A DNA stretch of 56,180 nt, taken from NCBI GenBank assembly GCA_013042915.1, contig JABDPF010000045.1, positions 1 through 56,180 on the forward strand, read 5' to 3'. A program made the translations under genes and the position numbers. Positions 1 to 56,180 of the stretch are shown here, piece by piece (the first letter of the stretch is position 1; each line of letters starts with the position of its first letter). The notes under the pieces were generated by a model that was not told the origin of the DNA, searched no databases, and saw nothing but the letters and a program-made list of their open reading frames with translations. This DNA is from Lysobacterales bacterium. GTDB lineage: Bacteria; Pseudomonadota; Gammaproteobacteria; Xanthomonadales; SZUA-36.

Positions 1-65
1 ACGATTTCTATCGCGCGGTCGACTCCGGCGCAAAAGCCCCTCGGGTTGGCCAACAGGATTTTCAT
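1..65 (-). CDS. ispH: 4-hydroxy-3-methylbut-2-enyl diphosphate reductase IspH (N-terminal fragment)
   Basis: Only the first 21 codons are inside the window; the gene runs off the left edge. The translation begins [20 protein letters not shown], the N-terminus of IspH/LytB, and includes the first Fe-S cluster cysteine in the GFCAG motif. The family catalyses the last step of the MEP isoprenoid pathway, forming IPP and DMAPP with a [4Fe-4S] cluster. Its ATG overlaps the lspA stop codon in an ATGA arrangement, so it is the last visible gene of the ribF-ileS-lspA-ispH operon, which matches the usual proteobacterial order. Confidence 0.88.
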
Positions 66-603
66 GCGCCGTCCCCCTCCCGCCGCCGGCTCAGCACGAT
101 TGCATCGACCAGCAACAGGATGACGCCACAGGTTATCGCCGAGTCAGCCACGTTGAACGCGGGGTAATGCCAGCCGCCGAAATGTACGTCGATGAAATCC
201 ACCACGTAACCCAGGCGAACCCGGTCGACCACGTTGCCGATGGCGCCGCCCAGAATCAGCGCCAGCCCCAGTGCCGTTGCCCACTCGCGTCGCGGCAGGC
301 GAACCAGCCACACCAACAGCACCACGCTGATGACGCTGGCGAGACTGATGAAAAACCAGCGCTGCCAGCCCCCGGCGTCGGCCAGGAAACTGAACGCGGC
401 GCCGTAGTTGTGCGCCAGCGTGATGTTGAGCCACGAGAAGACTTCCTCGGAGCGATACAGCTGGAGATAGTAGCTGGCCAATTGCTTGGTCTGCCAATCC
501 AGCACGATGACCATGGCGCTGACCAGTAGCCACGCCCAACTGATCGGCGGAAAGTCAAACGGCCGAAGGGGGCGACGGTCAGCGTCTTGCGTCGGTTTTT
601 CGT

Positions 604-607
<4 letters not shown>
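62..607 (-). CDS. lspA: Lipoprotein signal peptidase (signal peptidase II)
   Basis: This 181-residue inner-membrane aspartyl protease cleaves signal peptides of prolipoproteins after Lgt has added the diacylglyceryl group. Four hydrophobic segments are visible. The two catalytic aspartates lie in the conserved NVVDR and FNVADS motifs near the C-terminus. I chose the ATG at 605-607 because it gives the normal family length and overlaps the ileS stop codon (ATGA). A longer open frame upstream runs into ileS and would add an Arg-rich extension with no family counterpart. The stop overlaps the ispH start in the same way, so translation is probably coupled along the operon. Confidence 0.95.
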
Positions 608-3411
<2,804 letters not shown>

Positions 3412-3449
3412 TCTTGCTCGCTTTTGCTTCGCCGCTTGTCGGGGCGTCT

Positions 3450-4400
3450 TCAGTCGACCGGTTTCTTCGTGCGCGCCAGGATCGCCCTGGACGCACGGTC
3501 GTCTCTCTTCATCTGTTCGACCAGCGCGTCCAGGCTGTCGAAACCCGTTTCCTCACGTAACTTTGCCACAAATTGAACGTCAAGGCGCTTACCGTAAATA
3601 TCCTCGTCGAAATCGAAGAAATGAACCTCCAGCAGGGGGTCCCGCCCATCCACCACCGGGCGCCGTCCGAGGTTGCAGACGCTGGGCCGCCAGGACCCGC
3701 CGTCGATGCGCGACCAGGCGGCCAATACGCCGGTCAGCGGGCTGGGTTCGAAGCGTATGCGCAGGTTGGCGGTTGGGTAGCCCAGCTTGCGCCCCAGCGC
3801 CTGGCCGCGCACCACGTGGCCACCCATGCGATAGGGTCGGCCCAGCCGGCGGGCCGCCGCGGCAAAATCCCCGTCTAGCAGGTTCTTTCGCACACCACTG
3901 CTGGAAACCCGCTCACCGTCGATATTGACAGGCGGAACGATGTCTGCTCGAAAACCGAACGCTTCACCCAGCTTCTGCAGGGTATCGGTGTCGCCTTCCT
4001 TGCCACGGCCGAAGCGGAAGTCGTGGCCCACCACGACCGCAGCCGCGTTCATGCCCTCGACCACGACCTGCTGCACGAAGTCCTGGGCGCTCAATGACGC
4101 GAGGGCTGTATCGAAACGCATCATCCAGACGATGTCCACGCCCAGCGAGCGCATCACGGACAGCTTGCGGTATACCGAATGCAGCCTCGGCGGCGCCTGG
4201 TCGGGCCTGAAATAGGCGTCCGGCAGCGGCTCGAACGTCACCACGGCCACTGCCTGACCCGGCTGCGCCAACTCGCGGCAGCGCGTCACCAGGGCCTGGT
4301 GGCCGAGGTGTATGCCGTCAAAGTTTCCGATGGTCACCACCGCGCCCCCGGGAGCGGAGCTTCCGGCGTTTTGGCCCGGCCTGTTTCTGATTACCCGCAT
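3450..4400 (-). CDS. ribF: Bifunctional riboflavin kinase / FAD synthetase
   Basis: A 316-residue cytoplasmic enzyme that phosphorylates riboflavin to FMN and adenylylates FMN to FAD. The N-terminal nucleotidyltransferase domain shows the [11 protein letters not shown] motif at about residues 25-36. The C-terminal riboflavin kinase beta-barrel contains [11 protein letters not shown], a family hallmark. It is the first gene of the minus-strand block with ileS, lspA and ispH, the order also found in E. coli. An extended -10 promoter candidate lies about 30 bases upstream. Confidence 0.95.
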
Positions 4401-4431
4401 GGTCCGATACGGCTGCTACAAAAAGCGTACG

Positions 4432-4440
4432 AGTATACCA
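4432..4440 (-). promoter_or_regulatory. Candidate extended -10 promoter for ribF-ileS-lspA-ispH
   Basis: On the minus strand this reads TGGTATACT, an extended -10 element (TGn then TATACT) placed 31 bases before the ribF start. No good -35 hexamer is seen at 16-18 bases, which is tolerated when the TGn extension is present. The call is inferred from sequence only. Confidence 0.4.
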
Positions 4441-4485
4441 GCTGAAGGGTCGTGACCGGACTTCGATACCGGGATCGATCAGGGT

Positions 4486-6045
4486 TCAGCTGGAGCCTTT
4501 TGACACGTGCCGCGAGCGCAACCCGCCGGCCAGCAGGGTGGCGCCGTAGACCAGGGCGCCGAATCCGATCAACAGCACGAGGTGCGTCGCGCGCTGCGCA
4601 GCCGAAGCCTGCACCCATCCCTGCAAATCGCCGTATTGCCAGGCCAGTGCCGCAGCCATCGCCGCGCAGGCCAGGACCACCGCCATCCAGACCCGTCCCC
4701 AGCCGGGTTCAGGGGTGTATACGCCCTGTTTACGCAGCACGCGGTACAGCAGGCCGGCGTTGAGGTAAGCGGCCGCCGAACTGGCCAGCGCCAGGCCGGT
4801 GTGGGGACCGGAAAAACCGATCGCCAGCAGTGCGCCGACAAACAGCAGATTCAAGCCCATGTTCGACACCATCGCGGTGATCGCAATCTTGACCGGGGTT
4901 TTCGTGTCCTGTCGCGCATAAAAACCGGGCGCCAGCACCTTGACCGCGATAAAGGCGGGCAAACCGGCCGCGTACGCGACCAGGCTCATGGCCGACATCT
5001 GGACATCGCTGACCTCGAAGGCCTGGTATTGGAACAGGGTGACCAGGATCGGTTGCGACAGGGCCGCCAGCCCCAGCGCCGCGGGCAAGGTGATGATGAC
5101 CGCCAGCCGGAGCGCCCAGTCGAGCGTATGGGAAAACGCCTCGGGGTTTTTGCTGGCGAATTTTCTTGACAGGTTGGGCAGGATCACCGTGGACAGCGCA
5201 ACACCGAACACGCCCAGCGGAAACTCCATCAGGCGATCGGAATAGTAAAGCCACGACACGCTGCCGCTGACCAGGAACGTCGCAATCACCAGGTCCAGTA
5301 ACAGGTTGATCTGGGCCACGGACGAACCGATCAGCGTGGGGATCATCAACCTCAGGATCTTGCGCACGCCCGAATGACGCCAGCCCCAGCGCGGCCGGGG
5401 CAACACGCCCAGCCGGAGCAAGGCGGGCACCTGCACCAGCAGCTGGGCGAAACCGGCGATCAGGACGCCCCAGGCCAATGCCTTTACCGGTACTTCCAGG
5501 CGGGCGGACAGCAGCACGGCACAGAGGATCAGCGAGACATTCAGCAGTGCAGGCGTCAGGGCCGGCACGAGGAAGCGGTCGAACGTGTTCAGGATGCCGC
5601 CGGCCAGCGCCGTCAGCGAGATCAGCAAAATGTACGGAAACGTGATCCGCAGCATATCGGCAGCGAGATCGAATTCAGGTCTTCCCTCGATCATCCAGCC
5701 GGGCGCGAACACCGCCAGCACCGCCGGTGCCGCCAGGACACCGATCGACGTGATGACCAGCAAAACGCCCAGCAGGGTTCCGCTGACGTGGTCCACCAGG
5801 TCGCGCAACGCGGCCCGGTCGCCACTTGCGCGAACCTCCGAGAGCACCGGCACGAACGCCAGCGAGAACGAACCCTCGGCAAACAGCCGCCGCATGAAGT
5901 TGGGAATCTTGAACGCCAGGAAAAAAGCATCGGTGGCCGCGCTGGCGCCGAAATAGCGCGCGAACACCATGTCGCGCACAAAGCCCAATATGCGCGAGAC
6001 GATGGTCGCAACCCCGACCTTGGCCGTGGATTTCAGCAACTGCAT
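4486..6045 (-). CDS. murJ: Lipid II flippase MurJ (MviN family)
   Basis: A 519-residue polytopic inner-membrane protein of the MOP superfamily that flips lipid II to the periplasm. The N-terminus MQLLKSTAKVGVATIVSRIL followed by LGFVRD is the typical MurJ start. About 14 hydrophobic helices follow, with conserved arginines in RILGFVRD and in the MRRLFAEGSFS region. I use the ATG at 6043-6045, preceded by AGCGGA about 9 bases upstream; a TTG three codons earlier is possible but weaker. It is divergent from rpsT across a gap of about 90 bases. Confidence 0.93.
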   Translation of the reverse strand: MQLLKSTAKVGVATIVSRILGFVRDMVFARYFGASAATDAFFLAFKIPNFMRRLFAEGSFSLAFVPVLSEVRASGDRAALRDLVDHVSGTLLGVLLVITSIGVLAAPAVLAVFAPGWMIEGRPEFDLAADMLRITFPYILLISLTALAGGILNTFDRFLVPALTPALLNVSLILCAVLLSARLEVPVKALAWGVLIAGFAQLLVQVPALLRLGVLPRPRWGWRHSGVRKILRLMIPTLIGSSVAQINLLLDLVIATFLVSGSVSWLYYSDRLMEFPLGVFGVALSTVILPNLSRKFASKNPEAFSHTLDWALRLAVIITLPAALGLAALSQPILVTLFQYQAFEVSDVQMSAMSLVAYAAGLPAFIAVKVLAPGFYARQDTKTPVKIAITAMVSNMGLNLLFVGALLAIGFSGPHTGLALASSAAAYLNAGLLYRVLRKQGVYTPEPGWGRVWMAVVLACAAMAAALAWQYGDLQGWVQASAAQRATHLVLLIGFGALVYGATLLAGGLRSRHVSKGSS

Positions 6046-6062
6046 GAGACGCAATCCGCTGG

Positions 6063-6091
6063 TTGACGAAGGTCGTCAAAAGGTTGAAAAT
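6063..6091 (+). promoter_or_regulatory. Candidate sigma70 promoter of rpsT
   Basis: TTGACG (6063-6068) is followed after 17 bases by GAAAAT (6086-6091), a good -35 and a fair -10, about 45 bases before the rpsT start. It lies in the short murJ-rpsT divergent region. Confidence 0.4.
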
Positions 6092-6134
6092 AGGCGGCTA
6101 ATTTTTGATTACTTATTATTTTTGGAGACATACC

Positions 6135-6395
6135 TTGGCCAACAGTCTATCAGCTCGTAAAAGAGCCCGTCAGTCAGAGCGCAACCGACGCCAAAACGCC
6201 AGCCAGCGCTCACACGTCCGCACCGCGATCAAGCAGGTCCAGCGGGCGATCGACGCCGGCGACAAGGCTGCAGCGGAGGCCGCCTTCAAGGCCGCCGTTC
6301 CGGCTATCGACCGCTCCGTGGTGAAAGGCATTATGCCCAAGAACACGGCGGCTCGGCAGAAGTCACGCCTGAACGACCACATCCGCAACATGTAA
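6135..6395 (+). CDS. rpsT: 30S ribosomal protein S20
   Basis: An 86-residue basic protein that binds the 5' domain of 16S rRNA early in 30S assembly. The sequence ANSLSARKRARQSERNRR and the C-terminal PKNTAARQKSRL are S20 hallmarks. The start is the TTG at 6135-6137, preceded by GGAG (6124-6127) at a spacing of 7. In-frame ATA and ATT codons upstream are not credible starts. E. coli rpsT also uses UUG and is autoregulated through its weak start. A strong hairpin terminator follows. Confidence 0.95.
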   Translation: MANSLSARKRARQSERNRRQNASQRSHVRTAIKQVQRAIDAGDKAAAEAAFKAAVPAIDRSVVKGIMPKNTAARQKSRLNDHIRNM

Positions 6396-6433
6396 TTTTT
6401 TCGGGTCGCCAGCCATGCTGGCACACTGATATG

Positions 6434-6463
6434 AAAAAGCCCCGTCGAAAACGGGGCTTTTTT
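6434..6463 (+). terminator. Rho-independent terminator after rpsT, probably bidirectional
   Basis: A perfect 12-bp stem (6434-6445 with 6451-6462) closes a 5-base CGAAA loop. The core is GCCCCGT/ACGGGGC, flanked by A-run and T-run. The A-tract on one side and T-tract on the other let it work for rpsT on the plus strand and for convergent obgE on the minus strand. Confidence 0.9.
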
Positions 6464-6478
6464 ATTGCATTTCAGAAT

Positions 6479-7534
6479 TCACTCGTGGCTTTCGGCGAGG
6501 GCGGCGGCCTGCCTCTCGTCCTCGACCATTTCCTGCAAGGCGTCCGATACCTCCTGCATCAAGGCGTCCGTGCCACTGCGGGCCACCGATGAAATCAGCT
6601 TCCATTGCGCTTGCCATCCCAGGGCGCTGACCGCCGCCTCGGCCTTTTCACTCGCCTCCTGCGGCGTCAGCAGGTCCGCCTTCGTGAACACCAGCCACCG
6701 GGGCATCTGCATGAGGCTGGGGTCGAATTTTTCCATTTCCTGCTCGAGTTGCCGAACCTGCGCCACCGGGTCCACGTCCAGCGCCAGCGGCGCCAGGTCG
6801 ACCAGGTGGAGCAACAGGCGGGTGCGCTGCAAATGCTTGAGAAACTGGATGCCGAGACCCGTGCCTTCCGCCGCGCCCTCTATCAGGCCGGGGATGTCGG
6901 CGATCACGAAGCTTCGTTCGACGTCGATACGGACAACGCCCAGGTTCGGATAGAGCGTGGTGAAAGGATAGTCGGCCACTTTTGGCCGGGCTGCCGATAC
7001 GGCCGAGATCAAGGTGGATTTCCCTGCGTTGGGAAACCCCAGCAGGCCCACATCGGCCAGCACTTTGAGTTCGAGTTCCAGCTGTCTCTGCTCGCCTTTT
7101 TCAGCCGGCACCGTTTGTCTCGGAGCGCGGTTGGTCGAGCTTTTGAAGTGCACGTTACCCAACCCGCCCTTGCCGCCGCGGGCTACCAGTATGCGCTGGG
7201 CCTGCTCGGTGACCTCGCCCAGCACATCACCGGTCTCCTCGTCCTTGATGATCGTGCCCAGCGGCACACGGATCGTGATGTCTTCGCCGCCTCGGCCGGT
7301 CATGTTGCGGCCAGAGCCGCCCTGCCCGTTTTGCGCGCGGTATTTCCGCTTGTGGCGGAAATCGACCAGGGTATTCAGTCCGGAGTCGCCCTGAAGGAAC
7401 ACGCTGCCGCCGCGCCCGCCGTCACCGCCGTCCGGGCCGCCGAAGGGTACGTACTTTTCACGCCGGAACGAGGCGGAGCCGTTTCCGCCGTTGCCGGCGG
7501 CGACGTGAATACTGGCTTCGTCAACAAATTTCAT
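6479..7534 (-). CDS. obgE: Obg-family GTPase ObgE/CgtA
   Basis: A 351-residue ribosome-associated GTPase involved in 50S assembly and stress control. The glycine-rich Obg fold fills the first ~160 residues ([29 protein letters not shown]). The G domain follows with P-loop [10 protein letters not shown]3 DIPGLIEGA and G4 TKAD. The C-terminus is short, with no extra domain beyond an acidic tail. In many proteobacteria obg follows rplU-rpmA, but those genes are not adjacent here; obgE is convergent with rpsT and stands alone. Confidence 0.96.
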
Positions 7535-7680
7535 GCCGCCATTTTACCCCCTTAATAGACGTGCGCGTCGTTTCGGGAACGAGTCTCCTTTGAACTCGGT
7601 GGCGACGCCTGGACCACCTCACCGTTGGGCGGTCAAATCGAGTCAGAATCACAGGACTTCGGGCTCCAGGCCGAGAATGC

Positions 7681-7767
7681 GTACACCCCCTCCCCGGGTA
7701 TTTGGGTGTCTGGAACGCCCGAATAGCGCACAGGGACGTCTTGAGGGTGCCCGGGGAGGGGGTGTAC
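7681..7767. repeat. Perfect 18-bp inverted repeat with 51-base spacer
   Basis: The left arm 7681-7698 begins GTACACCCCCTCCCC and the right arm 7750-7767 is its exact reverse complement. The spacer (7699-7749) is not coding. It lies in the 280-base gap between obgE and the 4-hydroxyphenylpyruvate dioxygenase gene. There is no T-tract, so it is not a simple terminator. Its size and symmetry resemble a short palindromic mobile or REP-like element. No copy number can be judged from one window. Confidence 0.7.
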
Positions 7768-7814
7768 GTGTTCACGGCCGGGTTGAAAGCACACTGCTTC
7801 TCGCAGCATTGAAT

Positions 7815-8888
7815 TCAACCCATATCCACGCCGCGTCGGATCTGGTCTCGTTCGATGGATTCGAACAGGGCCTGGAAATTACCCTCGCCGAATCCCTCGT
7901 CTTTCTTGCGCTGGATGAATTCGAAGAACACCGGTCCAATCACGGTCTCGGAGAAGATCTGCAACAGTAGGCGCGGGTCGCCCTCCTCCGTGGAACCGTC
8001 CAGCAGGATACCGCGGGCCTTCAGTTTGTCGACCGGCTCGCCGTGGCCCGGCAGCCGCTCTTCCAGCATCTCGTAGTAGGTGTCGGGAGGCGGTGTCATG
8101 AACGGCACGCCCCGATCCTTCAACCGGTCCCAGCAGGCAATGAGGTCGTCGCAGATCAGGGCGATGTGCTGGATGCCCTCACCGTTGTACTGCATCAGGA
8201 ACTCTTCGATCTGGCCGGTGCCCTGGGAGGCCTCTTCGTTCAGCGGGATACGGATCTTGCCGTCGGGCGCCGTCATCGCCTTGGAAGTCAGCCCGGTGTA
8301 TTCACCCTTGATGTCGAAATAGCGGATCTCGCGGAAGTTGAACAGCCGCTCGTAAAAATCGGCCCAGAACGCCATGCGCCCGCGATAGACATTGTGCGTG
8401 AGATGATCGATGTGCGTGAACCCGCAGCCTTCCGGGCGGCGCTCGACGCCCTCCAGCCAGTTGAAATCGATGTCGTAGATGCTTTCACCGTCTTCGAAGC
8501 GGTCGATCAAGTAAAGGGGCGCACCGCCGATGCCCTTGATCGCAGGAAGACGCAGTTCCATCGGCCCGGTGGGAATCTCGATGGGCTGGGCACCTTTTTC
8601 CAGCGCCAGTTCGTAGGCCTTGTGAGAATCAGCCACTCTGAACGCCATGCCGCAGGCGCTGGGGCCGTGCTCCTCGGCGAAATACGCAGCGTAGCTGTTC
8701 GGCTCGCGGTTGACGATGAAGTTGATGCCGCCCTGGCGATAGAGACTGACGTCTTTTGACCGGTGTCGTGCGACTTCCTTGAAACCCAGCGTCTCAAACA
8801 CGGGCTCGAGCACGCCCGGCTCGGGGGAGGCGAACTCGACGAACTCGAAGCCGTCGAGGCCCATGGGATTTTCGAACAGATCATTCAT
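7815..8888 (-). CDS. hppD: 4-hydroxyphenylpyruvate dioxygenase
   Basis: A 357-residue Fe(II)-dependent dioxygenase that turns 4-hydroxyphenylpyruvate into homogentisate in tyrosine degradation. Its two vicinal-oxygen-chelate halves are both visible. The iron ligands line up with those of the Pseudomonas enzyme, shifted by one: His162 (IDHLTHN), His241 (GIQHIAL) and Glu323 ([10 protein letters not shown]). The ATG at 8886-8888 is preceded by GGAGAGAAAA; a TTG four codons upstream is less likely. It follows the tyrosine phenol-lyase gene by 55 bases on the same strand, suggesting one transcript. No homogentisate dioxygenase is in the window. Confidence 0.95.
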
Positions 8889-8943
8889 TTTTCTCTCCAA
8901 ATCTCAATCGCAGGAAGGCAAAGGCGACTGCGGCGATGCAGTG

Positions 8944-10416
<1,473 letters not shown>

Positions 10417-10418
10417 TC

Positions 10419-10445
10419 AATAAGCGTATATTTAAAACACTTATT
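10419..10445. promoter_or_regulatory. Inverted repeat in the tpl / lrp-like divergent region, candidate operator
   Basis: AATAAG (10419-10424) and CTTATT (10440-10445) form an inverted repeat around an AT-rich centre, in the 144-base gap between tpl and the Lrp-family gene. AT-rich imperfect palindromes of this size are typical Lrp/AsnC-family sites. The position, 32 bases before the regulator start and 87 before the tpl start, suits control of both promoters. Binding is inferred, not shown. Confidence 0.4.
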
Positions 10446-10476
10446 CCACTTTTATTATTTTTCTGGAACAACTGTT

Positions 10477-10950
10477 ATGCGCAAATGGACATCTTCGGAG
10501 CGTCGCCTGCTCGACGCCATGCAAAACGACACGACCTTGAGCCAGGTTGACCTGGCCGACCTGTCCGGCAAGTCCCGCACCTCGGTGTGGCGCTGGATTC
10601 GGGAAATCGAGGAAGCCGGCGTGGTGGACCGCAAGGTCGCCCTGCTGGACCCGGCAGCGGTCGGCTTGCAGATTCACGTGCTGCTCTCGGTGAGCATGAA
10701 CGAGCACTCCGCCAAAAACCGCAAGGCTTTCGAAGACCACGTCATGAATCTGCCCGACGTGATGGAGTGCTACTCGGTCTCGGGCGACCGGGATTACGTG
10801 TTGCTGATCATTTCCCGTGACATGGACTCGTACAACCAGTTTCTGAACAGCATGATCCTCGATCACCCCAGCGTCCACAGCGCCAGTTCCAGCTTTGCCT
10901 TGCGCCGCGTCAAGTACACGACGGCGCTGCCCCTGCAGGAGTCAAAATGA
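10477..10950 (+). CDS. Lrp/AsnC-family transcriptional regulator
   Basis: A 157-residue regulator with an N-terminal winged helix-turn-helix (about residues 8-50, including TLSQVDLADLSGKSRTSVWR) and a C-terminal RAM/ACT-like ligand-binding domain. The motif MECYSVSGDRDYVLLI is the usual effector-domain core. Members form octamers that sense amino acids. Its stop overlaps the ATG of the downstream tryptophanase by four bases, and tpl is transcribed divergently. The context predicts that it senses tyrosine or tryptophan and controls both lyases; that is inference. Confidence 0.92.
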   Translation: MRKWTSSERRLLDAMQNDTTLSQVDLADLSGKSRTSVWRWIREIEEAGVVDRKVALLDPAAVGLQIHVLLSVSMNEHSAKNRKAFEDHVMNLPDVMECYSVSGDRDYVLLIISRDMDSYNQFLNSMILDHPSVHSASSSFALRRVKYTTALPLQESK

Positions 10951-12326
10951 ACACCCCCTTCAAGACCATCATCGAACCGTTCCGCATCAAGTCCGTTGAG
11001 CCCATTCGAATGACCACGCGCGAAGAGCGCGAACAACTGATCCGAGACGCCTGGCACAACCTGTTCACCCTGCATTCCGACGATGTCCTGGTCGACCTGC
11101 TGACCGATTCTGGGACCGCCAGCATGAGCGCCCGGCAATGGGGCGCCATCATGGAGGGGGACGAGTCCTACGCGGGCAGCCCGTCCTTTTACCGTTTCAA
11201 GAGCGCGGTCGAGCGCCTGATGCCGTTCAAATACCTGATCCCGACGCACCAGGGGCGGGCGGCGGAAAGCATCCTGTTCACGGTGGTGGCCAAACCCCAC
11301 CACGTCATACCCAATAACACGCACTTCGACACGACGCGCGCCAATGTCGAGTCCCAGGGGGCAACCGCCGTAGACCTGGTCATCCAAGAGGGCCGCGACC
11401 CGACCTCGGAGCATCCGTTCAAGGGCAACATGGACATCGCCAAACTCGAGCGCTTCATCGACGAGCACGGCGTCGACAACATTCCGCTGTGCATGCTGAC
11501 CGTGACCAACAACTCGGGCGGCGGCCAGCCCGTCTCGATGGAGAATATCCGCGCCACGCGCGAGGTCTGCGACCGCCACGGCATACCGCTTTTTATCGAC
11601 GCCTGCCGCTTTGCCGAAAACGCCTGGTTCATTAAGCAACGCGAAGAGGGCTACGCGGAAACTCCGGTCATCGACATCATTCGCGAAATGTTCTCCCACG
11701 CGGACGGCTGCACAATGAGCGCCAAGAAGGACGGCCTCACCAATATCGGCGGCTGGCTGGCGATGAACATCGAGGACTGGGCGGTGGACTGCCGTAACCG
11801 CCTGATCCTCACGGAGGGCTTCTCGACCTACGGCGGGCTGTCGGGGCGCGACCTCGAAGCAATTGCCGTGGGCCTGGAGGAAGTCGTGGAGGAAGACTAC
11901 CTGCGCTACCGGATCGCCTCCACGGAGTACGTGGCGCGCCACATCGAGGCCGTCGGCGTACCGATCATGAAGCCCGCCGGGGGTCATGCGGTTTACATCG
12001 ACGCGCGGCGTTTTCTGCCGCACATACCGCCGCTCCAATACCCCGGGCAATCCCTGGCCGTCGAGTTGTACAAGGCCGGCGGCATCCGCGGCTGCGAAAT
12101 CGGCACCGCGATGTTCGGACTGCACCCGGACGGCTCAGAGCAACCCGCCCACATGGACCTGGTGCGCTTGGCGATTCCTCGCCGCATGTATACCCAGGCC
12201 CACATGGACTACGTTGTGGAAGTGGTGGCTCATGTCTTTGAAAACCGCGAAAAGTTGCGCGGCATGAAGTTCGTGCGCCAGCCGAGGGCCCTGCGTCACT
12301 TCACCGGCCGTTTCGATTACGTATGA
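10947..12326 (+). CDS. tnaA: Tryptophanase (tryptophan indole-lyase)
   Basis: A 459-residue PLP-dependent beta-eliminating lyase that splits tryptophan into indole, pyruvate and ammonia. It is clearly paralogous to the TPL at 8944-10332. Its diagnostic residues are of the tryptophanase type: Asp128 in HFDTTR (E. coli Asp137), Ile385 in CEIG (E. coli Ile396, where TPL has Arg) and His451 in LRHFT (E. coli His463). The PLP lysine is in SAKKD at 260-261. It overlaps the Lrp-family gene by four bases (ATGA). No tnaC leader peptide or TnaB permease is seen, so regulation must differ from E. coli. Some residues diverge from E. coli (for example TTRANV for TTQGHS), so a related substrate cannot be excluded. 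Confidence 0.85.
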   Translation: MNTPFKTIIEPFRIKSVEPIRMTTREEREQLIRDAWHNLFTLHSDDVLVDLLTDSGTASMSARQWGAIMEGDESYAGSPSFYRFKSAVERLMPFKYLIPTHQGRAAESILFTVVAKPHHVIPNNTHFDTTRANVESQGATAVDLVIQEGRDPTSEHPFKGNMDIAKLERFIDEHGVDNIPLCMLTVTNNSGGGQPVSMENIRATREVCDRHGIPLFIDACRFAENAWFIKQREEGYAETPVIDIIREMFSHADGCTMSAKKDGLTNIGGWLAMNIEDWAVDCRNRLILTEGFSTYGGLSGRDLEAIAVGLEEVVEEDYLRYRIASTEYVARHIEAVGVPIMKPAGGHAVYIDARRFLPHIPPLQYPGQSLAVELYKAGGIRGCEIGTAMFGLHPDGSEQPAHMDLVRLAIPRRMYTQAHMDYVVEVVAHVFENREKLRGMKFVRQPRALRHFTGRFDYV

Positions 12327-12344
12327 GCGGGTTAGAATAGGCCG

Positions 12345-13661
12345 ATGGCATCCCGCAAATCCCGCGTACCCACCACGCGCCTCGGCCGACTGGCCCGCAT
12401 GGGTTTTGCCGCGGGCGAGTTCGCGATCGAAGGCCTGAGCGAAAGCGCGCGCCGAATAGGTGCGCCCGTGCCCAAGGACGCTGTGAACGCACTCCTGACC
12501 GGCGCCGGCGCCACCAAGCTCGCCAAGCGACTGGCCGGCATGCGCGGTGCGGCCATGAAAATGGGCCAGATGCTCTCGATGGAGGGCCCGTCCATCCTGC
12601 CGCCCGAGTTCGCGGAAGCCCTGGCCATCCTGCGAGACTCAGCCGACACCATGCCGCACAAGCAGCTTCGTGGCGTGATGGGGCGGGAATACGGCAAGGG
12701 CTGGGAGGAGCGTTTCGATTCGTTCGACTACGAACCGATCGCCTCGGCCTCGATCGGCCAGGTTCACCGGGTGCAGACCCGCGACGGGCGCGACCTCGCT
12801 TTGAAAATCCAGTACCCCGGTGTGGCCAGGAGCATCGACAGCGACGTCGACAACATGTCGATGATGCTGCGCCTGCTGAATATCCTGCCGGTCGATCTCG
12901 ACGTCGATGAGATCGTGGACGAAGCCAAGCGGCAGCTACGACAGGAAGCCGACTACGAACAGGAGGCGCGCTTCCTGCGCGACTACCGTGGGCGGGTGCG
13001 GGACAACCCGGTTCTGCGCGTACCGAAAGTCCATGAGGATCTGACCACCCGGCGCATACTGGCGATGGACTTTGTCGAAGGAGAGCCGCTGGAAGTGCTG
13101 GGTGAGGAGGGGTTCGACCAGGAGACCCGCGACCGCGTCGGCAGGGAGCTCGAGCGCCTGCTGTTCCGCGAATTGTTCGAGTTCCGCCTGATGCAAACCG
13201 ATCCGAATTTCGCCAACTACCTTTACCAGCCGCAGGAAGGACGCATCGTGTTGCTGGATTTCGGATCGACCGTCAATTTCGAATCCGCCTTCACCGAGCG
13301 CTTTCGCCGTATTACCCGGGCACTGGTCGAGGACGACTACGACGCAATCTGGCGCCACGCCGAGGCCATCGGTTACCTGCAGCCCGGTGACAGCCCCGCT
13401 TACTGCGGCCGCGTGATCGAACTGATCCGCATCATTTGCGAGCCCATTCGCGAGGACCAGGTCTACGACTTCGCTTCCTCGGACGTGGCCGTCCGGGCCC
13501 GCGATGCCGGCCTGCAACTCGCCATGAAGAGCGGTGGCGAGCTGCGTTCCCCGCCGCCTGAAACGGTCTTCCTGCACCGCAAGCTGGTCGGCTCCTTTCT
13601 GCTGTGCAGCCGTATCCGCGCCCGGCTCAACGCGCAGGAGATTCTGAAGGAATTCCTGTAA
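12345..13661 (+). CDS. ABC1/ADCK (UbiB-like) atypical kinase
   Basis: A 438-residue member of the UbiB/ADCK protein-kinase-like family, linked to ubiquinone biosynthesis or quinone lipid handling. The family KxGQ signature is present as MKMGQMLSM near residue 70. An Ala-rich loop IASASIGQVH replaces the usual Gly-rich loop. The catalytic-type motifs are LMQTDPNFANY and the metal-binding LLDFGST. It lacks the C-terminal membrane helices of E. coli UbiB and is closer to soluble ADCK3/Coq8-like proteins. It follows tnaA by 18 bases on the same strand and may be read through from it. Confidence 0.85.
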   Translation: MASRKSRVPTTRLGRLARMGFAAGEFAIEGLSESARRIGAPVPKDAVNALLTGAGATKLAKRLAGMRGAAMKMGQMLSMEGPSILPPEFAEALAILRDSADTMPHKQLRGVMGREYGKGWEERFDSFDYEPIASASIGQVHRVQTRDGRDLALKIQYPGVARSIDSDVDNMSMMLRLLNILPVDLDVDEIVDEAKRQLRQEADYEQEARFLRDYRGRVRDNPVLRVPKVHEDLTTRRILAMDFVEGEPLEVLGEEGFDQETRDRVGRELERLLFRELFEFRLMQTDPNFANYLYQPQEGRIVLLDFGSTVNFESAFTERFRRITRALVEDDYDAIWRHAEAIGYLQPGDSPAYCGRVIELIRIICEPIREDQVYDFASSDVAVRARDAGLQLAMKSGGELRSPPPETVFLHRKLVGSFLLCSRIRARLNAQEILKEFL

Positions 13662-13710
13662 AAGGCCGCAGGGGTCTCTTGTAATAAAAAGTTTGCGACT
13701 TGCGTCGTTC

Positions 13711-15234
13711 CTACGGGCGGCGGCGGCGTCCGGGGCGTCCGCGGCGACCCCGCGGAGTCTCGGGTGCCGGCGCATCGGGCGGCGGTGGAAGGTCGGGAAG
13801 CGCCTGTTGAGACGCCGTGCCTTCGAGGATGATGCGACGCATCTCCTTTTCGACGACGGGATCGGTATCAATCGGCTGGTAACGCGACAGGCGAGACTCG
13901 ACCTGCTGCGCGGCTCGAGACACCAGGTCAGGAGCTTCATCTGTCAGCGACGTGTCGCGCGTGGCGCGGTCGATCACCGGATCCGTCTGGTACAGTTCGC
14001 GCGGCCAGTGATCGAGGGTTTGCTGCAAGGTCAGCATGTGACTTTCGCCGATCACGTGGTCGACCAGTTCCTGGGTGGGCAGGTCGTCCAGGGGGCGTAT
14101 TTCGCGGCAAAAATGCAGCGCCTGACCACAGACCTCGTTGTCGAACACGAGCTTGGGTAAGCTGAACGTCAGAACGAAATCCAGCATGCCGGGCCCGGAG
14201 ACCGAGTTGACTCCAGCCAACGCCGCCAGCAAGGCACTGCTGAAGGTTTCCCCGCCGGCCTGGGCATCGAGGTACTTGCCGTCACTGAGTGCCATGTAGG
14301 CTTGGCAGGGAAGTCCGAGGTGCTTGGCGATAGCCACGTACGCCACGTTCAGATGCTGGGCCTCGATCGCGGCCATCGGGGAACTGGCGGCTTTCATGTG
14401 GAAAGTGGCCGGTGCGCCACCGAACAGCACCGGGTGGCCGGGCCGCAGCAGCTGGGCCATGGTCAGGCCGGCGAGCACGTCCACGCAGTGGAACACCAAG
14501 GCGCCCACGAGCGTGACCGGTGCGATCAAACCCATCAGGGTTACCGGCACGATTTCGACCGGTATCCCGGCCTCTACGCAATCGAGCAGGTTCTGGCAGG
14601 AATCCTCGCCGTACCGAAAATTTCCCGTCGCGGTGATCGTGAATAGCGCCAAGGGACGCGCTGCGAGATCCTCGGCATCGCTGCGAAACAGGCCCAGCAG
14701 TCTCGCCAGCCGCGGCACGCCGTGTTCGCCAAAAGCACCCGAAACTACCGGCTGCTTCGAATTCAGCAAGGTCAGGTACAGGCGCCAGGCATCGGAAATG
14801 CCGGCCTCGACGTCACAGGTGGAAAACGCGGTGGCCAGGTAGCCGATGTGTTCGAGGCCGTCCGCGAGGCGCACGTATTCGACGTAGTCTGCGGTCGTGG
14901 CCAGGCGCGTCTCGCCACTGCGGTGGTCAAGCACTTTCAGGCCGCTGGAGCCGGGCACGAAATGAACGCGATCGCCACCCAGGTTCGCGTGGGGCTTGCC
15001 GTCACGGTCGTACAGGCTGAATTCGGACGGGGCCGTTTCGATCGCCCGATCGACCACTTCGGCGGGAAAGAGCACGCGCTCACCGGATGCATTTTCGCGT
15101 AAACCGCGATCCAGCAACTGCGCGCGCAGCGACGCGCCGCGAATCTCCATCCCGGTCTCGGCCAGAATGCGGCGGGCCTCGTCAAGAATGCGCCCGGTCA
15201 GGGCGTCGTCAAGGACCTCGAGGCCAGGCCTCAC
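13711..15234 (-). CDS. MttB-family (trimethylamine methyltransferase-like) methyltransferase, non-pyrrolysine type
   Basis: A 507-residue protein with the MttB/COG5598 TIM-barrel architecture. Segments such as [22 protein letters not shown] and [23 protein letters not shown] resemble the family core. The archaeal trimethylamine enzyme reads an in-frame UAG as pyrrolysine; no internal amber codon occurs here. It therefore belongs with homologues such as glycine betaine methyltransferase MtgB, and the substrate is unknown. The C-terminus is a Pro/Arg-rich tail (about the last 35 residues). It starts with GTG, which overlaps the stop of the upstream ACT-domain gene (GTGA). No corrinoid protein or reactivase is nearby. 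Confidence 0.8.
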
Positions 15235-15755
15235 CGCGTGCCTTCCAGGCTCAAATCGACCATCAACTCGTTGGCCAGCGCCTCAAGCTCCGACCGCAAC
15301 GCCTCGGTATCCGCATCCGCCGGGATGAACACCTTGGCGTGGGCCAGGAACAGACTCTCACCCGACATCGAGGCGCTCTGCACCGTGGTCTCGAGTTCCT
15401 GGACATTGACCGCGTGCCTCGCCAGCACCTCGGTGATGTCGTGAACGATTCCGGGCCGGTCCTGCCCGACGAGCTCGAGTGACACGAAGCGGGCGTCCCC
15501 GAATCCGTCGGATTGCGGACCAGCCCCCACGACCACGCTGATGCCCTCGGCCTCGAGCGAGGAAAGCGCGCGCATGAAAGCGTCCGCCTCTGCATCCGGA
15601 AGCTCAGCCAGCAGGATACCGGCGAACTTACCGGCCAGGGAAAGCATACTGCTCTCCATCCAGTTGCCGCCGTGCCGAGCCAGGACCTTGGACAGGGTCT
15701 CGACCACACCCGGACGATCTTCACTGAGAACGGAAAGGACAATGGAAGTCGACAT
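15231..15755 (-). CDS. GcvR-like double ACT-domain regulatory protein
   Basis: A 174-residue protein with two ACT domains, each opening with a ligand-binding signature: [11 protein letters not shown] (about residues 11-21) and [11 protein letters not shown] (about 97-107). This is the architecture of GcvR, the glycine-responsive partner of GcvA that controls glycine cleavage in E. coli. It has an AGGTGG ribosome-binding site and overlaps the MttB-family gene by four bases, so the two are probably translated together. That pairing suggests it senses a small amino acid or methylamine tied to the methyltransferase (inference). No gcvA or gcv genes are in the window. Confidence 0.82.
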
Positions 15756-15887
15756 GCTGAACCACCTGCCTTGTGGCGCTTTGCAAAAGTAAATTAATGG
15801 TAAACCATGGCCGCCGTGAGGGTGACCCTATTTTCCGGATTTGACCGACACTGCAGAAAATGCACGCCGAGTATATAAAAAGCACTT

Positions 15888-15915
15888 GGATATGCGGTGT
15901 TTTAACCCCATATCC
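15888..15915. repeat. Palindromic hairpin upstream of ompW
   Basis: GGATATGCGG (15888-15897) pairs with CCCCATATCC (15906-15915) at nine of ten positions across an 8-base loop TGTTTTAA. It lies about 60 bases before the ompW start in AT-richer DNA. There is no T-tract, so an operator or leader hairpin is more likely than a terminator. Confidence 0.5.
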
Positions 15916-15973
15916 GAGGTCGAAACATCGTTTGAACTGTTATATTGCGCCCGTCTTTACCAGGAGAAAACAC

Positions 15974-16579
15974 ATGAAAATCAAGGCACTCATCAGCATG
16001 CTGATCGTTTTTTCAGCGGCTACCACCAGTACCGCTATGGCGGTTGAAAAAGGGGACTGGATTGTCCGCGCCGGCTGGACCTCCGTTGCTCCGAAGAGCA
16101 ATAACTCAGACATCGTGAGCGTCAGGCAGGCTGCCTCTCTGGGCGTGAACCTGTCTTACTTTGCCACAGACAACCTGGCCGTGGAACTGCTCGCAGCGTA
16201 CCCCTTCGAGCACGATATTCAGCTCATCGGCGGCCCCACCGTGGCCACCACCGAGCATCTGCCGCCGACCGTCAGCGTGCAGTACCACTTTATGCCGACG
16301 AACGCATTCAAGCCGTACGTCGGAGTCGGCGTCAACTACACCGCATTCTTCAGCACCAAGACAACCGGCGCGCTCGAGGATTCCGTCCTGAAATTGGGTG
16401 ACAGCTGGGGCTTCGCCGGCGAAGTCGGCGTCGACATCATGCTGGGCGAGAACTGGCTGGTCAACGCCAGCGCCCGCTACATCGACATCGAGAGCAAGGC
16501 GAGACTGGATGGCGAGTCGATTGGAACGGTCGCTATCGATCCGTTCGTCTACTCGTTGACCGCCGGCTACCGTTTCTGA
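15974..16579 (+). CDS. ompW: OmpW-family outer membrane protein
   Basis: A 201-residue outer-membrane protein with a signal peptide (about residues 1-23, ending TSTAMA) followed by an eight-stranded beta-barrel. Family features are GDWIVRAGWTSVAP after cleavage, FKPYVGVGVNYTAFF in the middle, and a C-terminal Phe (SLTAGYRF) that signals BAM assembly. The ATG at 15974 follows AGGAGA at a spacing of 6. Longer in-frame extensions lack a signal peptide at their N-terminus. OmpW proteins form hydrophobic-substrate channels and respond to salt or oxygen in several genera. Confidence 0.94.
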   Translation: MKIKALISMLIVFSAATTSTAMAVEKGDWIVRAGWTSVAPKSNNSDIVSVRQAASLGVNLSYFATDNLAVELLAAYPFEHDIQLIGGPTVATTEHLPPTVSVQYHFMPTNAFKPYVGVGVNYTAFFSTKTTGALEDSVLKLGDSWGFAGEVGVDIMLGENWLVNASARYIDIESKARLDGESIGTVAIDPFVYSLTAGYRF

Positions 16580-16599
16580 GGCGAGCACCAACCACTGAC

Positions 16600-16630
16600 A
16601 AAAAAAGCGGGCTTCGGCCCGCTTTTTTTT
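16600..16630 (+). terminator. Rho-independent terminator after ompW, probably bidirectional
   Basis: The GC stem GCGGGC/GCCCGC with a TTCG tetraloop (16613-16616) extends through A7/T7 flanks, giving a 13-bp perfect stem and a T-run at 16623-16630. It separates ompW from the convergent gene ending at 16629. Confidence 0.92.
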
Positions 16631-17423
16631 AGTCCTGCCACTCCCGCACGAGGCAGACCGGGCATCGAATCTGTTCGCGCAGGAATCGCAGCATGGGCGC
16701 TCGCGTCATCGCCCCGGTTGCCGGCGCCACCAACAGCGATGCAAAACCTTCACGCATCGCCAGGGCAAGGTCAGCCACTTCGCCGGCCTTGACGGGCCGA
16801 ACCTGGACACTGCTTCCTTCGGCAAGCGCGCGAACATGTTCCGCCAAAGCCGCGCTATCCTGCACATGGTCCGGCATGACCATGCCGAAAATGCGCCCCG
16901 TATTCCCTCCGCCAAGTTGCCTCGCCACGCGCAGGACCCGCTCGGAACTCTCGACATCGCTGAAAAGAACCGCGATTTGGCCTGACCTGCCCATTTGGCC
17001 TTTCGGCGACAGCGCGAACAGCGGAGGACGTACCGGCTCGAACACGGTGATGTCCGCCTCCGCTGCTGCCCGCTTTAACAGCTCGACGGCCGAGCCTTGC
17101 GAGCTGCGGAAGCTGTGGCCGGCACCGACGCGCGTTGCCAGCACGGCAAGTGCCCGGCGGGCTGTTCGCATGCGCAGCAGCAGCGCGCGGTTCATCTGCT
17201 CGTTATCGAACTCCCGAACGACAAATGTTACGCGGCACAACTCCTTCACGAAGGGCATGGCCGCAGCATGTTGGACGGCCAACTCCTCCATGTAAACGCC
17301 CTGCAGCTCGATGGTCCGATCGGCCGACAACAGGGGCTTCAGCCGGTCGAGCAGGTAACGACTGGCGCCTCCCGGGCCGAGTACGATGGCGATCTGCCGG
17401 GCACGCTCGTCAGGGCGACTCAT
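16629..17423 (-). CDS. Universal-stress-protein-like protein (tandem UspA fold suspected)
   Basis: A 264-residue soluble protein without signal peptide or membrane helices. I do not recognise it firmly. The C-terminal stretch ASLLVAPATGA then FLREQIRCPVCLVRE resembles the end of UspA domains, and the first half shows a similar alpha/beta rhythm ending DITVFEP. A tandem UspA-like fold is therefore my best reading. The canonical GxxG-9x-G(S/T) ATP motif is not clear, so ATP binding is doubtful. It overlaps the upstream Lon-family gene by 14 bases and so belongs to its transcript, suggesting a stress or quality-control role. Confidence 0.6.
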   Translation of the reverse strand: MSRPDERARQIAIVLGPGGASRYLLDRLKPLLSADRTIELQGVYMEELAVQHAAAMPFVKELCRVTFVVREFDNEQMNRALLLRMRTARRALAVLATRVGAGHSFRSSQGSAVELLKRAAAEADITVFEPVRPPLFALSPKGQMGRSGQIAVLFSDVESSERVLRVARQLGGGNTGRIFGMVMPDHVQDSAALAEHVRALAEGSSVQVRPVKAGEVADLALAMREGFASLLVAPATGAMTRAPMLRFLREQIRCPVCLVREWQD

Positions 17424-19842
17424 CCGTTTTTCTCCGGTGCTTTCCCCGCCGTTCCCTGTAACTCGCCAGTTCGATCAACCGGGCGCGGACCGCGTGGTTG
17501 AAAGTACCTTCAGCGAATTCGCCTTCATCGCCCCGCTCGCCGGCCTGCAAACCGGTCAGCAGTTCGATGGCCTGGTCGACGTGGCCGACCGCGAAGACAG
17601 CGAAACGCTCGTCGGCTACCGCGTCGACGACGTCCTGGCGCAACATCAGGTGCTTGACGTTGGCGCGAGGTACCAGCACGCCCTGGTCGCCGCGCAATCC
17701 CCGCTTGCGGCAAATGTCGAAGAAGCCCTCGATTTTCGCGTTGACGCCCCCGATCGCCTGGATCCGTCCGTGCTGATCGACAGAACCGGTGATCGCCAGG
17801 GACTGTTTGATCGGTACGCCGGCCAGCGCCGATAACAGGACACAAAGCTCGGCGGCGGATGCGCTGTCACCGTCCACGCCGCCATAGGATTGTTCGAATA
17901 CCAGACTGGCGTGCAGGGACAAAGGCCGGTTCGGCAAGTAATGCGAGCGCAGGAAACCACCGAGGATCAGCACACCCTTGGAATGGAGTGCGCCACCGAG
18001 CTCTACTTCGCGTTCGATGTCGACAACTTTGCCCGCCCCCAGCGTGACAGCGGCAGTGATTCGCTGTGGCCGCCCGAAAGCCAGTTCGCCGAGTTGCAAC
18101 ACGGCCAGGCCGTTCACCTGACCCACCCGGACCCCCTCGGTTTCCACCAGCATGGTTTCGCGTATGAGGTCCTCCTGAATGCGATCTCGAACGCGGCTTC
18201 CCCGGCGCACCCTGGCATCCACCGCCAGCTGAATCTCGGCGGCATCGACAAGCTCGCTGCTGCCCTGGCCGGCCCAGTAGTGGGCCTCGCGCAGCAGGTC
18301 GGTGGCGTAGTGCAGATCGGTGGTCAGCCGCTCCCGATCGCCTGCGCGGCGAGCGTTCTCCTCCACCAGGCGCGCCATGCCGTCACGGCTGAGGTGACGC
18401 AGGCCCTCGCGCTGAATGATGGTGGCCAACCAGCGTGCAAGGAGCTCGACGTTGGCCTTGCTGCGCACCATTTCGTCCTCGAAATCGGCCTGCACCTTGA
18501 ACAGTTCGGAAAACTCGGGGTCGTGCTCGGACAACAGGTAGTACCAGCGGCGCTCGCCGATCAGCACGATCTTCACTTCCAGCGGAATCGGCTCCGGATC
18601 CAGGGACACGGTGTTGAGCATGCCGATCTCGTCAGCCAGCGAACGAATCCTCAGCTCGCGGGACTTCAGCGCGCGCTTGAGGCCGTCCCAGGCTTGCGGA
18701 TAGGCAAGCAGTTTTTCGGCGTCCAGCACCAGGTAGCCGCCATTGGCGCAATGCAGTGCACCGGCTTGTATCAGGTTGAAGTGTGTGACCAGCGAACCGA
18801 ATTCGGTTTCATGTTCGATGCGGCCCAACAGGTCTGAAAACATCGGCCGATCGGAAAACACCACGGGAGCGCCCTCGCTGTTTGCGTGGTTGACCAGCAC
18901 ATTGACCGCGTAACGCTTTTCCGGCGATGGATGACCCGGATCGGTCAACCCCGCGGCAGCCTCCGCTGCCGCGGCCCCCTCGGCGCGGGGCAGGAACAGC
19001 GTCACGTTCTCAACGATGTCCTCCTGCATGCGCTCAAGGTGTTCGATGACCTCGGGCAGGTCGGCATATTTCCCTTCCAGGTCTTCGACGAGCGCTGCAA
19101 CGGCCAAACCGGCCACATCCTTTTCGAGCTTTCTGATCTGGCGCCGGGTCTCACTGGCCTTCTTGGGCATCGACCGCATCACGGTTTGCAAGCGTTGCGT
19201 GAGATGGCCGATGTTATCGTTGAACGATTCCTGTTCGTCATCGGGAAGCGCCTTGAACTCCTCCGGGCTCAGGGCCTCCCCCTCCCGTATCGGAACGAAC
19301 GCAATTCCGTTCGGTGTCTGCAACACGCCGACGTCGTGGCCTCGCGCTTCTTCTTCGATCTCCCGGACTGCGGATTCTTGAGCCTCTTTCAAGGCCTCGG
19401 CGATGGACTCGCGCTGGGCCTGGAAATCCTCGCTCTCGAAAGCAGCCGGGATGCCGGTCCTGGCATCACCGATGACCTGCTCCAGGTCGTCACGCAATTC
19501 CTGGCTGCGGCCCGGGGGAAGCGACAGCGCACGTGGCTGCCTGGGGTCGTCGAAGTTGTAAACATAACACCAGTCTTGCGGCACCTGCCGCCCGGCCGCT
19601 TCCTGCTCGAGGAAATGGCGGACGAACTCGTGACGCCCGCTGCCCGAACGACCCATGACGTAGACGTTGTGGCCGTTGACCCGGATGCCGGTGGCAAAGT
19701 GCAGGGCCTCTCGCGCCCGCTCCTGGCCTGGAATCTCGGTAAGACCTTCGAGTTCGGCGGTGGATTCGAATGGAATGTCTTCTGGGTCACTGCGCGTGCG
19801 GATCACATCCGCAGTCAGTGCCTCGCCCGGCGTTTCTTGCAT
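17410..19842 (-). CDS. Lon-family (S16) ATP-dependent protease with N-terminal AAA_32-type region
   Basis: An 810-residue protease of the LonH/YcbZ-like branch, not classical Lon. The N-terminal part has a P-loop GRSGSGRH at about 64-71, with Arg in place of the usual Lys. A middle region contains YLVLDAEKLL and a long helical insertion (about 115-260). The C-terminal S16 domain carries the catalytic serine in GDSASAAE (about 658-665) and Lys703 in GGVNAKIEGF. The ATG has GAGG six bases upstream. It is followed by the UspA-like gene with a 14-base overlap. Confidence 0.9.
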   Translation of the reverse strand: MQETPGEALTADVIRTRSDPEDIPFESTAELEGLTEIPGQERAREALHFATGIRVNGHNVYVMGRSGSGRHEFVRHFLEQEAAGRQVPQDWCYVYNFDDPRQPRALSLPPGRSQELRDDLEQVIGDARTGIPAAFESEDFQAQRESIAEALKEAQESAVREIEEEARGHDVGVLQTPNGIAFVPIREGEALSPEEFKALPDDEQESFNDNIGHLTQRLQTVMRSMPKKASETRRQIRKLEKDVAGLAVAALVEDLEGKYADLPEVIEHLERMQEDIVENVTLFLPRAEGAAAAEAAAGLTDPGHPSPEKRYAVNVLVNHANSEGAPVVFSDRPMFSDLLGRIEHETEFGSLVTHFNLIQAGALHCANGGYLVLDAEKLLAYPQAWDGLKRALKSRELRIRSLADEIGMLNTVSLDPEPIPLEVKIVLIGERRWYYLLSEHDPEFSELFKVQADFEDEMVRSKANVELLARWLATIIQREGLRHLSRDGMARLVEENARRAGDRERLTTDLHYATDLLREAHYWAGQGSSELVDAAEIQLAVDARVRRGSRVRDRIQEDLIRETMLVETEGVRVGQVNGLAVLQLGELAFGRPQRITAAVTLGAGKVVDIEREVELGGALHSKGVLILGGFLRSHYLPNRPLSLHASLVFEQSYGGVDGDSASAAELCVLLSALAGVPIKQSLAITGSVDQHGRIQAIGGVNAKIEGFFDICRKRGLRGDQGVLVPRANVKHLMLRQDVVDAVADERFAVFAVGHVDQAIELLTGLQAGERGDEGEFAEGTFNHAVRARLIELASYRERRGKHRRKTDESP

Positions 19843-19925
19843 GGCTGCCTCAACTGGGTGGGAGGCCTACCATTATAGTCCCAGCCGTGCCCCAACTGGA
19901 GACGAATCAGGCGACGAGCGGGCAA

Positions 19926-21044
19926 CTAGGGATGTTCGGATTCGATCCTGCGATGCGCGGCCTGCATCGAGCGGACCCAGGAAATCTCGTCCCCTACCCG
20001 AATCGCACGTGCCAGGTCGTCCAGCACGCTTCGGAACTGGCCGACAACCTCGCCGGTCATCGCGTTGCCCTGCTGGATTTCGAAATAGAGATGGGGATTC
20101 TCAGAGACCACCTGCGCCGCCACCTGCAACTGGGCATTGAAGGTGCTCGACGAGATGCGTTTGAGCAGGGGAACAGCCTCGCCACTTTCGGCCAGTGCGC
20201 TTGCGAAGGCAATATTGACGAGGTGCGAGAGTCCGAGCACCCAGGCCATGACCTCGTCATGCTCGGCCAGGCTGAGATCGACGCATTCAGCTGCCGTATG
20301 CGCGAACAGCGCCCGCGCTTCTGCCAGCGCTTCGGCGTTGCCGACATCGACGAACAGGATGTGCCGGCCGGACAACCCGACTTCGTCCGGGCCGAACATC
20401 GGGTGAACGGAGCACACCCTGCAACCCGCGTCGGCCAGCGCCTCGAGGCCGCTCGTCATCGGGCTTTTCAGAGAACCGATGTCAAACACCAGGGCCCGCG
20501 GGTCCAGTTCGGCCAGGCGGTGCAGCACCGCGTTGGATGGGCGTAAGGGGACGGCGACGACGATCACATCGTAATCGTCCGCCACGGATTCCCAGTCCTG
20601 CACGACGTCGAATGGCGCTTCGACGTCAGCCGGATCGGCGACATCCACCCCGTAACCCACCGTGTCGAGGTAACGTGCCATCCACAGGCCCATGCGCCCG
20701 AGCCCGCCGATCACCAGCGCGCGAGCGCCCTCGCCGTGGCCCGATTGCGCCAGTTGATGCGTCTCCTGGTCGCCTACCGAATGATGGATCAGCGTTTCGA
20801 GCACTTCGCGCGCCAAGCGGGCCGATATCCCAAGATGCTGGGCCCGGCTGACGCCGCGATCGATGACTTCGCGCTCGCGTTCGTAGTGGCGCAGGGGTGC
20901 GCCGGTTTTCAGCTTGTGCTGGCCGATGGACTTGACGACCGAAAGGCGCTCGGCGATCAGGTCGATGATGCCGGTATCGATATCGTCCAGCCGGTCGCGC
21001 AGCTGCTTGAGTTCATCCGGAGTGAGCGGTGCATCGGAGGCCAT
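19926..21044 (-). CDS. tyrA: Bifunctional chorismate mutase / prephenate dehydrogenase
   Basis: A 372-residue T-protein of tyrosine biosynthesis. The N-terminal AroQ chorismate mutase domain (about 1-95) shows LRDRLDDIDTGIIDLIAERL and KLKTGAPLRHYERE. The NAD-binding prephenate dehydrogenase domain follows with VIGGLGRMG and the active-site region CSVHPMFGPD. Length matches E. coli TyrA (373). It appears monocistronic, with an 83-base gap before the Lon-family gene. Note the contrast with the tyrosine-degrading island 10 kb away. Confidence 0.96.
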   Translation of the reverse strand: MASDAPLTPDELKQLRDRLDDIDTGIIDLIAERLSVVKSIGQHKLKTGAPLRHYEREREVIDRGVSRAQHLGISARLAREVLETLIHHSVGDQETHQLAQSGHGEGARALVIGGLGRMGLWMARYLDTVGYGVDVADPADVEAPFDVVQDWESVADDYDVIVVAVPLRPSNAVLHRLAELDPRALVFDIGSLKSPMTSGLEALADAGCRVCSVHPMFGPDEVGLSGRHILFVDVGNAEALAEARALFAHTAAECVDLSLAEHDEVMAWVLGLSHLVNIAFASALAESGEAVPLLKRISSSTFNAQLQVAAQVVSENPHLYFEIQQGNAMTGEVVGQFRSVLDDLARAIRVGDEISWVRSMQAAHRRIESEHP

Positions 21045-21319
21045 TTCCGTTCCTGTATTCGTTCAGCCATCGGGACATTCGAGGCATTCTAGAGCCTAAC
21101 CGTTTGCGGCTCCACAAAATTTCCCGCGCCGGCGAAAGGGCGCGGCAATCATCGCGTACCGGCGGTACCCCATGCGTGCCGAACGAACTGGCCCAAAGGG
21201 GGATTGGTGTACACTCATCGCACATCACCGGGCGCGCATCACCAGACGGATGCGTGATGGCATGACAGGTGGCCCTCCGGTGAAGTCCTTCGACTGCGCA
21301 GGCCAAAAAGAGAGTGCCC

Positions 21320-22414
21320 ATGAAACCGACATCCACAACGTCCGCGGTTCAAACCGCCATCGAGATTGCCATCAATTTGCTCATGGTCTTCCTGCTGCTG
21401 TACTGGTGCCTGAAGATACTGAGCCCGTTCATTCCCCTGATCCTGTGGGCCGCCGTGATCGCGGTGTCGCTTTACAAACCGTTTCTGAAGGTGCAGGGCA
21501 TGCTGGGCGGCCGCAAGAAACTGGCCGTCGTACTGTTTGCCTTGATCGGTCTCGCGGTCGTCCTGGTGCCGGGCTGGATGTTTGTCGGCTCCATCCTGGA
21601 GTCCACCAACGAGATCCGATCGGGACTGGAGAGCGGACAGATGGAAATCCCGCCCCCGGGAGAGAACGTGCGCAACTGGCCCGTCGTGGGCGAGAAGGTC
21701 TACTCGCAGTGGTCCGAGGCAACCAACAATCTCGAAGCATGGATCGCCGACAATGCCGTTACCATCAAGGCGCTGATCAGCGGCGTATTCGGCAAGCTGA
21801 CACAGGTCGGAATCAGCGTGATGGCCTTCGCCGTCTCCATTCTTATCGCCACTGCTTTTCTGGCCAACGCGGACCACATCGTGGGGGGCGTGAGGTTGTT
21901 GCTCCGGCGACTTTTGGGAGAACAGGCCGATGAGTTCATGACACTCTCCAGCGCCACCGTGACATCGGTGGCCGTGGGTGTGCTGGGAATCGCGTTCATC
22001 CAGGCGGTTCTCGCCGGGGCCGGTATGCTGGCGGTCGGTGTACCGGCCGCGGGCATCCTGGCGTTGTTGGTTCTGCTGGTGGCGATCGCCCAGCTACCGC
22101 CCTGGCTGATTCTGCTGCCGGTGATTTTCTATGTGTTTTCCGTCGAGGAGAGCACGCTGGTGGCCACGACCTTCGCCATCTGGAGCCTTGCTGTCTCATT
22201 CGCCGACATGGTGCTGAAACCGCTGATGCTGGGAAGGGGCGTCGAGGCGCCGATGTTGGTGATCCTGCTGGGCGCTATTGGCGGACTGATCATGTCAGGC
22301 ATCATCGGCCTGTTTGTCGGCGCCGTGGTGCTGGCGCTCGGCTACAAGCTGCTCGAGGCATGGCTGCTCATGAACGAGGAACCGACAGCAGACGAACCCA
22401 ACGCAGCCAGCTGA
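21320..22414 (+). CDS. AI-2E family transporter (PerM/YdiK-like permease)
   Basis: A 364-residue polytopic membrane protein with a helical pair at each end and several central helices, the layout of the AI-2E/PerM exporter family. Conserved features are SPFIPLILWAAVIAVSLYKP near the N-terminus and the C-terminal GRGVEAPMLVILLGAIGG. Characterised members act as Na+/H+ antiporters or export small molecules; AI-2 export is shown only for a few. The ATG at 21320 is preferred over the GTG two codons earlier. It is the first gene of a tightly spaced five-gene operon ending at 26688. Confidence 0.85.
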   Translation: MKPTSTTSAVQTAIEIAINLLMVFLLLYWCLKILSPFIPLILWAAVIAVSLYKPFLKVQGMLGGRKKLAVVLFALIGLAVVLVPGWMFVGSILESTNEIRSGLESGQMEIPPPGENVRNWPVVGEKVYSQWSEATNNLEAWIADNAVTIKALISGVFGKLTQVGISVMAFAVSILIATAFLANADHIVGGVRLLLRRLLGEQADEFMTLSSATVTSVAVGVLGIAFIQAVLAGAGMLAVGVPAAGILALLVLLVAIAQLPPWLILLPVIFYVFSVEESTLVATTFAIWSLAVSFADMVLKPLMLGRGVEAPMLVILLGAIGGLIMSGIIGLFVGAVVLALGYKLLEAWLLMNEEPTADEPNAAS

Positions 22415-22425
22415 GGTAGAAAATC

Positions 22426-22887
22426 ATGCTTGCGAATTTTGTGCTGGGCATCCTGATGATGATCATCAACCTGGGCATCCAGGTAGTGGCCATCACGCTC
22501 ATCCTGCGTTATTTCCAGCGCCGCGTGGAGCGAGACACGTATTCCATCGGGTTTACAGACAACGTGCTCATGCTGAGCACCGTCATGGGTGTCCTGATCG
22601 TTGGTCATGGCTTCATGTTCGCCACCTGGGCCCTCCTGTTCCAATGGCTGGGCGAGTTCAGCGATTTTGAAAGCGCTTTTTATCACTCCACGGTCAATTT
22701 CACCTCCCTGGGTTATGGCGACATCGTGATGAGCCCGAAACACCGGCTGCTGGGCGCCCTCGAAGCCGCCAACGGCGTCCTGATGTTCGGTCTGACCGCA
22801 GGTTCCGTGCTATCCGTCATGAATGCCACGTTCAGTAATAACAAGGCGTTCCAATCTCTGAAAAACCATATCAATTCTTCTGACTAG
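22426..22887 (+). CDS. Small K+ channel-like protein (ion_trans_2 pore)
   Basis: A 153-residue membrane protein with hydrophobic segments at about 3-27, 47-72 and 108-130. The pore loop between the last two carries a K+ selectivity filter, TSLGYGDI at 93-100, matching the TxGYGD signature. There is no RCK/TrkA-N domain and no voltage-sensor helix, so gating is unknown. It lies 11 bases after the AI-2E-type permease and 16 before the outer-membrane efflux gene. Its place inside an efflux operon is unusual. Confidence 0.82.
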   Translation: MLANFVLGILMMIINLGIQVVAITLILRYFQRRVERDTYSIGFTDNVLMLSTVMGVLIVGHGFMFATWALLFQWLGEFSDFESAFYHSTVNFTSLGYGDIVMSPKHRLLGALEAANGVLMFGLTAGSVLSVMNATFSNNKAFQSLKNHINSSD

Positions 22888-22903
22888 GAATCAGGTCGAG
22901 GTC

Positions 22904-24448
22904 ATGGCAGGTATCGAACAGCAACCACGAGCCTCGGCGAAACTCACCATGCTGCAGTTCCTGGGTGTAGCCGTGTTCGCGTCGATGCTCGGCGGATGTA
23001 CCGTGGTCGGACCGGACTACGTGCCGCCCGACACCGAGGTACCCGACACCTGGACCCAGGTTCCGGACCAAGGGCTTTCCACTGCGCCAGTCGAGCGGGT
23101 CGAGTGGTGGCGCGTGTTCGATGACCCTGTGCTTAATGAATTGGTCGCCAACGCCCGCCGGAACAACAACACGCTGGAAATCGCGGGATTGCGCGTGCTG
23201 GAGGCCAGAGCGCAGCTGGGTATCGCACAGGGCCTGCAGTTTCCACAGGCGCAGGCCGCCAGCGGCGAGGCATCGTACGTTTCTCCGCCCGAAAACACGG
23301 GGATCGATGCCGGCTACTGGCAACTGGGCCTCGGCGCCGGGATCAGTTGGGAGATCGACTTCTGGGGCCGCTTCAAACGCGGTATCGAGGCCGCCGATGC
23401 CGCTTACCTGGCATCAATTGCGGGCTTTGACCAGGCGCAGGTTTTGCTGGCATCGGCCGTGGTCGGAACCTACACCACGATTCGATCACTTGAGGAACAG
23501 CTGGCCATTGCGCGCCAGAACGTGGCCATCCAGCAGCGCAGCTACGACATCACCGAGGTGCTGTACCGCAACGGCTCCGACTCGGAACTCGATATGCAGC
23601 AGGCCCTGACCTTGCTGCTTAGCACGCAAGCCACGATTCCCGCGCTGGAAACCACGCTGGTTCGGGCGCGCAATGCACTCAGCGTGCTGTTGGGGGAGGC
23701 GCCGGGGCGCCTGGTCACACAGCTGGAACGCGGCGGTGGCCTGCCCGACGTACCCGCCGATATCGCCATCGGACTCCCCGCGGACCTGTTGCGACAGCGC
23801 CCGGACGTACGCCAGGCGGAATACCTGGCCATGGCGCAGAACGCCGCTGTGGGACTGGCCGCGGCGGACCTTTATCCCAGCTTTTCATTGACGGGTTCGA
23901 TCGGCGTTGCCTCGAACACCCTGGGTGACGCGGATTTCGGCGATCTGTTCAGCTCGGATGCCCTGACCTGGTCCGTAGGGCCTTCGTTTATATGGCCCTT
24001 TTTGAACTACGGTCGGATCAAGAACAACGTCCGCGTGCAGGATGCCCGCCTTCAACAGGCCCTGGTGAATTACCGGGAAACCGTGCTGCAGTCCGCACGC
24101 GAAGCGGAGGATGCGATGGCGACATTCATCGGCGCCCGACAGCAGCACGAAATCCTGGAGAAGACCGTCAGCTCGGCCATCCGTTCGAACGAACTCGCCA
24201 CGCTGCGTTACCGGGAAGGATTCTCTGATTACGAGCGGGTGCTCAACTCGCAGCAGGCCCTGTTCGCGCAGCAACAGCGCTACATCACCAACCAGGGGGA
24301 CATCGTGCTGGCCCTGGTTCAGCTGTTCACCGCGCTGGGAGGCGGTTGGGAAACCCGCGAAGGCATACCGGAACTCGACCCGAAAACGCTCGAACTCATG
24401 CGGGAACGCACCGATTGGGGTGACCTGATTCCGGCAGGCGCAAATTAG
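22904..24448 (+). CDS. Outer-membrane efflux lipoprotein (OprM/NodT family)
   Basis: A 514-residue TolC-like channel subunit. The N-terminus has a lipoprotein signal with lipobox LGGC (Cys32), then the family motif VVGPDYVPP. Two OEP repeats follow, marked by ARNALSVLLGEAPG and LRQRPDVRQAEYLAMAQNAAV. The protein forms the trimeric exit duct of three-part pumps. It sits 13 bases upstream of the HlyD-type adaptor gene, so it probably works with it and the DUF2955-like membrane protein. Confidence 0.92.
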   Translation: MAGIEQQPRASAKLTMLQFLGVAVFASMLGGCTVVGPDYVPPDTEVPDTWTQVPDQGLSTAPVERVEWWRVFDDPVLNELVANARRNNNTLEIAGLRVLEARAQLGIAQGLQFPQAQAASGEASYVSPPENTGIDAGYWQLGLGAGISWEIDFWGRFKRGIEAADAAYLASIAGFDQAQVLLASAVVGTYTTIRSLEEQLAIARQNVAIQQRSYDITEVLYRNGSDSELDMQQALTLLLSTQATIPALETTLVRARNALSVLLGEAPGRLVTQLERGGGLPDVPADIAIGLPADLLRQRPDVRQAEYLAMAQNAAVGLAAADLYPSFSLTGSIGVASNTLGDADFGDLFSSDALTWSVGPSFIWPFLNYGRIKNNVRVQDARLQQALVNYRETVLQSAREAEDAMATFIGARQQHEILEKTVSSAIRSNELATLRYREGFSDYERVLNSQQALFAQQQRYITNQGDIVLALVQLFTALGGGWETREGIPELDPKTLELMRERTDWGDLIPAGAN

Positions 24449-24461
24449 AAGGAGCAAGCAC

Positions 24462-25592
24462 ATGGCCAAGGAAAAAGACGGCAACCCGGCGCCCGAGCCG
24501 GCAAAACCGCCCAAAAAAGCTAAGGACCCGGTAAAGAAGTGGACCCGGATCATCCTGCTGCTGGCGCTTGCACTGCTGGCCTGGTACTTGCGCGCCGATC
24601 GCGTGACGCCGATGACGACGCAGGCCAGGGTTCATGCCCTGGTAGTGCCCGTGGCCCCTGAAGTTTCCGGCACCATCACGCAGGTCGACGTTGCGAACAA
24701 CCAGTTCGTCGAGGCCGGGCAGGTGCTTTTCCGCATCGACGACGAACGCTACCGCCTGGGCGTGCAGCAGGCCCAGGCCGCGCTCGACCAGGCCTATTCG
24801 AGCCAGGGGGCGGCCAGCGCCAACGTGCAGGCGGCCGAGGCGACGCTGCGCTCCGCCCAGGCGGCCGAGGAACGCTCGCGCCTGGACGCGCTGCGCATGC
24901 GCCGGATTCGCGAGGAAGATCCGGGAGCCCTGTCGGCACGCCGCCTTGAATCGGCCGAAGCTTCGCTGAAGGTCGCCCAGGGTAACGTAACCGCCGCCGA
25001 GGCGGCCCTGCGTGCTGCCATCGAGCAACTCGGCAGGCCAGGAGACGACAATTCCGCCGTGCAACAGGCACTGGCCGGTCGGGAATCGGCGCAGCTCGAC
25101 GAGACCCGCGCTACCGTGCAGGCACCCGAAGATGGCGTCGTCACTGGCGTGCAGCTGGACAAGGGCAACTTCGCGGGCGCGGGGCAGCCGCAGATGACGT
25201 TCATTGCCACCCACAACATCTGGATTCAGGCCGACCTGAAGGAAAACAACCTCGAACACATCGACCCCGGCGACCGGGTCGGCATCGTATTCGACGTGTT
25301 GCCCGGACGCGTTATCGAGGGCACCGTTCGCGAAGTGGGTTTCGGCGTGGATATTCAAAACCCGCCGCTGGGCAAGTTGCCCACCATCCAGAACGACAAG
25401 AACTGGTTGCGTTCGGCGCAACGATTTCCCGTACTGGTGGATTTCGAACTGCCACGCAACGAACGACGGATCACGCCCATCAAGGTCGGCTCCCAGGCGA
25501 CCGTGGTGGTTTACACGGGCGAAAACCCGGTGACGAATCTCCTGGCGCGCTGGGTCATGGCCGCCCGGTCGATCCTGACGTATGCCTACTGA
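24462..25592 (+). CDS. HlyD/EmrA-type membrane fusion protein
   Basis: A 376-residue periplasmic adaptor. A basic cytoplasmic N-terminus (Lys/Pro-rich, about 1-35) precedes one membrane helix (about 37-55). Then come the lipoyl half VAPEVSGTITQVDVANNQFV, an Ala/Gln-rich coiled-coil hairpin (about 100-210) and the second lipoyl half with VQAPEDGVVTGVQLDKGNF. It would bridge the inner-membrane partner encoded next and the outer-membrane channel encoded before it. An AAGGAG site precedes the ATG. Confidence 0.93.
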   Translation: MAKEKDGNPAPEPAKPPKKAKDPVKKWTRIILLLALALLAWYLRADRVTPMTTQARVHALVVPVAPEVSGTITQVDVANNQFVEAGQVLFRIDDERYRLGVQQAQAALDQAYSSQGAASANVQAAEATLRSAQAAEERSRLDALRMRRIREEDPGALSARRLESAEASLKVAQGNVTAAEAALRAAIEQLGRPGDDNSAVQQALAGRESAQLDETRATVQAPEDGVVTGVQLDKGNFAGAGQPQMTFIATHNIWIQADLKENNLEHIDPGDRVGIVFDVLPGRVIEGTVREVGFGVDIQNPPLGKLPTIQNDKNWLRSAQRFPVLVDFELPRNERRITPIKVGSQATVVVYTGENPVTNLLARWVMAARSILTYAY

Positions 25593-26688
25593 CAGACCCG
25601 CCCGCCACCCCTTGGCAGCGCGCCGTATTCTCAGGCTGGCGCTCGGTACGTCCTTGTGTTTGCTGTTCTCGCAACTCGTTGCGTGGCCACTGTCCTTCGT
25701 GGCGCCGGTCCTGACGCTGGTCATCCTGGCGACCCCGCTGCCACCACTGGGTGTCAAAAACGCGCTGGGGTTGTTGGTTGCACTGCTTGCACCGGTGATC
25801 CTGGGCGCGTACCTGTTGCTACCCTTCATGGAGTACGCCCGCTGGGTTGCCATCCTGCTGGTGGGCCTCGCCCTGTTCTATTCTTTTTATTTCACCGCAC
25901 GGGGCGGCAATCCGATGCTCGGTATGTTCATGACGGTTGGTTTGACGCTGATCGTCACGGTGGGCAGCGTCAGCGGCGATGTGGTCTGGCTGCTGATCAA
26001 GACGCTGTTCGCGTGCACGGTGACGGCCATCGGTTTTACCTGGATCGCCCATGCGCTTTTGCCGGATATGGCCGGCCAGGCAGCGCCGGACGGTCAAAAG
26101 AAACCGCAGCCTCCGAAACCCGGCCCTGCCGGAGCCGGCCGCACTGCACTCAGGGCGCTCTTCGTGACCTTACCGATGGCTTTGCTGTTCCTGTTCATGA
26201 GCGGCAGCCCGGGCTACACGGTGGTGATGATCAAGGTGGCCACCATGGGACAACAAGCGACAGCCGATCTCAGCAAAGCCATGGCCACCTCGTTGATGAT
26301 GTCCACGCTGTGGGGAGGGCTGGGCGCCATGGCGGCCTGGTACGTCCTTTCGATCTGGCCGTCGTTACTGATGTATACCTTGCTGGTGGGTCTCGCGGGC
26401 CTGGTCTACGGCCGGTGGATATTCCAGGGGCCGGCGGTGCATCCCCAGCTCCAGATGGCGCAATACGCCTACCTGACGATGATCGTGATTCTGGCCCCGG
26501 CCGTCCTTGACGGCGCGGCGGGTTCCGGCGCCGGGGCGGCTTTCTGGACGCGCGGGATGTTGTTCGTGCTGATCGCCGTCTATGGCACCGTGGCTGTTCG
26601 CGTGTTCGATGCTTTTTGGCCACCGGTCCGGTACGAAGAGAAACCCGCCGGGTTATCCGACCCGGCACCCGTAAAATCGCACGGATAA
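25582..26688 (+). CDS. DUF2955/FUSC-like inner-membrane efflux protein
   Basis: A 368-residue protein with two sets of hydrophobic helices separated by a Pro-rich cytoplasmic linker (about 170-195). This repeats the layout of FUSC/aromatic-acid-exporter membrane proteins and of DUF2955 proteins that accompany HlyD-type adaptors. The start overlaps the adaptor gene by 11 bases, so translation is coupled. Substrate is unknown; AaeB relatives export hydroxylated aromatic acids, and that would fit a cell handling phenolic breakdown products (inference only). Confidence 0.8.
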   Translation: MPTDRPARHPLAARRILRLALGTSLCLLFSQLVAWPLSFVAPVLTLVILATPLPPLGVKNALGLLVALLAPVILGAYLLLPFMEYARWVAILLVGLALFYSFYFTARGGNPMLGMFMTVGLTLIVTVGSVSGDVVWLLIKTLFACTVTAIGFTWIAHALLPDMAGQAAPDGQKKPQPPKPGPAGAGRTALRALFVTLPMALLFLFMSGSPGYTVVMIKVATMGQQATADLSKAMATSLMMSTLWGGLGAMAAWYVLSIWPSLLMYTLLVGLAGLVYGRWIFQGPAVHPQLQMAQYAYLTMIVILAPAVLDGAAGSGAGAAFWTRGMLFVLIAVYGTVAVRVFDAFWPPVRYEEKPAGLSDPAPVKSHG

Positions 26689-26758
26689 TTGATTCAGAGT
26701 CTTGCTTCGGGGTCTTCGAGGACCAATAATCGGCGCATCGCAGCGGAGACCGAATTCG

Positions 26759-27760
26759 ATGTCATACAACCTCAGGAATCGTAGTTTTCTCAAGTTGCTC
26801 GACTTCACCAAGCGCGACATGGATTACCTGCTCGATCTGGCGCGCGAACTCAAGCGAGCAAAGTACGGTGGTTTCGAGGTTCAGAAGCTGAAGGGAAAGA
26901 ACATCGCCCTGATCTTTGAAAAAGCCTCGACGCGGACCCGCTGTGCGTTTGAAGTCGCCGCCTACGACCAGGGCGCCAACGTGACGTACCTCGACCCGGA
27001 CAGCTCCCACATCGGGCACAAGGAGTCGATTCGCGACACCGCGCGCGTCCTGGGCCGCATGTACGATGCCATCGAGTACCGGGGCCATTCGCAGGCCATC
27101 GTCGAGGAATTGGCGGCCAGCGCCGGCGTGCCCGTGTACAACGGGTTGACCGACGAGTGGCATCCCACCCAGATGGCGGCGGACCTGCTGACGATGCGCG
27201 AACACAAGCCGGGCCCCTGGCATGAAATTTCCTATTGCTACCTCGGAGACGCGCGCAACAACATGGGCAATTCGCTGATGATCGCGGGTTGCCTGATGGG
27301 AATGGACGTCCGCATCGCTGCGCCGCGGGCGTTGTGGCCGGACCAGAAACACGTGGCCCTCGCCCGCGAACTCGAAAAGGCCAGCATGGGCCGCCTGACG
27401 CTCACCGAGACCCCCGAGGAAGGGGTCGATGGTGTCGACTTCATCCACACCGACGTGTGGGTTTCAATGGGTGAGAAGGCGGAAACCTGGAAGAAACGCA
27501 TCGAGTTGCTCAAGCCATACCAGGTCAACCGGGCGATCATGGAGTCTTCGGGCAACCCGCGGGTCAAATTCATGCACTGCCTGCCCGCGTTCCACGATCT
27601 GAACACCGCGGTGGGCCGCGAGATGCATGAAAAGTTTGGACTGGAGTCGATGGAGGTCACCGACGATGTGTTCGAATCGCCGGCCGGCATTCAATTCGAG
27701 CAGGCCGAGAACCGGGTGCACTCCATCAAGGCCCTCCTGGTGGCCACGCTGGGCGCTTAG
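26759..27760 (+). CDS. arcB: Ornithine carbamoyltransferase (probably catabolic)
   Basis: A 333-residue enzyme interconverting ornithine plus carbamoyl phosphate with citrulline. The carbamoyl-phosphate loop is STRTR (in [13 protein letters not shown]). The ornithine-binding SMG loop is VSMGEK and the catalytic HCLP motif is [10 protein letters not shown] chose the ATG at 26759, with GGAGA upstream; an earlier in-frame start adds a non-homologous leader. Its stop codon is directly followed by the carbamate kinase ATG, which points to the catabolic (ArcB) rather than biosynthetic (ArgF) role. Confidence 0.9.
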
Positions 27761-28705
27761 ATGACACATCCCGTCGTGATCGCCCTCGGTGGCAACGCCA
27801 TTTTGCGCAGGGGACAGGCCCTGAACGCGGAAAACCAGCGCGAAAACATCCGCGTGGCGGCCGCGCAGCTGGCGGAAATCCACAATAACCACAAGCTGGT
27901 CATCGCGCACGGCAACGGACCGCAGGTTGGCCTGTTGGCTTTGATGGGCGCCGCCTACGATGCGGTCGAACCCTACCCGCTGGACGTGCTGGGAGCCGAA
28001 ACGGTCGGCATGATCGGCTACATGATCGAGCAGGAGCTCGGCAACATCATCCCGGCCGACGATCACATCGTCACCGTGCTGACCCAGGTGGTGGTGGATT
28101 CGAAAGACCCCGCTTTCAAAAATCCGACCAAGCCGGTCGGGCCGGTTTACGACCGCTCGGAGGCGGAACGCCTGCAAGCGGAAAAAGGCTGGGCGATCGC
28201 ACCCGACGGGCCGCATTTCCGCCGTGTCGTACCCTCGCCGGAACCCCGGCGGATTATCGAGATAGAACCGATCCGGCTGCTGGTCGAGGCCGGCATCGTG
28301 GTGATCTGCGCCGGTGGCGGAGGTATCCCAACCGCCTACAACGGCAGCAAACTGTATGGCGTGGAAGCCGTCATCGACAAAGACCTGGCCTCCGGTTTGC
28401 TGGCGCGCAGCCTGAACGCCAAGCAGTTCGTGATGCTGACCGACGTGCCTTGCGTTTATACGGGCTTCGGCACCGACCATCAGCGAGCCATTCGGCGGGC
28501 ACACCCCGATGCCCTGGAGGAATTCGACTTTGCGTCCGGCTCGATGGGGCCCAAGGTGGAGGCGGCCTGCCGCTTCGTACGGGAGACCGGTCACCTCAGC
28601 TCGATCGGGCGACTGCGCAACCTCTGCGAAATCGTCGAAGGGAAAGCGGGCACCCTGATCTCCAACGTCGTGGACGGCATCGAGTACGCCGACGATCCGA
28701 GGTAG
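27761..28705 (+). CDS. arcC: Carbamate kinase
   Basis: A 314-residue amino-acid-kinase-family enzyme that makes ATP from carbamoyl phosphate and ADP. Family motifs are [13 protein letters not shown] at the N-terminus, [10 protein letters not shown], the glycine run ICAGGGGIP and [10 protein letters not shown] near the C-terminus. It abuts arcB with no spacer. Together they could perform the last two steps of the arginine deiminase pathway, but no arginine deiminase (arcA) or arginine/ornithine antiporter (arcD) is in the window. Citrulline or carbamoyl groups from another source are possible inputs. Confidence 0.95.
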
Positions 28706-28730
28706 CCCCGTTGGTGAAGCCGTACCCGGG

Positions 28731-31700
28731 TCAGTTTTCGACCGTGTAGCCGATATCGACGCCCGTCTGGCTGTCGCCCGAGGTGGCCATGACGCCCCAG
28801 CCGCTCCCCAGGTCGTAACGCACGGATACCACGTTATTGGTGCTGAAAACGCCGACGCCATAGCTCAGGAAGACCTTGGGCGCGATATACGTGCCGATGC
28901 TCACCGCCCCTACCCCACGCTCCATGTTGAAATCGCTTCCCGTGATCAGCAGGGTCTGGGCCCGCTCGCGCGTGGTCATCGGATCGGTGTAGGGTTCGAT
29001 CAGCATGCGCCGGAGCGTTCCGGTGACCAACAGTCCGGCCCGACGAATTTCCGAATTGCCGTAGATCAGGCGCTCGGCCTGAATGTTCAGGTGAGGGTTG
29101 TCCGCCGGCACTTCGGGGAAGCCGATTTTGCCGTCCGTAATCTCGAGGCGTTGGCCGAACGCCAGGATTTCGCCCTCGAGTTCAAGGCTGCCCCGGGCCA
29201 TCGGCATCAAGGGGCCATTCCACTCGAAGCGGGTTTCTCCGGTCACATCGACCTCGGCCACGGACAGGTCGATCGCGACACCCCGACCCAGCGTCAGCTC
29301 GAGCGATCCGAAAACGGGTATCTTCCGACGCTTACTCGGTGCGGCCCCGGCCTCGGGCAGTGAGCCCGCCACGATCTGAACGTCCTCGCTCTCAGCCACG
29401 GCCGGCGAAGGAATGATGCTGGGCGCCATCACGGCCTCCGGCACCGCCAGCCGCCCATCAAGGTGCAGGGCGCCGTCCCTCCAGGCCATGCTGATATCGG
29501 GGTCCACGGTCATGACGAGGTCTTCGGCATCGAATATCTTGAGGCCCTGCCCGTAGACCGAGAGCTCCAGGCCGGGGGATAAGGGATCGGTCAGGTCGAC
29601 GGTCGCGGCCAGCCTTCCCTCACCCTGCACCGCGTTGAAGCGCCCCGTGAGCTCGGTCTTTTTCTCATCCCTTATCTGTCCGTTCAATTGGATGTCGGAT
29701 AGAACCAGGCCGCTGGCAGTATGCCGAAACAAGCCGTCGCGCAGGTCGATGCGGCCATTAAAATAAGGCTGGTCGACGGTGCCGGAAATATCCAGGTCCA
29801 ACTGCAGGCTGCCAGCGACCTCGTCGACCAGGGGTATGAACACCCCCAGAACGTCCAGATCGTTCAGCCTGGCGGTCAATGTACCCGCCACAGGGGCAGC
29901 GAGGCCCTCGCTGATGTCGCCTATTTCGAACTCAAGACCTACCTCTCCCTGGCCGACGATTGGCAGGCTGAACTGACCCCGGGTAATTTCCCCCTTTTTG
30001 AGCTGGACCGACAGCAAACCCTGCCCGGTTTCGAGTATCGAGGTGTCTTCACCGGAAAAGCGAACGGTGCCCGGGGCGAATGTGAATTGCGCGCTGGCGC
30101 TGGGCTCGACCGCCGGCGGTATGTTGAATTGGACTTCACCGTCCAACGCCTGGGTCAACTCCACTGCTTCCAGGTAAGGGTCCAGCAGACGCAGGGGTAT
30201 TTGGTCGAAAACGGCATTGCCCTCGACACCTGCCTGCTCGGTCCAGCCGCCATCCAGGCAGGCACGGGCGCGCGAGGTGACGGTAAGGCAGGCATCAGCC
30301 AGCGAAATTTCCTTCCTGGTCAGTACGAAATCAGCCGCTGCCTCGAGTTCGACCAGCCCTTCATCAGGTCCTCCCGCCAGGCTGAATTGCGCCAACTGTC
30401 CTTCCCAGCGCCAGTCGGGCCATTCCCACTCGAGGTTTTGAATGGCGCCTTTCGCGATAGTCTTTATCTCGTAACCGGATTTCTCCGCGAGCAGGACCAG
30501 GTTCTGCTGTTCGCGTCCGAGGTTCATTTCCAATGTCAGCGCGTCGAGGCGGTTGGAGCCCATCCAGGCCTGCTCCGTCTCGAGACGCAGGTCGGCCAGC
30601 CAGTCGAGATCGGCACGGGGTGATGATGTCAGGCGAACGCGCTCAGCCCCCAACCCGTTCCAGGACAGGCCGGAACCCGAGAGATCCACCCGAACGCGGG
30701 GCAGATCCTCGCGCCATGCGTACCGTCCTCCACCCTTAAGGCTGCCGCTGGCCCCGGGTACAAACTGGCCGAGATCGACAATGTCCATTTCGAAGTCAAT
30801 CCCCGTGGGACGGTCGAGGCTGCCGTCCAGCGAAACCCGGGATTCTCCCGAACGCAAGGTGAACCCGGAGAACAGTAATTCGCCTTTTTTGTAAGATCCG
30901 CTGCCGTTTGCCACCACCGTCTGTCCCTCCACGACAGCGCTGAGACCCTGGGCATTGAAGGACACGGCCAACGGTTCGATGCGTCCGGATAGTTCGACTG
31001 CCCCGCTGACGACCGCAGGCCATTCAGCGTAGAGAGAATTCGTGGACAACTGGTCGGTAAGCAGGCTCGCGCGGTATTCACCGCCAGCGGCCCAGTCGTA
31101 GAACACGCTGCCGGAAAGACGCCCACCCAGCACTTCGGCCTGGGGGATGTCGGCTTCCACGTGATTGCGGTCGCCGCTTGCCTCGAAATGCAGGTCGCCG
31201 GCGGCCACACCGGGTGCTTCGAGCTGGGCCTGACCGGTCAGGCGCCAATCATCCAGCGTACCCGAGACCTCTGCGCTGCCGCTGTCACTGCGAAGCGTAT
31301 CTTCCTGGTCGCCACCCAGCGGCCAACTGAACTTGCGCCAATGGACCTCGCCGGAAACCGCCGCGAATTCGAGCCCGACCGAGCCCGTGGCGCTCATGGT
31401 GAAGGAATCGACCGCGGCTGAGCCGTCCACTGCCAGCTGGTAAGCACCGACCGAGCCGCTGAGCGAGGCCGTGGCGGCCAGCTGCACCGGGTCGTACAGG
31501 TCTTCCAGTAGCAGGTCGTAAGCGACGTCCGCATCCACATTGGCCTGGAACGGGTGCTCGAGGTCAACCTCGCCTCGCGCCGCCACGCTTCCCTCCGGCA
31601 GCACCAGCTTGGCGTACTCGATCGTCGCTTCATGGTGAACCCTGGCCCTCATCTCGAAACGCTCTGCGCCCAGCAGTTCGGCATCATCGGAATCCAGGAT

Positions 31701-32117
31701 CCTGATGCCGTTCACCACGCCCTGCTCCAACGCGACCTCGAGGGGCAGCGCCAGCGAATCGGGCACGACGGCTCCCGATTCGTCTCCGTCAGTCGAGGGC
31801 AGGCGGATTTCGAGATCATCGATTTCGACCCGTTGCAGCCGCAGCGCGAGGGGGAACATGGCGGGCGTCGCTACCAGGCGCAGCCGTCCCGCTTTGATAT
31901 CCAGTCCATCCTGCCGATACCCCATACTCGTCAGCACCAGGCCGCCTGCCAGGCTGCCCTCGCGGCGTTCGTACGTCAGACCGGCCAGCCGCTGCTCAAC
32001 CAGGCCAAGCACCCAGCCTGCGCCAACCTCGGTACGCAGCACGGTAAACATCAACGCCAGCGCGACGATTGGAACCAGCAGCGCGATGGATACGACCCAC
32101 TTTAGTGCGCGCCTCAT
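28731..32117 (-). CDS. tamB: Translocation and assembly module subunit TamB
   Basis: A 1128-residue AsmA/TamB-type envelope protein. One N-terminal membrane helix (about 5-27, in MRRALKWVVSIALLVPIVAL) anchors it in the inner membrane. A very long beta-rich periplasmic region follows, and the conserved C-terminal TamB domain ends the protein (GRGVAIDLSVAEVDVTGE, MTTRERAQTLLITGSDFN). Family members span the periplasm and serve phospholipid transport and outer-membrane protein assembly with TamA. Its ATG overlaps the tamA stop codon (ATGA), confirming the start and the pairing. Confidence 0.93.
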   Translation of the reverse strand: MRRALKWVVSIALLVPIVALALMFTVLRTEVGAGWVLGLVEQRLAGLTYERREGSLAGGLVLTSMGYRQDGLDIKAGRLRLVATPAMFPLALRLQRVEIDDLEIRLPSTDGDESGAVVPDSLALPLEVALEQGVVNGIRILDSDDAELLGAERFEMRARVHHEATIEYAKLVLPEGSVAARGEVDLEHPFQANVDADVAYDLLLEDLYDPVQLAATASLSGSVGAYQLAVDGSAAVDSFTMSATGSVGLEFAAVSGEVHWRKFSWPLGGDQEDTLRSDSGSAEVSGTLDDWRLTGQAQLEAPGVAAGDLHFEASGDRNHVEADIPQAEVLGGRLSGSVFYDWAAGGEYRASLLTDQLSTNSLYAEWPAVVSGAVELSGRIEPLAVSFNAQGLSAVVEGQTVVANGSGSYKKGELLFSGFTLRSGESRVSLDGSLDRPTGIDFEMDIVDLGQFVPGASGSLKGGGRYAWREDLPRVRVDLSGSGLSWNGLGAERVRLTSSPRADLDWLADLRLETEQAWMGSNRLDALTLEMNLGREQQNLVLLAEKSGYEIKTIAKGAIQNLEWEWPDWRWEGQLAQFSLAGGPDEGLVELEAAADFVLTRKEISLADACLTVTSRARACLDGGWTEQAGVEGNAVFDQIPLRLLDPYLEAVELTQALDGEVQFNIPPAVEPSASAQFTFAPGTVRFSGEDTSILETGQGLLSVQLKKGEITRGQFSLPIVGQGEVGLEFEIGDISEGLAAPVAGTLTARLNDLDVLGVFIPLVDEVAGSLQLDLDISGTVDQPYFNGRIDLRDGLFRHTASGLVLSDIQLNGQIRDEKKTELTGRFNAVQGEGRLAATVDLTDPLSPGLELSVYGQGLKIFDAEDLVMTVDPDISMAWRDGALHLDGRLAVPEAVMAPSIIPSPAVAESEDVQIVAGSLPEAGAAPSKRRKIPVFGSLELTLGRGVAIDLSVAEVDVTGETRFEWNGPLMPMARGSLELEGEILAFGQRLEITDGKIGFPEVPADNPHLNIQAERLIYGNSEIRRAGLLVTGTLRRMLIEPYTDPMTTRERAQTLLITGSDFNMERGVGAVSIGTYIAPKVFLSYGVGVFSTNNVVSVRYDLGSGWGVMATSGDSQTGVDIGYTVEN

Positions 32118-34045
32118 AAAACCGATGCTCCGATCGTGAAATGGATGCGCCAGGGCTTGCCGGGGAGATCCAGTCCCTTGGCGATGTCGACCCGAAGCGC
32201 GCCGGCAATCGTATACCAACGCACACCCACACCGACGCCTTTCTTGAGATCGATCCGGTCCCAGTCATTGAAGGCGTTGCCCACATCGAAGAAGCCTGCC
32301 ACCGACCATTTATCGAATATTCGGTACTCGGCTTCGAGACTCGCGGTGATCACGTTGTTGGAGCCGATGTTGTTGTTGCTCAGGGTCTCGTAGCCGTAAC
32401 CACGCACGCTCGTGCTGCCTCCGGCCTTGAAGCGGTAGAGATTGGGCAGTTCGGTGAGCGACAGCTGCAGGGACTGTCCTTCAGGATTCACTTCGATGGT
32501 ATTGATACGAGCGTTCGTCCAGCCGATTTCCGCCCGCGCCAGCACTCGCCAGTTATCACCCACACGGCGATTGATTCTGCCGGAGAGGTAGGCCTGGATG
32601 AAATCCGTATCGGAACCCAAAGCCTCGCTCGACGCGAACGCCCAGCCGCGGACCCGGTCGCCCACGGTTTCGAAGCCCTGACCGCGTGTAAACGGCATCT
32701 CGTACTCCACGCCCACCGAAACGGTCTGGCTGGTTCGGCCCAGGATTTCAGCATTCGCGGGGAGATTCACCTCTTCACTCAGGGCATCGACGATGAGTGG
32801 GCCGTAATCGAGCGTTTCGTAGAGGTATTGCGCAAACAGCGTCTCGAACCATTGGCGATAGCCCCGGTCATGATCCTGGATTCTCAGCCGGCCAATGCGC
32901 AGCGAATTGTCACCGATATCGACGCTGCCCAGGGTGTACGTGATGTCATCATCGAACTCGGCCCGGATTCTGACTGACTCGTTTTCCCGCTTGAGCAGCG
33001 CTTCCGCGATCCAGAACTGGCGATTCGGGGTGTCCCGGGGCACCCGGTATTGGCTGCGGACGAAATACTCGTTGTTGTGGTCCTGCCAACCGGTCGAGAG
33101 TTCGAACGTATCGCCTCGCTTGGACAACAGGTAACGTTGCCAGCGGAACTGGACGCGGGCACCCGTGTCGCTGCCGATACCGACAGAACCCTGGTAAAGA
33201 TTGGGAGGCCGGGGCTCGAGGTGGATATCGAGGTCCACCCGGGGCGGGGTTTCCTCGAGCTGGCGGTCCTCGATGATCTCGATGTTCTGGAAATACCCGG
33301 CCTGCCAGAGGTCGATCCGAAACCGCTCCATAATCCAGGCATCATAGGGTTCGCCCGGACGAAAGCGGGGCAGGTTTTCCAGGATATAGGGATTCACCGC
33401 ATTCTGATGGAAGGTCACCTCGCCCATGACGGCCTGCGGGCCCGTGTCCAATACCAGGTCGAGCCACGCCTCGTTTTTTTCCAGGTCGAGACGGATTTCG
33501 TGGGCACGGAAATCCGCCAATAGGTAGCCGTTCTCCTCGGCCAGTTCCAGGCTGCGTCGTTTCTCCGCCGCCCAAACCGGCTGGTCCAGCACGGCGCCTG
33601 CGGTCAGGGGCCACTTCCCGCGCCATGCACGTAAACTATCGATTTCCGCACCCGGGCCTTTCAGTTCGACCCGCGCCGCTGCGACGAGTACCGGCGGGCC
33701 CTTGGCGATGTTCACCACCAGGCGCCAGCTGCGCTCTGCCTGCTCTTCAACGCGCGCCTCGATACGGGGCTGATAGTATCCGTACGGGCGCAGGGCCAGC
33801 GCGGCCTTGGTTTCCGCTTCCCGGCGAAGCTTCTCGAGCCGTCGCGCGGAAAGCCGCCCAATACCGGTGAATCGAAACGGTTCGACCTGGGCTTTTACGT
33901 TGCCGAGCACCGGCTCGGAGACGCCCTCGATAACCACCTCGAGCTCATCCGCCCGCAGTTCGCCGGCACCGGCAGACAGCGCCAGGGAGAGGCACAGGCC
34001 GGCTATCCAGTGTCGGGAACGTGTTTTCTGCGGCGGTTGTCGCAT
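32114..34045 (-). CDS. tamA: Translocation and assembly module subunit TamA (Omp85 family)
   Basis: A 643-residue outer-membrane Omp85 protein. The signal peptide covers about residues 1-32 (RHWIAGLCLSLALSAGAGELRA). Three POTRA-like domains follow, then a 16-strand barrel. The barrel contains FKAGGSTSVRGYGYE, the Omp85 lid motif VRGY. Gene order tamA-tamB with a 4-base overlap is the standard arrangement. The start at 34045 gives a normal signal peptide. A longer upstream frame overlaps the divergent symporter promoter and lacks one. Confidence 0.93.
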   Translation of the reverse strand: MRQPPQKTRSRHWIAGLCLSLALSAGAGELRADELEVVIEGVSEPVLGNVKAQVEPFRFTGIGRLSARRLEKLRREAETKAALALRPYGYYQPRIEARVEEQAERSWRLVVNIAKGPPVLVAAARVELKGPGAEIDSLRAWRGKWPLTAGAVLDQPVWAAEKRRSLELAEENGYLLADFRAHEIRLDLEKNEAWLDLVLDTGPQAVMGEVTFHQNAVNPYILENLPRFRPGEPYDAWIMERFRIDLWQAGYFQNIEIIEDRQLEETPPRVDLDIHLEPRPPNLYQGSVGIGSDTGARVQFRWQRYLLSKRGDTFELSTGWQDHNNEYFVRSQYRVPRDTPNRQFWIAEALLKRENESVRIRAEFDDDITYTLGSVDIGDNSLRIGRLRIQDHDRGYRQWFETLFAQYLYETLDYGPLIVDALSEEVNLPANAEILGRTSQTVSVGVEYEMPFTRGQGFETVGDRVRGWAFASSEALGSDTDFIQAYLSGRINRRVGDNWRVLARAEIGWTNARINTIEVNPEGQSLQLSLTELPNLYRFKAGGSTSVRGYGYETLSNNNIGSNNVITASLEAEYRIFDKWSVAGFFDVGNAFNDWDRIDLKKGVGVGVRWYTIAGALRVDIAKGLDLPGKPWRIHFTIGASVL

Positions 34046-34072
34046 CGCGTCATTGTCGCATGAAACACGACA

Positions 34073-34100
34073 TTCAATTTGCTTATGAAGTCTGTAGAAT
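34073..34100 (+). promoter_or_regulatory. Candidate promoter of the dicarboxylate/glutamate symporter gene
   Basis: TTCAAT (34073-34078) and TAGAAT (34095-34100), separated by 16 bases, form a plausible sigma70 promoter. The predicted transcript start near 34107 would exclude the ATG at 34099 as a start codon and favour the CTG at 34138. Confidence 0.35.
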
Positions 34101-34137
34101 GGTCGCGGCGGGACGCACAAGAACAAGGGAGATTCCC

Positions 34138-35418
34138 CTGAAGCTCCATACCAAGATTGCACTCGGATTGGTCCTCGGCGCGCTGGCGGGCGGTACCGCC
34201 AACGCCTTTTTCGCCGGCGAGGCCTGGCTGGTGTTTCTCTCCGATAATGTCATGTTTCCGGTCGGACAGGTGTTCCTGCGAATGCTGTTCATGACCGTCG
34301 TTCCCATCGTTTTCACCTCGATTGCGCTTGGCGTTGCCGGCATTGGCGACATGCGAACCCTGGGCCGGTTGGGCGGACGCACTTTTGGGTATTTCGCGCT
34401 GTCCACCCTGATCGCGGCGACCATCGGCCTGACGCTGGTCAACACCGTCAAGCCCGGCGAAGGCTTGCCCGAGGAAACCCGCAATGAACTCATGCAGCGT
34501 TTTTCCGGTGGCGCGGAGGGCATGGCGGCATCCGGTCCGCCGGATTTTGGCGTCTCTACTTTCGTCAACATCGTTCCGCGTAACCCGGTGGCCGCGGCCG
34601 CCGACATGGACATGTTGGCCTTGATCTTTTTCGCCCTGATCTTCGGCGCGGCGTTGACCGCCATCCCCGAGGAACGCGCCAAACCCGTGATCGAACTGCT
34701 CGAGGGCATCGGCGATGCGATCATCGCGATCATCAACTGGGCGATGAAGCTGGCGCCCTACGGCGTCTTTGGCCTGATATTCGTGATTACATCCCAATTC
34801 GGCTGGAGCATCCTGGCGCAACTTGGAATGTACGTGTTCGTGGTGCTTTTGGGACTTTTCATCCATGCCACCATCGGCGTCTCCGGGCTCGTCCGCTTCT
34901 TCGGCAAGATGAACCCGATAAAGTTCTGGCGTTCTATCGGCGCGCCGTTCATCACGGCCTTTTCCACCAGCTCCAGCATGGCCACGCTGCCCACGTCTAT
35001 CGCGACCGCCGAGGACAAGCTGGACGTCCAGCCCAAAATTGCGGGCTTCGTGCTTCCTCTCGGGGCGACAATGAACATGAACGGCACCTCGCTGTTCGAA
35101 GGGATCACCGTGCTTTTCCTGGCGCAGGTATTCGGGGTCGACCTGTCTCTGGGCAGCCAGATCATCGTCGTGATCCTGGCGGTCCTGACCGCGATCGGCG
35201 CCGCCGGTGTGCCGGGCGGCTCACTGCCCCTGATGATGCTGGTGATGGCCACGGTCGGCGTGCCGCCGGAAGGCATCGCGATCATCCTGGGCGTGGACCG
35301 CATCCTCGACATGAGCCGCACCACGCTGAACGTCTGCGGCGATATTTCCGCCAGCGTTTACGTGGACCGGGTCGACCGTGAAATGGAAGGCCTGCCCCCC
35401 GCGGAACCCAAGGTCTAG
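34138..35418 (+). CDS. Dicarboxylate/amino acid:cation symporter (DAACS family)
   Basis: A 426-residue inner-membrane sodium- or proton-coupled symporter of the GltP/DctA/GltT family. The transport core shows AFSTSSSMATLPTS (HP1 serine-rich loop), PLGATMNMNGTSLFEG (the NMDGT-type TM7 motif, here NMNGT) and the HP2 region GAAGVPGGS. It ends in DRILDMSRTTLNVCGD. The substrate could be glutamate, aspartate or C4-dicarboxylates. The start is uncertain: the CTG at 34138 has an ideal GGGAG six bases upstream and gives the family N-terminus KLHTKIALGL. The ATG at 34099 adds 13 residues. Confidence 0.9.
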   Translation: MKLHTKIALGLVLGALAGGTANAFFAGEAWLVFLSDNVMFPVGQVFLRMLFMTVVPIVFTSIALGVAGIGDMRTLGRLGGRTFGYFALSTLIAATIGLTLVNTVKPGEGLPEETRNELMQRFSGGAEGMAASGPPDFGVSTFVNIVPRNPVAAAADMDMLALIFFALIFGAALTAIPEERAKPVIELLEGIGDAIIAIINWAMKLAPYGVFGLIFVITSQFGWSILAQLGMYVFVVLLGLFIHATIGVSGLVRFFGKMNPIKFWRSIGAPFITAFSTSSSMATLPTSIATAEDKLDVQPKIAGFVLPLGATMNMNGTSLFEGITVLFLAQVFGVDLSLGSQIIVVILAVLTAIGAAGVPGGSLPLMMLVMATVGVPPEGIAIILGVDRILDMSRTTLNVCGDISASVYVDRVDREMEGLPPAEPKV

Positions 35419-35561
35419 TCCAGCCGACAAACCATCCGCCGGCCGTATCGAATCCTGGCCAGGTTCTCGCGCTTCCACCATACCGCCAATGCAGATCAAT
35501 GCCCTGGTGGGCAACTCTCGTAAAATGGTATTCGTCTTTCCAAATTTTTCGGGGCAATACC

Positions 35562-37388
35562 GTGAAAACCATCATCGAATGCGTTCCCAATTTCTCCGAG
35601 GGCCGCGATCTTTCTGTCATCAAGCAAATAGCCGACGCCATCGAGTCCGTCCGGGGCGTCGAATTGCTCGACGTGGATCCCGGCGAAAGCACGAACCGCA
35701 CCGTGGTCACTTTTATTGGCGAACCGGAGCCGGTCAAGGAAGCGGCTTTTCGGGCCGTCGCCAAGGCTGCCGACCTGATCGACATGTCGCGCCACAGCGG
35801 CGAGCACGCCCGTTTCGGCGCCACGGACGTGTGCCCGTTCGTCCCGGTCGCCGGCGCGACGATGGACGATTGCGCGCGGATTGCGCGCGAGGTTGGCGAG
35901 CGGATCGGCGAAGAACTCGCGATCCCGGTTTATCTTTATGAGCACGCGGCCAGCAGCCCCGAGCGGCGCAACCTGGCCACGGTAAGGGCGGGCGAGTACG
36001 AGGGCTTGCAGAAGAAACTCTCGAAACCCGAGTGGAAACCGGATTTCGGACCCGCGGAGTTCAACGCCAGGTCCGGCGCAATCGCCGTGGGCGCGCGTGA
36101 ATTCCTGATTGCCTACAACATCAACCTGAACACGACCGATCGGCGCTACGCAAACGAAATCGCCTACGAAATCAGGGAAAGAGGCCGCTGGAAACGGATC
36201 GGCAATACCGAACCCTTCTACTACAAGGGCGAGGTGGTGTATTTCGAGAAAGAGCGTTTCCCGGACGGCAATTCCGATTACGTGGCTTCATCTTTTGCCG
36301 AACTCGCGTCGTTCTACAAGCAACAATACGGAAAGGACCTTGCACAACGCTATGAATCAATAGGCCTCGACCCGGAAAACCTGACGGGCTGCCCGGTTTA
36401 CAAGGACGGTCTGTTCACGCAGCTGAAAGCCATCGGCTGGGTGGTCGAGGACTACCAGTGCGCGCAAATCTCGATCAACTTGACCGATTACACCGTCACG
36501 CCGATGCACAAAGCCTATGACGCGGCCCGCGAACTTGCAAACCACCGTGGTATCACGGTCACCGGCTCCGAAGTCGTAGGCGTCGTGCCTTATGACGCCA
36601 TCCGCGCATCCGGCCTCCACTACCTGCGAAAAATGATGAAATCGACCGGCATACCGGCGCGCGACGTGGTGACGAGTGCGGTGCAATCACTCGGGCTTGC
36701 CGACGTGGCGCCGTTCGACATCGACCGGAAAGTCGTCGGGCTGCCTGCCCAGGACGGCCCCCTCGTAAATAGGAAGGTGGCCGACTTCGTCGATGAAGTC
36801 TCGCGCGACACGCCAGCCCCGGGCGGAGGATCGATCGCGGCGCTGGCGGGAGCCATCGGCGCGGCGCTGGCCTCGATGGTGGTCAACCTGTCCATCGGCA
36901 AGGGCGAATACGATGACCGGTACGCGGTTCTGTGCGAACTGGCGGAAAAGGCCCAGGACCTCAAAGACCAGCTGCTGCGGGCAGTGGACGAAGACACCGA
37001 AGCGTTCAACGAAGTCATTGCGGGTATGCGAATGGCAAAGGACACCGCGGACCAGCAGGCCGCGCGCGCAGCCGCGATCCGGGCCGGTTATCGCACTGCG
37101 TCCGAAGTTCCGATGCGCACGGCCAAGCTGTGCCGATTGGTTCTCGACCTGTGCGAGCAGGCCGCGAACATTGGTAACCAGGCCGTCATGAGCGATGCCG
37201 GGGTGGGTGCCTTGATGGCCCTGGCCGGCGTACAGGGCGCCATCCACAACGTGCGCATCAACCTGCCGCATACCGGGGACGACGACTTCATTGCCGCCAT
37301 GGAAACCGACCTCGACGCGCTGGTCAGCCAGTCACGGTCGCTGTGCGACAAGATCCAGGAGAAGGTCGAAGCCGGCTTTCGCGCCTGA
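35562..37388 (+). CDS. ftcD: Bifunctional glutamate formimidoyltransferase / formimidoyl-THF cyclodeaminase
   Basis: A 608-residue fusion. The N-terminal formiminotransferase domain (about 1-395) begins with the family sequence KTIIECVPNFSEGRD and has the catalytic His82 in GEHARFGATD. The C-terminal cyclodeaminase domain (about 400-608) contains DTPAPGGGSIAALAGAIGAA. The enzyme passes a formimino group from formiminoglutamate to tetrahydrofolate and releases ammonia, giving 5,10-methenyl-THF. Residues about 210-283 look like an insertion compared with the mammalian enzyme. The GTG at 35562 follows GGGG at a spacing of 7; the in-frame ATG at 35499 adds unrelated residues. No hut genes are nearby. 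Confidence 0.9.
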   Translation: MKTIIECVPNFSEGRDLSVIKQIADAIESVRGVELLDVDPGESTNRTVVTFIGEPEPVKEAAFRAVAKAADLIDMSRHSGEHARFGATDVCPFVPVAGATMDDCARIAREVGERIGEELAIPVYLYEHAASSPERRNLATVRAGEYEGLQKKLSKPEWKPDFGPAEFNARSGAIAVGAREFLIAYNINLNTTDRRYANEIAYEIRERGRWKRIGNTEPFYYKGEVVYFEKERFPDGNSDYVASSFAELASFYKQQYGKDLAQRYESIGLDPENLTGCPVYKDGLFTQLKAIGWVVEDYQCAQISINLTDYTVTPMHKAYDAARELANHRGITVTGSEVVGVVPYDAIRASGLHYLRKMMKSTGIPARDVVTSAVQSLGLADVAPFDIDRKVVGLPAQDGPLVNRKVADFVDEVSRDTPAPGGGSIAALAGAIGAALASMVVNLSIGKGEYDDRYAVLCELAEKAQDLKDQLLRAVDEDTEAFNEVIAGMRMAKDTADQQAARAAAIRAGYRTASEVPMRTAKLCRLVLDLCEQAANIGNQAVMSDAGVGALMALAGVQGAIHNVRINLPHTGDDDFIAAMETDLDALVSQSRSLCDKIQEKVEAGFRA

Positions 37389-37411
37389 AACCTACCCTGC
37401 GTAGGCGCCGC

Positions 37412-37440
37412 GCGCCCTCTTCTCGACCACCCGAGGGCGC
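37412..37440. terminator. Hairpin between convergent ftcD and ilvC
   Basis: A perfect 8-bp stem, GCGCCCTC (37412-37419) with GAGGGCGC (37433-37440), encloses a 13-base loop between two converging genes. There is no clear T-run on either strand, so intrinsic termination is only a possibility. Confidence 0.4.
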
Positions 37441-37453
37441 TGCTCTTATCGCG

Positions 37454-38569
<1,116 letters not shown>

Positions 38570-38579
38570 TAATTAGCCG

Positions 38580-39479
38580 GTGAATGCACGCACGCTGAGG
38601 CACTTTCTCAATCTCGCCGAGACCCTTCATTTTGGCCGCGCCGCGGAAGCGGGTCATGTCAGCCCTTCTGCACTGAGCCGGGCCATCCAACGGCTGGAGG
38701 CCGAGTTGGGGATCAAGCTGTTCGAGCGGAGCAACCGCCAGGTTGCACTGACGCACGCAGGCTGTCTGTTTCGGGACTACGCCGCCGACGCGCTCGCAGA
38801 CTGGGATACCATGAGAAACCGGATTCTGGCCGAAGCCACCGAGTTGCATGGCGAAGTCAGCCTGTATTGCTCGGTAACCGCCAGCTACAGTTTCCTGTTC
38901 GATATCCTGGCGCGCGTGCGCCGACGCCATCCCCGCATCGAGATCAAGCTGCACACGGGCGACCCGGAGGATGCGATCAGCCGAGTGCTGTCCGGCAGCG
39001 AGGACATCGCGATCGCCGCTCGTCCATCAAACCTTCAAGCCGGCCTGGCGTTTCGCCCGATTGCCGTCTCGCCGCTGGTGTTCATAGCGGCCAGGGATAC
39101 CGGGCAGGCCCGCGGAGTCAGCGGAAATGAATGGGAGGGTATCCCGATAATACTGAACGAACGGGGGCTCGCCCGTGAGCGTGCCGACCGCTGGTTTCGC
39201 CAGATCGGGGTTTCACCTTCGATTTACGCACAGGTATCCGGCAACGAGGCCATCGTCAGTATGGTCAGCCTCGGTTTCGGAATCGGTGTCGTACCCCGGA
39301 TCGTGCTCGACAACAGCCCGCTCAAGGATTCCGTCGAGGTGCTGGACGTCGGCAAGGGGCTGGCGCCCTACGAGGTTGGACTCGTGACGCGACGCAGGCG
39401 TTTGGCCAGCCCGCTGATCCAGGCTTTCTGGGGAACGCTTGATGGCCAGGTGCCATCCGAGGAGGAAGAGGCCGGCTGA
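38580..39479 (+). CDS. ilvY: LysR-family activator IlvY
   Basis: A 299-residue LysR-type regulator. The N-terminal helix-turn-helix (about 1-60, AGHVSPSALSRAIQRLE) precedes a periplasmic-binding-protein-like effector domain. The sequence tracks E. coli IlvY closely at FLNLAETLHFGRAA, YCSVTASYSFL, EIKLHTGDPEDA and the GNEAIVSMVSLGFG region. With its divergent position beside ilvC this makes IlvY the confident call. The start is GTG at 38580; Shine-Dalgarno pairing is weak, which suits low expression of a regulator. Confidence 0.9.
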   Translation: MNARTLRHFLNLAETLHFGRAAEAGHVSPSALSRAIQRLEAELGIKLFERSNRQVALTHAGCLFRDYAADALADWDTMRNRILAEATELHGEVSLYCSVTASYSFLFDILARVRRRHPRIEIKLHTGDPEDAISRVLSGSEDIAIAARPSNLQAGLAFRPIAVSPLVFIAARDTGQARGVSGNEWEGIPIILNERGLARERADRWFRQIGVSPSIYAQVSGNEAIVSMVSLGFGIGVVPRIVLDNSPLKDSVEVLDVGKGLAPYEVGLVTRRRRLASPLIQAFWGTLDGQVPSEEEEAG

Positions 39480-39519
39480 TGCCGGCCTCCAAACCAAAGT
39501 CTCGTTCGTCTCGGGGAGC

Positions 39520-42500
39520 TCAGCCGATCGAGTCCGCCGGCCGGGAGTCATCGCGATGGAACACCCGCTTCACCCGCGTGCGGCCGCGAGCGCGGAGGTC
39601 CGAAATATCTACCCCGATGGCGTACATCGCGGGCACCATCAGCAGCGTCACGAAGAACGCCGTAAACACGCCGAACACCAAAGAGATCACGATGGGAATC
39701 AAGAACTTGGCCTGGATCGACCGCTCCAACATCATCGGCGTCAAGCCGACGATGGTCGTGGCCGTCGTGAGCATGATCGGCCGGAACCGGACCACGCCGG
39801 CTTCGATAATGGCCTCCAGCGGTTTCATCCCTTTATCTCGCAGGCGGTTCGTGTAATCGATCAGGACCAGGTTGTCGTTGACGACCACTCCGGCCGCGGC
39901 CGCGATGCCAAAGTAGCTGAATATGGCCATGGTCATACCCAGCACCGCGTGCCCGTAGATGGCGCCGACGTAAGCGTAGGGCATGGCCACGAGGATCAAC
40001 AGCGGCTGCCAGTAGCTGTGGAAAGCGACCGCCAGCATGGCGTACATCACGAAAAACGCGATCAGGTAGAGGCCGGTCACTTCCTTGATGAAGCGGGCTT
40101 CGCCCTCCGCCTGCCCGACCGATCCGTGGTCGAGGCCGGGGTAGCGCTTTTCCCACTCCGGAATGAAGTTCTCTTCCAGGTCCTTCATGATGTCATCGCG
40201 CACGCTGTCCTTGAGATCCGCCGAGACGCGGGCCGCGCGCGCACCGTTCCAGCGCTGTATCCGCTTGATGCCCGGTGAGTATTCGAGGTCGGCCACCGAC
40301 AGCAGCGGCACTTCTCGGCCGTCGGCAGTACGCACGCGGAAGTGCTCGAGGCTCTCGATAGAGCGACGTGAAGATTCGGGGTAATGCACCATAACGCGCA
40401 CGTCCTGGCCCGCGCGGGGCAGGCGCTGCACCTCTTCGCCGTAATAGGCCTGGCGAACCTGCCGGGTCACGTCGCCAAGCGTCAGTCCGAGCTTGTGCGC
40501 GCCCGAGCGCAGCGTGATCTGGATCTCGTCTGAGGCGCTCTCCAGGTTGTTTCGTATGTCGTAGAGGGCGTCGTAGGTGCGCAAGCGGGTTTCGAGATCG
40601 TCGACCGCCAGCCGCAGGGTGTCGAGGTCGTTGTGGCGTACCGACATCTCGAACCCGGGGCCGTCGTTATTCTGCGTGTATTGAACCGAGACCTCCTTCG
40701 CGTCCGGAACGTCACCCATCAGTTCGCGCAGACGGAGGGCCGCATCCTTGGCGCTCATCTCACGCACCTCAGGCGGAGCGAGCTTGACGATCGCCAGCAC
40801 GCTGTCGCGCCGCGAGCGCGTGTACCAGTTTTCGATCAGCTGCCCTTCGCCCTCCGTCGCCTGGCTGACTTCCTCCACCAATTCGGCCTCGGCCTGCTGC
40901 AGTTGGGTAAGGATTTCCAGCGCACGGCTGTACGGGGCGCCTTCGGGCAGCGTGACATTGACGACGACCTCGTCCGACTCGATCTCAGGCATGAAAGCCT
41001 TCTTGACCCAACCGGCGCTGAACAGCGTAAAGCCGACCATCAGGACCACGACGAAAAAGCTGAACGTCAGGTAACGCCTGTTCACCGCGAACTGCGCGAT
41101 GCGCCGATAGTGGCGGTGGGCAAAATGGATGATGCTGTCCGAAATGCCTTTCTGGAAATGCCCGAAACGGCCAAGCTTCTTCTCGTCGCGCGGCCTCATT
41201 CCGGCCAAGTGGGAAGGCAGAATCCAAAGGGATTCGATCAGCGAGAATCCGAGGGCCAGTATGACGACCCAGGTGATGTGGCGGGTGAATTCACTGGTCG
41301 AGCCGCTCAGGAACAGCCATGGCAGGAAGGCCATCACGGTCGTCAGTACGCCGAAGATGACCGGCTTGGCCACCAGTTGCGCGCCCGCGATGGACGCCTC
41401 GACGCCCCCGCCGATGCGGTGGGCTTCCGTGTGGATGCCCTCTCCGACCACGATCGCGTCGTCGACCACGATGCCCAGCACCAGCAGAAAGGCAAAGGTG
41501 GAAAGCATGTTGAGCGACACTTCCACCGTGGGCAGGAACACGAAAGCGCCCGCGTATGCCGTTGCGATACCCACCGCCACCCAGAACGCGACGATCGGCC
41601 GCAGCGTCAGGACCAGGAAGATCATGACCAGAAACAGTCCCAGGGCGGCCGAGTTGCCAATGGTTTTCATGCGGCTGCGAAAATCGTCGGCGTTATCCGT
41701 CCAGAGGGTCAGCTGGGCGCCGGCAGGCAGCGTGTCCTGGCGTTTTGCAATCCATTCCCGGATCGATTCGGAAGCCTTGACGATGTCCATCGTCTCGGTG
41801 GTCATCACCTGCAGCAACACCGCCGGTTCGCCGTTCAGGGTCGCCAGGATCGGGTTGTCCTCGAATCCGTCGATCACGGTGGCCACGTCTCCCACCCGGA
41901 TCGTGCCGCCGTCGGCGGTCTGGCGAATGATGATTTCGGCGAATTCCGCTTCCGTGTCAGCCTGGCTTCGAACCTTGAGCTGGTAGGTACCCACGTCGGT
42001 TCGGACCGAGCCCGAAGACTGGTTGATGGAGGTATTCCGGATCGCGTTCGCGACCTCGACGAAACTCATGTTGTAGCGGCGCAGCGCTTCTTCGCTGACC
42101 TGGATGGACACTTCCTCGCGCCGCACGCCGAACAGTTCGACGACCGTGATGGCCGGCAACACCGCGGCTTCTCGACGCAACTGCTCGGCCAGCCGTTTCA
42201 GCTCCCGCTCCGTCAGGTCACCGTGAACGGCGACGCGGATGAACTCGTTGCGATTGACCCACTGGCGCACCTTGGGCGGCTCGATGTCGCGCGGGAAAGA
42301 GGAGATGGAATCGACGCGAATTTTCACGTCGTTCATGAATTGGGTGAAGTCCACCTGCTGTTCGGCCAGGATGTAAACCCCGCCATAGCCTTCCGACGAA
42401 CTCGACCGGACCCACTCGATCGCGTCCATGTCGCTGACCGATTCCTCGATGCGGGCAACGATCTGTTCCTCGACTTCCTGCGGCGCGGCACCGGGCCAGA

Positions 42501-42651
42501 TCACCTCGATCTCGAGCCCCGGGAAACGAACCTGCGGGTCCATTTCGCGTTCCAGCTGGAAGAAACCGATGACGCCGGCGACAAAAATACCGACCATCAG
42601 CAGATTTGCGGCAACGGAATTCCGTGCCCACCATTCGATCAGGCGATTCAT
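39520..42651 (-). CDS. RND efflux transporter, AcrB/HAE-type family
   Basis: A 1043-residue inner-membrane pump with 12 predicted membrane helices and two large periplasmic loops. The proton-relay aspartate pair is GIVVDDAIVVGE in TM4. The matching TM10 position reads GVVVNDNLVLID, where AcrB has a lysine nearby, so coupling details may differ. It belongs to the branch with N-terminus MNRLIEWWARNSVAANLLM, common in marine gammaproteobacteria, and its substrate is unknown. The ATG follows GAGGAA and lies downstream of its adaptor gene. No outer-membrane channel gene is adjacent. Confidence 0.92.
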   Translation of the reverse strand: MNRLIEWWARNSVAANLLMVGIFVAGVIGFFQLEREMDPQVRFPGLEIEVIWPGAAPQEVEEQIVARIEESVSDMDAIEWVRSSSSEGYGGVYILAEQQVDFTQFMNDVKIRVDSISSFPRDIEPPKVRQWVNRNEFIRVAVHGDLTERELKRLAEQLRREAAVLPAITVVELFGVRREEVSIQVSEEALRRYNMSFVEVANAIRNTSINQSSGSVRTDVGTYQLKVRSQADTEAEFAEIIIRQTADGGTIRVGDVATVIDGFEDNPILATLNGEPAVLLQVMTTETMDIVKASESIREWIAKRQDTLPAGAQLTLWTDNADDFRSRMKTIGNSAALGLFLVMIFLVLTLRPIVAFWVAVGIATAYAGAFVFLPTVEVSLNMLSTFAFLLVLGIVVDDAIVVGEGIHTEAHRIGGGVEASIAGAQLVAKPVIFGVLTTVMAFLPWLFLSGSTSEFTRHITWVVILALGFSLIESLWILPSHLAGMRPRDEKKLGRFGHFQKGISDSIIHFAHRHYRRIAQFAVNRRYLTFSFFVVVLMVGFTLFSAGWVKKAFMPEIESDEVVVNVTLPEGAPYSRALEILTQLQQAEAELVEEVSQATEGEGQLIENWYTRSRRDSVLAIVKLAPPEVREMSAKDAALRLRELMGDVPDAKEVSVQYTQNNDGPGFEMSVRHNDLDTLRLAVDDLETRLRTYDALYDIRNNLESASDEIQITLRSGAHKLGLTLGDVTRQVRQAYYGEEVQRLPRAGQDVRVMVHYPESSRRSIESLEHFRVRTADGREVPLLSVADLEYSPGIKRIQRWNGARAARVSADLKDSVRDDIMKDLEENFIPEWEKRYPGLDHGSVGQAEGEARFIKEVTGLYLIAFFVMYAMLAVAFHSYWQPLLILVAMPYAYVGAIYGHAVLGMTMAIFSYFGIAAAAGVVVNDNLVLIDYTNRLRDKGMKPLEAIIEAGVVRFRPIMLTTATTIVGLTPMMLERSIQAKFLIPIVISLVFGVFTAFFVTLLMVPAMYAIGVDISDLRARGRTRVKRVFHRDDSRPADSIG

Positions 42652-42662
42652 GGATTAATTTC

Positions 42663-42692
42663 CTCGGGTTCCGCTTCGGGTTCCGCTTCGGA
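42663..42692 (-). repeat. Short tandem repeat encoding Glu-Ala-Glu-Pro
   Basis: Two copies of GAAGCGGAACCC (minus strand) sit in tandem, followed by GAG GAA. In the shifted frame they encode EAEPEAEPEE, part of the putative lost acidic tail of the adaptor protein. In the annotated frame the repeat is intergenic. Confidence 0.6.
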
Positions 42693-42717
42693 CCCTGTAT
42701 CTGATTCGGTTGCGTTG

Positions 42718-43890
42718 TCAGCCCTGGGCTTTACGAAAAAGCGGCTCCACAGCCATTCCATCGATCGCATTGGGCACCGGCGATGTCACGACACGGTCGC
42801 CAGGCAGCACGCCGCTTTTGACCAGCACCCGCTCCTCGGAAGTGGACAACACGTCCACGGTGCGAATTTCCAGTTCGTTTTCCTCGTTGATCACGTACAC
42901 GCTGTTCTTGTTGCGCAAGGCCAGGCGCGGCATCACGAACGCCTTCTGTTCCCGCACGCCCTTGATCTCGGCATTCACGAACATGCCCACCGCGATCGGC
43001 ATCCCGTCCTTGGCCGCCTCACCGTAGGGGTCCCTGACCTCCGCCGTGGCGTATATCAGGCGCGTGCTTTCGTCTATGGACGCATCGATCCGGACGATGT
43101 TGCCGCGCCAATGGTATTCCCGGCTTCCCATCATGGCGCTGAAACTGACGGCTGGAGCACCCGCTTCTTCGCTGGCCTCGAAGCCGAGCGGCAAATTGAG
43201 TTCGGTCAGTTGGGCGTCAGTCAGCGGCAGGCGCACTTCCACGGTGTCGATCGAAAACACGCGACCCATGGAGGCCCCGGCCGAGACGATTTGGCCGAGA
43301 CCGACGCCGCGCGTACGCACCCGGCCCTGGAACGGCACGCGAATCTCGGTCCGCGCGAGGTCCAGCCGGGCTTTCTCCAGGTCCGCTTTGGCAGCCCGCA
43401 GCATCGCTTGGGCCTGCCTGACCTGGGTGAGGTTCAGCGCGAAATCGGTAGGCTCCTGGTTCTTGCCGCCATCGCGCCATTCCTCTTTCTTGATCTCAGC
43501 GGTGGCCAGCTCGCGTTCCAGCGCAGTCTGCGCCTCGGCAACCCGTGCCTCGGCACGCACGGCCGCCACCTGGTAGTCGGCGTCGTCTATCTTGGCCAGC
43601 AGTGTGTTGGGGGCAAACTCGGCCCCGGCGCTGAACTGGTCCGAAACCATCACGATACGTCCGGAAACCTGCGGAATCAGCTCGATCTCGGTCTTGGGCC
43701 GCACCGCACCCTGCGTTCTGATCGCGACGGTGACCTCTTCAGATACGACCGAATCGACATAAAGCGAGAGTTTACGAACCTCTTCGTCTTTCTTTTCGGG
43801 CTGGGGCTTGGCCGCCACCAATCCCTGGACCACCATGAATCCAGCCAGCAGGACCAGGATCGGAGCGGAAATTCTCAATAATTTTTTCAC
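42718..43890 (-). CDS. RND periplasmic adaptor (membrane fusion protein), apparent 3' frameshift
   Basis: A 390-residue adaptor with an N-terminal membrane anchor (about 5-25), lipoyl halves (IPQVSGRIVMVSDQFSAG, RVPFQGRVRTRGVGLGQ), a coiled-coil hairpin and a C-terminal barrel. It starts with GTG. As written it ends KAQG just before a TGA at 42718-42720. Shifting frame by one base at the GGG run (42721-42723) or the nearby CCC run continues an acidic tail that ends with a TGA overlapping the pump's ATG (42648-42651). That suggests the intact gene ran about 24 codons further. It feeds the RND pump encoded next. Confidence 0.9.
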   Translation of the reverse strand: MKKLLRISAPILVLLAGFMVVQGLVAAKPQPEKKDEEVRKLSLYVDSVVSEEVTVAIRTQGAVRPKTEIELIPQVSGRIVMVSDQFSAGAEFAPNTLLAKIDDADYQVAAVRAEARVAEAQTALERELATAEIKKEEWRDGGKNQEPTDFALNLTQVRQAQAMLRAAKADLEKARLDLARTEIRVPFQGRVRTRGVGLGQIVSAGASMGRVFSIDTVEVRLPLTDAQLTELNLPLGFEASEEAGAPAVSFSAMMGSREYHWRGNIVRIDASIDESTRLIYATAEVRDPYGEAAKDGMPIAVGMFVNAEIKGVREQKAFVMPRLALRNKNSVYVINEENELEIRTVDVLSTSEERVLVKSGVLPGDRVVTSPVPNAIDGMAVEPLFRKAQG

Positions 43891-43968
43891 GGTACCATCC
43901 AGTGTTTCACCGCCCTATAACACCACAACACACGAGGGCCAGCATGAGCCAAAAGTCAGGGGGAATGA

Positions 43969-45801
<1,833 letters not shown>

Positions 45802-45834
45802 ACCGGGGATAAACCGGGGCCGGAGTGCCGATAG

Positions 45835-46968
45835 TCAGCCCTTGGCTTCGTTTTCCAAGGCGCTTCGCCAGGCAGCATCCAGCCAGGCCTGCGTGCGCAG
45901 GCTGGCTCGGGCGCTGGCGTCGAGGCGTTCGGAATGACCCAGCATGTGTGCGAAGTTCTCGAACATCGATGTCGCCGGGTGTTGACTGAAGGGCACATCG
46001 ACCTCCCGGGTTTCGCGGCCCTGGCTGACGCGCCATCGCTCGTTGCCCTTGAGGCCCACGAAGTCATCGACCCACAGAACGCCCGCGTTGCCGGAAATCC
46101 GCAGGTCCTGCACGCTGGCGCCGGAAATGAACCCGCAATGCCAGGTCGACGTCGAACCGTCACTGAACCGCATCAGGCCGCTCCCGGTAACCGCCGCATC
46201 GTGAGCGCCGCCGCGCTGCAACCAGGCCTCGGATGCAACCAGCTCGACATCGTCCGGCATAAACTCGAACGCCGCACGCATGTTGTACCAGCCCGCGTCT
46301 CCGATGGCGCCGTAAGGCTCGAGGGCGGGGCGGTAGCGAATATTGGACGTATCGCCCAGGTCGAATTGAAACGCTGAAGCAAGCGACCAGGCTTGGCCCA
46401 CCTGCTCTCTCATCTCCTCCCGGATTTTACGGGTACGGAACAGGTGCGGAAAATGCGTGCCGTCCATGAAGCCGACACCATTCGAGCGGCAGGCCGCAAT
46501 GATTCGCTGCAGGGATTCCAGGTTGGCAAACGGCTTCTCACCCAGCACGTGCTTGCCCTGCCCGGCTGCCGCCACGCCGATTTCCTCGCGCACGCTTGTC
46601 GGGGTGGCGATGTAGACCGCGTCGATGGTGTCGGATGCGAGCATTTCTTGCCAGGAGTCGAACGCATGTGGAACCGCGTGTTTGGAGGAAAACGCCCTGG
46701 CCGTTTCCATCCGGCGGCTGGATACCGCTGCCAGGCCGGCGCCGGCCGCCTCGATGATGCGTGGCGCCATGGCGTTGGCAATACCGCCGGTACCGACGAT
46801 TCCCCAGCGCAACGCACCCTCCGCGGATCCCTGCTTTGCGTCCGCTTCGTGGGGCATCACGCCCCCCAGGGTGGCGGCAACCATGCCGGCGCTGGCAGCG
46901 CCCAGCAGTCGGCGCCGAGCAGGGTCAGTGAGATGGGATCGAGGTTCGATACGGTTAGAAAGAGTCAC
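45835..46968 (-). CDS. Tat-exported Gfo/Idh/MocA-family oxidoreductase
   Basis: A 377-residue NAD(P)-dependent sugar-dehydrogenase-like protein. A twin-arginine signal (ARRRLLGAASAG, within the first 40 residues) predicts folded export to the periplasm. The Rossmann fold follows with WGIVGTGGIANAM. The family motif EKPFA and the second-domain GDAGWYNMRAAF region, related to glucose-fructose oxidoreductase-type enzymes, come next. The GTG at 46968 is placed five bases after AGGAGG, so I prefer it to the longer ATG start, which would bury the Tat motif. Substrate is unknown. It is convergent with pgi. Confidence 0.85.
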   Translation of the reverse strand: MTLSNRIEPRSHLTDPARRRLLGAASAGMVAATLGGVMPHEADAKQGSAEGALRWGIVGTGGIANAMAPRIIEAAGAGLAAVSSRRMETARAFSSKHAVPHAFDSWQEMLASDTIDAVYIATPTSVREEIGVAAAGQGKHVLGEKPFANLESLQRIIAACRSNGVGFMDGTHFPHLFRTRKIREEMREQVGQAWSLASAFQFDLGDTSNIRYRPALEPYGAIGDAGWYNMRAAFEFMPDDVELVASEAWLQRGGAHDAAVTGSGLMRFSDGSTSTWHCGFISGASVQDLRISGNAGVLWVDDFVGLKGNERWRVSQGRETREVDVPFSQHPATSMFENFAHMLGHSERLDASARASLRTQAWLDAAWRSALENEAKG

Positions 46969-47063
46969 GTTGGCCTCCTGTTCATCGAACGGGTGCGAAC
47001 CAGGGAACCGGTAACGCAACCGGTTATCCCGGATCCTGCCGGCAGCGTCCGAGAACCCGCTTC

Positions 47064-47852
47064 TTACATGCCGGACTGAGGATCGATACGCTCGGCCTCG
47101 GTTTTCTTTCGCGCCCTCTTGAGCGCCTTGCGATGGGCTTCATGGTGGGATTCCAGGCCGTCACCCACGTAGTAAACGTAAAGCGTCGAGTAGCAGAAGA
47201 ACACCGTCAGCACGGTGGCAATTTCGAGCGCTTCGATGCCCGCGGCGATACCGGTGCCGATCGCAACCAGTATGAACAGGGCATCGAATGTGTCCTGCAG
47301 CGCGCGCCTGAAATGCACGCCCGCCACGATGCCTGCGAGGCTGAACGCCAGCGCCAGGCTGTGCTGCACGACCAGCACGATGGCCGCTACGATTCCCGGC
47401 AGGATCAACGTAGTTTCATCCAGTGAGTGATCGTGCGTGCTCGCACGGTGGATGCCCTTGTGAACCCAGGATACCGGCAGCATCAGTAACCAGACGCCCA
47501 CCAGGATAATGGCGAGTTTGCGACCGTAACCCAGGCTGTCGAACCGGGTCGTGGCGCGGATAACCGTGTTGACGATCTCCGAATCCATGATCGGGACGTC
47601 GGTTGCGCCCATGGGGCTTGTCGGCAAGCCCATCGCGTCGGTGCGCTCGACCAGTTCGTTTACGCCGCCCACCGGCAAAAAGTCCACGAAGCCCGGAAAA
47701 ACCGACGCAAGGGACAGCAAGGCCACGCCCAGCAGCAGGTGGTAAACGATCACCTTGCGCAGGAGCTTGATGTCCTTGATCAGTGGCGGCAGGCCCGGAT
47801 CGTCGTGTTCGGGCATCGCGTGTGTCTCTGGTGGCTTTTCTGCTTCGCTCAT
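47064..47852 (-). CDS. Membrane protein, DUF4956-like
   Basis: A 262-residue protein with hydrophobic segments at about 32-58, 112-135 and 150-225, and a charged, Lys/Arg-rich C-terminus. The segment VQHSLALAFSLAGIVAGVHFRR followed by DALFILVAIGTGIAAG resembles the DUF4956 family of unknown function. Some members of that family neighbour polyphosphate or VTC-type genes; none is here. It stands between the oxidoreductase and a periplasmic protein on the same strand. No function can be assigned from the sequence. Confidence 0.65.
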   Translation of the reverse strand: MSEAEKPPETHAMPEHDDPGLPPLIKDIKLLRKVIVYHLLLGVALLSLASVFPGFVDFLPVGGVNELVERTDAMGLPTSPMGATDVPIMDSEIVNTVIRATTRFDSLGYGRKLAIILVGVWLLMLPVSWVHKGIHRASTHDHSLDETTLILPGIVAAIVLVVQHSLALAFSLAGIVAGVHFRRALQDTFDALFILVAIGTGIAAGIEALEIATVLTVFFCYSTLYVYYVGDGLESHHEAHRKALKRARKKTEAERIDPQSGM

Positions 47853-47960
47853 GGGCTTTCCGGGCTGTCTGCTGCACCTGATTGTACTCTGAAATGCCGG
47901 CGTTCAAGGAAGTGGCGCATCACTCACCGTTTCGCAGGATGATCGACCTCTCAAGGGCGC

Positions 47961-48541
47961 TTACCAGGAGGCCGACTCCACCCGTTGCCAGCCCTGGGGC
48001 ACTTCGAATTGGGGAGCGGGGATATCGTCCCGGCTCACACCGGTCAATTCCGTAGTGATCGTGAACAGATTTACCGAGGCTGCGGCCGGGTCTGCCACCG
48101 GCTCGGGCTCCTCCTCTTTTTTTCGCTTGCGGAATTTGCCCAACGCGCCTCCGATCAGTTTTTGGCTGGCGGCGCCGATGGCCGATCCGGCGACGGAACC
48201 TCCCACGCTGTCGCCGAGCGCTTCCGCCGTTTTCTGGCCAAGCGCCGAACTTGCATGCGCGGCCGCGGTATCCGCGGACGCGTCGAGCGCTGCATTGCCT
48301 GCCTCGCTCCAAATGTCATCCATGGCGAAGGACCTCATGATCTTCGAGCCAGGCTCCACGGTGTTTTCCGTCCTGCTGCGCTCACCAGAAATCAGGGTGG
48401 TCACGGCCCCGCTGGAGTTCATCAAGGACATGGCTCCCCCCGCCTCCATACGAACATTTTGTTCGATCGTCACGTCAGCGAGACATGTCAACGGCGTGGC
48501 CAGTACCAAGAACCCACTCGTCGTACGATTCGGTTTGTCAT
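47961..48541 (-). pseudogene. Predicted secreted protein with an apparent frameshift in its signal peptide
   Basis: The main frame (47961-48509, 182 residues from a TTG) encodes a protein with no family I recognise. It has a beta-rich N-terminal part (DVTIEQNVRMEAGGAMSL, TLISGERSRTEN), loosely like DUF4412-type proteins, an Ala/Gly-rich middle and a Lys/Glu stretch. The TTG has no ribosome-binding site. An ATG at 48539-48541 has an ideal AGGGAGA seven bases upstream but is in another frame. Adding one base at the GGG run near 48513-48515 joins them into MTNRIVRRVGFLVLATPLT followed by CLA-DVT, a normal signal peptide. I mark it as a frameshifted gene; a sequencing error would restore it. Confidence 0.55.
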
Positions 48542-48750
48542 AGCGTGTTCTCCCTGGGTCTGTGACAGTGACAGCCTCTCATCTTACGAGGTTCGGCTGC
48601 CGTCTTCATCCCGAGGCGAATCGCTCACCGGGGGCTGGCCAAGAGAGATGTTGTACCGGAGCAGCAGACGAATGGGGCTGCCAACGGCTGGACAGGCTCG
48701 GGCCGGTTATCTCCTCCGCGGATCGATTGGCCGTGATACGCGGCCCGCCT

Positions 48751-49713
48751 TCAACCATTCGATTGACTCTTTGGCGGGGCCTGGCTGATCCAGCGCCGTA
48801 CGTGAGTCAATGCGTCCCAGGCAATGATGGCGATGACCACCAGCAGGGTGCCCTTGACGGCGTTTTCGACCAGCGGCAGAAACTCGCTTGCCGACACGTG
48901 CTCGACCGACAAAAGCTCGGGCTGCGCGGCCGCGTAGGCAAACAGCGCGATCCAGATGACGTCGTTGATGATTTTCACCAGGCGCAGGCGTGACGTCCAG
49001 ACAGACCGCCGAAGCCGCTGCAAAGCAAACACGATGTCGAATACCAGCGACGCGCCCAGAATCCACCAGTAAAGGGTCGGCAGGTTGATCGTCCATGCGT
49101 CTGCCCACACGCCGTCGTGCCGGATCATGCCGGGAAACTCGACCAGTCCCAGGATCCACAGCAGGGCGAAGCTGGCCACGACCAGTTCAAACACCGTTTC
49201 GCCCCGGGAAATCGTCTGGTGATCGTCTGTGAGAACCAGGTCGCTGGCTTGCCATCCGTCCAGCCAGCTGGCGGTTTCACCGGACTTCTCCAAGGCCACG
49301 AACACGCCGAGTACCGCCGCGCCCACCCACAACAACGACTGCGGGAGAGCCCACAGCGTGTTCAACAGGGCCGAAAATAACTGGCCGGATGCCAGCGCAT
49401 TCACGATTCCAATGACAACAAAAATGATGGCGACCACGGTCGCCGCCCCTTTCAACGCGGCAAGAAAGCTGAAATAAAATCGCGGCCCCACCAGGTAGGC
49501 GGAATCGTTGGAGGCCAGCTGGGTGGCGTATCTCATGGGGTGCCCCTTGGACTCGTCCAGAAATTCGGTTTCCTTACCCCCGGGGTGTGCCTGACACCAG
49601 TCCGCGTATTCTTCGCAGAGGCTGTCATAGATTTCGGCGTACGTGTCGTCGCGCTGCGCTGCCGGCAGGTAGGAAACGACCTGGTGAGCATAGGATGCGA
49701 GCCATTCCATCAT
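48751..49713 (-). CDS. HAAS-like membrane protein paired with a PadR regulator
   Basis: A 320-residue protein. An N-terminal helical domain (about 1-80, MEWLASYAHQVVSYLPAAQRDD) resembles the HAAS/DUF1700 domain often encoded next to PadR regulators. About six hydrophobic helices follow between residues 85 and 310. The ATG at 49711-49713 overlaps the padR stop codon (ATGA) and follows GAGGAG, so translation is coupled. Such pairs are thought to act in membrane-stress or signalling functions, but no ligand is known. Confidence 0.7.
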   Translation of the reverse strand: MMEWLASYAHQVVSYLPAAQRDDTYAEIYDSLCEEYADWCQAHPGGKETEFLDESKGHPMRYATQLASNDSAYLVGPRFYFSFLAALKGAATVVAIIFVVIGIVNALASGQLFSALLNTLWALPQSLLWVGAAVLGVFVALEKSGETASWLDGWQASDLVLTDDHQTISRGETVFELVVASFALLWILGLVEFPGMIRHDGVWADAWTINLPTLYWWILGASLVFDIVFALQRLRRSVWTSRLRLVKIINDVIWIALFAYAAAQPELLSVEHVSASEFLPLVENAVKGTLLVVIAIIAWDALTHVRRWISQAPPKSQSNG

Positions 49714-50048
49714 GATTTCTCCTCGATAATGCGGTCGAGACAAGCGTTCAGGGAACGCCATTCGTGCAACAGTGAAACCAGTACCTCGGTTCCGAGGTCC
49801 GACAGCCGGTAATAGCGCTTGCGGCGCTTGTCGTCGGACCGCCATTCGCTGCAGAGCAGCCCCTGTTTTTCGAGGCGTCGGACCAGCGGGTAAAGCGTGC
49901 CCTCGTCGATGTCCAGTCCCTTGGCATTCAGCTCTTTGCGCAACGAATAGCCGTAATGTTCCTGGCGCAGTTGGCTCAGCACGGCAAGCGGCAGTGCACC
50001 CCGGCGTAATTCCAGCCTGAGCTTTTCGACGATTTCACCGCGCTTCAT
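49710..50048 (-). CDS. PadR-family transcriptional regulator
   Basis: A 112-residue winged-helix repressor. The family core is visible: GALPLAVLSQLRQEHYGYSLRKEL, then DEGTLYPLVRRLEKQGLL and KRRKRYYRLSDLG. The final helix (WRSLNACLDRIIEE) would form the dimer interface. It is the first gene of a two-gene unit with the HAAS-like membrane protein. A dense cluster of palindromes lies immediately upstream and probably mediates autoregulation. Confidence 0.93.
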   Translation of the reverse strand: MKRGEIVEKLRLELRRGALPLAVLSQLRQEHYGYSLRKELNAKGLDIDEGTLYPLVRRLEKQGLLCSEWRSDDKRRKRYYRLSDLGTEVLVSLLHEWRSLNACLDRIIEEKS

Positions 50049-50060
50049 GGAATCACCTTG

Positions 50061-50109
50061 ATACTGTGTATCACATAGTATGTGTCATATACTGTATACC
50101 ACACAGTAT
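50061..50109. promoter_or_regulatory. Palindrome cluster upstream of padR, candidate PadR operator
   Basis: Within 49 bases there are three local palindromes: ATAC-TGT-GTAT (50061-50071), CACATA-G-TATGTG (50072-50084) and TATAC-T-GTATA (50088-50098). In addition ATACTGTG (50061-50068) is inverted as CACAGTAT (50102-50109). The cluster begins 13 bases before the padR ATG, where a repressor would block transcription. The AT-rich TATAC/GTATA motifs resemble reported PadR sites. Confidence 0.6.
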
Positions 50110-50200
50110 ATAGAAGCAAGCCGAATCAGGAAACCGGGGGACGTGATGGAAAACCCCGCGAGTTGCGAGGTTGCAGAGATTCGCTTACCGGATGCAGCGT

Positions 50201-51343
50201 CTAGCCGCCGCCACCGAGCAGGGCGAGCAGCAAGCCGGCCGCCACCGCGGATCCGAGCACGCCGGCCACGTTGGGACCCATTGCATGCATCAGCAGGAAA
50301 TTGTGCGGGTTGTTTTCGAGGCCCACGCGATTGACCACACGCGCCGCCATCGGAACCGCCGACACGCCCGCCGCACCAATCAGCGGATTGACCGCTCCGC
50401 CGGTGACCCGGTACATGATCCGGCCCATCAGCACGCCCGAAGCCGTGCCAACCGAGAATGCGATTGCGCCGAGCAACAGGATGCCGATGGTCTGGACCGT
50501 CAGGAAGCTGTCGGCCTGGAGCTTGGAACCCACTCCGAGGCCGAGAAAAATCGTCACGATGTTGATCAGTTCGTTCTGGGCGGTTTTGCTGAGGCGGTCG
50601 ACGACGCCGGATTCACGTAACAGGTTGCCAAACGTGATCATGCCGATCAGCGGCAGGGCCGCCGGCAGCAGCAGCGCGGTGATCAGCAGCACCATCAGGG
50701 GAAAGAGAATTTTTTCGAGCGGCGTAACCGTGCGCAGCTGCTCCATCACGACCTTGCGTTCGTGCACCGGCGTCAGCGCCTTCATGATCGGGGGCTGGAT
50801 GATCGGCACCAGAGCCATGTAGGAATAGGCCGCCACCGCGATCGCGCCCATCAATTCGGGGGACAGCCGCGACGACAGGAAAATGGCGGTTGGGCCGTCG
50901 GCGCCGCCGATGATACCGATGGCCGCTGCGTCCTGCAGGCTGAAGTCGAAACCCGGCAGGTAATTCAATGCCAGCGCGCCCATCAGCGTGAAGAAGATTC
51001 CGAACTGGGCGGCGGCACCCAGCAACAGGGTTCGGGGATTGGCGATCAGTGCTCCGAAATCCGTCAGGGCCCCCAAACCCAGGAAAATCAGCATCGGAAA
51101 AACGCCGGTTTCGATGCCCACGTAATAGATGTACCCGAGCAGGCCGTCGGGTCCGGCCATACCGGCCACCGGAACGTTGCTGAGGATGGCTCCGAAACCG
51201 ATCGGCACCAGCAGTAGCGGTTCGAAACGGCGCGCAATCGCCAGGTAAAGGAGACCCCCACCGACCAAGATCATGACCACCTCACCAATACCGAAATTCG
51301 CGATACCGGTCGTGAGCCACAAGGATTTGAGATCAAGTTCCAT
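50201..51343 (-). CDS. oadB: Oxaloacetate decarboxylase beta subunit (Na+ pump)
   Basis: A 380-residue polytopic inner-membrane subunit that decarboxylates carboxybiotin and exports Na+. Family features are [18 protein letters not shown] (the conserved GGADGPT loop with its aspartate), [17 protein letters not shown] and the C-terminal [14 protein letters not shown] and [13 protein letters not shown]. It follows oadA by 18 bases, completing the oadG-oadA-oadB order. It may also serve a methylmalonyl-CoA decarboxylase, but the partner alpha subunit is of the OadA type. Confidence 0.96.
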
Positions 51344-51361
51344 TTCGGGACTCCCCGCTGA

Positions 51362-53134
51362 TCAGCGGATGTAAAGCAACGGGTCCTTCAGCGAAACGGC
51401 GTCGCCTTCCTTTACGGTCACGCTGACGACGGTGCCGCCATGGGGCGCGCGCACCTCCGTTTCCATCTTCATGGCTTCCATCATCACGACCACGTCGCCC
51501 TGGGCCACTTTCTGCCCGGGCCGGACCATCACCTTGAAGATATTGCCCGCCAGAGGCGCCGGGACTACGTCGGCGTCACCCTCGCCTGCCACCTCCCCGT
51601 CGGACGGGGCAATCGATGAAATCGCCCCGGTCGGCGCCACTTCCACCGTGTAGCTTTGACCGTTGACCTTGACAGTGTAGGATTCGGGCCCGCCGCTTCC
51701 ACCGACCGCGGCAGCGGCCGGCGAGGCCGGTCCGGCCTCGTCCTTTCCGTTGGGCACCGGCTCGAACGCCGACGGGTTGCCGCGGTTCTTCAGGAATTTG
51801 AGGCCGATCTGCGGGAACAGGGCGTAGATCAGAACGTCGTCGATCGCGTCTCTCGCCAGGACGATGCCCTGTTCTTTCGCCTTAGCTTTCAGCTCCTCGG
51901 TCAGCCTTTTCACCTCCGGTTTCAACAGGTCCGCCGGGCGACAGGTAATGGGCTTTCCTCCATCGAGGACCCGCGCCTGCAGTTCCTTGTTGACGGGCGC
52001 CAGGGTGGCGCCGTACTCACCCTTGAGCACACCAGCCGTCTCCTTGGTGATGGTCTTGTAACGCTCACCCATCAGTACGTTGATCACGGCCTGCGTACCG
52101 ACGATTTGCGAGGTCGGGGTAACCAGTGGGATGAATCCGAGGTCTTCGCGGACGCGTGGAATCTCACCGAGCACCTCGTCGATGCGGTCGCCCGCGCCTT
52201 GCTCTTTGAGTTGACTTTCCATGTTGGTGAGCATGCCGCCCGGGACCTGGGCTACGAGGATACGCGAGTCGATACCCTTGAGAGAGCCCTCGAACTTCGC
52301 ATACTTCTTGCGCACCTCACGAAAATAGGCCGCGATCTCCTCGAGCGCGATCAGGTCCAGCCCGGTGTCGCGGTCGGTATCCTGGAAAATGGCCGCCAGG
52401 GACTCGGTCGGCGAGTGTCCGTAAGTCTGGGACATCGACGAGATCGACGTATCGACCATGTCGACTCCGGCTTCTGCCGCTTTGACCAAGGCGGACGTGC
52501 TCATGCCGGTCGTGGCATGGCAATGCAGAGCGATGGGTATATCGCAGGCCTCCTTGAGCCGCGAGACCAGTTCCTCGGCCACGTAAGGCTTCAACAATCC
52601 CGCCATGTCCTTGATGCAAATGGAATGACAGCCTAGATCCTCCAGGCTTTTGCCCATGTCCACCCACATCTCGGTGGTATGCACCGGGCTCACGGTATAC
52701 GACATCGCGCCTTGCGCGTGCTTGTCCACCCGGCAGACGGCGCGGACGGCCACCTCGAAATTCCGCAGGTCGTTCATCGCATCGAAGATACGAAACACGT
52801 CCATTCCGTTGACCGCGCAGCGCTCGACGAACGTGGATACCACGTCATCGGCGTAATGCCGATAGCCGAGAATGTTCTGTGCCCGGAACAGCATCTGCTG
52901 CCGGGTGTTGGGAATGGCCCGCTTCAGCGTCCTCAGGCGCTGCCATGGATCCTCGCCGAGGTAGCGGATGCAGGCATCGAAGGTCGCCCCGCCCCAGGTC
53001 TCGAGAGACCAAAAACCCATTTTGTCCAGCTTTTCAGCGATGGGCAGCATGTCGTCGATGCGCATACGTGTCGCCAGCAGGGACTGGTGTCCATCGCGCA
53101 GCACCAGTTCGGAAATGCCTAGTTTGTTGGCCAT
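51362..53134 (-). CDS. oadA: Oxaloacetate decarboxylase alpha subunit
   Basis: A 590-residue biotin enzyme. The N-terminal carboxyltransferase TIM barrel ([15 protein letters not shown]) binds a metal ion through [11 protein letters not shown] conserved central domain follows, then a Gly/Ser-rich linker, and the C-terminal biotinyl domain has the biotin lysine Lys556 in EAMKMET. It transfers the carboxyl group of oxaloacetate to biotin, which OadB then decarboxylates while pumping Na+. I use the ATG at 53132-53134, preceded by AAGGAGTGG. It sits between oadG and oadB. Confidence 0.96.
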
Positions 53135-53191
53135 GTGAGTCACCACTCCTTGAATGCCAGGGGTATTGGGGGGGTCACGCGAACTGCGCCG

Positions 53192-53437
53192 TTAGCGGCG
53201 CGTATTCCGATAGCGGTGAACGGCGGCGCTGATCACCGAGACCAGCGCGGGGTCGACCGAACCGGGTGGTCCGTCACTCATGCCCATCGGTACCGGACGG
53301 GCGGGCGGCGACAGGCGGTGGGCCAGTTTCGACATCCAGCCGATGGCCAGCACCATGAAGGTGAGTAACAGGAAAACCGTCACCATGCCGGTCAGGGTGA
53401 GTTGAAGACCGGCAAGCAGTTGATCAGCCACGGACAT
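53192..53437 (-). CDS. oadG: Oxaloacetate decarboxylase gamma subunit
   Basis: An 81-residue small subunit with one N-terminal membrane helix (about 11-35, LQLTLTGMVTVFLLLTFMVL) and a short Pro-rich cytoplasmic tail. OadG holds the complex together and contributes to alpha-beta assembly and Zn binding. The ATG follows GGGAGA at a spacing of 7. It is the first gene of the oadGAB operon. Confidence 0.9.
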   Translation of the reverse strand: MSVADQLLAGLQLTLTGMVTVFLLLTFMVLAIGWMSKLAHRLSPPARPVPMGMSDGPPGSVDPALVSVISAAVHRYRNTRR

Positions 53438-53500
53438 TGTTCGTTTCTCCCAAGGCGCGCGTGCTGCCCAAATCCTTGCTTCTCCTCGCTCGGCCCGGAG

Positions 53501-53543
53501 CAGGTCGGCACCTTATGGCAGGCTATTTTAGCCTACCGACCTG
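53501..53543. other. Nested inverted repeat in the oadG leader / divergent region
   Basis: An outer perfect stem CAGGTCGG (53501-53508) with CCGACCTG (53536-53543) encloses an inner hairpin AGGCTA-TTT-TAGCCT (53520-53534), leaving an 11-base bulge on one side. It lies 64 bases before the oadG start. The inner arm contains TAAAAT on the minus strand, which could serve as a -10. It could be an operator or a structured 5' leader. Confidence 0.45.
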
Positions 53544-53695
53544 GCGCATCCCCGCTCCATTGTCTGGCGGAATGACCTGTGTCAGGCCCGGCCATACGGA
53601 TGTTCGGATGCAAACGGTTTCGGCAGAAGGAACCGTTCGATCCACGGCGTTGATTGGGCTACACTGCGCGCCATCCCCGCAAGCGGCGCCTCTGG

Positions 53696-55540
53696 ATGAT
53701 TGACTGTTTCGCCTTGCCACTGTTGCTTCAGGTCATCGCCGCCGCCCCGGTGCCGGGGGACGAAGAAGCCAAGGTCCTGGCACCGATCTCGGTGACCGCG
53801 CAACGCGTGGCCAATCATCAGCCGGCCTCGACCTTTGCCTCACCGGTGACGGCCCTGCGTTTCGATCCACAGATCAACCTCCAGGCACGCGGCCTTCCTG
53901 AGGCCCAGGCGGACATCACGGTGCGAGGCGGCCTGTTTGAAAACACGGGCTTTCGCCTGGGCGCCGTCACCATCACCGACCCACAAACCGGGCACTATGC
54001 CGCGGAGATACCGATCGACCCCGCCATGCTCAGCGCTCCCGAGCTGTTGACCGACTTTTCGAATGGCCTGAATGCGTTCAATGCATCCGTTGCAACCGTG
54101 CGCTACGACTTCGCACGTATCCGCTCCGGCGGCAGTGCCAGCGGGGGTATCGGCACCGACAGCCTGCGTCACGGCTCGATGCGACTAGCTCACCGCGAGA
54201 GGCTTTCAGGAGGCGGGACCCTGGGTGCCGCGATCTCGGCGGCCGCTTCCAGCGGCGATGGCACAGTACCGTTCGGAGACCATGATTTCAGCCGCTTCAG
54301 CGGCCATCTCCAGTGGCTGACGGATGAGAGGGAAACGCATCTGCTGCTCGGCTTCCACGACAAGTTCGCCGGTTGGCCCGGCATGTACACGGGGATTGCT
54401 TCATTGCCCGAAACCGACCGGACGCGGCTCGGCCTGGCGGTACTCGACCATGGCTGGCGCACGACCGGGGGTCAGTGGAGGATCGGCGCAGCGTATCGTT
54501 GGCTGGAGAACGACTACGACTTCGATCGTCGGACCGTCGAGACTGGCGTGCCCGGCGCCTTCGAGCATGAAACGCATAACGCCTCCCTGGCAGTCAGCGG
54601 GACACAACGGACAGGCCGGCTTGAATGGCATGTCTCGGGCCAAATCACGGCAGATCGCCTGGTGCGATCCACCGATCTGACCGAGGGACGGTTCAACTCG
54701 CGGACCTTCGGCTCGCTCGGAGTCGCCCCCGGCTGGAAACGCACGTTCGCTGGCGGTTCGCGCATTGAACTGCGAGCCGGCCTGCGCGCTGACCTGTCGA
54801 ACCGCGATGAGAATGCCCTGGCGCCGATGTTCATGCTGGCGCTCGAACATCCGGTCTCGTCTGGCCTGGACCGGTTTCATCTCGAGTACGCCCGGACCAG
54901 CCAATTGCCCGGGTACACAGCGCTGAATTCGCGCCCCAGCGGACTGTTCGGAGGCAACCCGGACCTTGGGCGGGAATATGCCGGCACGCTCAGCGCTGGC
55001 TGGACACGCGAATCAGCCGACTGGACGCTCGGCGCCACGCTGTTCGGCAGGCAGGATGAAGATCTCGTGGACTGGACGTATCGAAGCGGTGCACCCTTCG
55101 TTCGGCAGGCCAACGCGGTCGATATCGACGTCATCGGTTTTGAAGGCCTGTTCTCCTGGTCATCGGAGCGGCTGAAACTCGTTGGTGGGTACGCCTGGCT
55201 GCACAAGGATGCGGATTACGGGGATGCCGAGGTCGACGCGAGCTATTACGCACTCAATTTCGCCCGACACCGTCTGACCCTGGCGCTCATCTTTCAACCG
55301 ATTGCAAACTGGGAATTGCGCCTCGACAACGAATACCGCCTGCAAGAGGAGAACCCGTTGCGCAGCAGTAGCGATGCTGCATACCTCGCATCCGCATCAC
55401 TGGGATGGCAACCGGCCCCCTATCCCGGCCTCAGAATCCAGCTGATCGCCGATAATCTCAGCGACAGCGGTTTCCAGGAATTCCCGGGTACGCCTCCGAT
55501 GGGTCGACAACTGAGCCTGGCGGTCGCCCTGGACTGGTAA
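53696..55540 (+). CDS. TonB-dependent outer-membrane receptor
   Basis: A protein of about 614 residues with a TonB-box-like ISVTAQR near the mature N-terminus. A plug domain follows (DITVRGGLFENTGFRLGAVTI), then a 22-strand barrel that ends in an aromatic residue (AVALDW). The size is that of short receptors such as BtuB, but ligand residues cannot be identified. The start is uncertain. The ATG at 53696 gives a signal peptide with no positive n-region, while the in-frame TTG at 53654 adds HPRKRRLW, a better n-region, but has no ribosome-binding site. It is convergent with pntB. Confidence 0.85.
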   Translation: MIDCFALPLLLQVIAAAPVPGDEEAKVLAPISVTAQRVANHQPASTFASPVTALRFDPQINLQARGLPEAQADITVRGGLFENTGFRLGAVTITDPQTGHYAAEIPIDPAMLSAPELLTDFSNGLNAFNASVATVRYDFARIRSGGSASGGIGTDSLRHGSMRLAHRERLSGGGTLGAAISAAASSGDGTVPFGDHDFSRFSGHLQWLTDERETHLLLGFHDKFAGWPGMYTGIASLPETDRTRLGLAVLDHGWRTTGGQWRIGAAYRWLENDYDFDRRTVETGVPGAFEHETHNASLAVSGTQRTGRLEWHVSGQITADRLVRSTDLTEGRFNSRTFGSLGVAPGWKRTFAGGSRIELRAGLRADLSNRDENALAPMFMLALEHPVSSGLDRFHLEYARTSQLPGYTALNSRPSGLFGGNPDLGREYAGTLSAGWTRESADWTLGATLFGRQDEDLVDWTYRSGAPFVRQANAVDIDVIGFEGLFSWSSERLKLVGGYAWLHKDADYGDAEVDASYYALNFARHRLTLALIFQPIANWELRLDNEYRLQEENPLRSSSDAAYLASASLGWQPAPYPGLRIQLIADNLSDSGFQEFPGTPPMGRQLSLAVALDW

Positions 55541-55567
55541 AAAAAGGGCCAGGGAATGCCCCGGCCC
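55539..55567 (-). terminator. Rho-independent terminator of the pnt operon
   Basis: On the minus strand a 9-position stem with one mismatch (55559-55567 with 55546-55554, GGGCCGGGG/CCCTGGCCC) and a 4-base loop is followed by seven T residues (55545-55539). It lies 23 bases past the pntB stop codon. The plus-strand T-run is short, so it mainly serves pntB. Confidence 0.8.
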
Positions 55568-55589
55568 TCGGTTTTCATACCCTGGTCGT

Positions 55590-56180
55590 TCAGAGCAGTT
55601 TGAACACGGCGTCCAGGCTGTCCTTGGCGTCACCAAACAGCATCCGCGTATTGTCCTTGAAGAACAGCGGGTTCTGCACGCCGGCATAGCCGGTGGCCAT
55701 GCTGCGCTTGAGAACAATCGTGGTTTTACCCTTCCAGACCTCGAGAACCGGCATGCCGCCGATCGGGCCGTCAGGCTCTTCCAGGGCGGAAGGATTCACG
55801 ATGTCGTTGGCGCCGATTACGATCGATACGTCCACGTCCGGGAAATCGTCGTTGATTTCGTCCATCTCGAAGACGATGTCGTAAGGCACCTTGGCCTCGG
55901 CCAGCAGCACGTTCATGTGCCCCGGCATACGACCCGCCACCGGGTGGATGCCGAACTGCACGTCCACACCCTTTTCGCGCAGGTCCTGGGTGATCTCGTG
56001 CACGATGTGCTGTGCCTGCGCAACGGCCATACCGTAACCGGGAATGATCATCACTTTCTTGGCGTCTTTCAGCAACTCGGCTGTTTCCTCGGGTTCGATC
56101 GGATTGACCTCGCCCTGGTACTCACCGGCCGCCGCAGAGGCGCCACCGCTCTCGGTGCCGAAACCGCCGGCAATGACGGC
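55590..56180 (-). CDS. pntB: NAD(P) transhydrogenase beta subunit (C-terminal fragment)
   Basis: The last 196 codons of pntB; the gene continues past the right edge. This is the NADP(H)-binding domain III, with [54 protein letters not shown] and the final [17 protein letters not shown]. The enzyme couples hydride transfer between NADH and NADP+ to proton movement across the inner membrane. It is followed by a strong terminator. Confidence 0.96.

Follow-up and report, generated by a model that had tools for sequence, protein, structure and literature searches.

A K+ channel-type protein as a recurrent partner of an AI-2E permease and a DUF2955-containing tripartite pump

Results

We analyzed a stretch of 56,180 nucleotides from a Lysobacterales bacterium (hereafter the window), in which five open reading frames, all on the plus strand, and their Pfam domains were confirmed between positions 21320 and 26688 (Table 1). 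This bears out the originally predicted layout, in which three intergenic distances are 11, 16 and 13 nt and one pair of genes overlaps by 11 nt. An inner-membrane component, an adaptor and an outer-membrane channel are encoded together, and hence the gene set of a tripartite pump is present; judged by its position, the DUF2955 protein is presumably the inner-membrane component. Neither OTC nor carbamate kinase, the products of the next genes on the same strand, found a match in the loci of 20 relatives, save for one weak carbamate kinase match of 64 residues at the locus of an unlinked channel, and we therefore place the end of the module at 26688. OTC/arcC and tyrA were rejected as module members, their adjacency to the module not being conserved. 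A consensus scan of positions 20900-28900 for sigma-70-type promoter-like sites, which is weak evidence, returned none against 1.7 expected by shuffling, and an Rfam search of the window gave no match.

Table 1. Genes of the module and the two genes that follow it.
Feature	Position	Strand	Evidence or remark
AI-2E family permease, YdiK-like, 364 aa	21320..22414	+	Pfam PF01594 E 2.5e-26; PDB 7ot9 YdiK E 7e-44
K+ channel subunit, 153 aa	22426..22887	+	Pfam Ion_trans_2 E 3.8e-10
NodT/OprM-type outer-membrane efflux channel (OEP)	22904..24448	+	TIGR01845 335 bits, cut-off 210
HlyD-type periplasmic adaptor	24462..25592	+	HlyD_D23 E 4.9e-18, HlyD_3 E 1.6e-14
DUF2955 inner-membrane protein, presumed pump component	25582..26688	+	PF11168 E 1.5e-13
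OTC, next same-strand gene	26759..27760	+	outside module
Carbamate kinase (arcC)	27761..28705	+	outside module

The channel protein comprises an extra N-terminal helix, an outer helix, a pore helix, an SLGYGD filter and an inner helix, and has no cytosolic regulatory domain. Its filter, TSLGYGD at residues 93-99, is of the GYGD K+-selectivity type and sits between pore helix and inner helix. G96, Y97, G98 and D99 are invariant in 70/70 aligned channel sequences, and conservation is strong beyond the filter as well. The Ion_trans_2 score of 40 bits exceeds the Pfam cut-off of 22.5, and a profile search matched Kv channel chains (E 1.7e-9). In structural comparison the AlphaFold model (pLDDT 92.6) reached Z 9.2 with a bacterial cyclic-nucleotide channel and Z 8.5 with KirBac3.1 (93 residues at rmsd 2.4), but unrelated helical proteins scored up to Z 10.8, so that the fold score is weak by itself.

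In the pump protein DUF2955 is the sole family above its cut-off, and no FUSC or ArAE domain reaches its curated score. The protein is predicted to be all-helical, with two halves of six main helices each (AlphaFold pLDDT 89.5, pTM 0.87). Among 50 aligned sequences 7 match ArAE_1, 6 FUSC_2 and 4 FUSC, all weakly (best E 0.0009 to 0.008). Searches with the model gave no clear fold match, the best hits being MFS proteins in Foldseek (E 0.023, TM-score 0.19) and a terpene synthase in a VIA search (Z 5.6). Plant ALMT anion channels are superfamily relatives; they are absent among the fold matches listed, which excludes nothing.

Two kinds of known pump resemble this arrangement. In AaeAB and fusaric-acid-type (ArAE/FUSC) efflux systems, too, a HlyD-type adaptor accompanies an inner-membrane protein with many helices, which presumably belongs to the same broad superfamily. 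Known cases export aromatic acids, and ArAE/FUSC exporters have a small DUF1656 partner protein. The window operon differs in encoding a DUF2955 protein without a scored FUSC/ArAE domain, and in adding its own OprM-type channel, the AI-2E permease and the K+ channel. The HlyD-OprM architecture is also common to EmrAB and MdtNOP-type pumps, and the best NCBIfam models for the window adaptor are MdtN/EmrA-like, with scores below their cut-offs. However, the inner-membrane protein of the window has neither an MFS Pfam domain nor a clear MFS fold match.

The AI-2E protein scores 93.1 bits with PF01594 (cut-off 34.3). YdiK is its closest solved relative, although with 188.7 bits against the NCBIfam YdiK model (NF008216) it stays below the equivalog cut-off of 305 bits. 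In E. coli, ydiK is not known to be linked to a pump or a K+ channel. The published signature for the Na+/H+ antiporter group of the family (UPF0118) consists of motifs B to D, with the residues K215, D251, R292-R293, E296 and K298 (PMC7221264). When these motifs were written as our own regular expressions, 0/50 module AI-2E proteins matched B, C and D. Na+/H+ antiport according to the published signature is thus unsupported, which counts against the single-module reading favored below.

AI-2E, channel and OprM genes are adjacent in 14/19 relatives that have a close channel homologue. Of 249 loci the best 80 were named, and most of these have a conserved gene order: 22 follow AI-2E–channel–OprM–HlyD–DUF2955 as in the window (first order) and about 30 follow AI-2E–OprM–HlyD–DUF2955–channel (second order), a linkage rate biased upward by choosing these loci for similarity to an alignment of mostly operon-linked channels. 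The gaps between their genes are mostly within 60 nt. Distances in the channel tree correlate with the distances of the other four proteins, at r 0.73-0.83 overall and at 0.46-0.77 when each of the two orders is taken by itself. Among the isolates that carry the operon is the non-pathogenic Cupriavidus necator A5-1 (L069). Several solo channels without a pump were also among the loci studied.

The reverse search started from DUF2955 in a phylum-wide sample that yielded 28 places, the window included, in 27 of 32 genomes. A K+ channel lay within 6 kb of 13/28 loci against 0.24 expected and an AI-2E gene near 21/28 against 0.33 expected, where the expectations assume uniform gene placement across the genome and related genomes are not independent. 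We therefore reject chance adjacency. Counted by genus, at least one genome has a linked channel in 11/18 (own count). In a class sample, again with the window, 7/12 DUF2955 places above the Pfam cut-off have an adjacent K+ channel. From the phylum-wide sample, genomes G676, G680, G664, G546 and G434 were dropped for weak matches, G676 at E 2.5e-14, whereas a place in G791 at 3.2e-13 was retained. The conservation of the channel with the pump genes on which the original prediction depended takes the form of a link that is kept, rearranged and repeatedly re-established, and the channel is tied to the pump genes far above chance. Since roughly half of the pump loci in the phylum sample lack a K+ channel within 6 kb, and since solo channels exist, the coupling is not obligatory. 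Judged by gene neighborhoods and tree distances, the K+-channel-type protein, the AI-2E permease and the HlyD/OprM/DUF2955 pump form a conserved, co-inherited gene set.

The neighbor most constantly seen with the pump is AI-2E, and five AI-2E–channel pairs without a pump occur in the 27 genomes; given these pairs, AI-2E may be the tightest partner of the channel. The same data would suit a functional couple of AI-2E and channel with which the pump is merely co-regulated. We consider this improbable, since in the second order the channel adjoins DUF2955 rather than AI-2E.

At least three groups of channels occupy these loci with no mutual BLAST match at E 1e-3, the examples being Ion_trans_2 proteins, and in one locus (L073) a pump of clade A stands beside a channel of clade B. 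Channels of a type about 220 residues long also occur at related loci, and the channel of L187, which had been translated in a wrong frame, enters in that form into none of these conclusions. A KefC-like gene lies immediately upstream of AI-2E in three genomes of one genus, and a K+/H+-antiporter-like gene adjoins the pump in L072, L114, L142 and L144. The best-matching relatives of KefC/CvrA-like K+ efflux systems fill a neighboring place at some related pump loci, although these are secondary antiporters, not channels, and the window operon has none. By this comparative evidence, rearrangement and re-assembly of the gene set have occurred several times in the Proteobacteria, and its K+-route component is interchangeable. 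A small protein with no known gating domain and strong conservation outside the filter could also serve as a membrane-potential sensor or a structural pump subunit instead of a working K+ channel. This is very improbable indeed: the full K+ filter never varies, and replacement by unrelated channels and antiporters argues for K+ flux rather than shape.

The KefC-like neighbors raise a defense against electrophiles or acids, in which K+ loss and H+ entry would shift cytoplasmic pH against reactive or phenolic compounds, the pump would remove these, and the channel would substitute for Kef. The role stated for Kef (PMC10224563) is in line with this. We nevertheless rate such a defense as quite unlikely, because channels do not carry out H+ exchange, a ligand-binding domain is absent from the window channel, and the recruitment of Kef was probably a single event.

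An MscS-type gene lies immediately 3' of the operon in 7 first-order loci, a sub-clade, and about 2.7 kb 3' of two pump-less channels. Of the osmotic/acid stress set proposed in the original prediction, it is the osmotic part that these neighbors support, and the K+/H+-antiporter-like genes point the same way. At high turgor the channel would release K+ while pump and AI-2E protein release organic osmolytes, as a graded response beside MscS-type channels. As the main function this is unlikely: the direct MscS neighbor probably reflects one event, being found in first-order loci only, six of which correspond to the window's own family, and osmolyte release from the cytoplasm needs no tripartite conduit to the outside.

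Discussion

On comparative grounds, K+ efflux is a recurrent, dispensable and interchangeable partner of the AI-2E/DUF2955 pump. Because the combination recurs in several orders and with unrelated K+ channels, the data suggest that potassium release belongs to the working of this pump. We tentatively favor, at slightly under an even chance, the reading that the operon is one transport module in which the pump exports an anion, K+ exit balances charge and turgor, and AI-2E is a partner. DUF2955 would supply the HlyD-OprM conduit with an organic compound that is probably anionic. Such export would strip the cytoplasm of negative charge and of osmolyte; K+ exit through the co-expressed channel would keep the membrane potential inside-negative, and would also shed the counter-ion and turgor brought in with the compound. 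The AI-2E protein would transport some solute as another constant partner in the inner membrane. The anionic nature of the substrate is inferred from the weak DUF2955 similarity to aromatic-acid exporters and from general biology.

The module would most likely serve to export an organic and probably acidic compound while charge and turgor stay balanced. The cell would most likely use it to rid itself of weak or aromatic acids, a task that would include osmotic adjustment. The idea that the channel balances charge, already present in the original prediction, fits the recruited KefC-like, K+/H+-antiporter-like and MscS-type routes. Not every such pump needs a K+ channel, however, as about half of the phylum sample has none close by. 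It is possible, if rather doubtful, that these operons represent a class of pumps coupled electrically and osmotically to a co-encoded K+ route, in which anion export is paired with K+ release and the K+ slot has been filled independently several times by unrelated channels and antiporters.

To our knowledge, descriptions of tripartite pumps name the energy source and the substrate but no counter-ion path dedicated to the pump. No description of this module was found in the mostly open-access literature covered on DUF2955, AI-2E/UPF0118, K+ channels with HlyD and AI-2E, AaeB/FUSC/ALMT and weak-acid anions. Many bacterial K+ channels lack a physiological role, and a conserved one in a pump operon would provide such a role for one of them. 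The module would further supply a context for DUF2955 and the YdiK-like AI-2E protein, and would connect efflux with acid or osmotic tolerance in a way that can be tested.

With regard to regulation, no conserved upstream regulator stands out at first- and second-order loci. Second-order loci share no common family among 56 flanking ORFs (106 collected), and at first-order loci Rrf2 matches were obtained for 3 of 34 upstream ORFs (38 collected).

Gene content and surroundings of the operon

The original prediction of five closely spaced genes was borne out: all five are present in the window with the spacing it had described. Pfam assigned them to AI-2E_transport, Ion_trans_2, OEP, HlyD and DUF2955. 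The window's genome holds a single match each to DUF2955 and to the channel query, two Ion_trans_2 places and three AI-2E places. Neither the ornithine carbamoyltransferase (OTC)/carbamate kinase pair nor the chorismate mutase/prephenate dehydrogenase gene is kept beside the module in relatives.

Table. Features of the window and of loci from relatives or named genomes (L-handles)
Locus	Feature	Position	Strand	Remark
Window	OTC, then immediately carbamate kinase	26759-28705	+	70 nt past the module; OTC start most likely 26759
Window	Chorismate mutase/prephenate dehydrogenase gene	19926-21044	-	Divergent from the operon
Window	1162-aa ORF	28731-32219	-	Possibly TamB-like
L142	Pump without channel; K+/H+-antiporter-like gene	10654-14991		Na+/phosphate cotransporter-like gene and AI-2E-like C-terminus at edge (both by eye)
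L067	Pump-less channel, two unknown genes, short-chain dehydrogenase-like gene (by eye), MscS homologue	1210-5997
L086	As L067	7971-12747
L217	AI-2E-K+ channel pair, no pump gene nearby	about 7085-9227
L218	As L217	about 6292-7879

The K+ channel is strongly linked to the pump

Close channel homologues (E <=1.2e-35) were found in 19 of 60 relatives. In 14 of these, AI-2E, channel and OprM are adjacent in that order, and HlyD and DUF2955 come next wherever the contig is long enough. The other five channels have no adjoining pump, one of them lying on a 3.7-kb contig. Named genomes were also scanned; of the 249 relatives identified there, the best 80 were used to read gene orders. Among these 80, the order AI-2E-channel-OprM-HlyD-DUF2955 (first order) occurred 22 times and AI-2E-OprM-HlyD-DUF2955-channel (second order) 28 times, plus two variants read likewise; seven loci had other orders or partial sets with DUF2955, six contigs ended within the module and 15 channels lacked DUF2955. 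Gene gaps did not exceed 60 nt at 18 to 21 of the 22 first-order loci and at 25 to 27 of the 28 second-order loci. The second order was seen in Cupriavidus, Accumulibacter, Parahaliea, Gilvimarinus, Lysobacter and Pseudomonas marincola, among others. Split reading frames (OprM in loci L079 and L059, DUF2955 in L079) are possibly decaying copies or sequencing errors.

In the reverse direction, 18 of 61 relatives, window included, have a match to the DUF2955 profile A2, and the channel adjoins DUF2955 in 14 of them; in one of the four without it, the contig stops inside the OprM gene. Across the phylum, A2 matched 32 of 397 genomes. The neighbourhood test on 28 DUF2955 places in 27 of these genomes revealed an Ion_trans_2 gene within 6 kb at 13 places, against 0.24 expected (12 of 27 without the window), and a nearby AI-2E gene at 21, against 0.33 expected. 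At two of the 13 linked places (genomes G657 and G481) the channel lies on the opposite strand. In the class sample a K+ channel adjoins seven of 12 DUF2955 places over the Pfam cut-off, window included, and is not adjacent at L140, L141, L142, L149 and L150. We therefore conclude from the phylum and class-sample counts that the channel-pump link is strong but not universal. This conservation is more interesting than the original prediction, made from sequence alone, could see.

Apart from locus L073, the two gene orders are separated in the trees of all five proteins, with support values of 0.997 or more. At this one locus, AI-2E, OprM, HlyD and DUF2955 group with the first-order clade, whereas the channel belongs to the second-order clade and sits, as there, at the 3' end; judged from its sequence and position, it is therefore a replacement. 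The channel's distances correlated with the distances obtained for its four partner proteins (r 0.73-0.83 overall).

Predicted channel and DUF2955 proteins

The channel subunit model (pLDDT 92.6) contains an extra N-terminal helix, an outer helix, a pore helix, the filter and a long inner helix. Its profile matched voltage-gated K+ channels in the PDB (E 1.7e-9). Structural Z-scores (8.5 for KirBac3.1, 9.2 for a bacterial cyclic-nucleotide channel) agree with a K+ channel but are not decisive, since unrelated helical proteins rank equally high. DUF2955 is predicted to be all-helical and built of two halves (pLDDT 89.5), and no clear relative was found among solved structures. Because family members weakly match aromatic-acid-exporter profiles, and given the biology of that superfamily, our guess is that the pump substrate would be an organic anion. 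A literature search found no paper describing the module; in PMC10441182, a DUF2955 gene and an HlyD gene appear as entries in a deletion table.

Interchangeable K+ routes at the pump loci

Channels at pump loci fall into groups without mutual BLAST match: LGYGDIVM-like proteins of ~150 residues, including that of the window, TT[VL]G[YF]GD proteins of about 220-265 residues and TIGYGDVVPT proteins of about 126-150 residues (Ion_trans_2 confirmed on examples). In three genomes of one genus, a KefC-like gene lies directly upstream of AI-2E and no channel is beside the pump. K+/H+-antiporter-like genes adjoin the pump in L072, L114, L142 and L144 (named by best matches under equivalog cut-offs in L072 and L114, by similarity to L072 in the others); in L114 this gene heads a tight six-gene run that includes the channel.

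Exporting an organic anion would have two costs, depolarisation of the membrane and an excess of K+ as counter-ion, and a parallel K+ path would relieve both. One niche refilled by unrelated K+-efflux proteins is what would be expected if K+ release aids the pump, and K+-coupled export is a plausible hypothesis. A Kef-like protective role may overlap with such K+-balanced anion export, as may an osmotic role.

MscS-type and AI-2E neighbours

In seven first-order loci DUF2955 is followed, after 3 to 131 nt, by a gene for an MscS-type mechanosensitive channel (three checked by Pfam, four by similarity). Since six of them correspond to genomes of the window's own family (L028, L029, L031, L032, L033 and L037), this arrangement probably reflects one event. 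Two pump-less channels have an MscS homologue ~2.7 kb downstream, and L067 and L086 represent a second conserved K+ channel-MscS neighbourhood.

AI-2E is the pump's most constant neighbour. The module protein resembles YdiK, and the residues proposed in PMC7221264 as a mark of Na+/H+ antiporting AI-2E proteins are absent from the module AI-2E proteins. Within 27 genomes, 12 of 125 AI-2E places lie <=1.5 kb from a K+ channel, against 0.31 expected, and five of these 12 pairs have no pump. By coordinates, pump-less pairs like those of L217 and L218 occur in the phylum genomes G718, G791, G607 and G481.
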